The notes under the pieces: model-generated
Told to the model about the DNA's origin: nothing
The model's database searches: none
Seen by the model: the letters and a program-made list of their open reading frames with translations, nothing else
Shown here: positions 1 through 64,000 of the stretch, piece by piece
Layout of the letters: each line of letters opens with the position of its first letter
How positions within the stretch are numbered: position 1 is the first letter of the stretch
Position numbers and translations under genes: made by a program
NCBI GenBank assembly: GCA_027030245.1
Contig: JALVFE010000032.1
Coordinates: 124,001 to 188,000, forward strand
Origin: Melioribacteraceae bacterium
GTDB lineage: Bacteria > Bacteroidota > Ignavibacteria > Ignavibacteriales > Melioribacteraceae
Direction: 5' to 3'
Length of the DNA stretch: 64,000 nt

Positions 1-17
1 GTTTTTTAAAATTTTCA

Positions 18-45
18 TGTCACTTTTAATGTTGAAGTGCCACTA
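18..45 (+). promoter_or_regulatory. Promoter-like element P1 (TGTCACTTTT-N14-ACTA)
   Basis: TGTCACTTTT at 18-27, exactly 14 bases, then ACTA at 42-45, about 50 bases before the start codon of the DUF5666 gene. Three other intergenic sites (5132-5159 minus, 5730-5757, 10208-10235) show the same two boxes with the same spacing. The boxes would be the -35 and -10 of an alternative sigma factor; the factor encoded at 5169-5729 is the obvious candidate (inference). Confidence 0.65.
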
Positions 46-94
46 TATACTTGAGGACAAAGGAAACACCACAAAAAATAATTAGGAGGAACAA

Positions 95-2284
95 ATGACA
101 AATGAAAATGCCAAAACATTTTTAAGCTTTTTAATGATGTTTATTATTTTCTTTATGACAAGTACTATATTTGCCGATGAAGATATCGAAGTTAAGGGAT
201 ATGTCACCGAAATCGGGGATAATTATTTCGTACTTCAGAACTACAAATTCTATGTTGACTCATCAACAGAGTTTGAAGGAAATGATGACTCCAACTTCAA
301 CTTTTCGTCACTTCGTGTAAATGACTATGTTAAAGTCAAAGGCAAGCTATTGTCCGCTGGAAATTATCTTGCAGTTTCGGTTGAACTGGAAGACAATCAT
401 GATAATGATGACAAAGATGAATTAGAACTTAAAGGATATGTAACTGAAATCGGGGATAATTATTTCGTACTTCAGAACTACAAATTCTACGTTGACTCAT
501 CAACAGAGTTTGAAGGAAATGATGACTCCAATTTCAACTTTTCGTCACTTCGCGTAAATGACTTTGTCAAAGTCAAAGGCAAACTATTATCCGATGGAAA
601 TTATCTTGCAGTTTCGGTAAAACTGAAAGACATCCATGATGACGAATTTGAAATTGAAGGAATTGTTGATGGTGTCGGTAACAATCAAATAACGGTATCC
701 GGCTTTCTATTTTATATCACACCCAATACCAAGTTCAAAGCTGAAGATAATTCGCATATTGATTTTTCGGACATCTCAACAGGAATGCATGTGAAAATTA
801 AGGGATTTAATAATTCCGATAATTCTTACACAGCTACAAAAGTTAAAGTAAAAGATTTGTATGATGAGAACGAAATGGAAATTTCCGGAGTAATCTCGGA
901 AATCGGTACAAATACTTTTAAAGTTTCAGGAATGCAGTTTTATGTTAATAACTCTACAATCATTAAACATCACTCGGACTTACTACTTCCTTTTAGCTCG
1001 CTTACAGTTGGTATGTTAGTAGAAGTGAAAGCAATTACACAAAATAACGGCTCATTACTTGCTACAAAGGTAAAAATAGAAGACAACCATGATTTAGATG
1101 AAGAAATTGAAATCACCGCACAAATCGAAAATATTAACAATCTTTTTATTACGGTAGGTGGCATAACATTTAAGATCGACTCTTATACGGAAATACTTGA
1201 CGACAACAGTTTTCCAGTTCCGTTTTCTTCGCTTCAACAAGGAATGTTAGTTAAAGTTAAAGGTTATAGACAGACCGACGGAAGTGTGTTGGCGGTAAAA
1301 ATCAAAATAGAAGATTTCTTTAGAGACGATTTAGAACTGAAAGGAAGAATTGAAGCATTGGGAAATGATTTGATTACAGTTGCCGGTAAAACTTTCTCCG
1401 TAAACCAACAGACTTTGGTATTTGATCATAATCAAAATCCAATTCCGTTTTCTTCCCTTTCTGTAGGATTAATTGTAGAAATAAAAGGAAAAACAAATTC
1501 ATCCGGAAATCTAACCGCAGTAAAAATTAAAATTGAAGACGAGGAAGATCTGGAATTATACGGATCAATCACGGCATTATTCGATAACCGTTTTGAAGTT
1601 GGGAACAATATAATCTTAGTAAACGAAAATACCGTTGTTTTGAATTATCAAGCTCAAGTCATCAACTATTCCGATTTAAACGTTGGAATGATGGTGGAAG
1701 TTAAAATGACTAAAAATGCCGACGGTTCATTTATGGCACTTCGCATCAAGATAGAGAACAGTCCCGGCATGTCAAAAATTCACGGGTTAGTTGATGATAA
1801 TTCAAACGGTTTTATAACGGTTGCATTAACCCGCTTTGGATTAAATTCGAATGAGACAGTACTCAGCGCCAATTATAAACGTATTAATATTTCCGATGTA
1901 AAAAAGGGAGATGAAGTTATTTTATGGGCGGAGAAAAATCAGAACGGGAACAAACAAGTTATACAAATCCAAAAAATTAATGACTCGATTACCGGAGTTG
2001 AAAATTATGGGAAAATTAAAAACGATTTTATACTTGAGCAAAATTATCCTAATCCGTTTAACCCAAGCACAGTAATTAGTTTTAGCATAAGAAAGTCCGG
2101 TGTAGTAAAACTTTCCGTATATAACGCAATCGGCCAAAAAATAGCCGACTTACTTAACAAACATCTCGAATCCGGAAAATACAAAATCAATTTTGATGCC
2201 CGGGGTATTGCATCCGGAATTTACTTCTACAGTTTGGACGTCGGTGGAAAAATTCAAACAAAGAAAATGATTTTACTTCGATAA
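95..2284 (+). CDS. Secreted DUF5666-repeat protein with T9SS sorting domain
   Basis: A 729-residue secreted protein. It has an N-terminal hydrophobic signal segment (about residues 8-27), then eight or so tandem beta-rich units of about 75-80 residues. Each unit has the pattern G-x-(V/I)-x-x-(I/L)-G-x-N-x-(F/I)-x-V, an FSSL-x-V-G-M/D-x-V-x-V-K-G turn and a closing K-(V/I)-K-(V/I)-E-D. This is the DUF5666 pattern, whose function is unknown. The last 75 residues are a type IX secretion sorting domain (YPNPFNPS, then YNAIGQ, then KKMILLR), so it should be exported and surface-attached or released. The first two units are nearly identical in DNA (period 237 bases), indicating a recent duplication. 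Start chosen from AGGAGG at 84-89. Promoter element P1 lies just upstream. Confidence 0.85.
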   Translation: MTNENAKTFLSFLMMFIIFFMTSTIFADEDIEVKGYVTEIGDNYFVLQNYKFYVDSSTEFEGNDDSNFNFSSLRVNDYVKVKGKLLSAGNYLAVSVELEDNHDNDDKDELELKGYVTEIGDNYFVLQNYKFYVDSSTEFEGNDDSNFNFSSLRVNDFVKVKGKLLSDGNYLAVSVKLKDIHDDEFEIEGIVDGVGNNQITVSGFLFYITPNTKFKAEDNSHIDFSDISTGMHVKIKGFNNSDNSYTATKVKVKDLYDENEMEISGVISEIGTNTFKVSGMQFYVNNSTIIKHHSDLLLPFSSLTVGMLVEVKAITQNNGSLLATKVKIEDNHDLDEEIEITAQIENINNLFITVGGITFKIDSYTEILDDNSFPVPFSSLQQGMLVKVKGYRQTDGSVLAVKIKIEDFFRDDLELKGRIEALGNDLITVAGKTFSVNQQTLVFDHNQNPIPFSSLSVGLIVEIKGKTNSSGNLTAVKIKIEDEEDLELYGSITALFDNRFEVGNNIILVNENTVVLNYQAQVINYSDLNVGMMVEVKMTKNADGSFMALRIKIENSPGMSKIHGLVDDNSNGFITVALTRFGLNSNETVLSANYKRINISDVKKGDEVILWAEKNQNGNKQVIQIQKINDSITGVENYGKIKNDFILEQNYPNPFNPSTVISFSIRKSGVVKLSVYNAIGQKIADLLNKHLESGKYKINFDARGIASGIYFYSLDVGGKIQTKKMILLR

Positions 2285-2303
2285 CCGAACTTAACCGAAT
2301 TCA

Positions 2304-2323
2304 GAGGAGCCGTACGGCTCCTC
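2304..2323 (+). terminator. Perfect 20-base palindrome after the DUF5666 gene
   Basis: GAGGAGCCGT is followed directly by its reverse complement. It begins 20 bases after the stop codon and 24 bases before the next small gene. There is no T-run after it, so it may be a weak or partial terminator or an mRNA 3'-end stabiliser rather than a classical intrinsic terminator. Confidence 0.5.
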
Positions 2324-2346
2324 AATAAATTAAAGAGGATTTCGTT

Positions 2347-2523
2347 ATGAATAAATCGAGGCAAATATTAGCAACCCGAAAACATTGCATAGATTCAAGC
2401 AATTACGTAAAAGTAAAAATTGCGAGCACTACAAGTGGTAATATGGCTACCGGCTACGGTGTAAACTGGGAAAGTGCTCTTAGAAATGCAATCGATCATT
2501 ATAAAAAACAATACGGCCACTAG
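2347..2523 (+). CDS. 58-residue basic small protein, unknown
   Basis: A short open frame with a plausible ribosome site (AGAGGA, 2334-2339). The 58-residue product begins MNKSRQILATRKHC and ends HYKKQYGH. It is basic, has no signal peptide or membrane segment, and contains a central VKVKIAST strand followed by a probable helix (WESALRNAIDHYKK). This strand-helix layout resembles small HicB-like or DUF-type folds, but I do not recognise the family. It sits between a hairpin and a lipoprotein gene. Its codon use resembles its neighbours, which supports a real gene, but the evidence is only the frame, the ribosome site and composition. Confidence 0.5.
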   Translation: MNKSRQILATRKHCIDSSNYVKVKIASTTSGNMATGYGVNWESALRNAIDHYKKQYGH

Positions 2524-2623
2524 AAAAATTTGGCAATTTTAATAGACGAATAAATTACCTTTCACTTATTGCTATCATTCCAAACTATTTGTAACTTATT
2601 TTAAATAATCAAACGGAGGAGCA

Positions 2624-3334
2624 ATGAAATTACTAAGTAATTTGATTCCGTTAATATATATTTTAATTCTTACATTGACCACATGCAGTGAACGGAAAGA
2701 GCAAAATTCCGTTACAACGGAAAGACCTGCAAAGGAACTTACCGTTGCACAGAAAATTGCAAATGTTTACGGCACCGGTTCATTCGATAAAGTTAATTCC
2801 ATAAAATTTACTTTTAATGTACAGAAAGGCGAAAAGCAAGTTCACAGAACGTGGTTTTGGGAACCAAAAACAGGATTAGTTAAATTTCTTTCTTACGGAA
2901 AAGACAAACCATTTACATACCTCCGCAATCAATTATCCGAAAATCCCACCGACGAATTAAAAAACATCGATGCCAAATTCATAAACGACCAGTATTGGTT
3001 ATTGTTTCCGCTTCATTTGGTAATGGACGAAAATGTATCCGTAAAATTAGAACCGGGATTACATAAACTACCCATTGGTGAAGGGCAAGCACGACTCGTA
3101 ACAGTTGAATATTCGGGAAACAAAGGCTATACACCAAACGACCGTTATGAATTATACATCGACGATAATTATAAAATTGTTCAGTGGATATACAGACGGA
3201 ATAATTCGCCTACTCCTACAAGATTAACAAAATGGGAAAATTACAATAAGATCGGTCCCCTTTACTTATCATTGAACAGGCCCGGGAAAGACGGCAGTTT
3301 CAGGGTTTGGTTTACGGGTGTGGGAGTAAAATAA
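2624..3334 (+). CDS. Lipoprotein of unknown function
   Basis: A 236-residue protein with a clear lipoprotein signal: hydrophobic stretch LIPLIYILILTL, then the lipobox TTC with Cys22 as lipidated residue. The mature part has alternating strands (FTFNVQKGEKQVHRTWFWEP, later RYELYIDDNYKIVQWIYRR) resembling the open beta-sheet of LolA/outer-membrane lipoprotein-sorting folds. No catalytic motif is visible. The start has a strong ribosome site (GGAGG, 2612-2616). It is monocistronic in appearance, with a convergent T9SS gene downstream. Assignment beyond lipoprotein is uncertain; a LolA-like carrier or DUF6503-like protein are possibilities. Confidence 0.7.
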   Translation: MKLLSNLIPLIYILILTLTTCSERKEQNSVTTERPAKELTVAQKIANVYGTGSFDKVNSIKFTFNVQKGEKQVHRTWFWEPKTGLVKFLSYGKDKPFTYLRNQLSENPTDELKNIDAKFINDQYWLLFPLHLVMDENVSVKLEPGLHKLPIGEGQARLVTVEYSGNKGYTPNDRYELYIDDNYKIVQWIYRRNNSPTPTRLTKWENYNKIGPLYLSLNRPGKDGSFRVWFTGVGVK

Positions 3335-3451
3335 TATATGCCGTTTTCATTAATTTAGAGTTTAAGTCCGGAGTTTAATAAGAAAAAAACAATATCGGTA
3401 ATCTTTACTAATTCGGCAGTGTATGAATCAACAATAATGAATTGCTCTTTC

Positions 3452-5101
3452 CTATTTCAAAAGAATCATCTTCTTGGTTTTCACAAAGCCGTTAATACTT
3501 AACTGGTAAACATAGATTCCACTTGGAAGATTTCTAGCATTAAATTCCACACTGTAAGTTCCGGGTGCTTGTTTTTTGTCAACCAGAGTTTTTATTTCCC
3601 TACCTAACAAATCGTAAATTTTTAGGGACACTAACCCTCCTGGTTTCCCCCCTTTAACAAAGGGGGGATTAAGGGGGGGTTGTGGAATTGAATATTTAAT
3701 TGTGGTTGTGGGATTAAACGGATTCGGATAATTCTGATATAATTCAAATTTATCAACAACCTTATGGTTATTTCTTTTTACCGATGTCAAAACAAAATTC
3801 AATTTTGCATTAGTATAGATTGTTTGTGTGGGATTAATATCAAAAATTGAAGAACTGACCGCATCTTTGTAACCTATACTCTGTGCAATTAACCGGTAGC
3901 GCCCGTAAGGTAAACGATTAATCTCAAAAGATCCGTCTTTTAATGGGATTGTATAATAAAACACTTCCTGGTAATCTACATTTTCTGCAAATACTATTAT
4001 ATCGCTAAATTGCAAAGCGCTGTTTGTATCCGTAGAATCAATATATAGTTTACCGCTTATTATTCCCCCGCCGTATGAAGAATCCCTTTTCAAAACTATA
4101 GTTTGGTTCTCTACGGTATTTTGAATAAAAACGGAATCTGTTTGCTGCCAGAAAATAGCGGGTTGTGAATTATTACTTGTATAAGCGGGCAAATAAAAAT
4201 CCGAGAATGCCTGAATGTAATAATAACCCGGCAAAATTATATCGTCTATTACAAAGGTGCCGTCACTTTTAATTTGACCTGTATAAGATTTTATCGAATC
4301 GGCTTCTTCTATCAATGCCGGTGAAAGTTTTGTTGGGGTATGCTTTCCTTTTCTTACAACAATAATACCTTTTCTAACAACTGCGTTCGATACAAAATCG
4401 ATTACCCTTCCGCTTACTTTGTTGGCAGCCGCAAGTTTGGGAACCAACCTAATGTTTACATTAATTGTGGAATCTTTATCCACTTCAAGAATATCCGCAT
4501 TGTATGAATCAAATTTATTATTAAAAAAATTCAAATAATAACCATCTTTTTCCGTTACAATAATATAATCTCCTTCCGGTAAACTTTTGGAGAATTGTCC
4601 TTGGGAATCGGTAAATGCGGAATCGAGTAAATACGTACGTTCATAATAGAAAGAAATTTTTGCATTCGGTACGGTACCGTTCGAATCGGTAACGGTTCCG
4701 GTTACTATGCCGGATTTATCATCATCGTCAAAATATTTTATTTTAATTTTTAAATCCTCAAATTCATTATAATCCGAATAAAATATTTTCATGGTATCGG
4801 TTGTATCTTGTGAGGTTACCAAAAAATAATTAGCCAAAAGGCAATCCATTACAATAGTATCTCCGGGTACAATAGTTAACGGATATTTCCATTCCCTGTC
4901 AAATCTCACAAAGTAGAGATCTTTATTATACCGTATTGTATCTATTATTAAGTCCTGATCACCTTTGTTGATAAGCAACACATTTTCAAGCCGGTTGAAA
5001 ACATCCTCAAATTCAATTTTATCAGGTTCCAGATCCAGCTCCGGCTGGGCATATACGGAAAAAGTTATAATCAGAATCAAGCTTATGGCAATTTTTTTCA
5101 T
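3452..5101 (-). CDS. Secreted T9SS protein with carboxypeptidase-regulatory-like domains
   Basis: A 549-residue exported protein with a signal peptide MKKIAISLILIITFSVYA. Next comes a choice-of-anchor-like immunoglobulin domain (residues 20-125) and three beta-sandwich units of the carboxypeptidase-regulatory/Cna-B type (G-x-V-x-G-x-V-x-D... D-G-x-F... L-P-x-G-x-Y). A T9SS sorting domain (YPNPFNPTTTI to KKMILLK) closes the protein. It has no catalytic domain, so a structural or adhesive surface role is likely. In the sorting domain a loop of about 16 extra residues (PPLNPPFVKGGKPGG) is encoded by an inserted palindromic repeat (3633-3681). There is no Shine-Dalgarno. Promoter element P2 lies about 30 bases upstream, so this gene probably belongs to the regulon of the adjacent divergent sigma factor. 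Confidence 0.82.
   Translation of the reverse strand: MKKIAISLILIITFSVYAQPELDLEPDKIEFEDVFNRLENVLLINKGDQDLIIDTIRYNKDLYFVRFDREWKYPLTIVPGDTIVMDCLLANYFLVTSQDTTDTMKIFYSDYNEFEDLKIKIKYFDDDDKSGIVTGTVTDSNGTVPNAKISFYYERTYLLDSAFTDSQGQFSKSLPEGDYIIVTEKDGYYLNFFNNKFDSYNADILEVDKDSTINVNIRLVPKLAAANKVSGRVIDFVSNAVVRKGIIVVRKGKHTPTKLSPALIEEADSIKSYTGQIKSDGTFVIDDIILPGYYYIQAFSDFYLPAYTSNNSQPAIFWQQTDSVFIQNTVENQTIVLKRDSSYGGGIISGKLYIDSTDTNSALQFSDIIVFAENVDYQEVFYYTIPLKDGSFEINRLPYGRYRLIAQSIGYKDAVSSSIFDINPTQTIYTNAKLNFVLTSVKRNNHKVVDKFELYQNYPNPFNPTTTIKYSIPQPPLNPPFVKGGKPGGLVSLKIYDLLGREIKTLVDKKQAPGTYSVEFNARNLPSGIYVYQLSINGFVKTKKMILLK
3633..3681. repeat. Palindromic CCCTTT-AAC-AAAGGG repeat inside a T9SS gene
   Basis: Core CCCCCCTTT (3647-3655), AAC, AAAGGGGGG (3659-3667), flanked by tails AACCCTCCTGGTTT and ATTAAGGGGGGGTT that are roughly reverse complements of each other. 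The whole 49-base unit is one long imperfect palindrome read through in frame by the minus-strand gene. The same core and tail flank the DUF559 gene at 18.3-18.8 kb. Confidence 0.85.
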
Positions 5102-5102
5102 A

Positions 5103-5132
5103 TTGACTTTAATACTTATGAGTTTTTATATT
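5103..5132 (+). promoter_or_regulatory. Possible housekeeping-type promoter for the sigma gene
   Basis: TTGACT (5103-5108), 18 bases, TATATT (5127-5132), 36 bases before the sigma factor start codon. It overlaps the divergent P2 element, so the two directions may compete. Weak evidence: one match in AT-rich DNA. Confidence 0.3.
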
Positions 5133-5159
5133 AGTTCGGAATTTAAACAAAAAGTGACA
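5132..5159 (-). promoter_or_regulatory. Promoter-like element P2 (TGTCACTTTT-N14-ACTA), minus strand
   Basis: On the minus strand TGTCACTTTT covers 5159-5150 and ACTA covers 5135-5132, with 14 bases between. It lies in the 67-base divergent gap and points at the T9SS gene whose start codon is at 5101. Same architecture as P1, P3 and P4. Confidence 0.65.
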
Positions 5160-5168
5160 TTTTAATTC

Positions 5169-5729
5169 ATGAAAAAAAATCCCCCCACTTTTCACGGTTT
5201 TTCAAAAGAAGAATTGACAAAATTACTTAAGGAAGCAAAAAACGGTAATTCCGGCTCTTTTGAAAAGTTATCCCATAAAATAAGGGATATTTCTTACTCC
5301 TATTTTTTTTCCAAATATAATTTAAGAAAAATTAATTCTAAAGAAGATGTGGAGGATTTAACACAAAACGTATATATAACTTTTGCCGAACAATTTCAAA
5401 ATGTCAATAATATCGAAAACTGGTTAAGGCGGGTTCTGTTTCTTACTTTTATAAACTGGTATGGCAAATCACAAAAAAATAAAGCTTTCGAACTCGACGA
5501 GACTTATTATATAAACGAATCTTCGTACGATTCACACGGGCATCTCGATTTGGATAAAATCATTGATTTAATGAATAAACTCTCACAGCAAAAACAAAAA
5601 ATATTGAAACTGCGTTTTTGGGGTGAATTAAAATTTTCGGAAATTGCCAAGAAACTCAATAAATCGGAAGCAGCGGTGAAGAAAATGTTTTACCGAACTA
5701 TCGAAGAACTAAAAGAAAAACTTGAATGA
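5169..5729 (+). CDS. ECF-like sigma-70 family RNA polymerase sigma factor
   Basis: A 186-residue two-domain sigma factor. Region 2 lies at about residues 30-100 (DVEDLTQNVYITFAEQF is the core-binding and -10 recognition helix area). A short linker leads to region 4 at 128-186, with the helix-turn-helix LKFSEIAKKLNKSEAAVKKM and the preceding LKLRFWGE. There is no region 1 or 3, as expected for ECF factors. No Shine-Dalgarno precedes the start. The next gene encodes a membrane anti-sigma factor and the one after a TPR-CHAT protein; the stop codon overlaps the first base of promoter P3. P1-P4 probably define its promoter specificity (inference). Family assignment is firm, the subgroup is not. 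Confidence 0.9.
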   Translation: MKKNPPTFHGFSKEELTKLLKEAKNGNSGSFEKLSHKIRDISYSYFFSKYNLRKINSKEDVEDLTQNVYITFAEQFQNVNNIENWLRRVLFLTFINWYGKSQKNKAFELDETYYINESSYDSHGHLDLDKIIDLMNKLSQQKQKILKLRFWGELKFSEIAKKLNKSEAAVKKMFYRTIEELKEKLE

Positions 5730-5757
5730 TGTCACTTTTAGTAAACTATTAACACTA
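5730..5757 (+). promoter_or_regulatory. Promoter-like element P3 (TGTCACTTTT-N14-ACTA)
   Basis: TGTCACTTTT at 5730-5739 and ACTA at 5754-5757 with 14 bases between, beginning at the sigma factor's stop codon and ending 31 bases before the anti-sigma start. It would transcribe the anti-sigma and CHAT genes from a sigma-dependent promoter inside the cluster, giving negative feedback through the anti-sigma factor. Confidence 0.65.
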
Positions 5758-5788
5758 TTCAATTAGTAAAAGGAAAAGAAAAGAGATT

Positions 5789-6763
5789 ATGAAATTAAGT
5801 GATTTTTTCTATTTGTTAGATAAAGAAACATTAACGGCGGAAGAAAAGGAGAAGCTGGAAAAATTTTTTTCCGAAAACCGCGATGCAGATAAAATTGCAC
5901 GTATTTATCGTAATGTGAAAGAAGCTGCTACGAAAGGTTCTCATTTGGATACCGATATTATTGCCGACTACGTGCTTTACAAAAATAATTCCCTTGACGA
6001 ACCGGAATTGTTAATCCGTCTGTTGCCAAAAATTGAGAATCATTTAAGAGAATGCAAACAATGCGAAACCGAATTTAAATTAATGATGAGCGAATATGAA
6101 TCCGTTGATGATTTCATCGGCAAAAGTATTACATCTACAGCAGAAACCGTCAAAGCAAAGGATTCCGGACTTTCTTTATGGCAGAGCAGTAAACAGAAGC
6201 AAATCCTTAAAAGCGTAGTTTATTCTTTTGCCGCATTAATTCTGATATACTTTTCCGTTTTTGCCGTAGTCAATATGTCAACCCCAGCCTACAAAAAAGA
6301 TTTGGTCGTTTTCGACGGCAGTCAGAAATTCGTTACACGCGGAAGGGTGACAACCGAATTCCAAAAAGGAATAGCGGAACTCGATAAGCACCATTTTGAA
6401 AAAGCGATAGAAAACCTTAAAAAGGATATTCAGGATCATCCGGGGGATAAAACAATTTTTTATACCTACTTTATATTGGGTAAAACATACTTGGAATCTG
6501 CCAAATATAATGTTTTAGGTTTGTTCGAGAAATACGACGAAGAGAAAATTGAAAATGCAATCGATTCTTTTAAAAAATCCATAGAAAAAAATACCGCTCC
6601 CGAATTCGAACATTTAAATCTGGATTCGTATTACTACATTGCCCGCGCGTTACTATTATTAGATAGAAAAGACGAAGCAATAAAATACTTAAAAATCGTT
6701 ATCGATAAAAAAGGTAGCTTTAAGAACGAAGCGGAAGAAATTCTGAGCTCTCTTAAAAGCTAA
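5789..6763 (+). CDS. Membrane anti-sigma factor with periplasmic TPR domain
   Basis: A 324-residue protein. The N-terminal cytoplasmic part (1-140) carries an H-x3-C-x2-C signature (His85, Cys89, Cys92) like zinc-containing anti-sigma domains. A single membrane helix follows at about 142-163 (VVYSFAALILIYFSVFAVV), preceded by lysines that keep the N terminus inside. The C-terminal periplasmic part (about 185-324) has TPR-like helices (FQKGIAELDKHHFEKAIENL; YYIARALLLLDRKDEAIKYL). Placement right after the sigma factor gene supports the anti-sigma role. The large periplasmic TPR domain is a likely sensing or docking surface for the TPR-CHAT protein encoded 6 bases downstream. Start chosen from AGGAAAAG upstream. 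Confidence 0.8.
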   Translation: MKLSDFFYLLDKETLTAEEKEKLEKFFSENRDADKIARIYRNVKEAATKGSHLDTDIIADYVLYKNNSLDEPELLIRLLPKIENHLRECKQCETEFKLMMSEYESVDDFIGKSITSTAETVKAKDSGLSLWQSSKQKQILKSVVYSFAALILIYFSVFAVVNMSTPAYKKDLVVFDGSQKFVTRGRVTTEFQKGIAELDKHHFEKAIENLKKDIQDHPGDKTIFYTYFILGKTYLESAKYNVLGLFEKYDEEKIENAIDSFKKSIEKNTAPEFEHLNLDSYYYIARALLLLDRKDEAIKYLKIVIDKKGSFKNEAEEILSSLKS

Positions 6764-6769
6764 TTAAAA

Positions 6770-9700
6770 ATGAAAGTCATTACAAAACATATATTTTTTT
6801 TTAATGTTATTATTTCCTTGCTCCTCTTTAATCCGCTTGCCGGTAAGGAAATAAGTGCATCCGGGCATTCTTTGGAAAAAGTCAAACGGGAAATTCTTTC
6901 AAACGGATTGACCACAAAAAATTTACTCGATTACCATTATTTCCTTTTTAACGGCAATGCTAATCCCGGCGAAGAATTGAATTTTGTAAAATCGCTGCCC
7001 GCAAACTACAAGCGTGATATTTTAACAGGGTTTATCTTTAAAAAGAAAGCGGACTTTGAAGCCGAGTATAACTCATTGTTAAAAGCATTAAATAATTTAC
7101 CGGAAATCCCCGTTTATTATGAAGAGTTGGTGTTTACTTCTAAAATATTAGGAAAACTCGATGACCTAAAAAAACGGATTAAACAAACCGGCATTCAAAA
7201 AGAAACTTTATTGTTTGCTCAAGCATTAATTGAATATAACAAAGGAAATTTTTCCGGCGCCACAAAAATTTTTAAACAACTAATAAAATCCGGTTTTCAA
7301 GATTTCAGAGTTTACTATTGGTATTCTTATTCTCTCAGAAATTTAGGTGAATATCCAACCGCCTTGAAACAATTGAAAATTGCCGAACGGAAAATACCGG
7401 CTCCGGAATTCCTTCCCGGTATATTAAATGCCGAAGGTTCGCTTTACTACCTTTCGGGAAAATACGATGAAGCCGAGCGTTTATACGAACAAGCTAAAAA
7501 ACTGGCAGGTAAATATTTTAACAAAATAGAATTAGTAAAATCTTTAATTAATCTTGCAATTATTACCGATGATACTGGTAACTTGAAGAAAGCACGCAAT
7601 CTGTTTTACGAAGCTCTTGCTCTTGCCGTAAAAATTAATTCTTTGGAATTACGTGCTTTGGTGCATTCGGAATTAGGTGTATCTTATACTTTCGATAACC
7701 GCTTGATAGATGCTGAAAAACATTATAATAAAAGTCTGGAATTATTTTCCAAACTAAGAGATAAAAACAGACTGGCAATACTTTATGCAAATCTCGGGAA
7801 TATTTACACCAACATTTCAAATTACAAATTCGCTCTGGAGTCTTTTCAAAAGGGGCTCGAATTTGCTTCGGAAAACAAGCGGGCACGTATTCTTAATTTA
7901 AAAGGTATTGCCGATGTTTATTCGAACATTGCAAATTATTCGAAAGCTTTGGAATATTACAGACGGGCAAAAGATTTAGCCGACGAAATCAAAGAGATCT
8001 CGATGAAAGCGGAAATCGAGGAAAGTTTCGGAATACTTGAGTTAAACCTGGGTTTGCCCAAACAAGCATTGAAATATTTCGCCCGTGCGGAAAACATTGC
8101 ACGAACTTTGGATAACGGATTTTTTATTGCCGGACTTTATCACAAATTCGGTGTTGCTTATTCATTACTCGATAGTTTAAGCAAAGCCGAACAATATTTT
8201 TTATCCGCCAATAAAATCAACAAAGCCAACGGCGATATTTACAACCAACTAACGGTTAATCTGGAACTTGCGGAAATTTATTTAAAGCAAAACAAAACCG
8301 GAAAAGCTTCACGTCTTTTGAAAATTACCGGAAAGAAATGCCGGGAATATGATTTAAAAAACTTACTAACAAAACAATATTTATTATCTGCGGAATTATA
8401 CAAGATTGACGGTAATTATAAAAAAGCAGAAGAATTATTGAAAACCGCAGAAATGTTAGCAAAGGAAATTCCCGATTACACTGCACAAATTGCGGCGAAC
8501 TATGAACTGGGTAAAATGTTTTACAATTTGGGTAAACTGCAAACCGCGGAAAAATATTTTCTAAAAGCTACCGATATTTTGGAAAATGTGAGCAAGCCGT
8601 TATTCGAAAAAAAAGAAATTCAAATATCTTTTTATTCAAATTTTAATGATGTTTACAATGATTTGGCAAAACTTTATTTACAAAGCAAGAAAGATACTTC
8701 GGCATTTGAACTAATAGATTTTCAAAGGGCTCATAATACATCGCAAAATTTGAATAATATAAAAATTCTTTCCCGGATAAACGACGAAAATAAACTAAAA
8801 AGACTTTACGAGTTGGACTGGATGATATCTTCCGGTGTTTATTCCGGTTTGGATTCACTTAAAAAAGAGTATGCCCGGCTTAAAAACAAATTGATAAAAG
8901 AAAATCCGGGCATTGAGAAGTATTTGGGATTTAAAACAAAAAATGCTTTAGACAAAATACAAAACAATCTGGATTCAACTGAAAATTTTGTGTCTTATTT
9001 TATCACAGATTATTTCACCCAAATATTTCATGTTTCTAAATCCGGTTTTCACTCAATCAGAGTTGATGTTTCGAGAGACTACATCGATAAACTAATTAAA
9101 GGAATTTCTCCTTTTTATAAAACCGGAAAACAAAAGGAAGAAATATTTTTCAATCAAGATTTGTTTTCGTTTAATGCCGAAGCAGCCAATAAACTTTATA
9201 ACATATTGGTAAAACCCGTTTCGGAAAAACTGGGGAAAAACACAAAGATAATATTTTCCTTACCACCGGATATGCTAAAAATCCCCATGGAATTTCTTGT
9301 TACAAATTATAAGCCCCAAGAAAGTCCGTACAACTATGATAAACTTGAGTTTCTTGTTAACTCTTATTCTATATCTTACGCACCTTCAGGAAACACTTTG
9401 ATAACATTGAGAGAGAGGTCTTCATCCTTGAATAAAACAAATTTACTTATCGGAAATTCGAAAATTGAAAACAAGAATTTCATTTACAGTATCCGGGGTT
9501 CGCTGTTAGAAAATAAAGAAACTTTAAGAGACATAAATCTGGAATCCTTGGAATTTTCGGGGAAGGAAATTGAGGAAATTAATTCATATTTGGGTAATAC
9601 GGAAATTTTTATGCAAGATAACGCCACGGAATACAACTTTAAGAAATTCGCTTCGTCCAGTAAAATTATTCATTTGTCCACTCATTCCTTCCTTTACAAA

Positions 9701-10198
9701 AATCAACCTTTAATCGTATTTTCCAAGGGAGGCGGAAAAGAAGACGGATTATTGGAACGGGGGGAAATTTTACAACTTAAACTTTCCGCAGATATGGTAG
9801 TGCTAAGTTCTTGTAAATCCGGTTTGGGAGAAATAGACAAATCGGAAGGCGTATTGGGAATGCAAAAATCTTTTATTGATGCCGGAGCCAAAAGCGTTGT
9901 AGTTTCATTGTGGGATGTAAACGACAGGTACACAGCAATTCTGATGAAATATTTTTATAAATACCTAAACGAAGGCTTCGACAAATCCGTGGCTTTAAAA
10001 CTTGCCAAGAACGAATTTATCAAAAACGATTCACCTAATCCTTATTATTGGGCTGCGTTTGTACTTACAGGTAACACTTCTAAAATTCATTTACGAAGCG
10101 CAAAACTGTTCTCTATCGATCGTGTCGTTATTATCATTATTTTTTTAGGGCTAATCTTCTTCTTTGTTAATCTTTTCCGGGGAAAAAATTCCCACTGA
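6770..10198 (+). CDS. Periplasmic TPR-CHAT (caspase-like) protein, membrane-anchored
   Basis: A 1142-residue protein. It has an N-terminal signal segment (residues 8-24), about ten TPR repeats (roughly 145-650; examples FSGATKIFKQLIKSG, LIDAEKHYNKSLELF) and a CHAT protease domain (about 820-1105). A C-terminal membrane helix follows (1118-1135, VVIIIIFLGLIFFFVNLF) with a short basic tail. The CHAT dyad is present: His972 in HLSTHS and Cys1015 in VVLSSCKSG, followed by the family motif GVLGMQKSFIDAGAKSVVVSLW-x-VND. Catalysis is therefore expected. Topology puts the TPR and CHAT domains in the periplasm, on the same side as the TPR domain of the anti-sigma factor. CHAT proteins with TPRs cleave protein partners in other systems; here the neighbour anti-sigma is a plausible substrate (inference). 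Confidence 0.88.
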   Translation: MKVITKHIFFFNVIISLLLFNPLAGKEISASGHSLEKVKREILSNGLTTKNLLDYHYFLFNGNANPGEELNFVKSLPANYKRDILTGFIFKKKADFEAEYNSLLKALNNLPEIPVYYEELVFTSKILGKLDDLKKRIKQTGIQKETLLFAQALIEYNKGNFSGATKIFKQLIKSGFQDFRVYYWYSYSLRNLGEYPTALKQLKIAERKIPAPEFLPGILNAEGSLYYLSGKYDEAERLYEQAKKLAGKYFNKIELVKSLINLAIITDDTGNLKKARNLFYEALALAVKINSLELRALVHSELGVSYTFDNRLIDAEKHYNKSLELFSKLRDKNRLAILYANLGNIYTNISNYKFALESFQKGLEFASENKRARILNLKGIADVYSNIANYSKALEYYRRAKDLADEIKEISMKAEIEESFGILELNLGLPKQALKYFARAENIARTLDNGFFIAGLYHKFGVAYSLLDSLSKAEQYFLSANKINKANGDIYNQLTVNLELAEIYLKQNKTGKASRLLKITGKKCREYDLKNLLTKQYLLSAELYKIDGNYKKAEELLKTAEMLAKEIPDYTAQIAANYELGKMFYNLGKLQTAEKYFLKATDILENVSKPLFEKKEIQISFYSNFNDVYNDLAKLYLQSKKDTSAFELIDFQRAHNTSQNLNNIKILSRINDENKLKRLYELDWMISSGVYSGLDSLKKEYARLKNKLIKENPGIEKYLGFKTKNALDKIQNNLDSTENFVSYFITDYFTQIFHVSKSGFHSIRVDVSRDYIDKLIKGISPFYKTGKQKEEIFFNQDLFSFNAEAANKLYNILVKPVSEKLGKNTKIIFSLPPDMLKIPMEFLVTNYKPQESPYNYDKLEFLVNSYSISYAPSGNTLITLRERSSSLNKTNLLIGNSKIENKNFIYSIRGSLLENKETLRDINLESLEFSGKEIEEINSYLGNTEIFMQDNATEYNFKKFASSSKIIHLSTHSFLYKNQPLIVFSKGGGKEDGLLERGEILQLKLSADMVVLSSCKSGLGEIDKSEGVLGMQKSFIDAGAKSVVVSLWDVNDRYTAILMKYFYKYLNEGFDKSVALKLAKNEFIKNDSPNPYYWAAFVLTGNTSKIHLRSAKLFSIDRVVIIIIFLGLIFFFVNLFRGKNSH

Positions 10199-10207
10199 AA
10201 TTTTTTT

Positions 10208-10235
10208 TGTCACTTTTTTCAAATTTCTCATACTA
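10208..10235 (+). promoter_or_regulatory. Promoter-like element P4 (TGTCACTTTT-N14-ACTA)
   Basis: TGTCACTTTT at 10208-10217, 14 bases, ACTA at 10232-10235, about 118 bases before the first gene of the redox operon (10354). Longer leader than the other three copies. No other strong promoter is obvious in this 155-base gap. Confidence 0.6.
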
Positions 10236-10353
10236 ATTAAATAATCACTCAGATTTAATCGCAAATTTAATCTTCCAAAAGAATTACATTCTTTAATCCG
10301 ATATCGTATCTTATTATTCAGAATATTTTAAAATTAAAATAAAGGAGGACGTT

Positions 10354-10554
10354 ATGAAACCAAACGTAGGGAAAGCAGATAAAATTGTAAGATATACCGT
10401 CGGAATTTTGGCAATTGCCGCCGGAGTATATTATCAAAACTGGTTAGGCGCTTTGGGAATAGTTCCAATTTTCACAGCGATAATCGGCTGGTGTCCGCTT
10501 TACGCGCCGTTCGGTATTTCCACAGTCGAAAAGAAAACTCAAACAAATAATTAA
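10354..10554 (+). CDS. DUF2892 inner-membrane protein
   Basis: A 66-residue protein with two hydrophobic helices around a short loop. It begins MKPNVGKADKIVRYTVG and contains GWCPLYAPFGIST, the hallmark of the DUF2892 family (also found fused to rhodaneses such as YgaP). The conserved cysteine in GWCPLY is present. The role is unknown; members often sit beside sulfur-transfer or redox genes. Strong ribosome site (AAAGGAGG). It is the first gene of a seven-gene extracytoplasmic redox operon, 14 bases before the next gene. Confidence 0.88.
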   Translation: MKPNVGKADKIVRYTVGILAIAAGVYYQNWLGALGIVPIFTAIIGWCPLYAPFGISTVEKKTQTNN

Positions 10555-10568
10555 ACGGAGAATTACGA

Positions 10569-12206
10569 ATGAAAAAAAATATAATAGCTTTAGTTACAAT
10601 TGGAATTTTTTCCATTGGCATTACTTTACTTTCCAGGGGGTTCCGTGCGAACGAAATACCGAACGGAAGCGTTAATAGTTGTGCTAACTGTCATGTAAAT
10701 CCCGCAGGCGGGGGACCAAGAGATAATTTTGGTAAGCTTGTGGGAACGAAATTCCTAACCGAACCGGGTTCTGCAGGACATGTTGTTTGGGGACCTTTAC
10801 TGGCAAGCCTGGATGCCGATAACGACGGAGTTTCAAACGGTGAGGAATTACAAGATCCGTTCGGTCAATGGACGCAAGGTCAACCTAACCCGGGAAATTC
10901 AAGTATGGTAACTTTACCCGGAGATGCAACCAGTAACGCACTTTCCACTTTAACCGTCTCTTTTTCCGATATGACCCCGCATGTAGGACAGATGTTACAG
11001 TTAAGGGTAATTGACAAAAACAATATGAAAGAAGTCGGGAGAACATCCGTTGCATCAATTACACAAGCTTTTGACGTTCAGCTCGATGTTATTCTGCAAG
11101 GGCACGATTACTACATCGACTTTTTCGCGGATCATAACGGCAACGGATTATATGATGCACCACCGACAGATCATGCTTGGAGAATTGAACTAAACGACGC
11201 ACAAGGAAACGACAATGTTGCGTTTGCACATAATACTAATTTTACGGATATAGATTGGGATTATATGCTAACCGTAAATTTCACCGGTATGACACCGCAT
11301 GTAGGTCAGTTATTGGAATTGAGAGTGGAAGATGATGTTACCAATCAAGAGGTTGGAAGAACACGAATCGAGTTTATACCTTCCGCTGATTTTACTGTGA
11401 ATATTCCGGGTATAAAACTTGGCAAACAATACAAAGTGGAATTTTATGCGGATCACAATGGTAACGGTTTATATGATTCGCCACCGACTGACCACGCTTG
11501 GAAAATTCAATTCGAAAACAACTCCGGCGACGTAACGGAAACCTTTGCTCACAATACCGATTTTACCGATGTCGGTTGGGATTATTTATACACGCTTAAC
11601 TTCATCGGTATGAATCCGCATGTCGGACAAATGCTCGAAATGAGAATTGTGCGTAAAGATAATAGTGAGGAAATCGGTCGGATAAAAGTCGATGCAATTC
11701 CTTCACCAAACTTTTCCGTTTCTATTCCCGGCATCGAATTAAACCATGATTATAATGTTGATTTTTATGCGGATCATAACGGCAACGGATTATATGATGC
11801 ACCACCGACTGATCACGCTTGGAGATTAACGCTTAACAGCTCTACCGGAAATTACGCGGAAAACTTTTCGCACAATACAAATTTCACAGATATTCAGTGG
11901 CCCGGCGTTACCGGTATATTGGATGAAATCGCAAGAATACCCAACAAATACATACTTTTACAAAATTACCCGAATCCGTTTAATCCGGCTACCAACATCG
12001 CGTTTAACCTGAAAGAACCGGGTTTTGTAACTTTGAAAATATACGATTTGTTAGGACAGGAAGTAATAACACTTGTAAACAAAGAACTACCGGCGGGTTT
12101 GCATAATATTTCTTTCGATGCAAGCGGTTTACAAAGCGGAACATACATCTACCGGATTCAATCCCAAAACTTTACGGCTGCAAAGAAAATGGTTCTTTTA
12201 AAATAA
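10569..12206 (+). CDS. Monoheme T9SS protein with three EF-like repeats
   Basis: A 545-residue exported protein. The signal segment is followed by a single heme c site CANCH (Cys38, Cys41, His42) and an EF-hand-like loop DADNDGVSNGEE. Three units of about 115 residues come next, each beginning with F-x-(D/G)-M-(T/N)-PHVGQ and ending with an ADHNGNGLYD-x-PPTDHAW loop, whose D-x-N-x-N-x-x-x-D spacing suggests calcium binding. A T9SS sorting domain (YPNPFNPAT to KKMVLLK) ends the protein. It looks like a surface or secreted redox protein. Histidines near each loop (DHAW, FAHNT) are invariant between the units and could bind metal. I do not recognise the repeat family. It is in an operon with Rieske, globin and YceI genes, though a terminator hairpin follows it. 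Confidence 0.8.
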   Translation: MKKNIIALVTIGIFSIGITLLSRGFRANEIPNGSVNSCANCHVNPAGGGPRDNFGKLVGTKFLTEPGSAGHVVWGPLLASLDADNDGVSNGEELQDPFGQWTQGQPNPGNSSMVTLPGDATSNALSTLTVSFSDMTPHVGQMLQLRVIDKNNMKEVGRTSVASITQAFDVQLDVILQGHDYYIDFFADHNGNGLYDAPPTDHAWRIELNDAQGNDNVAFAHNTNFTDIDWDYMLTVNFTGMTPHVGQLLELRVEDDVTNQEVGRTRIEFIPSADFTVNIPGIKLGKQYKVEFYADHNGNGLYDSPPTDHAWKIQFENNSGDVTETFAHNTDFTDVGWDYLYTLNFIGMNPHVGQMLEMRIVRKDNSEEIGRIKVDAIPSPNFSVSIPGIELNHDYNVDFYADHNGNGLYDAPPTDHAWRLTLNSSTGNYAENFSHNTNFTDIQWPGVTGILDEIARIPNKYILLQNYPNPFNPATNIAFNLKEPGFVTLKIYDLLGQEVITLVNKELPAGLHNISFDASGLQSGTYIYRIQSQNFTAAKKMVLLK

Positions 12207-12217
12207 CGTAAATTAAT

Positions 12218-12246
12218 ACCGGCATGAAAAGTGCCGGTTTTTTATT
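12218..12246 (+). terminator. Intrinsic terminator or attenuator inside the redox operon
   Basis: ACCGGCA (12218-12224), loop of 7, TGCCGGT (12232-12238) followed by a T-run. It lies between the monoheme T9SS gene and the Rieske gene, so transcription into the downstream genes is probably reduced or conditional. Confidence 0.75.
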
Positions 12247-12262
12247 CTTTAAAGGTGATAAA

Positions 12263-12769
12263 ATGAAAAATACAATTAACATTAATTCCATTAAAGATTC
12301 CAAAACCAGAAGGGAATTCATAAAGGATATAGCACTCGGTTTCGGTTATGTTGCTTTGGGTTCATACACATTATCTTTTTTGAATTCATGTTCAAGCGAT
12401 TCGAATCCGGCTTACCCCGATAATTCGGGAGGTAAAGGATCGGGTACATCAAAAATTACGATAGATATTTCAAAGCCGGAAAATCAAGCGCTGCAGACCG
12501 TCGGAGGTACAATTGCAATATCCGGAAACGCTTTGGACGGCAACGGTATGTTAATCATACGTACGGGACAAAGTTCCGTCGTTGCATTAAGCAGAACATG
12601 TACTCACCAAGGCTGTACGGTTCCTAATTTTCAAAACGGAGTTTCCACTTGTCCTTGCCATGGCAGTCAATTCAATACTTCGGGAAATCCGGTGAAAGGT
12701 CCGGCTACTCAACCGCTTAAAAAATTCAATGCTGTACTTTCAGGAAATATAATTACAATCACACTATAA
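12263..12769 (+). CDS. Rieske [2Fe-2S] protein, Tat-exported lipoprotein
   Basis: A 168-residue protein. The N terminus carries a twin-arginine motif (KTRREFIKD) and a later NSCSS lipobox-like site (Cys43), so it is probably folded with its cluster, exported by Tat and lipid-anchored. The cluster ligands are all visible: Cys113 and His115 in CTHQGC, and Cys130 and His133 in CPCHGSQF. Cys118 and Cys132 form the disulfide pair typical of high-potential Rieske proteins. Start chosen at 12263 because AAAGGTGA precedes it; the ATG at 12224 is inside a terminator hairpin. No cytochrome b gene is nearby, so it is not part of a local bc complex. It more likely passes electrons to the globin or cytochrome partners of this operon (inference). 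Confidence 0.9.
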   Translation: MKNTININSIKDSKTRREFIKDIALGFGYVALGSYTLSFLNSCSSDSNPAYPDNSGGKGSGTSKITIDISKPENQALQTVGGTIAISGNALDGNGMLIIRTGQSSVVALSRTCTHQGCTVPNFQNGVSTCPCHGSQFNTSGNPVKGPATQPLKKFNAVLSGNIITITL

Positions 12770-12786
12770 ATAAAATCGGAGAAAAA

Positions 12787-13242
12787 ATGAAAAACTTTAG
12801 GCTTATAAATCTTTTTTTTATAATAATTCTGACTTTGGCCGTTAGTTTTCAAACGTTGAAGGCTCAAAACGCAAAAGAGAAATCGTTATATCAACGCTTG
12901 GGCGGTTATGATGCCATTGCCGCCGTCGTAGACGACTTTTTAGGCAGAATGATGAACGACGAACAACTCGGTAGATTTTTTAATGGACTCGGGACGGACA
13001 GAAAAATGAGGGCACGGCAATTAACCGTTGATTTTGTATGCAAAGCAGCAGGCGGCCATTGCGTTTATACAGGTCGGGATATGCTGGTAACTCATAAAGG
13101 CATGGGAATTACGGAAGATGACTGGAATATATCGGTAAAACTGTTAAAACAAACCTTGAAAAAATTTAATGTTCCGGCAAAAGAATCGGCGGAAGTTTTA
13201 AATTTAATCTCAAGCTTAAAACCGTCAATTGTTGAGAAATAA
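12787..13242 (+). CDS. Exported group 1 truncated hemoglobin
   Basis: A 151-residue protein with a signal peptide (residues 1-26, ending LKAQ) and a truncated globin domain beginning LYQRLGGYDAIAAVVDDF. The proximal heme histidine is His103 in LVTHKGMGIT, the group 1 pattern. Truncated globins bind oxygen or nitric oxide, and export from the cytoplasm is unusual for the family. It sits 17 bases after the Rieske gene and 20 before a cytochrome-like gene, so a periplasmic or surface redox role such as NO dioxygenation or oxygen sensing is plausible. The product is well recognised; the specific role is inferred. Confidence 0.9.
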   Translation: MKNFRLINLFFIIILTLAVSFQTLKAQNAKEKSLYQRLGGYDAIAAVVDDFLGRMMNDEQLGRFFNGLGTDRKMRARQLTVDFVCKAAGGHCVYTGRDMLVTHKGMGITEDDWNISVKLLKQTLKKFNVPAKESAEVLNLISSLKPSIVEK

Positions 13243-13262
13243 AGACAATTAAAAGGAAGTTT

Positions 13263-13685
13263 ATGAAAACGATATTAATTTTGTTCGTTGTGTTTACTGC
13301 ATTTGTTTACGGATGCGCCGACAGCATTGTTGAAACTACACTCGCTATAGATGAAAAACAAAATGCGGATGTCGTAAAACCTACTTTCTCGGACATACAA
13401 AACAAAATACTTAATAAATCGTGTGCATTAAGCGGTTGTCACGTAAAAGGCGTGCAACCGCCCGATTTATCCAGCGATGCTTACGATGTTATTGTGGGCA
13501 AGCCGAGTTCGCAAGGTTTGAATTACATTGAACCTGGGAAACCACAAGAAAGTTACCTGTATTTGAAAATTACAGGAGCCGCCGGCATTTCCGGTAACCC
13601 AATGCCGTTAAACGCTTCCCCGTTACCGCAAACTTCCATTACGGCAATTAAAACATGGATTGAAAACGGAGCGGAAAAAAATTAA
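13263..13685 (+). CDS. Small c-type-cytochrome-like lipoprotein with CX4CH motif
   Basis: A 140-residue protein. The signal segment ends VYGC (Cys18), a probable lipobox. The single heme-like motif is CALSGCH (Cys54, Cys59, His60), with four residues between the cysteines instead of two. The downstream pattern (LYLKITG, NPMPLN, then ITAIKTWIENGA) matches small cytochrome c domains such as those in planctomycete-type or DUF1588-like proteins, and the methionine in NPMPL could be the distal ligand. CX4CH attachment sites are known in some cytochromes, so heme binding is likely but not proven. It lies in the redox operon. Confidence 0.72.
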   Translation: MKTILILFVVFTAFVYGCADSIVETTLAIDEKQNADVVKPTFSDIQNKILNKSCALSGCHVKGVQPPDLSSDAYDVIVGKPSSQGLNYIEPGKPQESYLYLKITGAAGISGNPMPLNASPLPQTSITAIKTWIENGAEKN

Positions 13686-13697
13686 AATAAAGAGGAA

Positions 13698-14285
13698 TTG
13701 ATAAAAAAAATTGTTTTATATATTCTGCTTATTCTAAACGGCTTTGCGTTTGCCGGTGAATGGGACGTTAAAAAAGATGCTCAAAACATAGTTAAATTTA
13801 TTTCAAGCACGCCGGTTCTGGATTTTGAAGGAGTTACAAATAATATCGACGGATATATTTATTGGGAAGGCGACGGATTACCCGGCGATAAAAACGAACT
13901 TTACTTCGAAGTGGATTTAAATACACTTAGTACTGGTATCGGGAAAAGAGACCGCGATATGAGGGAAGACGTTCTTGAAACGGATAAATGGCCCAAAGCT
14001 TTTTTCAAAGGAAAAATTTATTTGGTAGATAAACCGGATTCAACTGAAACTTACCTGGTTAAAGCAAAAGGGAAAATGTTCATTCACGGAAAAGAAAAAG
14101 AAATGGATATTCCCACAACTATTAAAATTGAAAACGGAACTGTAAACGTTCAATCTCATTTTTCGGTATTTTTGAAAGATTATGACATAGAAGCCCCGAG
14201 TTTATTGGCTTTCATAAAGGTTGCACAAGAAATTAAAATATCCCTTAACTTTTACATGGAACAGATTAAGGAGAATAATAATTGA
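13698..14285 (+). CDS. YceI family periplasmic protein
   Basis: A 195-residue exported protein of the YceI lipocalin-like family. It has a signal peptide (ILLILNGFAFAG), then the characteristic order: N-terminal FISSTPVLDFEG strand, Y-I-x-W central strand, DRDMREDVLETDKWPKAFFKG, and C-terminal KVAQEIKISLNFYM. YceI proteins bind polyprenoid-type lipids in a beta-barrel. Members in Bacteroidetes often neighbour DUF5777 genes, as here. The start is a TTG with AGAGG only 2 bases away, so the exact start is uncertain; no ATG is available in frame before the signal peptide. It overlaps the next gene by 4 bases. Confidence 0.85.
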   Translation: MIKKIVLYILLILNGFAFAGEWDVKKDAQNIVKFISSTPVLDFEGVTNNIDGYIYWEGDGLPGDKNELYFEVDLNTLSTGIGKRDRDMREDVLETDKWPKAFFKGKIYLVDKPDSTETYLVKAKGKMFIHGKEKEMDIPTTIKIENGTVNVQSHFSVFLKDYDIEAPSLLAFIKVAQEIKISLNFYMEQIKENNN

Positions 14286-15148
14286 AATTCCGGATCACTG
14301 TTTTATTATTACTTACGTTTACAATCATTACATATACACAACCCAAATGGAAACCCGGCAAAGCCGCAGAAGTTGATTTGGAACTTTTCCATACAACCCA
14401 AACCGCAAATTTTCCTACAACGGAATCTCTTAAAGAAGGAAGTTTTATGTACGAAATTTCCCATAGATTCTTGCCTTCAATAAAAGACGGGTACGATGCT
14501 TTATACGGTTTGGACGGACCGGCAAGAATCCGCTTTGCGCTGGGTTACGGAATTACCGATCACTTAATGGTTACGCTTGCACGCAGTAATAACACCGATA
14601 ATCTCGATTTGCAAATCAAACAAAGAGTTTTACAATTAGCAAATAATTCCGCACCGTTGGTAATTTCCGCGCAAGGAGGGATTTCGTGGAATACGGAAGT
14701 CCCGCCGAATATCGACAGAAACAGACTCGATGCAGATAACTTTCAATTTTACGGTCAGTTAATTCTCAACACCATGTTGTTCGATAAGAAACTCGGTATC
14801 GGAATAGTTCCTTCTTATCTTTACAACAGTTTTATCTATGCCGTGGAAAAACAATACTCGTTTACCTTAGGCTTATATGCGCAATACTATTTCAACAGAA
14901 TGTGGAGCGTTTGGATCGAATACAATCCGACCATTGCCGGATACCGCGGGCGCATAAGGTTGGACGAAAAAGGAAAATCTTACAACAGCCTTACAATCGG
15001 TTTCGATATTGAAACCGGCGGGCATATATTTCATTTATTGATAACCAACAACGCCAGGTTGAACCCTTCCCAGTTTTTGGTAGGCGCAGACCGTTCGGCA
15101 AACGAAGACATGTGGAGAATCGGCTTCGGGATTTTACGATACTTCTAA
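14282..15148 (+). CDS. DUF5777 family outer-membrane beta-barrel protein
   Basis: A 288-residue protein with a short signal peptide and many alternating-hydrophobicity strands ending in IGFGILRYF, the terminal aromatic expected of outer-membrane barrels. Features such as SFMYEISHRFLPSIKDGYDALYGLDGPA and RFALGYGITDHLMVTLARS match the DUF5777 family. The function is unknown; it is consistently next to YceI and redox genes, suggesting an outer-membrane partner for the exported redox proteins. The TTG start overlaps the YceI stop and has AAGGAG 7 bases upstream. It is the last gene of the operon. Confidence 0.85.
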   Translation: MKFRITVLLLLTFTIITYTQPKWKPGKAAEVDLELFHTTQTANFPTTESLKEGSFMYEISHRFLPSIKDGYDALYGLDGPARIRFALGYGITDHLMVTLARSNNTDNLDLQIKQRVLQLANNSAPLVISAQGGISWNTEVPPNIDRNRLDADNFQFYGQLILNTMLFDKKLGIGIVPSYLYNSFIYAVEKQYSFTLGLYAQYYFNRMWSVWIEYNPTIAGYRGRIRLDEKGKSYNSLTIGFDIETGGHIFHLLITNNARLNPSQFLVGADRSANEDMWRIGFGILRYF

Positions 15149-15237
15149 ATTATATTAGTCTCATCTCTCTGTTTTTATTTTATTACAGTTAATCCGCAAC
15201 ATAAAAATCCGTATTTTACATCCATCCTAAAGATTTT

Positions 15238-15267
15238 TTGAATAAAATCTTCCTTCAAGTGTATAAT
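15238..15267 (+). promoter_or_regulatory. Possible promoter of the second sigma operon, near-leaderless
   Basis: TTGAAT (15238-15243), 18 bases, TATAAT (15262-15267). The start codon at 15276 is only 8 bases beyond, so the transcript would be leaderless or nearly so, and no ribosome site is seen. Inference from sequence match only. Confidence 0.4.
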
Positions 15268-15275
15268 ATAATGTA

Positions 15276-15815
15276 ATGACAATGAAAAAATTGTTTAATC
15301 CCGGACTTTCGGAAAAGGAAAAGAAGGAATTCGAAGCTTTGGCGAAAGCCAATTTGAAAAAGGCTTATTTCACTGCGTTGGGTTTTCTGGGTTCGCGCGA
15401 CGATGCGGTCGAGATTTCCCAAGAAGCATTTTTACGGGCTTATGTTAATTTCAAAAAATTCGACCGGTCAAAAAATTTTTTCGCATGGTATTACAGAATA
15501 TTGAAAAATCTTTGTCTTAATTTTATTAGGGATTCGCGTGCAAAGAAAACCGAGAACTTTCTGGAACCGGAAAAATTGGAATCTGAGGAAACCGATCCGG
15601 CACTTAAAACCGAAAATAACGAATTGCACGAACAAATTGAAAACGTAATGAACAAACTGAACTTCAAAGACCGTGAAATAATTATCTTAAAAGAATTTCA
15701 AAATATGAGTTATAAAGAAATTTCGGAAATATTAAACATTCCGTTAGGCACGGTTATGTCAAGGTTATTTTACGCAAGGAAAAAATTAGCCGAAAAATTG
15801 AAAGGGGTGATTTAA
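15276..15815 (+). CDS. ECF RNA polymerase sigma factor
   Basis: A 179-residue ECF sigma factor. Region 2 (about 25-90) contains SRDDAVEISQEAFLRAYVNF and the aromatic WYYRILKNLCLNFIRD. Region 4 (about 115-175) contains LNFKDREIIILKEFQNMSYKEIS and LGTVMSRLFYARKKL. It is much closer to the classical RpoE/SigW pattern than the first sigma factor of this window. The start could be the ATG at 15276 or the one at 15282. Its stop overlaps the anti-sigma start by 1 base (TAATG), indicating translational coupling in a three-gene operon. Confidence 0.92.
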   Translation: MTMKKLFNPGLSEKEKKEFEALAKANLKKAYFTALGFLGSRDDAVEISQEAFLRAYVNFKKFDRSKNFFAWYYRILKNLCLNFIRDSRAKKTENFLEPEKLESEETDPALKTENNELHEQIENVMNKLNFKDREIIILKEFQNMSYKEISEILNIPLGTVMSRLFYARKKLAEKLKGVI

Positions 15816-16258
15816 TGCACGATAAATTCATTCTTTTGCTACAGAAATATTTGGATAACGAACTGACAGAAAACGAAAAGAAAGAATTCGATGAACTGAT
15901 AAATACAAACGAAGAATTCAGAAAGGAATTCGAAGAGCAAAAAAAAGTAAAGGAGGTTCTTACCAAGATGAAACTTAAAAATCCTTCGAAAGAATTTTGG
16001 GATGCATATTGGACGGGACTCTATAACAAAATCGAAAGAGGAATTGCATGGATTGCGATATCCATCGGCGCTATTATTTTGATTGCATACGCAAGTATTC
16101 AAGCGGTGAAAGTATTTTTCGGCGATATGGAAACTCCGTTGATTGTAAAAATCGGAACCGTTGCATTAGTATTCGGATTTCTCGTTCTGCTGTTTTCGGT
16201 TATCAGAGAAAAATTTTTCGTATCCAAACACGATAAATACAAGGAGATTCAAAGATGA
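15815..16258 (+). CDS. Membrane anti-sigma factor-like protein, two helices
   Basis: A 147-residue protein whose N terminus (FILLLQKYLDNELTENEKKEFDELI) matches the first helices of anti-sigma factors (a zf-HC2-like fold) but lacks the zinc cysteines. Two membrane helices follow, at about 74-94 (WIAISIGAIILIAYASIQAV) and 110-128 (VKIGTVALVFGFLVLLFSV), with a basic C-terminal tail. With both termini inside there is almost no periplasmic sensor domain. Coupling to the sigma gene by a 1-base overlap supports the role. It overlaps the YbjQ gene by 4 bases. Confidence 0.8.
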   Translation: MHDKFILLLQKYLDNELTENEKKEFDELINTNEEFRKEFEEQKKVKEVLTKMKLKNPSKEFWDAYWTGLYNKIERGIAWIAISIGAIILIAYASIQAVKVFFGDMETPLIVKIGTVALVFGFLVLLFSVIREKFFVSKHDKYKEIQR

Positions 16259-16569
16259 TTATCGTAACAACACCGGATGTTCCCGGAAAAGAAATCAAAA
16301 AAGTATTCGGCACGGTAAAGGGAAACACAATCAGAGCACGAAACATCGGCAGAGACATAATTGCGTTATTAAAAAATATTGTTGGAGGTGAAATTCAAGA
16401 ATACACGAAGTTGATGGCGGAATCGAGGGAACAAGCGCTTGACAGAATGGTTGCCGAAGCAAAAGAACTTGGCGCAAATGCAATTGTAAACTGCAGATTT
16501 TCAACAAGCTACATTATGCAAAGCGCCGCCGAAATTCTGGTTTACGGAACCGCGGTTTATGTTGAGTAG
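16255..16569 (+). CDS. YbjQ family (DUF74) protein
   Basis: A 104-residue protein of the YbjQ/heavy-metal-binding-like family. It starts IIVTTPDVPGKEIKKVFGTVKG, contains the ARNIGRD motif, a central REQALDRMVAEAKELGANAIVNCRF helix-strand, and a closing YGTAVYVE strand. Family members form pentamers of unknown biochemical role. It overlaps the anti-sigma gene (ATGA), so it is co-translated with the sigma module. This may indicate a membrane-stress or envelope function. Confidence 0.93.
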   Translation: MIIVTTPDVPGKEIKKVFGTVKGNTIRARNIGRDIIALLKNIVGGEIQEYTKLMAESREQALDRMVAEAKELGANAIVNCRFSTSYIMQSAAEILVYGTAVYVE

Positions 16570-16631
16570 ATTACTTAAGAACCGTAAAATTATTCTCAAT
16601 GTAATTACCCGTAAAATAAAAAGGGAATAAG

Positions 16632-18032
16632 ATGAAAAAAATAATATTAATATTTCTTGTAGCTCTTACAAGTTTATCGATTTATGCTCAGGATATTTCG
16701 GGTAAATGGAGTGGGATATTGAAAGTTCAAGGGATACAATTGAGAATAGTTTTCAATATTACCAAAACTGAAAACGGATATAGTTCAACAATGGATAGCC
16801 CCGATCAAGGAGCGAAAGGTATTCCCGTAACTTCTATTAGTTACAAAGATTCACTTTTGAAGATTGAATTATCAAATTTCGGTATTACTTACGAAGGAAC
16901 ATTGAATAAAGAAAGTGCTTTTGCCGGAACATTTATCCAATACGGGCAATCTTTTCCGCTTGTTTTAATTAAAGGGGAAGTAGAAAAAGAAAAAGTTATC
17001 AGACCGCAAGAACCGGTAAAGCCTTACCCATATTATTCGGAAGATGTAAAATTCGAGAATGCAAAAGATAAAATTGTTTTGGCGGGAACTTTAACCTTAC
17101 CCCGAAAAGAAGGCTTGTTTCCGGCGGTTGTTTTGATATCGGGAAGTGGACCTGAGAACAGAGACGAAGAAGTATTCGGACATAAACCATTCCTTGTTTT
17201 AGCGGACTACTTAACTAAAAGCGGAATCGCGGTATTAAGATTCGACGATAGAGGAACGGGTGAGTCAACAGGGGATTTCAAATCGGCTACTACTTTTGAT
17301 TTTGCAACGGATGTTGAGTCCGCCGTAAAATATCTTAAAACAAGGGATGAAATAGATAAAAAACACATTGGACTTATTGGACATAGCGAAGGAGGGATTA
17401 TAGCGCCAATTGTCGCAAGCGGATCAAAAGAAATAAGTTTTATTGTTTTGTTAGCCGCTCCCGGAATACGGGGTGACAAATTATTGCTAATGCAGCAAGA
17501 GTTGATTGGAAAGGCAAGCGGGATGAGCGATAAGGAAATTAAACAAACCATAGCCATCAACAAAACGGCTTTTGATATAATACTCAAATCTAATAACAGC
17601 GATTCGTTAAAAAAAGAATTGACCGGTTATTTCAAGCAAACAGTTAAAGAAAATCCAGGTTACAATATACCGCCGGGAATGAGTGAAGATGATTATGTAA
17701 AATTGCAAGTCGGTAATCTCGCAAGCCCGTGGATGACTACTTTTATAAAATATGACCCTTCACTTGCATTGGAAAAAGTGAAATGCCCTGTATTAGCTCT
17801 CAATGGCGAAAAGGATTTACAAGTACCCGCAAAAGTGAATTTATCCGCTATCAAAAAGGCGTTGGAAAAAAGCGGAAATAAAGATGTTACCGTTAAAGAA
17901 TTCCCGGGACTAAATCATTTATTTCAAGAATGTAAAACCGGCTTACCAAGTGAATATGCAACAATAGAGCAGACAATTTCGCCGGCAGTATTGAAAGAAA
18001 TACGAAATTGGATATTGGAGAGGGTAAAATAA
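16632..18032 (+). CDS. Exported alpha/beta hydrolase (serine peptidase/esterase type)
   Basis: A 466-residue protein. A signal peptide (1-20) is followed by a small N-terminal beta domain (21-115), like the domain preceding secreted S9-type or YtaP-like hydrolases. The alpha/beta hydrolase domain covers 140-466, with oxyanion-region SGSGPENRDE, the FDDRGTGEST motif, nucleophile Ser252 in GHSEGG, acid Asp395 in NGEKD and His429 in GLNHLF. The triad is complete. The natural substrate, peptide or ester, is unknown. It appears monocistronic, with a hairpin after the stop. Confidence 0.9.
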   Translation: MKKIILIFLVALTSLSIYAQDISGKWSGILKVQGIQLRIVFNITKTENGYSSTMDSPDQGAKGIPVTSISYKDSLLKIELSNFGITYEGTLNKESAFAGTFIQYGQSFPLVLIKGEVEKEKVIRPQEPVKPYPYYSEDVKFENAKDKIVLAGTLTLPRKEGLFPAVVLISGSGPENRDEEVFGHKPFLVLADYLTKSGIAVLRFDDRGTGESTGDFKSATTFDFATDVESAVKYLKTRDEIDKKHIGLIGHSEGGIIAPIVASGSKEISFIVLLAAPGIRGDKLLLMQQELIGKASGMSDKEIKQTIAINKTAFDIILKSNNSDSLKKELTGYFKQTVKENPGYNIPPGMSEDDYVKLQVGNLASPWMTTFIKYDPSLALEKVKCPVLALNGEKDLQVPAKVNLSAIKKALEKSGNKDVTVKEFPGLNHLFQECKTGLPSEYATIEQTISPAVLKEIRNWILERVK

Positions 18033-18327
18033 ATACATTGATCGAGGTAAAATAAAGTGAATGCCTCGATCAGTTTAAACAGAATTATTCGCACTTATAA
18101 TATTAATTGTTTCATCACGAAGAGCGGATAACATCCAAACCGATAAATTGCGATTCTTTTATAAGTCACTGCACTACGAGCAAACACAGGCTTATCACAA
18201 CTATTTTTGATAATATAAACTTAAATCGTGCAATTATGATTTAATTTTTTTATTTTAAAAATAAAAACGGGATATTGCAAGGAGCAATAGTATAAAACGG
18301 AAATCGCTGATTAATTATTTAATAATT
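18033..18327. other. Intergenic stretch with a long-loop hairpin
   Basis: Contains TGATCGAGG (18039-18047) and its complement CCTCGATCA (18064-18072) just after the hydrolase stop; there is no T-run, so it is a weak terminator at best. The rest is AT-rich with no convincing frame or RNA gene. The DUF559 repeat begins at 18328. Confidence 0.5.
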
Positions 18328-18362
18328 CCCTCCCTTTAACAAAGGGAGGGGAAGGGTGGGTT
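18328..18362 (+). repeat. Left inward-facing palindromic repeat of the DUF559 unit
   Basis: CCCTCCCTTT (18328-18337), AAC, AAAGGGAGGG (18341-18350), then the tail GGAAGGGTGGGTT reaching within 6 bases of the nuclease start codon. The purine-rich tail is the only ribosome-site-like sequence, so the repeat may also drive translation. Mirror image of the copy at 18737-18771. Confidence 0.85.
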
Positions 18363-18368
18363 TTATTC

Positions 18369-18734
18369 ATGACAAAAATCTTTAATAAAAAAACCGAAAA
18401 AGAAAAAAGGCGTAAACTAAGGAATAACCCTACATACGGAGAAAAAATTATATGGACATCGTTAAGGAAAAAACAAATTTGCAATGTCAGGTTTTTACGG
18501 CAATACAGTATTAATCATTATGTCGTTGATTTTTACGCTCCCCAAATAAAACTTGCAATCGAAGTTGACGGAATTTCCCATTTGGGCAAGGAAGTTTACG
18601 ATTTATCGAGACAAAAATACATCGAAAAATTCGGAATAAAAGTAATTAGATTCACGGACGAAGAAGTGAGCGGTAATCCGGATAAAATAATTAATATTAT
18701 TGAAGAAGAAGTCCGTTCAAGATTAAATCAATAA
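18369..18734 (+). CDS. DUF559 (Vsr-like, PD-(D/E)XK) nuclease
   Basis: A 121-residue DUF559 protein, related to very-short-patch-repair endonucleases. The N-terminal helix with RRKLRNNPTYGEKIIWTSLR is followed by RFLRQYSINHYVVDFY. The core AIEVDGISH gives Asp54, Glu65, Asp67 and His71 as likely metal-site and catalytic residues, and it ends VIRFTDEEV. The length is normal and the residues are intact, so it is probably active. The gene is enclosed between two inverted palindromic repeats with 6 bases upstream and 2 downstream, like a minimal mobile cassette. The target is unknown; this family has been proposed to act on DNA mismatches or nicks. Confidence 0.92.
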   Translation: MTKIFNKKTEKEKRRKLRNNPTYGEKIIWTSLRKKQICNVRFLRQYSINHYVVDFYAPQIKLAIEVDGISHLGKEVYDLSRQKYIEKFGIKVIRFTDEEVSGNPDKIINIIEEEVRSRLNQ

Positions 18735-18736
18735 CG

Positions 18737-18771
18737 AACCCCTCCTTACCTCCCCTTTGCCAAAGGGGAGG
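18737..18771 (-). repeat. Right inward-facing palindromic repeat of the DUF559 unit
   Basis: Tail AACCCCTCCTTA (18737-18748), then CCTCCCCTTT, GCC, AAAGGGGAGG (18749-18771). On the minus strand it reads palindrome then tail toward the gene, exactly as the left copy does on the plus strand. It starts 3 bases after the nuclease stop codon. Confidence 0.85.
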
Positions 18772-18915
18772 AATAATTTTATACAAATTAAAATCAAACA
18801 TGTCATTTCCAAAAGAAACAAGCGGTTTGGGATTTTTTACGTTTACTTAACTATTCAAAGAAATTTCGTATAATTCGTTATCTTTTATAAATTGAATTAA
18901 ACAATATTGGTAAGT

Positions 18916-20037
18916 ATGTCCGAGCCGGTTTTGAAATATTTGAGTTACGAACCAATTAGGGACGTTGTATTTGTGTTAGGTGCGGGAGCTTCGCATCCGG
19001 ATGGCGTTCCGCTGCAAAGGCATATTCTTCCCATGATTCTTTCCGGGGGAATTAAAGATATAGACGAATCCGAAATGGGTATGCAAGTAAAAAGGTTTAT
19101 AGAGCAAAATTTCACTTATAACGCCGAAGCAAATCAGTATCCGCAACTCGAAGCGGTATTCGGATTTCTCGATTATTTTATTCAACGCAACGAAAGTCTG
19201 AACGCCATTTACAATCATAATGAGATAATTAAGATAAAAGAGTATCTCATAAAACTTATTCATTACATCGTAAATTTAAGAACCGAACAGAAAAGCAAAT
19301 ATTATCATCTATTTTGGGAAGGTATAATCGAAAACAATACGAACGTTTCCATCATTACACTTAATTACGATACGCTGCTCGAGCAAGCATTTGACTTTCT
19401 TTTTAAAAAGCACGGATACATCGACTATTGCTTTCACTTAATGAATTACGACAAAATAGACGCACTTAAAAATTTTAATTTTTGGATAAATCCGCGTGAA
19501 CCCGTAAAAGTGGACGAAAACGATAATCCGGTCGCATTTAAAATAATAAAAGTGCACGGAAGCCTTAATTGGAAATATTGCAATTGCTGCAATCAGACTT
19601 TACTTACGCCGTGGGACAGACACATCGATTTACACCGCGGTAAATTTATGGGCTTTACGTATCCTGACAAAGAAGAATACGAATACAAATGCCCCTTGGA
19701 CGGAACCGAATTCCAAACTTTGATTATGCCGCCTTCTTATGTGAAATCGCTCGATCAACCCGTTATTATTCAACTTTTAGCAGAAGCCGCAAGGGAAATA
19801 AGAGATGCCAAGCGGATTGTATTTATCGGTTATTCCCTTTCTGATGCGGATGTTCACATTAAAGCTTTATTTAAAAAACAAATTAAACCCTCGACGGAAG
19901 TAATTGTAGTGAATACGAGAAATTCACCTACGCTTAAAAATAAATACTATGCCATTTCAAAAAATATTACATTTAAAAATCTATCATTTGAAGAAATGGT
20001 AACTCATAAAGAAATAATGAAAGAATTACTTAATTAA
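18916..20037 (+). CDS. SIR2-like domain protein (possible defence NADase)
   Basis: A 373-residue cytoplasmic protein with the SIR2 fold signatures in order: GAGAS (22-26), TLNYD (148-152), KVHGS with candidate catalytic His214, a cysteine group (Cys222, Cys224, Cys225 and Cys259) that could bind zinc, and FIGYSLSDADVHIK near the C terminus for NAD binding. Stand-alone bacterial SIR2-like proteins of this type often act in anti-phage systems by degrading NAD. Whether this one is a deacetylase or an NADase cannot be told from sequence. No partner effector such as Argonaute or HerA is adjacent; the next genes are a PadR regulator and two small proteins. The ATG at 18916 is preferred over an upstream TTG. 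Confidence 0.85.
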   Translation: MSEPVLKYLSYEPIRDVVFVLGAGASHPDGVPLQRHILPMILSGGIKDIDESEMGMQVKRFIEQNFTYNAEANQYPQLEAVFGFLDYFIQRNESLNAIYNHNEIIKIKEYLIKLIHYIVNLRTEQKSKYYHLFWEGIIENNTNVSIITLNYDTLLEQAFDFLFKKHGYIDYCFHLMNYDKIDALKNFNFWINPREPVKVDENDNPVAFKIIKVHGSLNWKYCNCCNQTLLTPWDRHIDLHRGKFMGFTYPDKEEYEYKCPLDGTEFQTLIMPPSYVKSLDQPVIIQLLAEAAREIRDAKRIVFIGYSLSDADVHIKALFKKQIKPSTEVIVVNTRNSPTLKNKYYAISKNITFKNLSFEEMVTHKEIMKELLN

Positions 20038-20050
20038 ATTTATTTGCGGT

Positions 20051-20632
20051 ATGTTATCTAAACTATCAACTTTAATACTTGGAACGCTTGCGGCAAACAA
20101 GAAAAACCCTTATGAAATAATAAGATTTCTAAAAAACAATGAAATAAACAAATGGTTTTCAATTGCGGATTCCACAGTATACGCCACAATTAATTCATTA
20201 CGAAAAAAAGGTCTGATTGCGGGCGAGAAACAACGGGAGGGAAATTTTCCGGAAAAAACCGTCTATTCAATTACGGCAGAAGGAGAATACGAACTTCATC
20301 ATGCTATCGCCAAGTATATTGAACAGGGAGATTTGAACTCAACCGAATTTGATATAGGAATTTTGTTAATGCACAATTTGAGTAAAGAAGAGTTATTAAA
20401 TATGTTGAAATCGAAACTGGAAAAACTTGAATCAAATTCATACGAGTGGAAAAGAAAAATTGTGAATAACGAAATGAACTTCAACAAACCTTTTACTGGT
20501 TTAACAATATTGAAACATCGCTTATATTTAGCCGAAGCCGAGATGAAAACAATTAAAGAGCTAATTAAAGAAATTAATATGAAAGAAAAATTAATTCATT
20601 CCGATGAACATTTGGATTTAAGATTACAATAA
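20051..20632 (+). CDS. PadR family transcriptional regulator
   Basis: A 193-residue protein. The N-terminal winged helix is of PadR type (LGTLAANKKNPYEIIRFL, then IADSTVYATINSLRKKGLI, then KTVYSITAEGEYEL). The C-terminal half is a coiled-coil dimerisation region (about 105-185). PadR proteins are small-molecule or stress-responsive repressors. It begins 13 bases after the SIR2-like gene, so the two probably share a transcript and the regulator may control that gene. No operator palindrome is obvious upstream. Confidence 0.9.
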   Translation: MLSKLSTLILGTLAANKKNPYEIIRFLKNNEINKWFSIADSTVYATINSLRKKGLIAGEKQREGNFPEKTVYSITAEGEYELHHAIAKYIEQGDLNSTEFDIGILLMHNLSKEELLNMLKSKLEKLESNSYEWKRKIVNNEMNFNKPFTGLTILKHRLYLAEAEMKTIKELIKEINMKEKLIHSDEHLDLRLQ

Positions 20633-20646
20633 GCAGGAAGAAAAAA

Positions 20647-21024
20647 ATGAAAAAATTCAGCTTTGTTTTTTTATTCGTTTTTCTGATTGTAGCAACACTG
20701 TCGGCACAAAATCAAATTTCACCGATAATGAAAGACATAGGCGGTTCGGTTTCTTTTACGCTCCAAGCTCAAACACAAAACCAATCAAAGAAATCACAAA
20801 TCCCAATCGAATTGTTGGACGCATTAACAAAAGTAAAATTTCTAAAACAATTTCAATTCAACGCGGGTGAGAAATCCCAAATTTTCACGGCGTTTTTCGT
20901 TTTTACAAATTACGATAGTTTCAAAGAATGGTACTCAACCAACGAAACAAAAGATTTATTAAAAAAACTTTCGGAATATTTTAACGGTAAACTGAACGAA
21001 AAGTTTTCGTTTACCCGACATTAA
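20647..21024 (+). CDS. Exported protein of unknown function
   Basis: A 125-residue protein with a clear signal peptide (MKKFSFVFLFVFLIVATLSAQ). The mature part of about 104 residues is mixed alpha/beta with a FTAFFVFTNYDSFKEWY stretch and no cysteines or recognised motif. It is 14 bases after the PadR gene and 15 before the next, so it is probably in the same operon as the SIR2-like gene. I do not recognise the family. Confidence 0.65.
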   Translation: MKKFSFVFLFVFLIVATLSAQNQISPIMKDIGGSVSFTLQAQTQNQSKKSQIPIELLDALTKVKFLKQFQFNAGEKSQIFTAFFVFTNYDSFKEWYSTNETKDLLKKLSEYFNGKLNEKFSFTRH

Positions 21025-21039
21025 AATCCATTAGTTGAA

Positions 21040-21756
21040 ATGAAGAATTTAAAAAACAATAACAAATTAATTAATTACTTTTTTGAGATTATTGTAATCA
21101 TCATCGGTATAACCTTATCCTTTCTGGTAAACGAGTGGCGGGAAAGCAGCAAAATAAGGAGCGAAGAAATAATTGCGTTGGAAACAATTCTCGAAAATTT
21201 GAAAACAGACAGTGTAAACGTACAACGGGAAATTTCCACACTTACAACATCCGATTCCTTGTATGACTACTTCCTACGCCATGTGTTCGATAAAAATCCC
21301 ATGCTCGATAGTCTTGGAAAAGCATTCCAAGCAATTTTCAGTTATTCAAAATTTACGCCCAAATCAATCGGTTATCAACAACTTAAAGAAACCGGCAAAC
21401 TTAACATTATCTCCAATAAAGATTTACTTAAAAACTTAATAGAATTACACACAACATTTTCTGAACTTATATCCGAACAAAATTTTATAGACAGAACGTT
21501 TACAATAAAATATCTTAGTAACAATTTATTAAACGATTTCGATCTTATGGCGATTTCCGGAAATTATTCAAGTAAACTCAGCGAGAAACGGAAAGAGAAA
21601 ATATTTTTAAGCGGAATAAGAAACAGAAAATTTATCAATCTTGTGTTGTTTACAAAAAATATAAAATCGGGTGAAAAATCTTCTTACGTTAAGTATTCAA
21701 ATAAAGTTAAAGAATTAATAAAAGAAGTTGAAAGCGAACTGCAAACTTTAAGATAA
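21040..21756 (+). CDS. DUF6090-like membrane-anchored protein
   Basis: A 238-residue protein with an N-terminal membrane helix (about 12-30, YFFEIIVIIIGITLSFLVN) followed by EWRESSKIRSEE and a long, mainly helical periplasmic domain. The helix followed by a (V/N)-N-(E/W)-W-(R/N)-E motif is typical of the DUF6090 group common in Bacteroidetes. The function is unknown. It ends 13 bases from a convergent TPR gene. It is the last gene of the putative SIR2-PadR transcript. Confidence 0.65.
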   Translation: MKNLKNNNKLINYFFEIIVIIIGITLSFLVNEWRESSKIRSEEIIALETILENLKTDSVNVQREISTLTTSDSLYDYFLRHVFDKNPMLDSLGKAFQAIFSYSKFTPKSIGYQQLKETGKLNIISNKDLLKNLIELHTTFSELISEQNFIDRTFTIKYLSNNLLNDFDLMAISGNYSSKLSEKRKEKIFLSGIRNRKFINLVLFTKNIKSGEKSSYVKYSNKVKELIKEVESELQTLR

Positions 21757-21769
21757 CGATTTCCGCAAT

Positions 21770-23065
21770 CTATTTATGATTCGAGAAATGGATAATTTCT
21801 TTCAACCTTTCTATTCTGTCTTTGGCATAATTTACCAATTTTATATCCGAGTCTTTTTGTTCCGATAAAAATTTTCGGTAATACTTTATCGCCACGTTTT
21901 TATCTTTATAAAATCTGTCGTATGCGCTTGCTAAATAAAACAAAAGTTCCGGCTTGTCCGGAGCATATTGTCTAGCTTCGCGGTATGCTTCGATAGCGTT
22001 TTTCAAATTTCCCGCCAAATCGTAACTTGCGCCCAAATTGATATACAGAACATCCAAATACGAAGGATATATTAAATTTAAAGCTTTCTCGAAATATTTT
22101 ATTGCGGATTTGTAATCTTTTCTGTCTTTGTATATCAAGCCCAAATACATTGCCGTTATGGGATTTTTACCGTCCAATTCAACAGAAATCGTAAGAGTCT
22201 CAAACGCATTTTCCAAAAATTTTTCGCTCGATTCCCCTTTTTTAAGTGAACCGGCGTTTGCCAATGAATAATATGACAATCCCAATTTCTGGTAAACTTC
22301 TGCGGTCGAATCCCCAAAAGTAACGCTCTGCAGATATTTTGTAATTGCGGATCTGTATCTTTTAAGCTTAAAATATACTTCCGCCGCAAATCTATTCAAT
22401 TCCATATCCATCTTGTCTCTTTTCAACGCAGCATTCATTACCGTTATTGCCGAATCGTATTCTTCTTTGCTGAAATAAATTTTTGCAAGCAACAAAGCGG
22501 ATTTGGAATTATAAGTTCCGGCTTTGTAAATTCTGTTCAATAGATTTAATGCCGTTGTTGTGTCTCTGTTTTTAATTTTGCAAATGCTTAACCTTCTTAT
22601 CAAATAATCATTCAGCGAATCTTTTTCCGCCAGTTCTCCGTAAAGCTTTGCCGCCTTTATATAATTTTTAATATCCATTAAAACGTTGGCAAGTTTTAAT
22701 TTAGCCATATAGAAAGTAGAATCGATCTTAAGCACTCTGTCGTAAAAATATTTTGCGAGTATCGGTCTTCCCATCAATTCGTCAACATTAGCCAGCATAA
22801 AGAGATAATCTGTGTTTTGGGCATCGGACCTTACGGCTTTGGAGAAATGGATAAGCGCTTTTCTATACTTCATCAAATTCAAAAATGCGGTTCCCAGTTG
22901 ATAATGTTCCTTGTCCGAAAGCGTATCTTTTGCGGATAATAAATCCACAACCTTTGTATATCTGCCTTTTGTTAGAAGTTGCTCGACGCTTAGAGAATCG
23001 GAATTTTGCCCGTAAACAAATCGGCATGATAATACCAAAATGGAAACAAAGAAAAATTTTTTCAT
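21770..23065 (-). CDS. Exported tetratricopeptide repeat protein
   Basis: A 431-residue protein with a signal peptide (VSILVLSCRFVYG) and at least ten TPRs (LGTAFLNLMKYRKALIHFSKAV; YLGLIYKDRKDYKSAIKYFEKAL). It is periplasmic or outer-membrane-associated and probably a scaffold. There is no enzymatic domain. It is on the minus strand after the M14 gene, separated by 71 bases, so the two could be co-transcribed. No partner is identifiable from sequence. Confidence 0.88.
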   Translation of the reverse strand: MKKFFFVSILVLSCRFVYGQNSDSLSVEQLLTKGRYTKVVDLLSAKDTLSDKEHYQLGTAFLNLMKYRKALIHFSKAVRSDAQNTDYLFMLANVDELMGRPILAKYFYDRVLKIDSTFYMAKLKLANVLMDIKNYIKAAKLYGELAEKDSLNDYLIRRLSICKIKNRDTTTALNLLNRIYKAGTYNSKSALLLAKIYFSKEEYDSAITVMNAALKRDKMDMELNRFAAEVYFKLKRYRSAITKYLQSVTFGDSTAEVYQKLGLSYYSLANAGSLKKGESSEKFLENAFETLTISVELDGKNPITAMYLGLIYKDRKDYKSAIKYFEKALNLIYPSYLDVLYINLGASYDLAGNLKNAIEAYREARQYAPDKPELLFYLASAYDRFYKDKNVAIKYYRKFLSEQKDSDIKLVNYAKDRIERLKEIIHFSNHK

Positions 23066-23136
23066 GGCAAAAAGATAATTTGTGGTTTAATTAATAGTGA
23101 TGCTTTTGGGTATAAAAAGTTCCCCGCAGTATTAAA

Positions 23137-25011
23137 TTATTTTAGCAGAATCATACTTTTGGTTTTTACATAATCTCCCGCTTGCAATCTGTAAAAGTAA
23201 ACACCGCTGCTTAAATTTTGTCCGTTAAATGTTACTTCGTATTCTCCCGGAGCTTGATGCCGGTTCACCAAGGTTTTTACTTCCCTACCGAGAATATCGT
23301 AAACAATAAGTTTTACGTTTTGCGTCTCACGTTTTACATCTCCCGGTATTTCATATTTAATTGTGGTTGTAGGATTAAACGGATTCGGATAATTCTGGTA
23401 TAACTTAAATCCCGTTTGTAAATTTTCATTCTCAACGGATAAAACTTGATTGTTATAAATCAATCTGAATGCGTCTGCTATTGCAGGTCCGGTTTGCGAA
23501 GCCTTTACCTTAATCGACATTTGCGCGGAATTATTGGTAAAAACTTCCCCGAGATAATTCCACTGACCGCCGTTTAATCTTTGATTTTTTTGAAACGCAT
23601 ATTTTTCATGTCCGTTATCCGCAATAATTTTCGTATCGTATGAATAAACATCACCCGATTGCCACCAACCGTAAAGCGAGTAACTTGCATTGGGTTTTAA
23701 ATTTCCCGTATGAAACATTACGTATGCGGAAGTATCATCATCCGGAAGTTTAATATAATCTTCGCCGTAAAATTTCTTACCGCCGTTTGAAACTGCCGCA
23801 CTTCCGTTTACAAAGCTGCCGGGGTTGTCTAAAACAAATCTAAGCGGGTGACTTATTTTCAAAAATTCAGCAATGGAATACACGGTTCGTTTTCCGATTT
23901 CATCCAAGTTTTCGTTTGTTACTTCTACGAAAGGCTTGTCCGTATCTTTAAAATAACTGTCGTACGGCGTTTCGTAAGTCAATGCCAAAACATCTTCGCC
24001 GTAATTGTTCCACAGCCAGCCTTCCGGGTAACGCGATCTTAAATTCGATTCGTTAAAATCTTCCTGTTCGAAGTAGGGATTATCGGAAGCATTAAGGTTA
24101 GCAAAAAAATATTCTTTCTTATAAAACGTATCGGATGTTGAACTTGCGGTATGAATCCAAAAAGTGCAATACGAAGATGCTTGCGAATGTAAATTAAGAA
24201 AAACGGAAAAATGTTTTTGGTCGTTCAGCTCTTGCATTCTTGCGCGTAAAATTTTTACTTCTTCTGCGGTTTCGTTTTCCGGTTTATCCCAATTCGATTC
24301 CAAATCAACACCGTCGTAATTCGTTCTAGAGCGACCGAAGAAAACTCCGTCCGGATTAACAAAAGGCACAATATGAAAAACGATTTTGGTCAAATAAAAA
24401 TTAATTATTTCTTTCCCGCTTAACAATTCATTCATTATTCCGTTAAAGTGCCAAGAACTCGGGGTTTCGCCGGGGTGTGTTCTGGCGTGAATCCAAACAT
24501 TAAATTTGGAACTATCCGGTATTGTGAAATCCGTTACCGTAATTTCCTGTAAGGGAAGATTGTGCGGAGTAAAACCCAAAGTATCCAAACGGACAAATTG
24601 ATTTTGTTTCCACAATTCGAGTTTGCTTTGAAGAGAAGAAAAATTGTAAGGCGTATAATAAGCAACGTAAACGGTATCTTGTTCGTATGTTTTCTCGAAC
24701 ATATTGACTTGCGGACTTTCATCGTCTGAGAATCTTATAAATTCAACATTGTCGTATGAATACATTGCTTTTGTTACGTCGCTGTTTAGAACTTTCACGT
24801 TAACGAATCTATTCTTTACGCCTTCCATTCTGAAATAAAACCATCTACCGCCTATATCTTCTTTTGTAGTAACCTGATAATGAATCGAATCGCTTGTGGA
24901 AACAGATTTCAAATTTCCGCTTTCAAAATCCGCATTAAATGTTACTTGTGAGTAAAAGGGGAGAGAGATACCAAAGAAAAAAAACGCGATAAGCAGCAGT
25001 GGGTATTTCAT
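23137..25011 (-). CDS. Secreted M14 zinc carboxypeptidase with T9SS domain
   Basis: A 624-residue exported protein. After the signal peptide comes a beta domain resembling the cytosolic-carboxypeptidase N-domain (25-150). The M14 domain carries zinc ligands His179 and Glu182 (HPGE) and His275 (NLHSQ), the substrate-binding NPDGVFFGRSR region and catalytic Glu in ALTYETPYDS. A galactose-binding-like region (about 400-525) and a T9SS sorting domain (YPNPFNP to KSMILLK) follow. The zinc site is complete, so it should be an active secreted peptidase. The ATG at 25011 is preferred; a TTG two codons earlier is possible. No Shine-Dalgarno. The sorting-domain loop is nearly the same in DNA as in the gene at 47726-50530. 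Confidence 0.88.
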   Translation of the reverse strand: MKYPLLLIAFFFFGISLPFYSQVTFNADFESGNLKSVSTSDSIHYQVTTKEDIGGRWFYFRMEGVKNRFVNVKVLNSDVTKAMYSYDNVEFIRFSDDESPQVNMFEKTYEQDTVYVAYYTPYNFSSLQSKLELWKQNQFVRLDTLGFTPHNLPLQEITVTDFTIPDSSKFNVWIHARTHPGETPSSWHFNGIMNELLSGKEIINFYLTKIVFHIVPFVNPDGVFFGRSRTNYDGVDLESNWDKPENETAEEVKILRARMQELNDQKHFSVFLNLHSQASSYCTFWIHTASSTSDTFYKKEYFFANLNASDNPYFEQEDFNESNLRSRYPEGWLWNNYGEDVLALTYETPYDSYFKDTDKPFVEVTNENLDEIGKRTVYSIAEFLKISHPLRFVLDNPGSFVNGSAAVSNGGKKFYGEDYIKLPDDDTSAYVMFHTGNLKPNASYSLYGWWQSGDVYSYDTKIIADNGHEKYAFQKNQRLNGGQWNYLGEVFTNNSAQMSIKVKASQTGPAIADAFRLIYNNQVLSVENENLQTGFKLYQNYPNPFNPTTTIKYEIPGDVKRETQNVKLIVYDILGREVKTLVNRHQAPGEYEVTFNGQNLSSGVYFYRLQAGDYVKTKSMILLK

Positions 25012-25105
25012 TATCAAACCGGAAAATTATTTGCAAAAAAGTTTATAAATCCAACTTCAAAATAACAGTTACGGAAAGATTAACAAACAGAAAAATCAAC
25101 ACAAT

Positions 25106-25121
25106 TGTGACAACTATCACA
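25106..25121. promoter_or_regulatory. CRP/FNR-like palindrome TGTGA-N6-TCACA
   Basis: TGTGA (25106-25110), CAACTA, TCACA (25117-25121): both half-sites match the CRP consensus exactly. It lies between the M14 gene (start 25011, minus) and a small membrane protein gene (start 25200, plus), about 80 bases from the latter. No CRP-family gene is in the window, so which factor binds is inference. Confidence 0.5.
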
Positions 25122-25199
25122 TTTAACGAAAAGTGTGCACCGTGTCACAGTTTTCCCATTCGCTTTTGTACATATTTGAGACAAAAAAAGAAGGGAACT

Positions 25200-25472
25200 A
25201 TGGAAAACTTAACAACAAAACCTACACAAACGACAATAACCACGGAAGTAATTGCTCCGAAAAAGATAAAGACTTATTTTATTAATCCGTTATCTTCTGC
25301 CGTAGCAGGTTTTGCGTCTTTTTTTATTTTGATATTCTTTACAAAACTTTTCAGTTATGTTGTGGGAATAGATAATTCGTTTACTTTAGGAATCGAAGAT
25401 GTTCTTTATTCTGCTATCGGATTTGTTTTGGTTTTATCTTATAAAGTGATGGAATTTTTTAAGACTGAGTAA
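25200..25472 (+). CDS. Small two-helix membrane protein
   Basis: A 90-residue protein with a polar N terminus rich in threonine (residues 1-27) and two membrane helices (about 28-53 and 66-84). No family recognised. The start ATG at 25200 follows AAGGGA. The last 14 bases overlap the 3' end of prfA on the opposite strand, so the two transcripts are complementary at their ends. A CRP-like site lies upstream. Confidence 0.72.
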
Positions 25473-26541
25473 TTCCCTCGTTCAACTTTTCAGCTCTGTC
25501 GGCTAACTTTAATTTTTCGATTAATTCGAACAGGTCGCCTTCCATAATATTAGAAAGATTATAAAGGGTTAAACCGATTCTGTGATCGGTTACTCTGTTT
25601 TGCGGATAATTATATGTTCTTATTTTTTCGCTTCTATCGCCCGACCGCACCATATTTTTTCTTTGCGCCGAAATTTCGGCTTCTTGTTTTTGTTTTTCCA
25701 AATCGTATAATCTTGTTTTAAGCACTTTCATTGCTTTCTGGCGGTTTTTCAACTGTGAACGTTCGTCTTGGCATTGTACGACAATTCCGGTAGGTAAATG
25801 GGTAATTCGCACAGCGGTTTCAACTTTATTAACATTTTGACCGCCGGCGCCGCCGCTTCGGTAAATATCTATTCTCAAATCATTGGGGTCGACCTCAATT
25901 TCCACGTCTTCTGCTTGCGGCATAACAACAACGGATGCAGCGGATGTGTGCAATCTTCCGCTTGCTTCGGTTACCGGAACCCGCTGAACCCTGTGAACTC
26001 CGCTTTCAAATTTCAGATCGCCGTAAACCCCTTTCCCGCTAAGACTCATTACAACTTCCTTAATTCCGCCCATCGTCGATTCGTTTATATCAATGATCTC
26101 TTGTTTCCAGCCTTTCAATTCCGCAAAACGTGAATACATTCTGAATAAATCGTTCGCAAAAATTGCCGCTTCGTCTCCGCCGGTTCCGGCTCTTATTTCC
26201 ATAATTACGTCTTTATCATCATCAGGATCTTTCGGAATTAAAAGTATTTTCAATTTTTCTTCCAACTCTTCTTTCTTTTTTTCAAGATCGGGTAGTTCTG
26301 CTTCCGCCATTTCAATAAGTTCTTTGTCGTCCGATTCACTTATGATTTCTTTATTTTCTTCAATATTTTTTATCAGCTCATCGTATTGTTTATAAGTTTC
26401 CACCAATTCAAGAAGTTCGCTTCTTTTTTTGCTTAACTCGATTACTTTCTCTTGATTGGAAAGTACTTCAGGATCAGCTAATTGCTTTTCAATCAGGTCG
26501 AATTTTTCTTTAATTTCCTTTAATTTGCTTAGTATTTCCAA
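25459..26541 (-). CDS. prfA: Peptide chain release factor 1
   Basis: A 360-residue class I release factor. The domain order is intact: N-terminal helical domain (1-105), GTGGDEA stretch (119-125), the stop-codon-reading PVT tripeptide (Pro189-Thr191) that marks RF1 rather than RF2, and the catalytic GGQ (Gly233-Gln235) within [14 protein letters not shown]. It recognises UAA and UAG and triggers peptide release at the ribosome. The length is exactly as expected. prmC (HemK), which modifies the GGQ glutamine, is not adjacent. The 3' end overlaps a convergent small membrane protein gene by 14 bases. Confidence 0.98.
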
Positions 26542-26891
26542 AGTATTACCTGTTATTTTTGAACCCGAAATATAGCAAAGTTCGTGTTGAATTACTAAAT
26601 CTTGTGTAGAGCCCCAAAAACCAAGAAATAATTATTGCATAACCGGAAAGAAGAAGGTATATTTGTTTAATCAATAACTGGAATTAGTATCCGCTCAATC
26701 GGCGGAGTTCCGGTTTGTAAGTTTTATCAGTAAAAAATGTTTCTTAGTCAATATACGTTTTATCACCTCTCATTCTTTCTCGAAAGAATCGAATTCACAC
26801 TGCATCTCAACGATTTCAACTTGAACATTTTTTGTTAAAATAATTAAAAGTTATCAATGAAAATTCATTAAAAATACAGGAGACCCTAAAA
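26542..26891. other. Intergenic region without a recognised gene
   Basis: AT-rich gap between the divergent prfA and OmpA-like genes. I see no credible open frame, tRNA or long hairpin. CCGCTCAATCGGCGG near 26691 is only a weak hairpin. It presumably holds both promoters. Confidence 0.5.
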
Positions 26892-28322
26892 ATGAAAAGC
26901 AAAAACACAATATTTATATTTTTTCTGATGATTGTTTTCGCAATAACATCACACGCTCAGGATATAAAAAACACATTGTTCAAAGACGCGGAATCGGCTT
27001 TAAATTCGGCAAAAAAAATGCAAGCCGATGTTTTATCGCCTAATAATTACGAAGCAGCTATGGAAGCATTCAACGAAGCGGAAGAAGATTTTAAAAGCGG
27101 CGGCGATCTGAACGACATCAAGGAGGCGTTAACAAAATCGATATTTCATGCAAATAAAGCAAAAAAAGTAGTAGAGCTGGCAAAAGTAACTTGCAGCAGC
27201 GCAATTAAGGCACGCGAAGATGCGGTTTCGGCAAACGCAAAGGAAAACGCAAGCGAATTATGGAAAGATGCGGAAGAAAAATTCCGGGATGCTTGCGAGC
27301 AACTTGAAGACGGCGACGCAAAAGATGCCGAGGAAATATCCAAAGAAGCCGAAGAATTATATAGAAAAGCTGAACTAGCCGCAATTAAAGCTGCATACCT
27401 TGAAGATACTTGGGAATTATTGAATAAAGCAGACGAAGAAGATGTTGCAGAAAAAGCTCCGAAGACTTTAGCGAAAGCAAAAGAATTAATTAAAAAAGCA
27501 GAGAAGGAACTGCAAGAAAACCGTTACGATACGGACGTTCCTCGAACTTTGGCGCAAGAAGCAAATTACGAGGTAAAACACGCTTTTTATATTAACGAAT
27601 ACGCAAAAAATGCGGAAGATTCCGATAAAACAATCGAAGATATGATACTTGAAGCCGAAGCGGCTCTCAACAAAATTGCCGTTGTATTAAACAGTAAACC
27701 CGATTTTTCCCAAGGTATCGATAAATCCGCAGATAAACTTGCCGGTTTAATTTCAAAATTGCAGGCGGAAAGAGACAGTCTGGCAAACACACTCGAAGAA
27801 GCAAAACAAAAAATCAAATTGCTTGAAGAACAAGTAAGCGGAATGTCGAAAGAAAAATCGAAACTCGCGGAACAAATGGCTAAGATAGAAAAGATACGTC
27901 AACAATACGAAAGCATAAGAAAATTATTTAACGATAGCGAAGCGCTTGTTTATAAATCCGGTAATGATATAATTGTACGCCTTGTCGGGTTAAATTTCCC
28001 TTCCGGCAAAGCTACAATCGAACCGAAGTATTTCGGGTTATTGGCTAAAGTCCAGAAAGCAATCAAAATGGTTCCGAATTCAAAAATCACAATCGAGGGG
28101 CATACGGATTCTTTCGGCAGTGATGAAAAAAATATGGAGCTTTCGCAGGAGAGAGCTTTTGCGGTTAAGCAATATTTATTGGCAAATATGAATTTACCTC
28201 AGGACAGAATCGAGTCCATTGGTTACGGCGAAACAAAACCGATTGCAAACAATCAGACAAAAGAAGGTAGGGCAAAAAACAGAAGAATAGACTTGGTGAT
28301 ACATACAAATCCGGAAATGTAG
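26892..28322 (+). CDS. OmpA-like peptidoglycan-binding lipid-free outer-membrane protein
   Basis: A 476-residue protein with a signal peptide (1-22). A long alanine/glutamate/lysine-rich helical region (25-250) with repeated EA-x-x-A-x-x-x-A patterns is followed by a coiled coil (about 265-335, LISKLQAERDSLANTLEEAK). An OmpA C-terminal domain (about 355-470) has the signature FPSGKATIEPKYFGLLAKV, IEGHTDSFGSDEKNMELSQERA and the closing GRAKNRRIDLVI. The domain binds meso-diaminopimelate in peptidoglycan. The N-terminal helical part probably spans the periplasm. Start supported by AGGAGA. Followed by a 14-base-pair hairpin. Confidence 0.92.
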   Translation: MKSKNTIFIFFLMIVFAITSHAQDIKNTLFKDAESALNSAKKMQADVLSPNNYEAAMEAFNEAEEDFKSGGDLNDIKEALTKSIFHANKAKKVVELAKVTCSSAIKAREDAVSANAKENASELWKDAEEKFRDACEQLEDGDAKDAEEISKEAEELYRKAELAAIKAAYLEDTWELLNKADEEDVAEKAPKTLAKAKELIKKAEKELQENRYDTDVPRTLAQEANYEVKHAFYINEYAKNAEDSDKTIEDMILEAEAALNKIAVVLNSKPDFSQGIDKSADKLAGLISKLQAERDSLANTLEEAKQKIKLLEEQVSGMSKEKSKLAEQMAKIEKIRQQYESIRKLFNDSEALVYKSGNDIIVRLVGLNFPSGKATIEPKYFGLLAKVQKAIKMVPNSKITIEGHTDSFGSDEKNMELSQERAFAVKQYLLANMNLPQDRIESIGYGETKPIANNQTKEGRAKNRRIDLVIHTNPEM

Positions 28323-28331
28323 TTTAACACT

Positions 28332-28363
28332 CAGCCCAACTTTGTGAATACAAAGTTGGGCTG
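28332..28363 (+). terminator. Strong hairpin after the OmpA-like gene
   Basis: CAGCCCAACTTTGT (28332-28345), loop GAAT, perfect complement (28350-28363), 10 bases after the stop codon. No T-run follows, but position and stability fit a transcript 3' end. Confidence 0.65.
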
Positions 28364-28693
28364 ATAATATTAAATATCATTACGGATGTAATAAATAGGA
28401 ATTTATTCTCACTGATACTCTAAAACATCCTCTTTTAGTCGGCTCCTGCTATGGTTTATCTATCCTTTTTACATATTATAGTTCCTAATCCCACCGTAAA
28501 TTATAAAATACACCGTTTGTAAAATCCAATTTGTAAGGTTGTTTTCATTTATCACATTTTATAATCACAAAACACCGTAAACTTTCATCAACGCATCTGC
28601 ATTCAATCAAACAGTGAACAATTTGAATTTATAGACACGATGTATTATTTTATGTTTGTAAATCTTTTTTGAACCTATTAGAAAGGGAGAAGA
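28364..28693. other. Intergenic region before the diheme cytochrome
   Basis: AT-rich, with no convincing open frame or structured RNA. It presumably contains the promoter of the cytochrome gene, whose ribosome site is AAAGGGAGAAG just before the start. Confidence 0.45.
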
Positions 28694-29656
28694 ATGAAAA
28701 AAATATTTTTATTCATTGGTGCAACTATTATTGCCCTAATTTTAGGAGCAATTGCATATATAAATTTTGCTTTACCGGCCGTTGAAAAAGCCCCCGACAT
28801 AACAATCGAAAGAACACCGGAAAGAATAAAACGGGGCGAATACCTTGCTAATCATGTCACCGGCTGCATCGATTGCCATTCCCAACGTGATTGGTCTAAA
28901 TTCGGAGGTCCGGTAGTGGAAGGAACCTACGGAATGGGCGGTGCGGAATATAATCAAGAAATGGGGCTTCCCGGCAAATACTATGCAAGCAACATTACTC
29001 CTGCGGGAATAAGCAATTACACCGACGGTGAACTCTTTCGCGTAATTACTACAGGCGTTACAAAAGACGGAAGGGCTTTGTTTCCGATTATGCCGTATAA
29101 ACTTTACGGACAATTGGACAAAGAAGATATTTACTCCATTATTGCATACATTAGAACGTTGGAGCCCATCGAAAACCAAGTTCCCGAATCGAAATCCGAT
29201 TTTCCAATGAATTTTATTATCAATCTGATACCTGAAAATGCGTCTTTATCTAATAAACCCAATCCTTCCGATAAAATTAGTTACGGTAAATATATGGTAA
29301 CTGCGGCAAGTTGTATCGATTGCCATACTCAATTGGTCAAGGGGAAGTTTGTGGAAGGAATGGAATTCGCCGGAGGCAGAGAGTTTTTACTTCCAAACGG
29401 TTATAAAGTTAAATCTGCAAATATCACTCCCGATCCTAAAACAGGAATCGGCAAATGGAGCGAAAATGATTTTCTAAATGCATTCAAAAAGTACTTGGAT
29501 TCCAACTATATAAACAAAGAAGTCAAACCCGGTGAGTTTAATACTATAATGCCTTGGGGACTATTTGCCAAAATGGAAGAAGAAGATCTAAAAGCAATCT
29601 ATGCTTACTTAAAAACACTTAAGCCAATAAATAATTTTGTTTATAATCCAAGATAA
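28694..29656 (+). CDS. Membrane-anchored diheme cytochrome c
   Basis: A 320-residue protein with an uncleaved N-terminal anchor helix (about 4-28) and two cytochrome c domains. Heme sites are CIDCH at Cys58-His62 and CIDCH at Cys207-His211. Likely distal methionines are in PIMPYKLYG and TIMPWGLFA. The two domains are internal duplicates joined by a proline-rich linker (about 157-195). The layout resembles gluconate/alcohol dehydrogenase cytochrome subunits and related electron-transfer cytochromes, which usually have three hemes; no dehydrogenase partner is adjacent. Periplasmic side of the inner membrane. Monocistronic. Confidence 0.93.
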   Translation: MKKIFLFIGATIIALILGAIAYINFALPAVEKAPDITIERTPERIKRGEYLANHVTGCIDCHSQRDWSKFGGPVVEGTYGMGGAEYNQEMGLPGKYYASNITPAGISNYTDGELFRVITTGVTKDGRALFPIMPYKLYGQLDKEDIYSIIAYIRTLEPIENQVPESKSDFPMNFIINLIPENASLSNKPNPSDKISYGKYMVTAASCIDCHTQLVKGKFVEGMEFAGGREFLLPNGYKVKSANITPDPKTGIGKWSENDFLNAFKKYLDSNYINKEVKPGEFNTIMPWGLFAKMEEEDLKAIYAYLKTLKPINNFVYNPR

Positions 29657-29874
29657 ACTTTATAAAATAATTCAAATAATATTTTTGCAAAGTCCTCCAA
29701 ATAGGCGGGCTTTTACGGTTTATTATAAAATAAAATCTTGTATCGCCTAAATTATTCATTGTCCAATTACAAAAAGTAATTTTTGAGAGATAATTTAAAT
29801 TTCATAGGGAGAACAATTTTAGATAATTTTTTTTTCTTAATACTAATGCTTTATAATATTTGCGGACGCTAAAA

Positions 29875-30510
29875 TCAGATCAATCCTTTCTTTATTGCTA
29901 AAGCAATTGCGGCGGATTGGGAATTAACGTTTAACTTTTCGTAGATATTTCTTATGTGATAACGAACGGTATGCGTACTTATATAAAGCTGTTCGGCAAT
30001 TTGTTTATATGCGTTTCCTTCGGCAAGTGCGGATAAAATTTCCTGTTCCCTTTGCGAGAGCAGTTTCTGATCGGCTTTTTTTTGTTCATCAAAAGCTCTT
30101 AGTAATTGAACCATTTTTTTTGCAATGTGACTGTTCATAGGTGAGCCGCCTTGATATGCATCTTTAATCGATAATAAAATTTCCTCGTGAGGCGTGGTTT
30201 TGGTCAAGTAACCGCAAGCGCCGGAAATTAAAGCTTCGAATACCTTTTCGCTCTCTTCGTGTATGGTGAGTACAATAACCTCGATTGATGGGAATAATTC
30301 TTTTACTTTTCTGGTTCCTTCTATTCCCGACATGCCCGGGAGTCCGATGTCCATCAGAATTATGTCCACCTCTGCTTCATCGATATTTTCAAGCATCGAT
30401 TCGCAATCCGGATAAGCGCCAACGCACTTAAAACCTTCGGAAGTGTCTAAAAGAGATTGAATCCCTTCCCGGATTATATCTTTATCTTCAACTACTACTA
30501 CATTAATCAT
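29875..30510 (-). CDS. NarL/FixJ-family response regulator
   Basis: A 211-residue response regulator. The receiver domain (1-120) has acidic residues Glu8 and Asp9, phospho-acceptor Asp54 in LMDIGLPG, and conserved Thr and Lys in LTIHEE and LTKTTP. The LuxR-type helix-turn-helix covers 145-211 (LSQREQEILSALAEG... YISTHTVRYHIRNIYEKL). It is encoded 82 bases downstream of its probable cognate sensor kinase on the same strand. The intergenic palindrome at 30546-30564 suggests autoregulation. Probable targets are the secreted-protein genes that follow upstream on the minus strand (inference). Confidence 0.95.
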   Translation of the reverse strand: MINVVVVEDKDIIREGIQSLLDTSEGFKCVGAYPDCESMLENIDEAEVDIILMDIGLPGMSGIEGTRKVKELFPSIEVIVLTIHEESEKVFEALISGACGYLTKTTPHEEILLSIKDAYQGGSPMNSHIAKKMVQLLRAFDEQKKADQKLLSQREQEILSALAEGNAYKQIAEQLYISTHTVRYHIRNIYEKLNVNSQSAAIALAIKKGLI

Positions 30511-30545
30511 AATTCTAAATTTATGTAAAAACTCAATTTATTCTA

Positions 30546-30564
30546 TGATTTGCAGCACAAATCA
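30546..30564. promoter_or_regulatory. Palindrome TGATTTG-N5-CAAATCA upstream of the response regulator
   Basis: TGATTTG (30546-30552), CAGCA, CAAATCA (30558-30564), 36 bases before the start codon. The half-site TGATTTG recurs in the elements upstream of the S74 and delta-60 genes. Possible binding site for the adjacent NarL-type regulator (inference). Confidence 0.45.
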
Positions 30565-30592
30565 GCACATATTTTTTTACATAAAATAGGGT

Positions 30593-33493
30593 TTATAATT
30601 TATATAGTTTGGTTTTTCCCAATTTCATACTGAATTTGATTTTCGTTCCGCCGTTTACTTTTGAGATTATTTCAATTTTTCCGTTAACCGCTTCGGCTCT
30701 TTTTTTAATGTTTTTAATTCCGTTACCTAATTTCGTATCATTTATGTCAAATCCAATTCCGTTGTCCGTTAAATCAACCGTTAAAGTTTTGTTATGAGTC
30801 TTTACATTAATCTCAATGTTTTTACAACAACTATATTTTATAGAATTGTTAATCGCTTCTTTGAACATTAAAAATATATGCTGTCTATAGTTCATTGGCA
30901 GACTTATATTTTCCAAATTATTTATTCCATTAATAACCAAAGAAATGTTGGAATACTTAAGAACTTCTTGGTAAGAATCCTGTAACCGGTTAAATAAATC
31001 TTTTAACGTATCTTTGGAAGGATTAACAAGCCAAACGATATCCCGCATATCGTCGATCAATGTTTTGGATATTTCCGTAATGTTGTTTAATCCTTTACCT
31101 GCTTGTTCGTTACCGTTTACCTGATGTTTAACCATTTCGCTCAAAAATGTAATTTCGGTAAGACCCGAGCCGATGTTATCGTGAAGATCGGCAGAAATTT
31201 TTGATCTGATTTTTTCAATTGCCAATAAATTCCGGTATCTGTAAGAAGCCATAAACGCAACCAACCCGAGAACCGTTAAAACGGAAATAGTATAAAACCA
31301 CCAGGTTTCCCACCAAGCCGGCAATATTGTAAATGATAACTTAGCCGGTTCGCTCCAGTATCCCCATTCGGTTGCCGCTTTTACTTCAAAGGTGTAATTA
31401 CCGTCATCAAGACTTGTGTATTGAACATCGGTATTTTTACTTGTTACCCAATCTTTATCAACATTGCTCAATCTGTATTTGTAAACTACTTTATGCGGTG
31501 CGGAAACATCAATTCCAATGAAATGAAATTTCAAATAGTTTTCATCGAAGTTTAACTTAGAATTAAATTTAAATATTTTAAAATCAACGGGTTTGTTATA
31601 GATATCCAATCCCGTGATGTAGGTTGGCGGTGGGATTTTAGCAGGTTTATCATAATATGAATTATATTTTGATAAACCGGTTTTTGTACCAATATAAGTA
31701 TTATTAAGAGAATCTATATAAAGCGCATTGGGATTGCAATCATTACCGGCTAAACCGTCTTGTTCGGTAAGAGAACGAATATAAAAGCTGTCATTTTGTC
31801 TCGTTATAATATTAATTCCTTTTGGTGTGGTGACAATTATATTCCCAAGTTTATCTTCCGCGGCAGCTCTTATTTCGTTTGAGAGTAGTCCTTTATCAAC
31901 ATTGATTGTGTCAATACGGTTGTCGCTAAAAATATTAAGTCCACCGTTTTGCGTACCAATTAAAATCTTACCGTCCGACAATTCATGTAAATCAGTTATG
32001 GAATTATCAGAGAGACCGTTTTCTGTTGAATAATTATGATAATTCCCATTGAAATAAATATCTAAGCCAACATTGTGAGAACCCAAAATAATTTTATTAT
32101 CCTTTGCTATAAGAATACATCTTATAAAATTACTTGCAAGCCCGTTTTTCTTTGTTAATAATTTAATTTTATTGTTCTTTATTGAATAAACTCCTTTATA
32201 AGTTGCCGCTAGCAAGGTACCGTCTTTTGTCTCTGCTAAATCGAAAACCTGGTTACTTTCCTTGCTATGAACATCAAGCGTACCATTAAATGTTACAAAA
32301 TCAACAATATGATTTGTCTTGATTACTTGAATCCCTTTACGTGAACCAATTACGATATTGCCATTTTTTCTTTCTAAAATTGCAAGGGGGTGTTTAAACT
32401 GGGGATATTTATCATTATTGAAAATTAATTTATGTGAACCGGTTTTAATTATCAGACCGTCGGAAGAATTGATAATTTCCTTTCCGCTTTTTGTGGTAAA
32501 ATAATTATAAATATTAGAACTGCTTTGATTGTACAACGAATAAAAATTTTCCAAAAGTTTAGGTTTATATATTTGAAATCCGGATTCCACATCAGTTAAG
32601 AAAATATTTCCATTTTGATGTTCATATACTTTCCAAACTTTATTGGAAAGCAACCCGTTAGAAGAATTAATAAGCTTAAACTTATTATTTTCAAAAATTG
32701 CCAATCCCAAATCTGTCCCGAAATAACCGACTCCGTTTTTGGCAAAAGTAATATCAAATATATCTGAATTTAGTATTTTAATATTTGTTTTTAATATTTT
32801 TACTTTACCGTTTATAAGTCTGTATATTTTGTTTTTCCCGCCAAAAAATATTTCTCCTTTTTTATTACCACCTATTGTAACAAAGAAAGGATCTGACAAT
32901 AATGTTTTATCCACAATGCTTTTAAGATTTCCATTTTCATAGAGCAACACGCCGTCTGCAGTTGCTAAATAAACATCCCCGTTTTCCGCAACATATTTAT
33001 CATACACACTTGTTAAAGGAATATCATTCAATTCGTTTAGATTTACCAACACCTTATTTTGGTATAACAAAATACCTCTCGAAGCGGAAATTAAAAGAGA
33101 TCCATCTTTATTTGAATGTATAACGGAAACAAAATTCACTTTGTTTGGTGATTTGTTAAAAAGAGTATCGATTTTTCCGTCATTAAAGGTTGTAATACCA
33201 TTACCACCGAATGTTGCAAAATAAATTGTACCGTCAATTCCTTCCGTAATATCAAATACAACGGGAGAAGTTAATCCGGTAGATGTTGTAATGTTTTGAA
33301 AAGAATTTCCATCCCATCGGCTAACTCCGGAATTTGTAGCAAACCAAATATATCCTTTGCTATCGGCATATATTTGCCTGATTTCATTATTCACTAATCC
33401 GTTTTTCGAGGTATAGGTTTTATGAATTACAACTTGCGAAAACAGAAGGGAGTTAATGAATATGAAGCATAACAAAAATTTATTTTTCTTCAT
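30593..33493 (-). CDS. Hybrid-free sensor histidine kinase with two-component propeller
   Basis: A 966-residue sensor. The signal peptide is followed by repeated propeller blades (about 20-610; pattern I-x-x-I-x-x-D-x-x-G-x-(I/L)-W-(I/F)-(A/G)-T, here many times with G-x-(I/L)-x-x-(G/A)-T), then a Y_Y_Y domain (about 655-720) with YKYRLSNVDKDWV. A membrane helix follows at about 728-750, then HisKA_3 with phospho-acceptor His771 in ADLHDNIGSG and an HATPase with DNGIGFD and GNGIKNIKKRA. The large periplasmic propeller sensor is typical of Bacteroidetes carbohydrate or polymer sensing, but the ligand is unknown. No receiver domain is fused; the response regulator is the next gene on the same strand. 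Confidence 0.93.
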   Translation of the reverse strand: MKKNKFLLCFIFINSLLFSQVVIHKTYTSKNGLVNNEIRQIYADSKGYIWFATNSGVSRWDGNSFQNITTSTGLTSPVVFDITEGIDGTIYFATFGGNGITTFNDGKIDTLFNKSPNKVNFVSVIHSNKDGSLLISASRGILLYQNKVLVNLNELNDIPLTSVYDKYVAENGDVYLATADGVLLYENGNLKSIVDKTLLSDPFFVTIGGNKKGEIFFGGKNKIYRLINGKVKILKTNIKILNSDIFDITFAKNGVGYFGTDLGLAIFENNKFKLINSSNGLLSNKVWKVYEHQNGNIFLTDVESGFQIYKPKLLENFYSLYNQSSSNIYNYFTTKSGKEIINSSDGLIIKTGSHKLIFNNDKYPQFKHPLAILERKNGNIVIGSRKGIQVIKTNHIVDFVTFNGTLDVHSKESNQVFDLAETKDGTLLAATYKGVYSIKNNKIKLLTKKNGLASNFIRCILIAKDNKIILGSHNVGLDIYFNGNYHNYSTENGLSDNSITDLHELSDGKILIGTQNGGLNIFSDNRIDTINVDKGLLSNEIRAAAEDKLGNIIVTTPKGINIITRQNDSFYIRSLTEQDGLAGNDCNPNALYIDSLNNTYIGTKTGLSKYNSYYDKPAKIPPPTYITGLDIYNKPVDFKIFKFNSKLNFDENYLKFHFIGIDVSAPHKVVYKYRLSNVDKDWVTSKNTDVQYTSLDDGNYTFEVKAATEWGYWSEPAKLSFTILPAWWETWWFYTISVLTVLGLVAFMASYRYRNLLAIEKIRSKISADLHDNIGSGLTEITFLSEMVKHQVNGNEQAGKGLNNITEISKTLIDDMRDIVWLVNPSKDTLKDLFNRLQDSYQEVLKYSNISLVINGINNLENISLPMNYRQHIFLMFKEAINNSIKYSCCKNIEINVKTHNKTLTVDLTDNGIGFDINDTKLGNGIKNIKKRAEAVNGKIEIISKVNGGTKIKFSMKLGKTKLYKL

Positions 33494-33579
33494 TTATATT
33501 TATAAAAAATTGAAACTTTAATTGGAAGTTAAAAGGAAAGTATAATTATTTCAACAAAATAATTGTGATTTGCGACAAA

Positions 33580-33613
33580 TAAAAAAAATCCCCATTTTGT
33601 TACAATGAGGATT
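33580..33613 (-). terminator. Intrinsic terminator of the C1q-like gene
   Basis: On the minus strand AATCCTCATT, a 7-base loop, AATGGGGATT with one G-T pair, then a run of T. It begins about 20 bases after the stop codon at 33634. Confidence 0.7.
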
Positions 33614-33633
33614 GTGAAAAATTTATGGTGGGA

Positions 33634-34677
33634 TTAATTTACTTTAAAACCGGAAACCATTGTGGCTTCTCCGTTTGATGTATTGGTTGCGCTTGCAACA
33701 CGAATTCCTAACCCGGAAGGATAACTAAACAAAAAGGTAACTTCATCAGCCTTTGTAAGTTCAAGGTTGATTGAAAACATTACCGATTCACCCGCAGTGC
33801 TGTTGGTCCATATACGTTTTACAAATTTGCCGCCAAACGGGGTTACTCCGTTTACTTGAAAAATTGCCGCTGTAATTTCACCGTTTAAAGGATTTGTAGT
33901 AGGGGCAAAAGCTAATTTGTAATCAAAATGATAAATGCCGTCGGAAGGAGCGGTAAAAACCCCAGTTGCCGGGTCGTAAGTATTTCCATGATCATAAATC
34001 TCCGTGGTATTGGTTAAAGGATTAGTCCCGCCGGTTAAATCCAAATTTTGATTCAGATACGACGAGAAACCCGTAGTTGTTTCGGGCGATTCCCAAGTGG
34101 GGGGATTGTTAGGTCCGCCTGAAGTGAGCACTTGACCCGGGGTTCCGGGCTGTCCGTTTATATATAATCTGCCCGCAAAATTGAAATCACCACCAACATC
34201 CAGAGTAAAAGCGGGAGCGGGATTATTTACGCCAACGTTTCCAGCGGCATTGGAATACATATCGTTGCCGTTTACCGTCCAATCATTATCTCCACCGCCT
34301 ACAAGCGCTCCGTTAAAATACAGCTTATTGCTAACGCTGTAAATTTTTTGGGTTGTGTTCGAAGGCGTTCCGTTTTTTAATTGAATAGCGCCGAATGTTC
34401 CTTCGTCTGTTATTTTCAGCAGCTGATTAGTTCCGTCGGAAAATGTTACTTCTCCTTCAACTACTTGCGGGGATTCTATTTTTTGAGTCTTGCTTTTCTC
34501 CTGTGCGTTAATGGATGAGATAAGCAATATCATTAGTAAAAAAACTGTTACGGAAGGAAGATTGGTTCTCTCCGGCATTAAAGTTTTTAACAGTGGAAAG
34601 GAGCGGTCCATTCCACCATGGAAAATGATTTTCTCCAACTTTGAAAATAAAAATGTTGTTGTTCTAAATTGCTTCAT
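33634..34677 (-). CDS. Exported C1q-like domain protein
   Basis: About 347 residues from the chosen start (34677; AGAAGG upstream). A hydrophobic signal segment (PSVTVFLLMILLISSINAQ) is followed by a module VTFSDGTNQLLKITDEGTFG shared with the S74 protein encoded at 35018-37171. A low-complexity linker leads to a C-terminal C1q/TNF-like jelly-roll (about the last 140 residues: YDPATGVFTAPSDGIYHFDY, ending MVSGFKV). Such domains trimerise and mediate adhesion. A repeat fragment (34565-34617) lies within the coding sequence ahead of the signal core, adding about 20 residues (FHGGMDRSFPLLKTLMPER). An alternative start at the repeat's own ATG would give a normal signal peptide. No T9SS domain is present, so its route across the outer membrane is unclear. 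Confidence 0.8.
   Translation of the reverse strand: MKQFRTTTFLFSKLEKIIFHGGMDRSFPLLKTLMPERTNLPSVTVFLLMILLISSINAQEKSKTQKIESPQVVEGEVTFSDGTNQLLKITDEGTFGAIQLKNGTPSNTTQKIYSVSNKLYFNGALVGGGDNDWTVNGNDMYSNAAGNVGVNNPAPAFTLDVGGDFNFAGRLYINGQPGTPGQVLTSGGPNNPPTWESPETTTGFSSYLNQNLDLTGGTNPLTNTTEIYDHGNTYDPATGVFTAPSDGIYHFDYKLAFAPTTNPLNGEITAAIFQVNGVTPFGGKFVKRIWTNSTAGESVMFSINLELTKADEVTFLFSYPSGLGIRVASATNTSNGEATMVSGFKVN
34565..34617. repeat. REP-like repeat fragment inside the C1q-like gene
   Basis: CTCTCCGGCATTAAAG joined to a stem GTGGAAAGGA-GCGG-TCCATTCCAC, matching intergenic units d and a of the mosaic repeats at 34.7-45.7 kb. It is read through by the minus-strand gene and supplies an ATG (complement of CAT within CCGGCAT). 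Confidence 0.75.
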
Positions 34678-34713
34678 TTTTTTCCTTCTTTTATTTATTT
34701 GTAAATTTCGCTG

Positions 34714-35010
34714 TTGCCGGGGTCCGTGCCCAAACATAATTTATAATTAAATCTTTAACTGACAGTTATCCGGAGAGGAGCAGTCCTCTCCGGCATTAAA
34801 GTTAAGCGGTGGAAAGGATTGGTCCTTTCCACCAATTTCTTACTCTTGCTGCTGCTCGTAATCATAATCGTAATCCCGTCTTTAAAAAATGTGAGCAAGA
34901 TTAAGAGTAAGAATTTATATGTCAAATAATTCAAACATGGTTAATATACCACTGTTGCCGAGGTCCACACCTCGGCATAGTTATCCAGAGAGGAATGGTC
35001 CTCTCCGGCA
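34714..35010. repeat. Mosaic REP-like repeat cluster (units c', d, a, b, c, d)
   Basis: Unit a: GGTGGAAAGGA/TCCTTTCCACC at 34808-34833. Unit b: about 76 bases rich in TCTTAATC/GATTAAGA at 34836-34911. Unit c: TGCCGAGGT/ACCTCGGCA at 34956-34977. Unit d: CCRGAGAGGA/TCCTCTCCGG at 34985-35008, with an extra d at about 34770-34793 and a degenerate c at 34714-34738. The same units recur in other orders at 37.3, 42.1 and 45.5 kb. Confidence 0.85.
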
Positions 35011-35017
35011 TTGAAAT

Positions 35018-37171
35018 TTATTTGCTTGTAACTCTTATTTCTTTTTGATTCTTTTTTATATTCGTGATTGCTTGTTTAATGAGTTCAATATCATTTCTTA
35101 ATTCCAAATTTGATTTTCTGTAAGTTGCATTTTCTTCTCTGTATTTAGAGTTTAATTTTGCCAATTCTTTATTCTGTTTTTCAAGTTCTTCAATTCTTTT
35201 ATTTAAGTTTGTTATTATTTGGTTTTGTTCCTTCGTTCTTTTCTCTAATGCTTTAATTGCTATTAAATTTATTCCGTCTATATCTGCGGATGCTATCGTT
35301 GTGTCGTTGCCGATGGTTCCTATTCCGTCATGCCCGAATGCATTGAAAAATTCTTGTGCCATCGGTCCGTAATGCCTGTGTTGTTTCGGGTCTTGTCCTT
35401 TGTAATTCCAGCTTCTTAAATTAAACTTGCTGATTTTGTTTAATACTTCTTCACCGTTTACAGGAAGGAAGTTTTCTTTTTTCGTCGAATCCGAAATTGA
35501 ACTCCATGAATTATCCCCGGCATTCATTAATGCTCCGGTGGTTAAGTCCGCAGAAGTATAAAACCTATAACCGTTTGCAAACCGCGCCGCAAATCTGTTA
35601 TCGTTACCGGCATTATTAATTGTAGCAGAAGAATTATCCCCAATAAAAATTGTTCCGTTACCCGAAGCTTTTACATTACGTCCGATTGCAGTGGAATAAT
35701 CCCCTGTGGCTTCAGTCGAACTTCCGATTGCCGTTGAGTGCAGACCGGAAGCTTTGGTGTTTGAGCCCATTGCCGTTGATCTTTGTCCGCTTGCTTCGGT
35801 TATATAACCGGTAGCAAAAGAGTATGCACCGCTGGCTTTTGTTTGGTAATTTAGTGCCGTTGAATAAGACCCTATATTTACGTCATCCCATGCATTGTTC
35901 GGTCCCGCCGTACCGGCTCTGAAAGCCGACTTTCCTTGATACCACATCATTCTCGAACCCGAGCCTTCCTTTGGAATAGAACCTGTTGTTGCCCCGTAAA
36001 ACACAACGCCATTTACTGCGTCGACTTCCAATGAGGCGGTTGGGCTGGATGGTCCTATACCCACATTTCCATTTTTAAGCACAGTAACCGCATTTGCCCT
36101 GTTTGCATCATCGGTTCCATTGCCTATTACAAACAATGGTTCTGTCTCAATCCAGGCACCTGGCTGGAAATTATTATATGCATCATCATTAAACCTCCCA
36201 ATGACCGTGGCAAGGTAAGATGATGATACTAGATCTTCTCCAAAAGTTGCTGTTGAACGTGCTGTAATTCCATTGTTCGCCCCGGCTACTATACCATATA
36301 ATTCGGTTGAAAAGTTACCCTTACCAACAAATAAATTTCTTGTTGTGTGTAACCATCCGTTTACTCTTAGTGTATCGGTAAGAAAATCACCATAAATAAG
36401 AGGAGTTGAAGAATTAGAATTCTCAATGTATAACTTATCACTTCCCGTTTCATTATAACCGGCATTATATCCAATAAATATATTACCGCTATAACTGTTT
36501 CCGTTAGAACCGTATCCGGCTTTATAACCGATTATCGTATTGTTATTACCCGTTTGATTATAATAATTCGATTGAAAACCTACGGCTACATTATTTTCCC
36601 CGGAATTATTATAGCGCATTGAACTGATACCGACTGCAGTATTATAGCTGGCTCCGTTTGTACTTAATAAAGCACCGTTACCAAAAACCGCATTTGACTT
36701 ACCCGTTGTATTTAAGTTTAGCGAATTTTTACCCACGGCTAAATTAAAATTCTTAATTCCATCGGAAGCTCCGGCATCGTCATTTGCACCGGCGCCGTTT
36801 CCCAAAAACAAACTTTCTCCGTCAAAAATTGCATCCGTTAAATCGTTTATTTCCGTTGCTCCGCCGGAACCCAGAGCCGTGCCGTTAAAATTTAACGTTC
36901 CACCGTTATTATAGAGTTTATTTGTAACGTCAGAGGGAACACCGTCTTGAAATTGAATGGCTCCAAATGTTCCTTCATCGGTTATTCTTAAAAGTTGGTT
37001 TGTCCCATCCGAAAAAGTAACATTGCCTTCAACCGCTTGAGGTGAATCTATTCCTTTTGACGAGTTTTGAGTTTTATCTTTATTTTCTTTTTTATCGTTT
37101 TTTACTTCTTGTGCAAATAATATTGTTGCAAAAAGAATTAAGAGTGTAGTATAGAATATTGTTTTTTTCAT
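35018..37171 (-). CDS. Exported fibre protein with S74 self-cleaving chaperone domain
   Basis: A 717-residue protein. The signal peptide is followed by the module VTFSDGTNQLLRITDEGTFG (shared with the C1q-like protein) and YadA/tail-fibre-like head repeats (AVGKNSL, AVFGNGAL, AIGSSTEATGDYSTAIG). The C-terminal peptidase S74 domain carries the Ser-Lys dyad at Ser560 and Lys565 (SDSTKKENF) and then YGPMAQEFFNAFG and NLIAIKALEKR, followed by a coiled coil to the C terminus. S74 domains fold the trimeric fibre and then release themselves by autocleavage, so the mature fibre probably ends near residue 559. It is a bacterial surface fibre rather than a phage gene, given the signal peptide and neighbours. 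Upstream element at 37223-37250. Confidence 0.9.
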   Translation of the reverse strand: MKKTIFYTTLLILFATILFAQEVKNDKKENKDKTQNSSKGIDSPQAVEGNVTFSDGTNQLLRITDEGTFGAIQFQDGVPSDVTNKLYNNGGTLNFNGTALGSGGATEINDLTDAIFDGESLFLGNGAGANDDAGASDGIKNFNLAVGKNSLNLNTTGKSNAVFGNGALLSTNGASYNTAVGISSMRYNNSGENNVAVGFQSNYYNQTGNNNTIIGYKAGYGSNGNSYSGNIFIGYNAGYNETGSDKLYIENSNSSTPLIYGDFLTDTLRVNGWLHTTRNLFVGKGNFSTELYGIVAGANNGITARSTATFGEDLVSSSYLATVIGRFNDDAYNNFQPGAWIETEPLFVIGNGTDDANRANAVTVLKNGNVGIGPSSPTASLEVDAVNGVVFYGATTGSIPKEGSGSRMMWYQGKSAFRAGTAGPNNAWDDVNIGSYSTALNYQTKASGAYSFATGYITEASGQRSTAMGSNTKASGLHSTAIGSSTEATGDYSTAIGRNVKASGNGTIFIGDNSSATINNAGNDNRFAARFANGYRFYTSADLTTGALMNAGDNSWSSISDSTKKENFLPVNGEEVLNKISKFNLRSWNYKGQDPKQHRHYGPMAQEFFNAFGHDGIGTIGNDTTIASADIDGINLIAIKALEKRTKEQNQIITNLNKRIEELEKQNKELAKLNSKYREENATYRKSNLELRNDIELIKQAITNIKKNQKEIRVTSK

Positions 37172-37222
37172 AATGAGTCTCCTTGTCTGAATTCTGATTG
37201 CAAGTTAAGGTCGAAAATCACT

Positions 37223-37250
37223 CAAATCAACTGGCAGATGTGGTAGTTTT
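37223..37250 (-). promoter_or_regulatory. Shared upstream element of the S74 gene
   Basis: Plus-strand CAAATCAACTGGCA then GGTAGTTTT. The same bases lie at 39302-39329. In both cases the element starts exactly 52 bases from the start codon. Probable promoter or operator; it contains the TGATTTG half-site on the minus strand. Confidence 0.6.
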
Positions 37251-37254
37251 TAAC

Positions 37255-37421
37255 GGTGGAAAGTGGTGGTCCTTTCCGCCAGTTTCTTACTCTTGCTCTT
37301 AATCGTAATCTTGATCTTGGCTTTAAGAAATGTGAGCAGGATGAAGAGAAAGATTAAGAGTAAGATCATGATTAAGACTTTAAATAACAAATAATATAAA
37401 CACTGTTAATAATTTAGTTAT
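37255..37421. repeat. Mosaic REP-like repeat copy (units a and b)
   Basis: Unit a: GGTGGAAAG/CCTTTCCGCC at 37255-37280. Unit b: about 37286-37371, with CTTACTCTTGCTC and later GATTAAGAGTAAG. It then has the conserved end CAAATAAT ... GTTAATA ... AGTTAT, seen also at 45.7 kb. Confidence 0.85.
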
Positions 37422-37464
37422 ATGAATTGGTGCTGATTTCGGTAGAAATGAAACATAATAATAA

Positions 37465-37577
37465 GGAATGGCTTTCCGGGTTTTCAATCAACTAAAGTTG
37501 ATCCTCATGAGTTCCCGCCTGCCATCGATAGCAAAACTAACTTAACATAAGCTTACTATTAAAGGCGTAGCCATTCC
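37465..37577. other. Structured intergenic region with long-range inverted repeat
   Basis: GGAATGGCT (37465-37473) pairs with AGCCATTCC (37569-37577), 113 bases from end to end. An inner hairpin ATCAACT-AA-AGTTGAT is at 37487-37502. It could be a structured RNA or a degraded repeat. No frame is supported. Confidence 0.35.
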
Positions 37578-37597
37578 AAAATATTAGTTTTACTTCT

Positions 37598-39250
37598 TTA
37601 ATTTGCCGTTAGTTGGACCGGATTAGCGCTCATTACAGCTAAGTGATTTCTATGTTTTACGGCAATGTAGTAAGAAGTATTTCCCGGTTGTGAAAACTGT
37701 ACCGGATTGCTACCATCCACATCTACAACCGTGCCGTCTTGTAATAAAAATGCTGATTGCGATTCCAATATGTTGGTTTCATTGTTTTGATCTCTTAACT
37801 GAACCAAAACCCAATCAACTACTTCATTCCCTGAAATATTGGGTATTGAGCTTACTGTTTCCGGGTCTTCCTGGTATGGCGATGTTGTCGGGATTGTTAG
37901 ACTTGCATTCATGTTGGGGCTATTGTACGGTCCTTCAAGAAATATTTTAATAGAAACTACAACCGATGAGTTAGTTGTTGAACCAATTAATCTGGCAATG
38001 CCAAAATCCCCGGTTGAAAAATCTCCAACACCACCTGTCATTAAAATTTTTCCGTCATTTTGCATGGTTACCGCTTTACATTGATCGGAAGTCGGTGGAG
38101 ATGGGTTAAAAGAAAAACTCTGTTTACCGTCCGAGTCAAAAGTTGTATCCAAATTACCACTGGTATCAAACCGGGCAATGGCAAATGAGTAATTAAAATT
38201 AATGTCTTCCAAATAACCGGCTAATAAAATCTTGCCGTCTGTTTGAATTGTACAATCATTTCCCGAAGCATTATTATTTGCAAATGATGTTGTAACTATT
38301 CCGGTTCCGGAAAACGTATTATCAAGCATACCGGCTTGGGTTAATCTCATCAAAGCAAAAACGTTGTTATTACCATCATTACTTTTTCCGCCTATAATTA
38401 TTTTATCGTCAGACTGAGTTACAATACAATTCCAATAGTCATTACCGGAAATTGAGTTTAAAATAATTTTCCCGTTCGTGCCAAATGAATTATCTAGTAT
38501 TCCATTACTATTTAAGCGTGCAAGCGCCGCCTTAACTATTCCGCTATTGTATGTGTTAGTAAGAACAATTAATTTTCCGTTACTTTGCAGTGCAACATAT
38601 CCCTTTTCATTATAATTTGAATTAAAATCTATTGTTGCACTTCCATTCGTTCCAAAGGAATTATCCGGATTCCCATTTTCCGTATATCTTAGAACGATTA
38701 CATTATAAAGTTCCGGCGTGGAATAATTTGCTACAGTCCCCGAAACAACAATTTTGTTATCTTGTTGGATCTGTAAATCATTGAATCCGTATGATTCGTA
38801 ACCAAAAGTTGATGTGACTACTCCATTCGTTCCAAATGTACTGTCAATACTTCCGTCGGTTTTTAACCGGGCAAGCACCAAGTTTAAATCCGAACCAATA
38901 TATGCGGTTCCCATAATTATAATTTTTTCATCAGATTGCAGTCCGAATTTTACCGGTGTTTCAGAGCCGCCAATATCGATAGTTGCAATTCCGTTGATTC
39001 CGAATGTACTATCCGGGTCACCGTTAATATTATGTCTGGTAACAATAAAATTATCTGCCGCCGTACCAAAAACAAGAATTTTCTCATCAGCTTGTACAAC
39101 TATATCCGTAGAATAATCGGAACTTCCGGAGTTAATATCGAGGGTTACCATTCCGTTTGTTCCAAAAGTTGAGTCTAATGAGCCATCTTGCGCAAATAAA
39201 TTTGATTCCGTAATTACAAAAAAGAAAATTATAAGTGATAGATTTTTCAT
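37598..39250 (-). CDS. Exported delta-60 repeat protein
   Basis: About 550 residues from the ATG at 39250, which has AGGAAAC upstream; a longer N terminus is unlikely. Signal peptide NLSLIIFFFVITESNLFA. Seven delta-60 repeats follow (each D-(S/N/T)-(T/S)-F-(G/S/D)-x-(N/D/T)-G ... D-x-K-I-(L/I)); these form beta-propeller-like or solenoid surfaces. The C-terminal 120 residues are a beta-sandwich of the kind seen in Ignavibacteria surface proteins (VSIKIFLEGPYNSPNMNASL ... DWVLVQLRD). No T9SS domain is visible. The upstream element at 39302-39329 matches that of the S74 gene. Confidence 0.85.
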   Translation of the reverse strand: MKNLSLIIFFFVITESNLFAQDGSLDSTFGTNGMVTLDINSGSSDYSTDIVVQADEKILVFGTAADNFIVTRHNINGDPDSTFGINGIATIDIGGSETPVKFGLQSDEKIIIMGTAYIGSDLNLVLARLKTDGSIDSTFGTNGVVTSTFGYESYGFNDLQIQQDNKIVVSGTVANYSTPELYNVIVLRYTENGNPDNSFGTNGSATIDFNSNYNEKGYVALQSNGKLIVLTNTYNSGIVKAALARLNSNGILDNSFGTNGKIILNSISGNDYWNCIVTQSDDKIIIGGKSNDGNNNVFALMRLTQAGMLDNTFSGTGIVTTSFANNNASGNDCTIQTDGKILLAGYLEDINFNYSFAIARFDTSGNLDTTFDSDGKQSFSFNPSPPTSDQCKAVTMQNDGKILMTGGVGDFSTGDFGIARLIGSTTNSSVVVSIKIFLEGPYNSPNMNASLTIPTTSPYQEDPETVSSIPNISGNEVVDWVLVQLRDQNNETNILESQSAFLLQDGTVVDVDGSNPVQFSQPGNTSYYIAVKHRNHLAVMSANPVQLTAN

Positions 39251-39301
39251 AATGTGTTTCCTATTCTGAATTTTGATTGCAAAATAGGAGTGGTAGCCGG
39301 A

Positions 39302-39329
39302 CAAATCAACTGGCACATACGGTAGTTTT
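39302..39329 (-). promoter_or_regulatory. Shared upstream element of the delta-60 gene
   Basis: Plus-strand CAAATCAACTGGCA then GGTAGTTTT, exactly 52 bases before the start at 39250, matching the S74 upstream element in sequence and position. Confidence 0.6.
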
Positions 39330-39437
39330 AGGGAAGTTTTTATTTTAAGGTTATAAACTTTTTATTCCGCCAAATTCATTAAATTTTTTTTACTATATTG
39401 AAAAATCCAAAACAACAATGAAAAACCGGAGAAAAAG

Positions 39438-42071
39438 ATGTCCGCAAAATCAAAAAAATTTCCTTTCATTTTAATTACGTCAGTTCTGGTTATTTTCTTA
39501 TTACTTGTTAATATCGTTGCTCAACCCTTAACGGTAATACAAACACCCCAAAAATATTTTGGCTTTAATCCAGGCACCGACCGTATGTTAATAGATTATG
39601 AACAATTAATTTCATATTTACGGGAAGTCGATAAAAATTCGGACAGAATAAAATTGGTTGAAATAGGCGAAACGCCGCTTGGAAGAAAAATGTATATCTG
39701 CTTTATCTCTTCCGGGAAAAACATAGCCAATCTCGAAAGGTTAAAAACAATAAACAAAGAACTTGCATTAAACGGTAATTTAACGGAAAGCGAAAGACAA
39801 AAATTATTTGCCGAAGGTAAAGTATTTGTCTTGGCAACTCTTTCAATGCATTCGGACGAGGTCGGTCCTTCTCAAGCGGCACCGCTTATTGTATATGATT
39901 TGGCTACAACAAACGACACGTTAAAAACATCATGGCTGAACAATACCGTTTACATGATGGTTCCGTGCCATAATCCGGACGGAATGGATATGGTTGTGAA
40001 TCATTACAGAAAGTACAAAGGAACAAAGTATGAAGGAAGTTCAATGCCCGGAGTTTATCATAAATATGTCGGTCATGATAATAACAGAGACTTTGTTACT
40101 CTAAGTCAGAAAGACACAAAAGCAATTGCAAAAATTTACAATACAGATTGGTATCCACAGGTAATGGTTGAGAAACATCAAATGGGTTCAACTACCGCAC
40201 GTTATTACGTTCCGCCTCCGCACGATCCGATTGCGGAAAACATCGATGCCGGAATTTGGAACTGGTCGGGAGTGTTCGGCTCAAACTTAATTACAGATAT
40301 GACGAAAGACGGATTGACAGGCGTATCCCAACATTATTTATTCGATGATTATTGGCCGGGCTCCACCGAAACTTGTATTTGGAAAAATGTAATTGGATTT
40401 TTAACCGAATGCGCCAGCGCCGATTATGCAAAACCGGTTTATGTTGAACCGACGGAGTTAAACGCCCGGGGGAAAGGGCTATCGGAATATAAGAAAAGTA
40501 TAAACATGCCTGAACCTTGGAAAGGCGGGTGGTGGCGACTTTCCGATATCGTGAATTATGAATTTTCTTCTACGATGTCGATAATCAAAACAGCGGCATT
40601 ACACAAAAACAGAATACTTCAATACAGAAACGATCTTTGCAAAAAGGAAATTGAATTGGGAAAAACCCAACCACCGTTTTATTACATTTTACCGCTCAAG
40701 CAACACGACGAAAACGAGTTTGTGGAAACGGTAAACCTGTTGAACGAACACGGAATTAAAATTTACGAATTAACTTCAAACTTAAAGATTAACGGGAGGA
40801 ATTTTAATAAAGGCGATATTGTAATTCCTTTGGCTCAGCCTTATCGAGCTTTTATTAAAGAAGTAATGGAAAAGCAAAACTTTCCCGTGCGGCATTACAC
40901 GCCAAACGGCAAATTGATTAAACCTTACGATATCACAACTTGGTCGCTTCCACTGCACAGGGGACTAACGTCAATCGAAGTAAATACAAAACCCGCAGAA
41001 ATTGAAAACTCGTTACGGCAATTAACTTTTCCGTATACTCTAAATTCTCCGGCGCCTTCTGAATACCGGTTTGCATTTTTTACGGTTAATAATAACGAAA
41101 GTTATAAAGCAGCATTTACTGCAAAGAAAATGGGATTAAAAGTAGAAAGATTGAGCGAAGACGTGAAAGTTAACGGAAAAATAATTCCAACGGGTAGTTT
41201 TGTTATTTCCGCAAATAATAAACTCGGCAGTTTAGTTAATGGTTTAACTGTCCCGCCGGTTTACACATCGGAAAAAATAAATTTTAAATCCGAACCTGTA
41301 AAAATCCCGCGAATTGCATTGATAGAAACATACTTTCACGATATGGACGCAGGCTGGACAAGATTTATTTTTGATACTTATAATTTACCCTACAAAGTTA
41401 TTCATCCCGGCGAAGTTGAAAAGACAAACTTCAAGAAAAATTTTGATGTGATTATCTTTCCTAATTCAAATAAAGATATTTTAATGAGCGGAAAATATAA
41501 ATCCCAAAACGATTATTACCCGAGCAGTTATCCGCCTGAATTTACAAAGGGAATCGGGAAAAAGGGAATGCAGAAAATCTTATCGTTTTTAGATAACGGC
41601 GGAAAAATTATTTCTTGGGGAAATTCAACCGGGCTTTTCATTGGAACATTAACGATTGAACACGGCAAAAATGATAAAGAAGAATTCAGACTTCCGGTAA
41701 ACGATATTTCAAGTTCACTTAGAAAAAACGGTTTGTATGTTCCCGGTTCGTTAGTAAAACTTAAATTAAAGAGGAATCATCCGATTACTTACGGAATGGA
41801 AGAAGAAACCGGAGTCTTCTTTAGAGCCAGACCGGTATTCACAACCTCAATTCCTCACTTCGACATGGATCGAAGAGTGATCGGGTATTTCCCGGAAAAT
41901 GATATACTGTTAAGCGGATACGGAGAAAAATTAGAAAAACTCGGCAATAAAGTAGGTTTGGTTTGGATTAAGAAAAACAAGGGGCAGCTGGTTTTGTTTG
42001 CATTTAATCCGCAGTTCCGGGCTTCCACACAGGGTAATTACAAATTGCTGTTTAATTCGATACTGATGTAA
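39438..42071 (+). CDS. Exported M14-family zinc metallopeptidase
   Basis: An 877-residue protein with an N-terminal signal/anchor segment (8-28). The M14 domain (about 50-330) has zinc ligands His138 and Glu141 (MHSDE) and His247 (VEKHQMGS), with the NPDGMD region. The HSDE variant is typical of the large M14 proteins of Bacteroidetes. The C-terminal half (about 450-877) includes a glutamine-amidotransferase-like segment (VIIFPNSNKD, LSFLDNGGKIISWGNSTGLF). No sorting domain is present, so it is probably periplasmic or outer-membrane. Monocistronic. The substrate is unknown. Confidence 0.85.
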   Translation: MSAKSKKFPFILITSVLVIFLLLVNIVAQPLTVIQTPQKYFGFNPGTDRMLIDYEQLISYLREVDKNSDRIKLVEIGETPLGRKMYICFISSGKNIANLERLKTINKELALNGNLTESERQKLFAEGKVFVLATLSMHSDEVGPSQAAPLIVYDLATTNDTLKTSWLNNTVYMMVPCHNPDGMDMVVNHYRKYKGTKYEGSSMPGVYHKYVGHDNNRDFVTLSQKDTKAIAKIYNTDWYPQVMVEKHQMGSTTARYYVPPPHDPIAENIDAGIWNWSGVFGSNLITDMTKDGLTGVSQHYLFDDYWPGSTETCIWKNVIGFLTECASADYAKPVYVEPTELNARGKGLSEYKKSINMPEPWKGGWWRLSDIVNYEFSSTMSIIKTAALHKNRILQYRNDLCKKEIELGKTQPPFYYILPLKQHDENEFVETVNLLNEHGIKIYELTSNLKINGRNFNKGDIVIPLAQPYRAFIKEVMEKQNFPVRHYTPNGKLIKPYDITTWSLPLHRGLTSIEVNTKPAEIENSLRQLTFPYTLNSPAPSEYRFAFFTVNNNESYKAAFTAKKMGLKVERLSEDVKVNGKIIPTGSFVISANNKLGSLVNGLTVPPVYTSEKINFKSEPVKIPRIALIETYFHDMDAGWTRFIFDTYNLPYKVIHPGEVEKTNFKKNFDVIIFPNSNKDILMSGKYKSQNDYYPSSYPPEFTKGIGKKGMQKILSFLDNGGKIISWGNSTGLFIGTLTIEHGKNDKEEFRLPVNDISSSLRKNGLYVPGSLVKLKLKRNHPITYGMEEETGVFFRARPVFTTSIPHFDMDRRVIGYFPENDILLSGYGEKLEKLGNKVGLVWIKKNKGQLVLFAFNPQFRASTQGNYKLLFNSILM

Positions 42072-42138
42072 GTGGCCAAGATTTTACTGATACAGAGTTA
42101 AACATCTCGGCAAAATTAATATAATTAAATATTTAAGC

Positions 42139-42333
42139 GGTGGAAAGGAGTGGTCCTTTCCACCAAGAAATTATAGTTTCTTACTCTTGGTTGTAATTTT
42201 AATCTCGTTTTAAGAAATGTGATCAAGATGAAGAGTAAGTTCAAGAGTAAGATCACGATTAAGAATTAACATATTACTCTTGCCGGGGTCCACACCTTGG
42301 CATAGTTATCCGGAGAGGAATGTTCTTCTCCGG
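42139..42333. repeat. Mosaic REP-like repeat copy (units a, b, c, d)
   Basis: Unit a at 42139-42164 (GGTGGAAAGGA stem), unit b at about 42177-42263, unit c at 42281-42302 (TGCCGGGGT/CACCTTGGCA), unit d at 42310-42333 (CCGGAGAGGA/TCTTCTCCGG). Most complete copy in the window. Confidence 0.85.
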
Positions 42334-42380
42334 CATTGAATGTTTTTTCTTACTACCGGCAATTATTTTATAGTTAAAAA

Positions 42381-42447
42381 TGCCGAGGCGTAGACCTCGA
42401 CATTAGTACCGTACTCATAAACTGTAAGGACAAGGCAAGCCTTGTCC
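42381..42447. repeat. Repeat units c and e downstream of a T9SS gene
   Basis: Unit c at 42381-42402 (TGCCGAGG ... CCTCGACA). Unit e at 42428-42447 (GGACAAGGC-AA-GCCTTGTCC), 20 bases past the T9SS gene's stop on its 3' side. The same e unit occurs in the same place after the T9SS gene at 47726. Confidence 0.75.
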
Positions 42448-42467
42448 CCAGATGAGGTTATTTGATA

Positions 42468-44657
42468 CTATTTCATCAAAACCATTTTCTTTACAGCTAC
42501 GCGGTTATTTTGGCTAAGTTTGTAAAGATAAACACCGCTCGCCAAATTATAATCCGACGAATTCAAATCAAAAGTATAAACCCCCTTTGCTTTAACTCCG
42601 TCGAATAGCGTTGCTATTTCCTTGCCGAGAATGTTGTAAATCTTAAGACTTACATTACCCGTTTCCGGAACATGATAAACAATTTCCGTGGAAGGATTAA
42701 ACGGGTTCGGAAAATTTTGTTCGAGTTCAAAATTAAAAGAAAGGGAACCGTTATCTTCTATTCCGGTTATTAAATCGTAAGTTGCTTCGGGAGCAAATAT
42801 AGGCGGAAGATTATCCGGTTGTTCGGGTATAAACGGAATTCCGTCCCCATCCGAATCGTTACCAGTCTCACCGGTATTACCGCCTTCAGCCAATTGCATT
42901 GAATTTCCCACATGTTTAAAGAATCTTGTATATACTTCTGCTCCATCGGAATTTCCGCCAACAAGAACCGCAGATCTTAACGCTCCGGCGATAACCGCAA
43001 AATTAAAAGGTGTATATGTTGCAGTGGAATTACCTAATTCGGTAACAAATGCCATCTTGCTCGGTAAGTAAAAATTAGAGACCAAATAACCATACGCATT
43101 GTTTGCTTCGGCTAAGTAATCGCTGTTATTTGTTGCTGAGTAAGCAGCATATAATCCTCTTACCGCCGCTGCAATGGATGCAACGTTTTCCGGATCAGAA
43201 TCGGCACCAGTTCCTATAACATACGAGTTATAATAACCGCCGGAAGAATTCTTCAAATTACTAATTAAAAAATTCGCTTGTGCGTTTAACATATCCAACG
43301 CCATTGTCTCCAAAGGTGTGCCGGCAAATTCGGTGATAAATTTATCCAGCATAACCAAAGCGTAACCTGCGTTTACAGTACTTATCTCGTTGCCTAATTC
43401 AACGCTACTGTTGTTCAAAGACGAAGAATTTACAAATGTTCCTTCGGTGCTGTTAAAATGCATTGCTTTCAAGTTTAAGAAAATCACTTTGCTCGATCCT
43501 TTCATTAAATCGAACGGACCCGGGACACCTGACTGAGAAGCATCGGCCGGGAAAGGGTCACCATCGAAAACATGATGATATGCCGCATGCGCCGGCGATT
43601 CGTTGTTTTGAGGATCCATCATATTCTTAAAATTTAACGTTCCCCAAAATAAAGATAACTGATCGAATAAATCGCTCGAAGCATCCGTAACAGTTAATGA
43701 AGATAATTTCGGCGGCATGCCTTCGGCAACAATTTCTTCCGTTACAGCAATTTTATGCGGGAAATATTTAATTCCGTTTGAAGGATCATAAGTGGCGGGA
43801 TCTACGCTTCCTAACGCATTTCCGTCGAAAGCTAATTTGTTAATTATAAACTTCATTTTATTTATTGCTTCTGCGGTTAAAACCTGACCGATAAACCCGT
43901 CCAAACCGTCGCCGCCGTAAAACACATTATTAGAAGGATCGAAATTAGGACTTCCGGTAGAATCTGGAGAAGTTGTTTCGGGATCAAGTTCGTTGTCATC
44001 TGCATCATGGAAAGCTCCCAACATATCCTGCGCCCACAAATATTGCTTCATTAGGGATTGACCCATAGCAGCGGGATTAAGCGTTTTGTCCATCAGACTT
44101 CTATCCCATCTCAATGTGGAAAAATCCGTTGTAAAATTAACGGGATCAACAGCTTGAGGTAAATGCGGATCGCCGGAAATAAATTCTGCGTACTGCGGCC
44201 AAGGATTTTTTGGCGGAGTATGATTGGATATCATTCCGAAATGCATTATATTTTTCACAAGTTCGTCATCTTCGTTGAAACCGTTAGGTGTTCCGGTTAT
44301 CGAACCGTCAAACGTTGAATCTTCCATCGCAGCTTTTGCCATTATTACGGGTCCCCACATCATGTGCAAGCCCATACCCGACCGGGAAACGATGGTGCCT
44401 AATTGGTAGCGGGAATACTCATAATTTTCGATACCCAGCGTATAAGCAATAGAATCAGGGGAATTCAAAACCATAGGATCTAAATCATCTAAATTATACC
44501 CCAAATCTTCGGCAAACGGTTCACCGCTTTCGTTAATTTCATTTGCCAAAAATAATTGCTCGGCTGTTTTGAAATTTGTTGTGTTTGTTATGATAATTTG
44601 TGCGGAAAGCACTACCGACATTAAAAAAAACAATACTGTTATATTTCTAAACGACAT
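42468..44657 (-). CDS. Secreted T9SS protein, probable helical-toroid domain, unknown function
   Basis: A 729-residue protein from the ATG at 44657, supported by AGGAGG 8 bases upstream; a longer N terminus is not supported. Signal peptide ITVLFFLMSVVLSA. The central part (about 40-600) is helix-rich with repeated pairs such as ISTVNAGYALVMLDKFITEF and VASIAAAVRGLYAAYSATN, suggesting an (alpha/alpha)6 barrel of the glycosidase or isoprenoid type. No catalytic pair could be assigned. A short acidic DSDGDG stretch precedes the T9SS domain (FPNPFNPSTE to KKMVLMK). Exported, role unknown. Confidence 0.75.
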   Translation of the reverse strand: MSFRNITVLFFLMSVVLSAQIIITNTTNFKTAEQLFLANEINESGEPFAEDLGYNLDDLDPMVLNSPDSIAYTLGIENYEYSRYQLGTIVSRSGMGLHMMWGPVIMAKAAMEDSTFDGSITGTPNGFNEDDELVKNIMHFGMISNHTPPKNPWPQYAEFISGDPHLPQAVDPVNFTTDFSTLRWDRSLMDKTLNPAAMGQSLMKQYLWAQDMLGAFHDADDNELDPETTSPDSTGSPNFDPSNNVFYGGDGLDGFIGQVLTAEAINKMKFIINKLAFDGNALGSVDPATYDPSNGIKYFPHKIAVTEEIVAEGMPPKLSSLTVTDASSDLFDQLSLFWGTLNFKNMMDPQNNESPAHAAYHHVFDGDPFPADASQSGVPGPFDLMKGSSKVIFLNLKAMHFNSTEGTFVNSSSLNNSSVELGNEISTVNAGYALVMLDKFITEFAGTPLETMALDMLNAQANFLISNLKNSSGGYYNSYVIGTGADSDPENVASIAAAVRGLYAAYSATNNSDYLAEANNAYGYLVSNFYLPSKMAFVTELGNSTATYTPFNFAVIAGALRSAVLVGGNSDGAEVYTRFFKHVGNSMQLAEGGNTGETGNDSDGDGIPFIPEQPDNLPPIFAPEATYDLITGIEDNGSLSFNFELEQNFPNPFNPSTEIVYHVPETGNVSLKIYNILGKEIATLFDGVKAKGVYTFDLNSSDYNLASGVYLYKLSQNNRVAVKKMVLMK

Positions 44658-44946
44658 AATCGTCCTCCTGGATTGTTTAAGAATATCCGCAACATACATT
44701 ATTCAGGCTCCGTTTGATGTCGGTTAGGCTACAGTTAATGAAGTTCATCGAAATATTTTTATTGCCATAATTATTAAATTATATTATTTAAGAAGTAATA
44801 ATTATATTGAATTTGATTTATTAAAGTATATCATATAAAGATGCTGATTCTTTACTCATTCCGGTTAATCTTTGAAATAAAAATTAATCTTGATACCTTT
44901 AATTTCTGAAATCATACCTTAAAGACAGCAAAAAGGAGAATAGGAA

Positions 44947-45420
44947 ATGAAACCGACATTCTTCCTTCCGATATTTTTCCTCCTCGTAACCGGCTGCTCC
45001 TCAATTTACTTTGTGAATCCGGAAAATGCTTCCGAGACAACTACATTAAATGAAATTTCTAAAAAATGCGATGCGACCGTGATTTTAAAAGACCGCACGG
45101 AATTTAGCGCACGGGACATTATAATTAAAAGCGATTCCGTATCGTTCGAAGATTTAAAATCGGAACAAGTTTTATTCTATCCTACAGGGAATGTGTTGGG
45201 TGTTAAATTCTTGGACAGAATGCAAGGATTATTAGAGGGTTTTAAGGGCGGATTCTTAGCCGGCGGCGGTTTGGGATTTATACTCGGTTTACCGAATGAC
45301 AAATTGGGTCCCGTTGCCGGCGCTCTGGTTTTAGGAACGATTTCCGGAGTTGCGATTGGAATAACAAGCAGTATTTTCGGCTACCTTATCGGCAGCGAAA
45401 CAATTTACTATATAAAATAA
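44947..45420 (+). CDS. Lipoprotein with glycine-zipper membrane region
   Basis: A 157-residue protein with lipobox VTGC (Cys16). The mature N-terminal part has beta-strands (CDATVILKDRTEFSARDIIIK). Two glycine-rich hydrophobic stretches follow at about 97-155 (GGFLAGGGLGFILGL, VAGALVLGTISGVAIGI). These resemble glycine-zipper outer-membrane proteins that insert into membranes. The function is unknown. Start with AAAGGAGAAT. It lies before a repeat cluster and a tRNA. Confidence 0.7.
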   Translation: MKPTFFLPIFFLLVTGCSSIYFVNPENASETTTLNEISKKCDATVILKDRTEFSARDIIIKSDSVSFEDLKSEQVLFYPTGNVLGVKFLDRMQGLLEGFKGGFLAGGGLGFILGLPNDKLGPVAGALVLGTISGVAIGITSSIFGYLIGSETIYYIK

Positions 45421-45469
45421 CAGATTGATTTTCCCGGATTTATTTCTCTTGTTCGGTAAATTTCTCTGA

Positions 45470-45694
45470 TGCCGAGGTCCACACCTCGGCATAAAGAACA
45501 TAATTAAATTTTTATCTGTGTGGAAAGGAGTTGTCCCTTCCACCAGGTAAATATTGTTTCTTACTCTTGCACTTAATCGTAATCTTAACCTCATCGTTAA
45601 AAATGTGAGCAAGATTAAGAGTAAGATCAAGATCAAGATTATCATAATAACTTATATACCAAATAATACAACTGTGGTGAATAGTACAGTTATG
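45470..45694. repeat. Mosaic REP-like repeat copy (units c, a, b, end)
   Basis: Unit c at 45470-45491 (TGCCGAGGT/ACCTCGGCA), unit a at 45519-45544, unit b at about 45558-45650, end motif CAAATAAT ... AGTTAT at about 45660-45694. The order c-a-b differs from the other copies. Confidence 0.85.
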
Positions 45695-45787
45695 TATATT
45701 GAATTGTCTTCTCCAGCACTGATTTTTGATTACAGCCGCTGAACATTTACGTATAAAACCGGTGGAAAACGGGTTTTGCCAATCATG

Positions 45788-45818
45788 AAAAAAACCCTGC
45801 AAAAAAAGGTTTGCAAGG
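45788..45818 (-). terminator. Intrinsic terminator of tRNA-Lys
   Basis: On the minus strand CCTTGCAAA (45818-45810), a short loop, TTTGCAGGG, then seven T (45794-45788). It begins 6 bases after the tRNA 3' end. Confidence 0.85.
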
Positions 45819-45824
45819 CTAATG

Positions 45825-45897
<73 letters not shown>

Positions 45898-46036
45898 ACC
45901 GCAAAAATAAATATTTTTATATGAGTTTCAAAACATCAAGCTCGCAACTGTTTTCCCTTTAAGCCACAACCGGTTTTCACATTTAATATTAAGCGGTAAA
46001 TTTTGTAAATTGTAAAATAAATTTACAAGATACATT

Positions 46037-46543
46037 ATGGATACTTTAACTATTATCTTTATCATACTCGGTTTTATTCTTGCCGTCATCGGAATCGTCG
46101 GGTGTATTATTCCCGGTCTACCAGGCCCGCCTCTGAATTATATCGCGGTTGTGCTTCTTGATATAGCAAAGCCGGAACTGTTTACGTCAAAATTTTTATT
46201 GTGGTTCGGGTTAATTGTTGTAATCGTATATTTTCTGGATTACATTCTGCCGGTATTGGGGGCAAAAATATATAACGCATCCAAATACGGAATTTGGGGT
46301 TCAATAATCGGAATGATAATCGGTATATTTTTCTTTCCTCCGTTCGGAATGATACTCGGGATAATGATCGGCACGGTTACCGGTGAATTACTTGCGGGCA
46401 AAGAACAATCCGAAGCGCTAAAAGTAGGAATGGTTACATTCGTTGCAAGCATGGCCGTAATTGTAATTAAACTTAGTTTGTCCTTAATTTTAACTTTTTA
46501 CTTTCTAAAAGGTGTTTTTACGATAGGTTATGATGCAATCTGA
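46037..46543 (+). CDS. DUF456 family membrane protein
   Basis: A 168-residue integral membrane protein with about five helices. The N-terminal IIPGLPGPPLNYIAVVLLD and the glycine-rich GSIIGMIIGIFFFPPFGMILGIMIG are DUF456 hallmarks. The function is unknown; the glycine-zipper helices suggest oligomers. It overlaps the BtuF-like gene by 14 bases in another frame, implying co-translation. Confidence 0.92.
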   Translation: MDTLTIIFIILGFILAVIGIVGCIIPGLPGPPLNYIAVVLLDIAKPELFTSKFLLWFGLIVVIVYFLDYILPVLGAKIYNASKYGIWGSIIGMIIGIFFFPPFGMILGIMIGTVTGELLAGKEQSEALKVGMVTFVASMAVIVIKLSLSLILTFYFLKGVFTIGYDAI

Positions 46544-47438
46544 GACCATCCCTTCCGCAAAATATATCCTTTTCTTATTTCTTACGCTAATCGCTTTTTC
46601 GTGCGGTAAGCAATTGAAAGAAAAACCGGATAAAAAAAATTTTATTACCGACGCGCTCGGGAATAAATTTGAATTATCGCAACCGCCGGAAAGGATTATA
46701 ACTTTGGCGCCAAATCTTACGGAAATGGTTTTTGAACTCGGCGCGGGGGAAAAGCTGGTCGGCAATACACTTTTTTGCAATTACCCCGACGAGGCAAAGT
46801 CCGTTGAAAAAATAGGCGATATGTTAACCGTTGACTACGAAAAAATTGTTACACTTCATCCCGATTTGATATTCATAACGAAAGAAGGAAACAAAAAGAA
46901 TATTTATCAAAAATTAATTTCGTTAAAGCAAAAAGTTTTTGTTTCCGATCCCAAAAGTTATGCGGATATCAAAGAAACTTTTCTTAAAATGGGAAAAATT
47001 CTCGGGGAAGAGCAGACGGCTTTGCAAAAAATAAAAGCATGGGACAGGTTAATAGATTCGGTCAAAAACGAAGTAAAAAATTCAACAACCGGTTCCGTTA
47101 TGTTTTTAGTTTCCGTAAAACCTATTATGCTTGCGGGCAAAAACACTTTCATTGACGAAATATTAAGCATCTGCGGATTACAAAACATAGCGGACAGTTC
47201 CCGCTTAAGATATCCGGTTTTCAGCAGGGAAGAAATAGTTAAAAAAAATCCCGATTACATCATTCTTTTTGCTTCTAAAAATTTAAAAGCCGAAAACGTA
47301 AAAAATGCGTATCCGGAATGGAAGGAACTTAACGCCGTTAAGAATAACAATATCATTTTTGTCGATCCCGATTTATTTGCACGCCCGGGACCCAGATTTG
47401 CAAAAGCAGTTGAATTTTTATTTAATTCAGTTCACTGA
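46530..47438 (+). CDS. BtuF-like periplasmic-binding lipoprotein
   Basis: A 302-residue substrate-binding protein of the BtuF/FepB (cluster A-II) class. It has lipobox FSC (Cys25), then ITLAPNLTEMVFELGAGEKLVG, NYPDEAKSVEKIGDM, HPDLIF and a C-terminal FARPGPRFAKAVEFLF. Members bind cobalamin, heme or ferric siderophores; the ligand cannot be assigned. No permease (BtuC/FecD) or ATPase gene is adjacent, and no cobalamin riboswitch is seen. The start is one of two consecutive ATGs; it overlaps DUF456. Confidence 0.88.
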   Translation: MMQSETIPSAKYILFLFLTLIAFSCGKQLKEKPDKKNFITDALGNKFELSQPPERIITLAPNLTEMVFELGAGEKLVGNTLFCNYPDEAKSVEKIGDMLTVDYEKIVTLHPDLIFITKEGNKKNIYQKLISLKQKVFVSDPKSYADIKETFLKMGKILGEEQTALQKIKAWDRLIDSVKNEVKNSTTGSVMFLVSVKPIMLAGKNTFIDEILSICGLQNIADSSRLRYPVFSREEIVKKNPDYIILFASKNLKAENVKNAYPEWKELNAVKNNNIIFVDPDLFARPGPRFAKAVEFLFNSVH

Positions 47439-47480
47439 GATTATGGTTTATAGTCTGGTATTTCCAAGATTCAATTGAAC

Positions 47481-47706
47481 CCCGCAACTTCAGTCGCGGG
47501 CAAAGAAACGCAAACCGTAAAGAAAGAAACCGATTCATCGGTTTCCACCGCATTATATTTTAGCTAATGAATTCGACATTTATTTTTCTCTATAAAAACC
47601 GGTGAAACGGTTCAGTTTTTTTTATACGTATTCACTAATCCACGGATAAATCCGTGGGATTGGCTTTTCTTCGTAAGAAGTGGAGGGACAAGGCATGCCT
47701 TGTCCC
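47481..47706. repeat. Array of five different hairpins after the BtuF-like gene
   Basis: Hairpins: CCCGCAACT/AGTCGCGGG (47481-47500), GAAACCGAT/ATCGGTTTC (47526-47545), AACCG/CGGTT followed by an eight-T run (47597-47623, likely the BtuF terminator), CCACGGAT/ATCCGTGG (47640-47657), and unit e GGGACAAGGCA/TGCCTTGTCCC (47685-47706). No open frame between them. Confidence 0.8.
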
Positions 47707-47725
47707 CAGATGTGCTTATTTGATT

Positions 47726-50530
47726 CTATTTCATCAATATCATTTTCTTTGTTTGAGAGAAACTGCCTGTGGTTAATTTGTAAAGATAAATTCCGCTCGG
47801 TAATCCGCCTGCGGCGGACTTTGCGTTGAATGTAATGGTGTATGTTCCGGGAGATTGTTTTTTATTTACCAGCGTTTTTATTTCCCTACCCAACAAATCA
47901 TAAACAATAAGTTTTACGTTTTTCGTCTCGCGGTTAACGTCTCCCGGTATTTCATATTTAATTGTTGTTGTCGGATTAAACGGATTCGGATAATTTTGTA
48001 AAAGTTCAAACTTTGTAGTAAAATTACTTCCGTTTACATCAACAGTTCCGGATAAATCACCTGTGAATACACCTCGACCGTGTGTTCCGGCGGCAACTTT
48101 GTTATCCGATGTTCTGGATGTAACATATTCAACAACTGCAGTTCCAATGCCGTTATCGTTTTCTCTTACCCAAACAGTGTTGGAACCGTTTAAGTATGTA
48201 GTTGAATATAAGCCCGTGCTTGTGCCTACCAAATAAACCGTAGCTCCGCTTACGGGCAATATTGTGGCGGATCTTAAAGAAGGTCCGGGGTTTGCATTTG
48301 TACCGGTTAAATTACCTTCCACTGCAGTATAACTGTTGCCCCCGTCAGTTGAATGATATAAACCTACGATGTTATAATTGGAATAAATCACAAGAATTTC
48401 ATTTCCGTTTGCAGGATTAACGGCAATATTATGAACGTACGCACCTCCCGGAGAACCGCTTATGGAAATATCCGTTGCGGCGGATGCAGATGTGTTAGCA
48501 TTTTCCAATTTATAAACCTTTGGCGCTCCGCTGTTACTGCTTGCCCCAAAATATAAAAGGTGTTGCGGATTGTTTTGTGATATTGCAACAGTTGTGATTG
48601 TATATCCCGAAGGAACAGTAACGTTAGTAAGTTTGCTCCAACCTGTATTTGTTCCGTTTTGAAAATTAGGAATTGAAGACAAATTGTTGTTTCGCCATAA
48701 TGAACTGCCGGACGGATATAACATAATGTTTTCGTCATTCGGATCGATTACAAAGGGGTTGACAAAAAGCTGATCCGTAGCATTATTGGGCGTAATTTCC
48801 GACCAACCGATTCCTTCCGTATACGGATTATACGGTTTCCCGTCGGATCTATAAGTCAACCTGGTAATTTTGCCGTTTTGACTTGATACATAAGCATAAT
48901 CCGAACCGAAATAAGAATATCCTCCGTCGCCGGAACTTAAATCATCCGAAGAACCGGTTTGTCCATTATAATAAGTAAAAAACGGGGTTCCGTTGTCCTG
49001 AGTGCCCCCCATAATTCTTTCGTCGTTTGCATATTTTGCCAAAGAGACTGTATAAAATTGTGTTACGTTGTAACCGTGATTTTTATTTTCCCACGGAAAA
49101 TAATCCGCGTAAGATGTATTGGTAATATCATCCGTATAATATAATCCCCCGTCGTTCCCGTTCCATAATTTATTCGGATTAACCGGATCGAATACCAAAA
49201 CATGTTGATCCGGATGATGGTTCGGATAGAAAAATTCCGTGGAATGATATCCTCCAATCCAATCGAGTTTTGCGTCGTTTAGTTTAGTGGCAAAACCGTC
49301 TGTCGATCTAAACAGACTGGTGCCTCCGATAAGAACAAAATCGGGATCGTCAGGTTTTACGGCAATAACCAAATCATAGTTTCCTTGCGAGTCCATTCTT
49401 CCGCCGGTTCCGGCAAAAGATGGTAGATTAGACGTTAAGTCGATAGATGAATCGTCGGATAAATCAATCTTATGTAAGCGGATATCCTCGTTCCCACTGC
49501 CGTCTGTATTTCCCGTATTAGTTAAAACATAAACGAAATTGCCTGCGCTTGCCAAAACGCTTCTAGCGTGGGTTGACGGAAATGACGAGGGAGTGATATT
49601 TGTCCATGATGAACCCTCATTTGTCGATTTGTAAACGCCGGGTTGATTTGCCGGACTACTATTATAACCCTTTTGAGAAATAACAGCAATAACCGTACCG
49701 TCTTGTAATGTTATAACGTCGGAGTAAGTATGATCGTTAATCCCACCAAGAGAAATTCCGAAGGAGCTTCCGCCGTTGGTGGATTTCATTATACCGATTC
49801 CGTTACAAGCGATGAAAACAGTACCGGTTGTTGGAGAAACCGTTACTTTGGAAACCCAATCGTAGTAACTGTCCCATGTTGTGGGATTGCTTGAAGTGCC
49901 CGGAATCAAATTCCATGTTTCACCGTTATCAGTCGATTTATAAATTCCGTTACCGCTGTAAAAAGCTCTGTAACCCCGGTCGGATGCGGTTGTTCCGTTA
50001 TATTCTCCGCTAACCGCATACCAAATATTTGTTTTACCGTTTCGTGTGTCTTGCGCAATAGATGTGATGCTGTATATCTGAGTGGGAAGTGTTTTCATTT
50101 CCCATGTGTTTCCGTAGTCGGTAGATTTCCAAATACCGCCCGAAGCTCCTCCCGCAATAACAATATTAGGGTTACTTACATCGATTGCCAATGCTCTGGT
50201 TCTACCACCAACATCGTTGGGTCCCGCCTCGTTCCAGCTGAACGTTGCACCGTCGATTTTATTTAATGTATTTTTTACGGGCAGTTTTTTTGCATATTTT
50301 AATTCCTTAGAACGTATATCTGCGGGAATTTTATTTGTTGCCGGATCCCTCAGTATTCTGAAAAAATATTCGTACCTTCCCTTTTTCAATTCGAAAGAAA
50401 ATTCCGGCGTAGTTGAATGTTTTATAATTGAATAGTTACCGTTAAGTCGGGTATCATTGAACTTAAATACGAATGCAAAAAAAACGGTAACAATTAAAAA
50501 CAGAAAGAAACTTCTATTTTGTAAATTCAT
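47726..50530 (-). CDS. Secreted BNR/sortilin-type propeller protein with T9SS domain
   Basis: A 934-residue exported protein. After the signal peptide and a short spacer come many BNR/Asp-box-like blades (GGIWKSTDYGNTWEM, GIYKSTDNGETWNL, GIMKSTNGGSSFGI, GVYKSTNEGSSWTN, GLYHSTDGGNSYTA) forming one or two beta-propellers (about 100-850). The T9SS sorting domain (YPNPFNP to KKMILMK) follows. Such proteins bind glycans or act as surface scaffolds; the Asp-boxes are structural, not proof of sialidase activity. The sorting-domain DNA is close to that of the M14 gene at 23137. No strong ribosome site is visible. Confidence 0.88.
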   Translation of the reverse strand: MNLQNRSFFLFLIVTVFFAFVFKFNDTRLNGNYSIIKHSTTPEFSFELKKGRYEYFFRILRDPATNKIPADIRSKELKYAKKLPVKNTLNKIDGATFSWNEAGPNDVGGRTRALAIDVSNPNIVIAGGASGGIWKSTDYGNTWEMKTLPTQIYSITSIAQDTRNGKTNIWYAVSGEYNGTTASDRGYRAFYSGNGIYKSTDNGETWNLIPGTSSNPTTWDSYYDWVSKVTVSPTTGTVFIACNGIGIMKSTNGGSSFGISLGGINDHTYSDVITLQDGTVIAVISQKGYNSSPANQPGVYKSTNEGSSWTNITPSSFPSTHARSVLASAGNFVYVLTNTGNTDGSGNEDIRLHKIDLSDDSSIDLTSNLPSFAGTGGRMDSQGNYDLVIAVKPDDPDFVLIGGTSLFRSTDGFATKLNDAKLDWIGGYHSTEFFYPNHHPDQHVLVFDPVNPNKLWNGNDGGLYYTDDITNTSYADYFPWENKNHGYNVTQFYTVSLAKYANDERIMGGTQDNGTPFFTYYNGQTGSSDDLSSGDGGYSYFGSDYAYVSSQNGKITRLTYRSDGKPYNPYTEGIGWSEITPNNATDQLFVNPFVIDPNDENIMLYPSGSSLWRNNNLSSIPNFQNGTNTGWSKLTNVTVPSGYTITTVAISQNNPQHLLYFGASSNSGAPKVYKLENANTSASAATDISISGSPGGAYVHNIAVNPANGNEILVIYSNYNIVGLYHSTDGGNSYTAVEGNLTGTNANPGPSLRSATILPVSGATVYLVGTSTGLYSTTYLNGSNTVWVRENDNGIGTAVVEYVTSRTSDNKVAAGTHGRGVFTGDLSGTVDVNGSNFTTKFELLQNYPNPFNPTTTIKYEIPGDVNRETKNVKLIVYDLLGREIKTLVNKKQSPGTYTITFNAKSAAGGLPSGIYLYKLTTGSFSQTKKMILMK

Positions 50531-50744
50531 TTTTTATCCCTCATTACTTCGTAATAATTTCATTATCGAAAGTTAAATTGTTATTTTAACATTACCGCTG
50601 ACGGTTTTCAGCAAATTTAATGAACGTATACAGCTTTGCCAAATTATTCTTTCCGTATTACTCTAATAAATTCTTTATATACATCTCCCAATTTCTTAAC
50701 TTTATTTTCATTAAAATTAATCCTATTATAACAATGAGGCGAAA

Positions 50745-52133
50745 ATGTTTGAAACCGCAATTTACACCAAACGGAGGGAAGAACTTAAAAAATTAGTGGG
50801 CAGCGGAATTATTTTATTCTTGGGGAATAAAAACTCACCGAGAAATTTTTCCAGCATGCCTTATCCGTTCAGGCAAGACAGCAGTTTTTTATACTATTGG
50901 GGTTTGGACTTTCCCGATCTCGCCGCAATTATCGATGTGGATAACAATGAAGAAATAATTTTCGGTAACGACAGAACCGTTGACGATATTGTTTGGATGG
51001 GACCCGAAGAATCTTTATCGGAAAAAGCGGCAAAGGTAGGCGTAACAACAACAAAACCTTTGGCGGAATTGAATGACTTGACCGCTAAAGCGGTTTCCGG
51101 ACACAGGGAAATTCATTTCCTTCCGCAATACCGTTCGGATAATATGATTTATTTAAGCGATCTTACGGGAATTAAAGCAAAGTTTTTGAACAAATATGTC
51201 TCCGAAAAGCTAATAAAATCGGTGGTTTCACAAAGATCGGTAAAAATCAAAGAGGAAATTGAGGAAATTGAAAAAGCATTGGGAATCAGTTTCGAAATGT
51301 ATTTCCTTGCAATGAGACTTACCAAACCCGGACTATTCGAAAAAGATATTGCCAGATCGATTGAAGGAATTGCGAATTTAAAAGGCGCAGGAACATCTTT
51401 CGGTACTATATTTTCAGTGCACGGCGAAATTTTACATAACGAATATTACGGAAACATAATGAAGAAAGGGGATATCGCTTTGCTCGATTCCGGAGCGGAA
51501 ACGGAAATGCATTATGCCAGCGATATTACAAGGGTAATTCCGGTATCGGGTAAATTTACCGAAAAGCAAAAGGACATATACAATATTGTCCTTGATTCCC
51601 AAATGCAAGCAATAGAAATGATAAAAGAAGGCGTTAAATTTAAAGACGTTCACATTAAAGCATCCACCGTTATTGCCGAAGGTTTGAAGAATCTCGGTTT
51701 GATGAAAGGAAACGTTAACGACGCCGTGGAAAACGGAGCACATGCGCTTTTCTTCCCGCACGGTCTGGGTCACATGATGGGACTCGACGTTCACGACATG
51801 GAAAGCTTCGGAGAAGATTACGTGGGATATGACGATAAGGTAAAACGCAGTAACCAGTTCGGACTGGCTTATCTCCGTTTGGGTAAAGAACTGAAAAGCG
51901 GATATGTTGTAACCGTTGAACCGGGAATATATTTTATCCCCGCATTAATCGATCTGTGGAAAGAAAGTAACAAACATGCCGAGTTTATTGATTATTCCAA
52001 AGTAGAAGAATACCGGGATTTCGGAGGCATCCGGATTGAGGATGATATTCTTGTGGAAAAAGACGGTGCCAGAGTTTTGGGTAAGCCGATTCCCAAAACC
52101 GTGGAAGAAGTTGAATTGGTTTGCGGAAAATAA
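50745..52133 (+). CDS. pepP: Xaa-Pro aminopeptidase (M24 family)
   Basis: A 462-residue cytoplasmic M24 peptidase with the AMP_N domain (1-170) and a pita-bread catalytic domain. Metal ligands are Asp248 (LLDSGAE), Asp260 (ASDITR), His343 (HGLGHMMG), Glu392 (VEPGIY) and Glu432 (GIRIEDD). The site is complete, so it should cleave an N-terminal residue before proline. Length and motifs fit PepP. It is followed 15 bases later by the D-lactate-dehydrogenase-like gene on the same strand, so they may be co-transcribed. Confidence 0.94.
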   Translation: MFETAIYTKRREELKKLVGSGIILFLGNKNSPRNFSSMPYPFRQDSSFLYYWGLDFPDLAAIIDVDNNEEIIFGNDRTVDDIVWMGPEESLSEKAAKVGVTTTKPLAELNDLTAKAVSGHREIHFLPQYRSDNMIYLSDLTGIKAKFLNKYVSEKLIKSVVSQRSVKIKEEIEEIEKALGISFEMYFLAMRLTKPGLFEKDIARSIEGIANLKGAGTSFGTIFSVHGEILHNEYYGNIMKKGDIALLDSGAETEMHYASDITRVIPVSGKFTEKQKDIYNIVLDSQMQAIEMIKEGVKFKDVHIKASTVIAEGLKNLGLMKGNVNDAVENGAHALFFPHGLGHMMGLDVHDMESFGEDYVGYDDKVKRSNQFGLAYLRLGKELKSGYVVTVEPGIYFIPALIDLWKESNKHAEFIDYSKVEEYRDFGGIRIEDDILVEKDGARVLGKPIPKTVEEVELVCGK

Positions 52134-52148
52134 AATATCGGATAAATC

Positions 52149-54977
52149 ATGTTAAGCGGAAAATATTTAGAGTTTTATAATAATCTTAAAAAGAAAATTC
52201 CGGCGGAACGTTTATTTTTCGATCACTTAAGAACATTGGCTTACGGAACCGATGCAAGCTTTTACCGTTTGATTCCGCAACTCGTGGTAAAAGTTAAAAA
52301 CGAAAAAGAACTTTCGGAAACCCTTGCGCTTGCCTACAAACTGAAAGTTCCGGTTACCTTCAGAGGTTCGGGCACAAGTTTATCCGGGCAGGCAATCACC
52401 GATTCCGTTTTGATTAAAATAGATAATTCTTGGAACGGTTACGAAATTCCGGCAGGAGCGGAAAAAATTAAACTGCAACCGGGAATTCGCGGAGGCTTTG
52501 CCAATGCACAGCTTTCACGGTTCAACAAAAAAATTGGTCCGGATCCTGCATCCATCAACTCCGCTACAATCGGGGGAATTGTTGCAAACAACGCAAGCGG
52601 AATGACAAGCGGAATCGAGCGTAACAGTTACAATACAATCGATTCGATAAGAGTTGTTTTTGCTGACGGTTCCGTACTCGATACAGCCGACGAGCAAAGC
52701 AAAAATAATTTCAAAGAGAAACACTCCGCACTGTTTAACGGTTTGCTCGAATTAAGCCGGCAAGTTAAAGCGAATCCGGAATTGACCGGAAAAATTAAAC
52801 GGAAATATCAAATCAAGAATACAACCGGCTACAGCATCAACGCACTTGTGGATTTTGAAGATCCGTTTGAAATTATTAAACATTTGATGATCGGTTCGGA
52901 AGGAACGCTCGGTTTTATTTCCGAAGTTACATTTAATACCGTTCCCGATTTACCGAACAAAGCATCGGCATTGGTTATTTTCAACAGTATAAAATCGGCA
53001 TGCGATGCTATTCCCAGACTAAAAACATTGCCTGTTGATGCTGCTGAAATAATGGATAGAACGGCACTTCGTTCTGTCGAGGATAAACCGGGGATGCCCG
53101 CATATCTTCAAGAGCTTCATAATGAAGCTACTGCTTTGTTAATAGAAACTTCCGCAGATGACCCCGCTACTTTGAATGAGAATATTTCCCGTATTAAAAC
53201 TGAATTGGAAGATTTGGATAGAGCACTTCCGGTTGAGTTTACCACCGTTAAAAGCGAATACTTGAAATTGTGGAACGTGCGGAAAGGTTTATTTACAAGT
53301 GTTTGCAAAGCCCGTGAGCCCGGAACCACCGTGATTATTGAGGATATCAATTTTGAAACTTCGCGTTTGGCGGAAGCCGTTACGGATCTCAGGGAACTGT
53401 TCGATAAACACAATTACGAAGATACGATAATTTGGGGGCACGCACTTTCCGGAAATATTCACTTTGTATTTTTCCATGATTTTAGTCAACCAAAAGAGGT
53501 GCAAAGATACGAAAGGTTTATGAGCGAATTGACAAGATTGGTAATCGATAAATACGACGGTTCGCTTAAAGCGGAACACGGTACTGGTAGGAACATGGCT
53601 CCGTTTGTAGAATATGAATGGGGTTCAGAAGCATACGAAGTGATGAGGAAAATTAAAAAGATATTCGACCCGAAAAATATTTTGAGTCCGGGTGTATTAA
53701 TAAACAACGACAATAAAATACATATTAAAAATTTAAAACCTTTACCGGTTGCCGATCCTTTGATCGATCAATGCATTGAATGCGGATTTTGCGAAAGTGT
53801 TTGCCCGTCTAAAGATTTAACATTAACCCCCCGCCAACGAATAACGGTTTACCGTGAAATATCCAGGTTACATTCCGAAAAATCGGATGTTCAGAGGAGA
53901 CTTGAACTGGAAAAAATGTTTGATTATCAAGGAAACGATACCTGCGCAACGGACGGATTGTGTGAGTTAAGTTGTCCGGTTGATATTGATACCGGTTCTC
54001 TGATAAAAAAATTACGCAAAGAAAATGTGACCGATACCGAAATCAAAATAGCTTCGTTTACTGCAAATAATTTTAAGTTCGTTACGGAAGGGTTGCGGAT
54101 ATTGTTGAATTTTGTTGATGTTGCGCATTCGCTTTTGGGAAGCGAATTGATGGAAAACATTTCAAACGGTTTAAGAAAATTATCCGGTAACCGTATCCCC
54201 AAATGGAATAAATATTTACCGAAGGGTGCTGATTTAATAATCGGTTCGTCGTTAAAAAACAATGAATTAAAAGTTGTTTATTTCCCGAGTTGTATTAGTC
54301 GTACTATGGGATTACCGAAAGACAGTTCGGAAAAAGATTCGCAAGCGACTGTTTTCCACAAGTTGCTGGAAAAAGCTGGTTATGGTGTTATCTATCCGGA
54401 AAACATAAAAAACCTTTGTTGCGGAATGCCTTATTCTTCTAAGGGTTTGGTTAAACAGGCAAATCAAAAGGCTACGGAACTTACATCGTATTTAATTAAC
54501 GCGAGCGAAAACGGGAAGTACCCCGTCGTGTTCGATACTTCGCCGTGTGTGAAAACAATGAGGGAATTTGAATTAGTAAAGAGCACTACAAACTTAAAGA
54601 TGTACGATTCGATTGAATTTATTTACGAGTTTATGCTGGATAAACTACAAATTATAAAAAGGGAAGAGACAGTTACGATTCATCCTACTTGTAGCACCAC
54701 AAAAATGGAAGATGTTGAAATATTAAAACGTATTGCCGAAGCTTGCGTTACAAATGTTGTTATTCCGAAAGAGATTACGTGTTGCGGTTTTGCGGGCGAT
54801 CGCGGATTTACGTTTCCGGAGTTAAACGCTTCGGCTTTGAGTAAACTTAAATCGGAAATCCCCCAATCTTGTTCCGCCGGTTATTCAACAAGTAAAACCT
54901 GTGAAATAGGACTTTCGTTACACAGCGGAATCGAATACAAATCTATTGTTTACCTTGTTGATAAATGTAGCGAGTGA
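52149..54977 (+). CDS. FAD/Fe-S oxidoreductase of the D-lactate dehydrogenase type
   Basis: A 942-residue fusion. FAD-binding domain 4 (about 25-270) has FRGSGTSLSGQ and SEGTLGFISE. The FAD-oxidase C-terminal domain (about 280-520) has GHALSGNIHFVF and KAEHGTGRNMAPFVE. A pair of [4Fe-4S] motifs follows: CIECGFCESVCP starting at residue 541 and a second cysteine set CATDGLCELSCP at about 599. Two CCG domains come last, with CCGM at about 757 and CCGF at about 878. This layout matches the large D-lactate or 2-hydroxyglutarate dehydrogenases that pass electrons to quinone or cytochrome. The exact substrate cannot be fixed. Confidence 0.9.
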   Translation: MLSGKYLEFYNNLKKKIPAERLFFDHLRTLAYGTDASFYRLIPQLVVKVKNEKELSETLALAYKLKVPVTFRGSGTSLSGQAITDSVLIKIDNSWNGYEIPAGAEKIKLQPGIRGGFANAQLSRFNKKIGPDPASINSATIGGIVANNASGMTSGIERNSYNTIDSIRVVFADGSVLDTADEQSKNNFKEKHSALFNGLLELSRQVKANPELTGKIKRKYQIKNTTGYSINALVDFEDPFEIIKHLMIGSEGTLGFISEVTFNTVPDLPNKASALVIFNSIKSACDAIPRLKTLPVDAAEIMDRTALRSVEDKPGMPAYLQELHNEATALLIETSADDPATLNENISRIKTELEDLDRALPVEFTTVKSEYLKLWNVRKGLFTSVCKAREPGTTVIIEDINFETSRLAEAVTDLRELFDKHNYEDTIIWGHALSGNIHFVFFHDFSQPKEVQRYERFMSELTRLVIDKYDGSLKAEHGTGRNMAPFVEYEWGSEAYEVMRKIKKIFDPKNILSPGVLINNDNKIHIKNLKPLPVADPLIDQCIECGFCESVCPSKDLTLTPRQRITVYREISRLHSEKSDVQRRLELEKMFDYQGNDTCATDGLCELSCPVDIDTGSLIKKLRKENVTDTEIKIASFTANNFKFVTEGLRILLNFVDVAHSLLGSELMENISNGLRKLSGNRIPKWNKYLPKGADLIIGSSLKNNELKVVYFPSCISRTMGLPKDSSEKDSQATVFHKLLEKAGYGVIYPENIKNLCCGMPYSSKGLVKQANQKATELTSYLINASENGKYPVVFDTSPCVKTMREFELVKSTTNLKMYDSIEFIYEFMLDKLQIIKREETVTIHPTCSTTKMEDVEILKRIAEACVTNVVIPKEITCCGFAGDRGFTFPELNASALSKLKSEIPQSCSAGYSTSKTCEIGLSLHSGIEYKSIVYLVDKCSE

Positions 54978-55085
54978 AATTAATGATTTGTAAATAAAAA
55001 AATCTGACGGGTAGAAATAAATATTTAGATGTCTAGACTCAAAATATTTTGTTCAGTTAAAATATAAATATTTCGAAATAATATT

Positions 55086-55553
55086 TTACAATGCTATACT
55101 TTTTGCCGGATTTGTTTTCTTTTTAACTAATTGTTTTTCCGGTCCCAGTAAATCTCTTAGCGTAAGGTTGTTTATAACATTATCGACTGCATTTTGAATT
55201 AACATCCATAATCCGCGTGTTGAGCAATCGATTGAATGCGCACAAAAAGAATTGTTGCCGGAATGGTGTTTACAAAATTCTTCGTCAAAAAGTTTTCCGC
55301 CCAATGTCCGCATTACATCTCCGATGTTAATTTCTTCGGGTGGGCGTGAAAGCGTGTAACCGCCTGTGTGCCCGCGTTCGCTTTCCAGAAAACCGCCCAA
55401 TCTTAAAACCCTGAGAAGTTTGGCAACGTTATGCTGGGAGATGCCTTCGGATTTACTTATTTCGGGAATGGTTTTGCCTTTACCCGAATAATAAGCTTTA
55501 CCCAAGGAAATTAAAAACCGTATTCCGTATTCTTCTTGTGCGCTAAATTTCAT
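55086..55553 (-). CDS. Rrf2/IscR-family regulator of the SUF operon
   Basis: A 155-residue Rrf2 protein. The winged helix is at 1-65 (EYGIRFLISLGKAYYSG, ISQHNVAKLLRVLRLGG, GHTGGYTLSRPPEE). Three cysteines at 94, 104 and 110 (FCKHHSGNNSFCAHSIDC) are spaced for an iron-sulfur cluster as in IscR. It is the last gene of the SUF operon, 2 bases after the bacilliredoxin gene. It probably senses cluster status and represses the operon through the palindrome at 61386-61409 (inference). Confidence 0.93.
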   Translation of the reverse strand: MKFSAQEEYGIRFLISLGKAYYSGKGKTIPEISKSEGISQHNVAKLLRVLRLGGFLESERGHTGGYTLSRPPEEINIGDVMRTLGGKLFDEEFCKHHSGNNSFCAHSIDCSTRGLWMLIQNAVDNVINNLTLRDLLGPEKQLVKKKTNPAKSIAL

Positions 55554-55555
55554 AA

Positions 55556-56095
55556 TCAGTTAGATTTATTAAGCGGAATTTTAGAACCGCATGTAATTGC
55601 GTGAACCAATTTATCGTATGCTTCTTTCGGAATCGAAGGACCTTCTTTCGTACAAAATTCTTCGAAAGCTTGAGTTAATATGTGAGCGATTTGCTCTGGC
55701 GATCTTCCTTCGATGTGATGACGCGGGAGAACAAATTTAAGTTCCCCGTTTTGAAACAAAGCCATGAACGGCGAAGAAGGCGGAATTTCACTCAAGTATT
55801 TATTTCGTAAATGTGCAACCGCAGCTTTGTCTTGTCCCGCAAAGGAAGTCACGAGTACATCGGGAATTTTAGAATGCTGTAACGCTAATGCAACTCCCGG
55901 GCGTGCGCTTCCCGCGGCACAACCGCAAACCGAATTTATAACGACGAATACGGTTTTTCCGTCGTTACGGTCAATTGCTTCGTCAACGGCTTCAGGTGTT
56001 AACGCTTCTTCGAAACCGACGTAGATTAATTCGTCTCTCATCGGTTGAACCGCCACCGGATCGTACATCGGTGCGTTTGAATTTATATTAAACAT
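55556..56095 (-). CDS. BrxA/BrxB-type bacilliredoxin (YphP family)
   Basis: A 179-residue DUF1094 protein with the CGC motif at Cys57-Cys59 (NSVCGCAAGSARPG). Family members are thiol disulfide oxidoreductases that remove bacillithiol or other low-molecular-weight thiols from proteins. A C-terminal YDKLVHAITCGSK segment adds another cysteine. Placement within the SUF operon suggests redox maintenance of cluster-assembly cysteines. It follows the DUF59 gene by 19 bases. Confidence 0.92.
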   Translation of the reverse strand: MFNINSNAPMYDPVAVQPMRDELIYVGFEEALTPEAVDEAIDRNDGKTVFVVINSVCGCAAGSARPGVALALQHSKIPDVLVTSFAGQDKAAVAHLRNKYLSEIPPSSPFMALFQNGELKFVLPRHHIEGRSPEQIAHILTQAFEEFCTKEGPSIPKEAYDKLVHAITCGSKIPLNKSN

Positions 56096-56114
56096 AATGT
56101 TTACCTTTTTTATT

Positions 56115-56441
56115 TTATAAATAGCCCAAAGTAAGTTTTGCTTCTTCGCTCATCATATCCAAGCTCCATGGCGGATCCCAGACCAGTTCCAAATCAACAC
56201 TTCTTACACCTTTTACACTTTCTATTTTTCTTCTTACTTCCCCGGGCAAACTTTCGGCAACGGGGCAAGCCGGAGAAGTTAACGTCATTTTTATTTTTAC
56301 GTTTCCGTAATCGTCCACGTCCAAATCGTAAATCATTCCCAGCTCGTAAATATTAACGGGAATTTCGGGATCGTAAATGGTTTTTAGTGTATTGATTACG
56401 TCTTGTTTTAATTGTTCCTTATCAAGCATTTTTCCAAACAT
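56115..56441 (-). CDS. sufT: DUF59 (SufT/MIP18-like) Fe-S assembly factor
   Basis: A 108-residue protein with the DUF59 core DPEIPVNIYELGMIYDLDVD and LTSPACPVAESLPGEVRRKI, including the conserved DPE and single cysteine, and the C-terminal VWDPPW. It aids maturation of iron-sulfur proteins. It lies between sufS and the bacilliredoxin gene, with 2 bases after sufS, so it is clearly co-transcribed. Confidence 0.92.
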   Translation of the reverse strand: MFGKMLDKEQLKQDVINTLKTIYDPEIPVNIYELGMIYDLDVDDYGNVKIKMTLTSPACPVAESLPGEVRRKIESVKGVRSVDLELVWDPPWSLDMMSEEAKLTLGYL

Positions 56442-56443
56442 AA

Positions 56444-57700
56444 TTATTTAAACATTTTAATTGTTTTAATTAAACTTTCTGCAAGCTTATCGATTTCTTC
56501 TTTTGTATTATACATTGCGAAAGATGCACGGGCGGTTGCCGTTAAACCGAATCTTTCGATTAACGGTTGTGTACAATGATGCCCTGTTCTTATCGCTATA
56601 CCGTCCGTATCTATAATTGTTCCGATATCGTACGGATGAAGCCCTTCAATCACAAACGAAATTACCGCACTTTTGTTTTCCGCCGTTCCGATGATTCTCA
56701 ATCCTTCTATTTCCGAGAGTAAACCGGTAGCGTAGGCGAGCAATTCCTGTTCGTAATTATGAATGTCTTCCATGTTAAACGAACGCAAATAATCTATTGC
56801 CGCACCGAGACCGATTCCACCGACGATGTTCGGGGTGCCGGCTTCGAACTTATGCGGAATATCGTTGTAAACTGTTTTTTCGAACGTGACCTCGCGAATC
56901 ATTTCGCCCCCGCCTTGATACGGCGGCATGGAATCGAGCAGCTCGGCTTTTCCGTATAAAACTCCGATACCAGTGGGACCGAACATTTTATGTCCCGAAA
57001 ACGCATAGAAATCGCAACCCAAATCCTGAACATCGATTTTCAAATGTGCGGTAGATTGTGCGCCGTCAACCAAAACCGGAATGTTATAACTATGTGCAAT
57101 ATCAACTATTTGTTTTACCGGGTTTATGGTTCCCAAAGTATTTGAAACGTGAACGACGGAAACCAACTTTGTTTTTTTCGTAATCAGTTTTTCCAGTTCG
57201 TCTAATAAAAGTTCGCCCTTGTCGTTTATGGGAATCACTTTTATTTTAATTCCTTTTTCTTCTCTAATCAATTGCCATGGAATTATATTGGAATGATGTT
57301 CCATGTGCGAAATTATTACCTCGTCGCCTTCGTTAAAATGATTTTTTCTGCTTAAAGATTCGGCGACCAGGTTTATGCCTTCGGTGGTTCCGCGCACAAA
57401 GATAATTTCCGATGCGCTCAACGCATTTATGAATTCCTTTGCCTTTAATCTTGCTTTCTCGTATTCTTCTGTTGCAACTTCGCTTAAAAAATGGAGACCG
57501 CGGTGGATATTGGCATTGTTGAATTTATAATAATGCGAAATCGTTTCGATAACGGATCCGGGTTTTTGAGTGGTTGCCGCATTGTCCAAGTAAACAAGCG
57601 GTTTTCCGTTAACTTCCCTTTTCAATATCGGAAAGTCTGCTCTTATCTTCTCAACGTCGAATGTTCTGGTTTTGCCGTATGTAGATTCAGTGATTTCCAA
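56444..57700 (-). CDS. sufS: Cysteine desulfurase SufS
   Basis: A 418-residue group II cysteine desulfurase (PLP-dependent). PLP lysine is Lys238 in SGHKMFGPTG, the active-site cysteine is Cys376 in TGHHCTQPL, and His135/His136 lie in SHMEHHSNIIPW. It mobilises sulfur from cysteine for the SufBCD scaffold; no SufE or SufU partner gene is in the window. It lies 10 bases after sufD on the minus strand. Confidence 0.96.
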   Translation of the reverse strand: MEITESTYGKTRTFDVEKIRADFPILKREVNGKPLVYLDNAATTQKPGSVIETISHYYKFNNANIHRGLHFLSEVATEEYEKARLKAKEFINALSASEIIFVRGTTEGINLVAESLSRKNHFNEGDEVIISHMEHHSNIIPWQLIREEKGIKIKVIPINDKGELLLDELEKLITKKTKLVSVVHVSNTLGTINPVKQIVDIAHSYNIPVLVDGAQSTAHLKIDVQDLGCDFYAFSGHKMFGPTGIGVLYGKAELLDSMPPYQGGGEMIREVTFEKTVYNDIPHKFEAGTPNIVGGIGLGAAIDYLRSFNMEDIHNYEQELLAYATGLLSEIEGLRIIGTAENKSAVISFVIEGLHPYDIGTIIDTDGIAIRTGHHCTQPLIERFGLTATARASFAMYNTKEEIDKLAESLIKTIKMFK

Positions 57701-57710
57701 TGTTTATCCG

Positions 57711-59045
57711 TTAAAAGTCTTTTGAATGTAAATGTTGTAATATTTGATGATTCAGTTGTTCTTTAAGCTCTTTAATTTTTATCGGTTCGATCACGTCGTT
57801 GGCAAAAGCCCGTATTAACATGGACTTTGCAAGATCCGATGGAATACCGCGCGAAAGTATGTAGAAATATGCGGTCATATCCAACTGTCCGACTGTAGCT
57901 CCGTGCGAACATTTAACATCGTCGGCGTAAATTTCCAATTGCGGTTTTGCGTCAACCACAGCGGTATCGGAAAGTAAAACGGATTTATTCGATTGAAACG
58001 CGTTTGTTTTCTGAGCGTCTTTTCGAACAAGTATCTTTCCCGAGAAAATTCCGCGTGCTTTTTCATCCAGAATTCCTTTGTATAATTCGTTGCTTTCGCA
58101 ATTGGGTTTTGCGTGATCTATAAAAGTATGATTATCCACATGTTGCGTATCCGTAGCCAAGTACAATCCGTAAAGATGATTTTCGATATATTCATCGTCA
58201 AGAAGAACATTGATATCGTTACGTACCAACGCTCCGCCGAAAGACAATGAAAAATTGCTTACCACGCTTTTGCTTTTCTGTGTAATTTCAATTTTATCTA
58301 TATGAAATGCTTTTTCGCTTTCGTTCTGTATTTTGTAAAAATCGATAATCGCGTTTTCGTCTGCGTAAACATCAGTTACGGCATTGGTAAAATATTTTGA
58401 GTCGTTTAACGGCTGATACGAAATTATAATTTTCGCTTGGGAATTTTTACCGGCAAGAATTAAATTGCGCGGCGAAGAAAGAACTTGACCGGTATCGCTT
58501 CCGGTGAGATATAAAACTTGAACCGGTTTTTCCAAGACGGTATTATCCGGCAGAATAATTACGGTTCCGTCGTATGCAAAAGCTTTATTAAGCATATTAA
58601 ATGCGTTATCGGATTCTTCGATTTTAGCAAAATATTCTTTTACCTTATCAAGCTCTTCGTTGTTAAATTGGTTTATGTTTTTAACCGTAACATTTGCGGG
58701 AAGTCCGGATAAATCCGAAAGTTCCGTGTTAAAAATTCCGTTTACAAAAACCATTTTGTAAAAATCGAATCCACCGTAAAGATGTTTTTCAACGTCGCCG
58801 GTTGTTACTTTTACCGGTGCGGAGTTTACAGCCGGAATAAATTCTGTTTCCAAAATCGGTTTGATGTTGGTGTATCTCCACTCTTCGTCTTTAAGCGTAG
58901 GGAATTCTGTTGTTTTAAATTTTTCCAAAGCCGATTTTCTCAACGAATGCAAATAACTTTTGGATTCCCCGTTCAATTTGCTTTCGAAGAGTTCGAAATC
59001 CTTTACGAATTTTTCTTTTATATCTATGTTTTTCGGGTTGTTCAT
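57711..59045 (-). CDS. sufD: Fe-S assembly scaffold subunit SufD
   Basis: A 444-residue SufD/FPN homologue with the core beta-helix and the signature KCSHGATVG variant (VKCSHGATVGQLD), then FYILSRGIPSDLAKSMLIRAFANDVIE. It partners SufB and SufC in the cluster scaffold. The sufD gene is 33 bases after sufC on the minus strand. Confidence 0.95.
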   Translation of the reverse strand: MNNPKNIDIKEKFVKDFELFESKLNGESKSYLHSLRKSALEKFKTTEFPTLKDEEWRYTNIKPILETEFIPAVNSAPVKVTTGDVEKHLYGGFDFYKMVFVNGIFNTELSDLSGLPANVTVKNINQFNNEELDKVKEYFAKIEESDNAFNMLNKAFAYDGTVIILPDNTVLEKPVQVLYLTGSDTGQVLSSPRNLILAGKNSQAKIIISYQPLNDSKYFTNAVTDVYADENAIIDFYKIQNESEKAFHIDKIEITQKSKSVVSNFSLSFGGALVRNDINVLLDDEYIENHLYGLYLATDTQHVDNHTFIDHAKPNCESNELYKGILDEKARGIFSGKILVRKDAQKTNAFQSNKSVLLSDTAVVDAKPQLEIYADDVKCSHGATVGQLDMTAYFYILSRGIPSDLAKSMLIRAFANDVIEPIKIKELKEQLNHQILQHLHSKDF

Positions 59046-59078
59046 TTTCTTAAAATCTCTCCTTTGTTAAACGTGCGT

Positions 59079-59843
59079 TTATACTTGTTCCGGTTCTGCC
59101 GCTTCTTTGATTAATTGATCGTATCCTTCTTTTTCCAATTGCAGAGCCAAATTCTTATCACCCGATTTAATGATTCTTCCGTTGTACAAAACATGAACAA
59201 AATCGGGCACGATGTAATCCAGAAGTCTCTGATAATGAGTTACAACAATCACGGCATTATTATCGTTGTGGAATACGTTTATACCTTTCGCAACAATCTT
59301 AAGTGCGTCTATATCAAGACCCGAATCGGTTTCGTCCAAAATCGCAAGTTTCGGATCGAGCATTAACAATTGGAAAATTTCGTTTTTCTTTTTTTCGCCG
59401 CCGGAAAAACCAACGTTAACCGAGCGTGAGATAAGCGAACTATCGATGTTTAATACTTTCGCTTTTTCCCGCATCAAATCGAGAAATTCTTTTGCTCCGA
59501 GTTCGGGAAGTCCGCGGTATTTTCTAATTTCGTTAATAGCGGTTTGAAGGAAAACGGTATTCGTAATTCCCGGAATCTCAACCGGATATTGAAAAGCAAG
59601 AAACAAACCTTCGCGGGCTCTGTCTTCGGGTGGCATATCAATTAAATCTTTTCCTTCGAAAATAACTTCGCCTTCCGTTACCTCGTAACCTTCGTGTCCC
59701 GCCAATACGTTTGCCAGCGTGCTTTTCCCGGAACCATTAGGTCCCATTATGGCGTGAATTTCTCCGGCGTTAACTTGTAAATTTATTCCTTTTAATATTT
59801 CTTTTCCTTCGACATTTGCGTGCAGATTTTTAATCGTAATCAT
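59079..59843 (-). CDS. sufC: Fe-S assembly ATPase SufC
   Basis: A 254-residue ABC-type ATPase: Walker A GPNGSGKST (34-42), Q-loop in FLAFQYPVEIPG, signature SGGEKKKNE, Walker B LAILDETDSGLD and H-loop VVTHYQR. It powers the SufBCD complex in the cytoplasm; it is not a membrane transporter. Intact, in the usual gene order sufB-C-D-S. Confidence 0.97.
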   Translation of the reverse strand: MITIKNLHANVEGKEILKGINLQVNAGEIHAIMGPNGSGKSTLANVLAGHEGYEVTEGEVIFEGKDLIDMPPEDRAREGLFLAFQYPVEIPGITNTVFLQTAINEIRKYRGLPELGAKEFLDLMREKAKVLNIDSSLISRSVNVGFSGGEKKKNEIFQLLMLDPKLAILDETDSGLDIDALKIVAKGINVFHNDNNAVIVVTHYQRLLDYIVPDFVHVLYNGRIIKSGDKNLALQLEKEGYDQLIKEAAEPEQV

Positions 59844-59875
59844 TTTTTATTTTTCCTCTTTTTTATTTTCAATTT

Positions 59876-61333
59876 TTAACCGACGCTGCCTTCAAGACTT
59901 ATCGCAAGAAGCTTTTGCGCTTCAACGGCAAATTCCATCGGTAATTCTTTAAATACTTCTTTACAGAAACCGTTAACAATCATGTTTACCGCGTCTTCGG
60001 TGGAAATGCCTCTTTGGTTCAGGTAAAAAATTTGTTCTTCATTTACTTTGGATGTAGTTGCTTCGTGTTCCACCACTGCGGTTTTATTTCCCACTTCGAT
60101 GTAGGGGAAAGTGTGAGCGCCGCAAGTATCGCTTAAAAGCATTGAATCGCATTGCGAAAAATTACGCGCGTTTTCCGCATTTTTATGAATTTTAACCAAA
60201 CCGCGATAAGAGTTATCGCTTCTTCCTGCCGAAATTCCTTTTGATACTATTGTGCTTCGCGTATTTTTACCGATGTGAACCATTTTCGTACCGGTATCGG
60301 CTTGCTGGAAATTATTGGTAACCGCAACGGAGTAAAATTCACCGATCGAATTATCTCCTTGCAAAATACAGCTAGGGTATTTCCAAGTAACCGCGGAACC
60401 GGTTTCCACTTGCGTCCACGAAATTTTTGCGTTTGTTTTGCAAAGTCCGCGTTTAGTTACAAAATTATAAATTCCGCCTTTGCCTTCTTTATCGCCCGGA
60501 TACCAATTTTGCACGGTGGAATATTTTATTTCGGCATTGTCCAAAGCAATCAGCTCAACCACTGCGGCATGCAACTGATTTTCGTCGCGCATTGGAGCCG
60601 TACATCCTTCCAAGTAACTTACATAAGAACCTTCGTCGGCAATAATCAATGTTCTTTCGAATTGCCCCGTGTTCATTGCGTTAATTCTGAAGTAAGTCGA
60701 AAGTTCCATCGGACAGCGGACGCCTTTGGGGATGTAAACAAAAGAGCCGTCGCTGAATACCGCGGAGTTCAAAGCCGCATAAAAATTATCGGTGTAAGGA
60801 ACAACCGAACCGAGATACTTTTTCACCAGCTCCGGATGATTTTGAATCGCTTCGGAAATCGGACAAAAAATAATTCCTTTTTCGGCTAGTGTTTCTTGAA
60901 ACGTTGTTGCAACCGATACCGAATCGAATACCGCATCTACCGCTACTCCGGCAAGAAGTTTTTGTTCTTCCAGCGGAATGCCGAGTTTTTCAAATGTTTC
61001 CAAAAGCTGGGGATCTACTTCATCCAAACTTTCGTATTGCGGTTTCTTTTTAGGCGCCGAATAGTAAATTATATCTTGAAAATCGACCTTGTCGTATTTA
61101 ACTTTCGGCCAGTCCGGTTCTTCCATGGTTAACCAATGCCGGTAAGCTTTAAGCCGCCATTCGGTCATCCATTCCGGTTCTTTTTTTACTTCGGATAATT
61201 TTCTGATTATATCTTCGTTTAAACCTTTGGGAAATTTTACTTCTTCAATATCAGTAACAAATCCCCATTTATATTCCGAGTTTGTTAAGTCCTCAACAAC
61301 TTTCATATCGTCGCTTTTGTGTTCTTCTGCCAT
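59876..61333 (-). CDS. sufB: Fe-S assembly scaffold subunit SufB
   Basis: A 485-residue SufB. The start at 61333 has AAAGGA 7 bases upstream; a longer reading with a hydrophobic leader (to 61444) would run through the operator region and is unlikely. Conserved stretches [39 protein letters not shown] and [18 protein letters not shown] are present. It is the scaffold on which the cluster is built, with SufC and SufD. First gene of the SUF operon, transcribed from the region around 61.39 kb. Confidence 0.96.
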
Positions 61334-61385
61334 CGGAAATCCTTTGATTATTGTTATTTTTTTATTTGTTACAAGAAACTTAGTC

Positions 61386-61409
61386 AATCTTGACAAAAAT
61401 GTCAAGATT
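61386..61409. promoter_or_regulatory. Perfect palindrome at the SUF promoter
   Basis: AATCTTGACA-AAAA-TGTCAAGATT, 10-base arms, 53 bases before sufB. It contains TTGACA on the minus strand, which with TAAGTT 17 bases on could be the promoter, so binding would block RNA polymerase. Likely site for the operon's Rrf2 regulator (inference). Confidence 0.7.
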
Positions 61410-61694
61410 AAAACCGCAATTGAATAATTCCGCAAAAATTTCATAAAACATTTAATATTTCGCCGGCAAATAGCTATTTTTAATCAACCGTTTCAATATT
61501 TGGAATGGCTGGACGAAATCAATTTATTATCGGCGGTAGCGTTTCCGGTTTGGAAAGTTATAAATAGCGGATTTGCTGTAAATAGCAACGCATTAAATTT
61601 TGAAGTAGATTCTGCTTCCTAAATTTTGAGCGCCAGTATCGGCAATTGAAAATTTAGACAAATTCATACATACAACAAGGAGTTAATCCGGTTA
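61410..61694. other. Intergenic region with an open frame lacking a start codon
   Basis: On the plus strand 61428-61619 is open for 64 codons without ATG; the product would be of mixed composition and I do not recognise it. It may be chance or a decayed gene. No RNA gene is seen. The next gene's AAGGAG site lies unusually far (12 bases) from its ATG. Confidence 0.35.
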
Positions 61695-62201
61695 ATGAAA
61701 ACTTTGATTAAGATAGCATGTATTTCTCTGATTTTATTTGCTTGTAACGGAAAACCCGTTCAATATCCTGATACAAACGTTACGGAAATAATTAACGGTA
61801 TTAATTGGGACGGAAATTTCGATGATGTGGAGAAAACGTTGAACGAGAAATTCAATCTTGAATTTGGCACCTCCAAATTTAACGAGACCGGCGGCGCCGT
61901 TGCTTACGAATTTGAAGGTGGAAAATTGTTCGGCAAAAACACGGAAAGTTGGGTTGCTGGTTTTTTGCACGATAAGTTAAACGCAGTAATTATTAAATTT
62001 GCCGGCGGTGAAAACGCGGGCGGACTTTATAACGAAATTTGCGGTAAACTTGATTCTTCTTTGGGTAAAAGCAAAATGGAATTGGAAAAGAGTAAGTTTT
62101 GGACATATACTACGAAAAACGGGCAGAACATTTTCAGCGTAATTTGTAATATTGCTCCGAACACAAACGATGTTTTGGTGGTGATTAAAAGAAACCTTTA
62201 G
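61695..62201 (+). CDS. Small lipoprotein of unknown function
   Basis: A 168-residue protein with lipobox LFAC (Cys17). The mature part is alternating strands and helices, with INWDGNFDDVEKTLNEKF near the N terminus and a C-terminal FSVICNIAPNTNDVLVVIKR. No recognised family or catalytic motif. Monocistronic, between the SUF operon and a TlpA-like gene on the other strand. Confidence 0.7.
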   Translation: MKTLIKIACISLILFACNGKPVQYPDTNVTEIINGINWDGNFDDVEKTLNEKFNLEFGTSKFNETGGAVAYEFEGGKLFGKNTESWVAGFLHDKLNAVIIKFAGGENAGGLYNEICGKLDSSLGKSKMELEKSKFWTYTTKNGQNIFSVICNIAPNTNDVLVVIKRNL

Positions 62202-62357
62202 ATAACGAATTTTGCGTTAAGTATTTTGCGGATATTTGAGCGGTTTTACTTCTTATTTCTTACTTATAAACTACTATATAAAGTCTTTTGAAAGATTGTT
62301 AATTACAATCTGATTTTCTGTACTTATTGCAAATTGATTTATTGGTTTACGATTTAA

Positions 62358-63203
62358 TTAAAGTTTACTGCTAATTATTTTGTCTAAAATTTTCCAAGTA
62401 TCGGTGAGTGCACCGAGTTTATTATAAATTATTTTATGATTTTTGTCTATTATAATATTTACGGGAAAAGCTCCGCCTAGCAATTTCTTGGCTTCCATGT
62501 TACTATATAAATGTTTATAATTAAACGGATATTTTTTTAGAAATTCATCTAAATTTTCTTTATCCCAAATAATTGATAAAAATTTAACCGGTTTGTTTTT
62601 GTACTTTTCTACTAATTTATTTAATCCCGGGATTTCTTTTATACAAGGCAAACAACTTGTTGCCCACCAATTTAGTACAATTATATTTCCTTTTAATGTA
62701 TCTAAATCTAATATGCCATCAGGAGATTCTAATGATAAGGAAGGAAACGTTTTTCCTACTTTTAATTTGTATTCATTCATAACTTTCGGTTCTGATAAAA
62801 AACCGCTTAACGTGTCGCCCCAAATATATTCGACTCTTTTTGCAATAGGGAAAATTTTTATATTCAACGGAGTTAATTCGTCTTTGGAGGTTGTTATTAA
62901 TTTTAGTGTTGAAATATATTCATCATCTTTATTTTGCTGAAGCATCACGGGACTAACATTAAACCCGTTTTTTTGATCTACCGAAACAAAAAACATAGAT
63001 GTATTCCATGAACTTGTATCTTTGCAAATTAAAAAGAAATTTTTATAAAAATTATCAATATCGATTTCTGCGTACGCTGCCTTCTCCCATTTAAATTTAA
63101 TTTGATTTGGCATGCCTTTTTTGAAAGAAACACTTTTGTATTGAGTTTGACAGAATAAAGAACTTTGGATTGAGATAATTATTATTAAAAGTAATTTATT
63201 CAT
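62358..63203 (-). CDS. Exported TlpA-like thioredoxin-fold protein
   Basis: A 281-residue protein with a signal peptide (LLLIIIISIQSSLFC). An N-terminal beta domain of about 130 residues is followed by a TlpA/ResA-type thioredoxin domain (145-281) with active site WATSCLPCIKE (Cys184, Cys187) and the cis-Pro region GGAFPVNIIID. The N-terminal domain plus TlpA layout is common in Bacteroidetes. It is a periplasmic thiol reductase, possibly serving cytochrome c maturation given several c-type cytochromes in the window (inference). Confidence 0.9.
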   Translation of the reverse strand: MNKLLLIIIISIQSSLFCQTQYKSVSFKKGMPNQIKFKWEKAAYAEIDIDNFYKNFFLICKDTSSWNTSMFFVSVDQKNGFNVSPVMLQQNKDDEYISTLKLITTSKDELTPLNIKIFPIAKRVEYIWGDTLSGFLSEPKVMNEYKLKVGKTFPSLSLESPDGILDLDTLKGNIIVLNWWATSCLPCIKEIPGLNKLVEKYKNKPVKFLSIIWDKENLDEFLKKYPFNYKHLYSNMEAKKLLGGAFPVNIIIDKNHKIIYNKLGALTDTWKILDKIISSKL

Positions 63204-63270
63204 CGTTAGCTCCTTTGACGTTTACCGTGAAGATATACGGTAAAAGATGGTTCAACTCCGGAAACAACTA

Positions 63271-64000
63271 TTATGTTTTCTTTTTTCTTCTGGGAGTATC
63301 GATAGATGAATTAAACTTGACTAACTTTTCCCAAACAATTGCTCCATTGTCGTCGCAGAATTGCTTTCCAAATTCAATTGTAAATTTATTGATACGTTTT
63401 GAATAAGATTTCATAAAGTCATCATTTCTTTCTTTGGCTTTATGCCCTAAAGGTTCTATTATTTCGGTATAGAGATTTGGGTTTCCGGAAATAAATTCCC
63501 AGAAACGTTGCCCGCAATATTTGAAATAGTCACCCTTATCCGGATTGTTATCGCGTCCATAGCAACAACCATTAACGCAAACTATAGAAAGTTTCGAATT
63601 ACTTGTTCTGAGTGTCTTTTGTGCTGTTTTGAAATCGGCCCTCATTTTTGAAATTTGACTACTGTTTCCCCAATTTGGGCCGGATTTGATATTGACAATA
63701 TATCTATGTCCATCTTTATCGAATTCTAAGTCAATACCTTTAATCCCGGATTTCCAACCACCATAAACTTTTTGGTTTATAAAAATAGCTAATCCTTCAA
63801 GCCAAGCACCAAATATAGTTTCTTCGTTGGAGGATAAATACGCATCAACCAACCCTCTGACAATTTGTTCGGCTGTCATAAAATATTTTGCTTTAAATAA
63901 ATATGGATTCTTCCTTCTCAACACTTGATCCAATCTCAACGAGTCCAAACTTAATATTCTCTTTTCATGAAAGATACCGATGTTTTCCTCTACATATTTT
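63271..64000 (-). CDS. PmeII-type type II restriction endonuclease (5' end beyond window)
   Basis: Open on the minus strand from 63271 to the window edge, at least 243 residues, with the frame continuing upstream (KYVEENIGIFHEKRILSLDS) before a non-conserved TTG at 63948. The core matches the PmeII family: RRKNPYLFKAKYF, LSSNEETIFGAWLEGLAIF, GIKGIDLEF with catalytic Asp and Glu, YIVNIKSGPNWGNSSQ carrying the lysine of the PD-(D/E)xK site, then VCVNGCCYGRD. It should cut an asymmetric or palindromic site protected by a methyltransferase encoded outside this window. The true start is not visible. Confidence 0.88.
   Translation of the reverse strand, partial: KYVEENIGIFHEKRILSLDSLRLDQVLRRKNPYLFKAKYFMTAEQIVRGLVDAYLSSNEETIFGAWLEGLAIFINQKVYGGWKSGIKGIDLEFDKDGHRYIVNIKSGPNWGNSSQISKMRADFKTAQKTLRTSNSKLSIVCVNGCCYGRDNNPDKGDYFKYCGQRFWEFISGNPNLYTEIIEPLGHKAKERNDDFMKSYSKRINKFTIEFGKQFCDDNGAIVWEKLVKFNSSIDTPRRKKKT

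Follow-up and report, generated by a model that had tools for sequence, protein, structure and literature searches.

We identified, in a 64,000-nucleotide stretch of DNA (here called the window), three consecutive genes that probably form a complete signalling module, in which a membrane-anchored TPR-CHAT protein would act as the site-1 protease that frees an ECF-type sigma factor by cutting its anti-sigma factor between R184 and G185. This reading rests on sequence and predicted structure, and no cleavage data support it directly. The genes encode the sigma factor (186 aa, 5169..5729), the membrane anti-sigma factor (324 aa, 5789..6763) and the TPR-CHAT protein (1142 aa, 6770..10198), the latter with a signal-peptide-like start and a C-terminal membrane helix. 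ORF calling placed all three on the + strand, where the preliminary description had put them (coordinates below are on the + strand unless otherwise given), and the assignments were drawn from profile searches and ortholog alignment for the sigma factor, from orthologs, alignment and predicted structure for the anti-sigma factor, and from a profile search, alignment and fold comparison for the TPR-CHAT protein.

In the proposed mechanism, the anti-sigma factor would hold the sigma factor at the inner membrane, and the TPR-CHAT protease would be anchored there too, its catalytic domain lying immediately outside. The CHAT domain would cut between R184 and G185, at a point of the exposed linker some 22 residues away from the membrane, thereby shedding the anti-sigma TPR domain; an RseP-like intramembrane protease may then finish the stub and free the sigma factor. 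The sigma factor would switch on a small local gene set, made up of the anti-sigma-CHAT unit (a feedback) and type-IX-secreted surface proteins. Reception of the signal by the TPR domains is inferred, and envelope, secretion or metal stress as the signal is only a guess from the target genes and neighbours. The genome encodes an RseP-like M50 protease (452-aa frame, 181.8 bits), whose link to the pathway is not shown; the site-2 step, like the ordered cleavage as a whole, is inferred.

The sigma factor matched TIGR02937 (62.2 bits, cut-off 42.9) and Sigma70_r4_2 (43.6 bits, over the cut-off), which bears out its earlier naming as ECF-like; its region 2 stayed under the Pfam cut-off (15.4 bits vs 24). 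For the anti-sigma factor, a cytoplasmic H-x3-C-x2-C domain, one membrane helix and a periplasmic TPR domain had been proposed. The motif, H85-x3-C89-x2-C92 in the predicted cytoplasmic domain (6041..6064), is present in the window protein and in all aligned orthologs that cover the region except one (L024), and no zf-HC2 (Pfam) match was found in the window protein. The helix lies at about residues 143-163 (6215..6277) by hydropathy and predicted structure, and a single helix was found in 11/11 aligned anti-sigmas. The periplasmic TPR domain (about residues 189-323, 6353..6757) was matched by NF047558 (35.0 bits vs a cut-off of 32) and folds as a TPR domain in the AlphaFold2 model; it scored under the Pfam cut-offs. 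Thus the three parts stood, except that the H-x3-C-x2-C motif is absent from L024. That the protein binds and inhibits the sigma factor is inferred, with no binding data.

The CHAT domain of the third protein covers residues 804-1102 (9179..10075; PF12770, 204.6 bits), and its predicted fold is of the caspase/separase type. Alignment placed the dyad at H972 (9683..9685) and C1015 (9812..9814), both invariant in 11/11 aligned CHAT proteins (that of the window and ten others, two of them near-identical). A C-terminal membrane helix, at about residues 1119-1137 in the window protein (10124..10180), was predicted by hydropathy in all 11, and an N-terminal hydrophobic stretch was over the threshold in 9/11. 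Its description as a membrane-anchored TPR-CHAT protein with an intact His972-Cys1015 dyad was therefore confirmed. That it is an active protease is inferred, as proteolytic activity was not shown, and the topology of the CHAT and anti-sigma proteins is predicted from hydropathy only.

Clear anti-sigma orthologs were detected in 13 of the 79 family genomes, including the window's own, and so the module is not a chance arrangement. One of the 13 genomes (G032) has an internal stop in the ortholog, and two further weak matches (E 3e-4 and 5e-4) had several stops within. The three-gene order recurs in every ortholog locus that contig ends leave whole, in the family and in the class, with an extra gene inserted between sigma and anti-sigma in L025. 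The lack of conserved order that would have refuted the preliminary description is therefore not seen. At each ortholog locus read, as in the window, the anti-sigma and CHAT proteins have an ORF each. Beyond the class, the neighbourhood of a CHAT gene beside anti-sigma-like proteins recurs in the phylum in looser versions, and at many Bacteroidota loci the CHAT gene lies on the other strand or is separated by several genes.

For the phylum survey, 118 genomes were searched, 56 of which had a CHAT protein at E<=1e-20, and 79 loci were fetched (most but not all of the listed matches), 7 of them without a CHAT under our own profile. The partner rule was loose, accepting any single-helix protein near the CHAT gene on the strand of the sigma gene, and the CHATs that it selected kept an intact His-Cys dyad in 47/47. 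A last set of 20 loci came from families in which sigma neighbours were expected, and several of these families had already featured in the hold-out, so the set is only partly independent and gives biased association rates. A C-terminal anchor on the CHAT protein was associated with a sigma neighbour in the survey (26/41 vs 6/34, p=7e-5), and the association was not significant in the hold-out (12/32 vs 2/12, p=0.28) or in the last sample (10/17 vs 3/3, p=0.52). With one significant sample out of three, an exclusive pairing of sigma factors with membrane-anchored CHATs was not upheld.

The candidate cut site, R184-G185-R186 (6338..6346), lies in a coil (residues 171-188 of the predicted structure) between the membrane helix and the TPR domain. 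It is invariant in 17/17 orthologs, with an entropy of 0 against a linker mean of 2.29 bits; this count leaves out L029 (near-identical to L028) and L020 (internal stop in the anti-sigma). In Bacteroidota at large, an Arg followed by a small residue is enriched in the linker and not universal, some partner anti-sigmas having Met-Ser or Lys-small in its place. An Arg 15-28 residues past the membrane was found in 32/35 CHAT-linked proteins vs 5/23 others downstream of ECF sigmas, in a post hoc test from which L077_1 (not an anti-sigma) was dropped, leaving 35 of 36, and in which L120_12 (probably not an anti-sigma) was kept. The 23 controls are single-helix proteins, not all proven anti-sigmas, and a distant CHAT was not excluded for each of them singly. 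In fresh loci the Arg was found in 8/14 (p=0.04), and Arg-small did not reach significance (6/14 vs 4/23, p=0.13). In the scoring of the motif, L321, with TR|G one residue beyond the tested range, was taken as lacking it. Cleavage after Arg or Lys is given for 6 of 9 rows of a clan CD table in the available part of a review (PMC4357240), and an Arg at P1 is described for separase (PMC4357240, PMC4626109).

On the CHAT side, the linker motif covaries with D1052 (9923..9925), located from the survey alignments and the pooled pair table. The pooled pairs comprised 30 Arg-small with Asp, none Arg-small with another residue, 8 other linkers with Asp and 9 other linkers with another residue (p=1.8e-5). 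D1052 starts a helix in the predicted structure of the window CHAT, and in a published model of separase the P1-Arg is faced by an Asp close to where helix alpha4 begins (PMC4626109, as far as its accessible text goes). D1052 resembles that modelled S1 acid, and its S1 role is putative. An earlier candidate for the S1 residue, E841, was dropped because 42 of the 76 survey CHATs have a gap in the alignment at that position.

Perhaps the linker Arg only serves the structure or membrane topology of TPR anti-sigmas and its covariation with D1052 merely reflects shared ancestry, an explanation compatible with the other alternatives below, which we regard as unlikely. In its favour, the covariation weakened to p=0.077 with 30% single-linkage identity clusters, the single samples were weak (p=0.059 in the survey, where the statistics are post hoc, 0.015 in the hold-out and 0.15 for the written prediction), and the related loci L284, L291, L323 and L324 share states. 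On the other hand, p=5e-4 remained after 40% clustering, the Arg enrichment against control proteins is position-specific, and L137 and L150, which pair a Lys-small linker with a non-Asp residue, hold the only two such residues at the D1052 position among 76 first-survey rows. An earlier clustering left out L120_12 and used 10 of the 12 sigma-linked hold-out pairs (without L272_9 and L289_2); all of these are restored in the final pair table, on which the clustered values given here rest. The role of the CHAT protein as the site-1 protease, proposed in the preliminary description, gains support from the Arg-small linker motif and its covariation with D1052, in addition to the conserved gene order and the dyad in 47/47 partners; the cleavage itself and its exact site remain inferred.

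A promoter-like motif, TGTCACTTTT-N14-ACTA, was identified in front of the anti-sigma-CHAT unit (5730..5757). In the form TGTCAC-N18-ACTA, it was found upstream of the anti-sigma gene at 16/17 loci, of the surface-protein gene at 5/15, of the sigma gene at 0/17 and of the CHAT gene at 0/14, with 33 sites against 1.65 on mononucleotide shuffling (17 loci counted without L029 and with L020 included). Only four exact matches occur in the 3.8-Mb genome, all within positions 18-10235 of the window. Besides the one named, they precede a protein with seven DUF5666 repeats that is type-IX-sorted and a likely target (motif 18..45, gene 95..2284, domain search), a divergent type-IX-sorted surface protein with CarboxypepD_reg repeats and a Por_Secre_tail, a conserved module neighbour by domain search and ortholog loci (motif 5132..5159, gene 3452..5101, both on the - strand), and a same-strand gene run beginning at about 10354 (motif 10208..10235). 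A further likely target gene (10569..12206) was read by eye, without a domain search; its product has a CxxCH motif, and its C-terminus resembles a type-IX tail. Exact matches occurred in 12/13 module-bearing genomes vs 6/66 others (p=4e-9), and the reversed-pattern control in 2/13 vs 14/66; at one mismatch, the motif was no rarer than the control in the window's own genome (6 vs 5). The match of the sigma factor to this promoter is inferred. Neither the common motif nor the type-IX-secreted targets had been mentioned in the preliminary description.

This position of the motif would also suit a CHAT protein that is an output, induced by the sigma factor together with the anti-sigma and cutting other periplasmic or secreted proteins, e.g. 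the type-IX-secreted neighbours. Type-IX-sorted genes are steady neighbours of the module in the family, and type IX secretion itself employs PorU, a clan CD protease. We find this reading quite unlikely, as it is opposed by the covariation of the linker Arg with D1052 of the partner CHAT and by the anti-sigma-like neighbours recurring across the phylum. It is very unlikely that an HtrA/DegS-type protease makes the first cut as in RseA, with the CHAT protein only tuning it by its TPRs or by trimming, since this textbook route, for which the genome does encode HtrA-like proteins that could make such a cut (three of four Trypsin_2 matches over the cut-off), does not account for the conservation of an Arg that varies together with a CHAT residue, nor for the intact dyad in every partner CHAT.

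Among known systems, the closest case is DdvA (PDB 8rot and 8rw5, with a transmembrane anti-sigma factor named in the PDB title), whose anatomy is nearer to the window system than that of Craspase, the relative named in the preliminary description, where DdvA does not appear. DdvA carries the anti-sigma and the TPR-CHAT parts in one 991-residue chain, whereas in the window these parts are separate proteins, both with a membrane helix. The window CHAT protein aligned to it over 598 residues (VIA-align Z 21.9, rmsd 9.6), and the DdvA CHAT matched in sequence (E 8.5e-10), with ATHG and LAACEGG keeping the dyad residues and an Asp aligned with D1052. In Myxococcus xanthus, DdvA is described as the cognate anti-sigma of the ECF sigma DdvS, with an unknown signal (PMC4374960, partial text); that this is the protein of the two PDB entries is inferred from the name. 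The window system would then be a split, widespread variant of this arrangement, new as such, with cleavage not shown.

In type III-E CRISPR, a sigma inhibitor is the substrate of the Craspase TPR-CHAT protease (PMC10028731), and the accessible text of another report gives cut sites that vary among orthologs (A|S, L|D and M|K; PMC11106740). The complex (Csx29, Csx30 and CASP-sigma) matched the window CHAT in fold (Z 26.2), and in CHAT sequence the family profile A2 detected neither Craspase nor separase, a link being revealed only by the 26-sequence profile A5. Craspase is RNA-activated, linked to Cas7-11 and cytoplasmic, with a soluble Csx30-type substrate, whereas a C-terminal helix on the CHAT protein and a membrane-spanning anti-sigma are predicted from hydropathy in the window; it has Ser at the D1052 position in four printed alignments, which represent nearly one and the same protein (D. 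ishimotonii Csx29 not among them). PADLOC gave no Cas7-11 match among the three module proteins, and reading the ORFs of the window and of the neighbour loci by eye turned up none that looked Cas-like, CRISPR arrays and the whole genome being outside the scope. Membership in Craspase was set aside on the predicted topology, the absence of a noticed CRISPR partner and the differing cut-site chemistry. A defence role gained no support from PADLOC, which gave for the three module proteins only TPR matches and weak CARF/CasR/Csa3/Csx1-type ones, taken as spurious.

As far as we know, no site-1 protease has been identified for most ECF anti-sigma factors of Bacteroidota, and no substrate for most CHAT proteins outside CRISPR. 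We lean, with some reserve, towards a class of envelope signalling in Bacteroidota/Ignavibacteriota in which a tethered separase-like CHAT serves ECF anti-sigmas as their dedicated site-1 protease, the D1052 pocket and the linker P1-P1' residues co-evolve so that each pair has its own cutting code, and the output in Ignavibacteria is local type-IX-secreted surface proteins. If true, one testable cut site would answer both for the missing site-1 protease and for the missing CHAT substrate, caspase/separase-type enzymes would be tied to ordinary bacterial stress signalling, and Craspase and DdvA would look like relatives of a common arrangement.

RseA/DegS/RseP and RsiW-type proteolysis, with an outside cut followed by an intramembrane one, resembles the window system in its single-pass anti-sigma and in the M50 protease of the genome, and differs in that site-1 of RseA is cut by a PDZ serine protease, whereas a clan CD cysteine protease is proposed here. 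Beyond the Craspase papers, we found nothing in the open-licence literature that connects CHAT with a membrane anti-sigma. For ECF54 sigmas, the available text of a review reports CHAT proteins in the gene neighbourhood and proposes control by proteolysis, describing the group (with a Geodermatophilus representative in its table) as acting without an anti-sigma (PMC8999054), whereas the anti-sigma is present and central in the window module. Metacaspase genes were reported beside sigma-70 genes in Myxococcus and others (PMC3501461), where the word CHAT is absent from the main text as far as it was accessible; these operons share with the window a caspase-fold gene beside a sigma gene, the enzymes being metacaspases. 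The best structural match of the protease domain was separase (C50, 5fc2; Z 27.0 over 302 residues, rmsd 3.1), the eukaryotic cohesin protease, to which the window CHAT shows weak sequence similarity (E about 0.3).

The three genes of the module, all on the + strand, were found intact where the preliminary description had placed them: an ECF-type sigma factor (5169–5729), a membrane anti-sigma factor (5789–6763) and a TPR-CHAT protein (6770–10198). The sigma factor scored above the cut-off of the general ECF model, its region 2 being weak with Pfam. The anti-sigma factor carries H85-x3-C89-x2-C92 and one membrane helix, and its C-terminal domain was predicted to be a TPR fold (AlphaFold2, mean pLDDT 80.6; helices 189–323), for which Foldseek against the PDB returned mostly TPR proteins. 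The third protein has a full CHAT domain containing H972 and C1015, in addition to a long superhelix of TPRs and, at the C-terminus, a membrane helix; the dyad was unchanged across 11/11 aligned CHATs.

The module is real and conserved. Matches in the contig search came from Melioribacteraceae, other Ignavibacteria-type MAGs and, weakly, one Saprospiraceae locus (L075), and clear orthologs of the anti-sigma were detected in 13 of the 79 family genomes (own genome counted), with an internal stop in the copy of genome G032. Conservation of the three-gene order elsewhere, which had been proposed as a check, was met: sigma, anti-sigma and TPR-CHAT follow each other in the fetched loci L018, L019, L022–L024 and L026–L029, of which L028 and L029 are near-identical. 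In L025 a type-IX-sorted gene is inserted between sigma and anti-sigma, and in L020 and L021 the contig reach stops inside the CHAT. The order was also kept, as far as the sequence reaches, in six more loci (L062, L064, L068, L069, L073 and L074, the last two truncated by contig ends). These six have different outer neighbours, from which we conclude that the three genes behave as one unit. A steady neighbour of the module is a type-IX-sorted protein, whose copy in the window carries CarboxypepD_reg repeats.

A common promoter motif, defined from sequence, also belongs to the module. TGTC[AC]C-N17/18-ACTA was identified upstream of the anti-sigma gene in 16/17 loci, the exception being L025, where it occupies the same position, ahead of the gene that is inserted there; it lies upstream of the surface-protein gene in 5/15, of the sigma gene in 0/17 and of the CHAT gene in 0/14. 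There were 33 sites in 581,460 bases (both strands), against 1.65 on shuffling. All four exact matches of the own genome are confined to 18–10235 of the window, preceding a DUF5666 gene, the divergent surface-protein gene, the anti-sigma-CHAT unit and a gene run from ~10354; with one mismatch allowed, the motif gave 6 sites in this genome and the reversed control 5. Across the 79 genomes, the exact motif was present in 12/13 genomes with the module vs 6/66 without it (p=4e-9), and the reversed pattern in 2/13 vs 14/66. Of the six motif genomes counted as lacking the module, G007 has it split across contigs, and G002 kept a target-type gene with the motif while the anti-sigma search of its genome gave no match, a result against strict motif-module coupling. 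The sites in the other four were in or before genes unlike those of the module. That the sigma factor reads this motif is an inference from its distribution pattern.

The G002 gene (L151, G002:C71) looks type-IX-sorted and has no adjoining module; it could be a relic of a lost module, or its motif could be read by another sigma factor. Three of the module-bearing genomes (G003, G032 and G034; loci L033, L041, L043 and L053) have extra motif copies elsewhere, which by eye precede members of a single type-IX-tailed protein family and also, at L043, a multicopper-oxidase-like protein. The target genes and neighbours, judged by eye, include type-IX surface proteins, multicopper-oxidase-like proteins and, close by in some genomes, metal-efflux-like genes. 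They loosely hint at envelope or metal stress, the signal itself remaining open.

It had been suggested that the CHAT protein makes the site-1 cut in the anti-sigma. This remains the best reading and we consider it likely, on the strength of the anatomy, gene order, promoter motif, linker Arg and covariation read from the sequence; cleavage, like every biochemical step of the pathway, is only inferred. The candidate cut motif, R184-G185-R186, lies in the linker between membrane helix and TPR domain, inside a predicted coil (171–188), and is unchanged in 17 orthologs, at a mean linker entropy of 2.29 bits. In a first survey of the phylum, an ECF sigma was located ≤4 kb from 32/75 CHAT ORFs, and 31 of those 32 also had a single-helix protein fitting our partner rule, which is loose; TPR models matched 6/8 tested partners (E<0.01), mostly under cut-offs. 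An Arg 15–28 residues beyond the helix was found in 32/35 CHAT-linked vs 5/23 control proteins (p=6.7e-8), and Arg followed by G/S/A/N (R-small) in 29/35 vs 4/23 (p=1.4e-6). These survey statistics are post hoc, the Arg having been seen first and tested afterwards; at flanking offsets, Arg did not differ between CHAT-linked and control proteins of the survey. Under the same rule, 40 fresh loci (the hold-out) gave Arg in 8/14 (p=0.04) and R-small in 6/14, the latter not significant (p=0.13), indicating that Arg is enriched, not universal.

The linker motif covaries with D1052, a candidate S1-pocket residue of the CHAT. Only 2/76 CHAT rows of the survey, L137 and L150, had a non-Asp there, and in their anti-sigmas Lys-small replaces Arg-small. 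Five of the six hold-out pairs without R-small had E, A or S as the CHAT residue; the sixth, L272, had D. The covariation was then predicted in writing before 20 further loci were fetched, among whose sigma-linked pairs R-small accompanied 7/10 D partners and 0/2 E partners. Pooled under one rule, the counts were R-small/D 30, other/D 8, R-small/non-D 0 and other/non-D 9 (p=1.8e-5), and the dyad was kept by 47/47 partner CHATs. Shared ancestry is not fully excluded as an explanation, since the association was weaker after clustering (p=5e-4 for 40% clusters, p=0.077 for 30% single-linkage clusters) and within single samples (survey p=0.059, hold-out 0.015, prediction 0.15).

Of ten more non-Asp CHATs that were inspected, L289 and L295 had a sigma match within three genes, and the other eight (six with Gly, one with Ala and one with Glu) lacked such a match. 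The six with Gly (L273, L274, L278, L279, L292 and L294) are perhaps a class with other substrates.

D1052 sits at a helix start (model residue 1027), much like separase Asp1082, which lies near the start of helix alpha4 and was modelled against P1-Arg (PMC4626109). In Craspases the residue before the cut is Ala, Leu or Met (PMC11106740), and their TPR-CHAT chains with an available alignment have Ser where the window CHAT has D1052. In the fold comparison, the protease domain of separase matched with Z 27.0 (rmsd 3.1 over 302 aligned residues), the TPR-CHAT of Craspase with Z 26.2 (rmsd 7.6 over 548) and DdvA with Z 21.9 (rmsd 9.6 over 598); by sequence, the Bacteroidota CHAT profile retrieved DdvA first (E 8.5e-10), followed by Craspase chains. 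DdvA combines in a single chain what the window module splits. In the Craspase system a sigma inhibitor is cut by TPR-CHAT (PMC10028731), and ECF54 sigmas have CHAT neighbours without an anti-sigma, according to a review (PMC8999054).

The own genome has a second CHAT locus (L030:2398–7002, G000:C20), with an ECF-like sigma under the cut-off (TIGR02937, 35.2 bits), an anti-sigma-like protein with H-x3-C-x2-C whose C-terminal part gave no TPR matches, and a TPR-CHAT, encoded convergently, that lacks a membrane tail. The same set occurs in genomes G051 and G052 (L085, L089), where by eye Arg-Ser/Asn lies ahead of the non-TPR C-terminal part. Within the window, 15276–16258 encodes a second ECF sigma and, behind it, a short anti-sigma-like membrane protein; no CHAT adjoins them, and they look like an ordinary sigma/anti-sigma pair. 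The secreted protein at 23137–25017, at whose gene an exact-motif search did not find the promoter motif, resembles in its start a module-adjoining gene of G003 (L023:9903–11741) with Golvesin_C and M14_N matches. A SIR2-like protein (PADLOC SIR2 matches) is encoded at 18907–20037, and by eye an ORF located after the module region in G008 (L018:13569) starts much like it.
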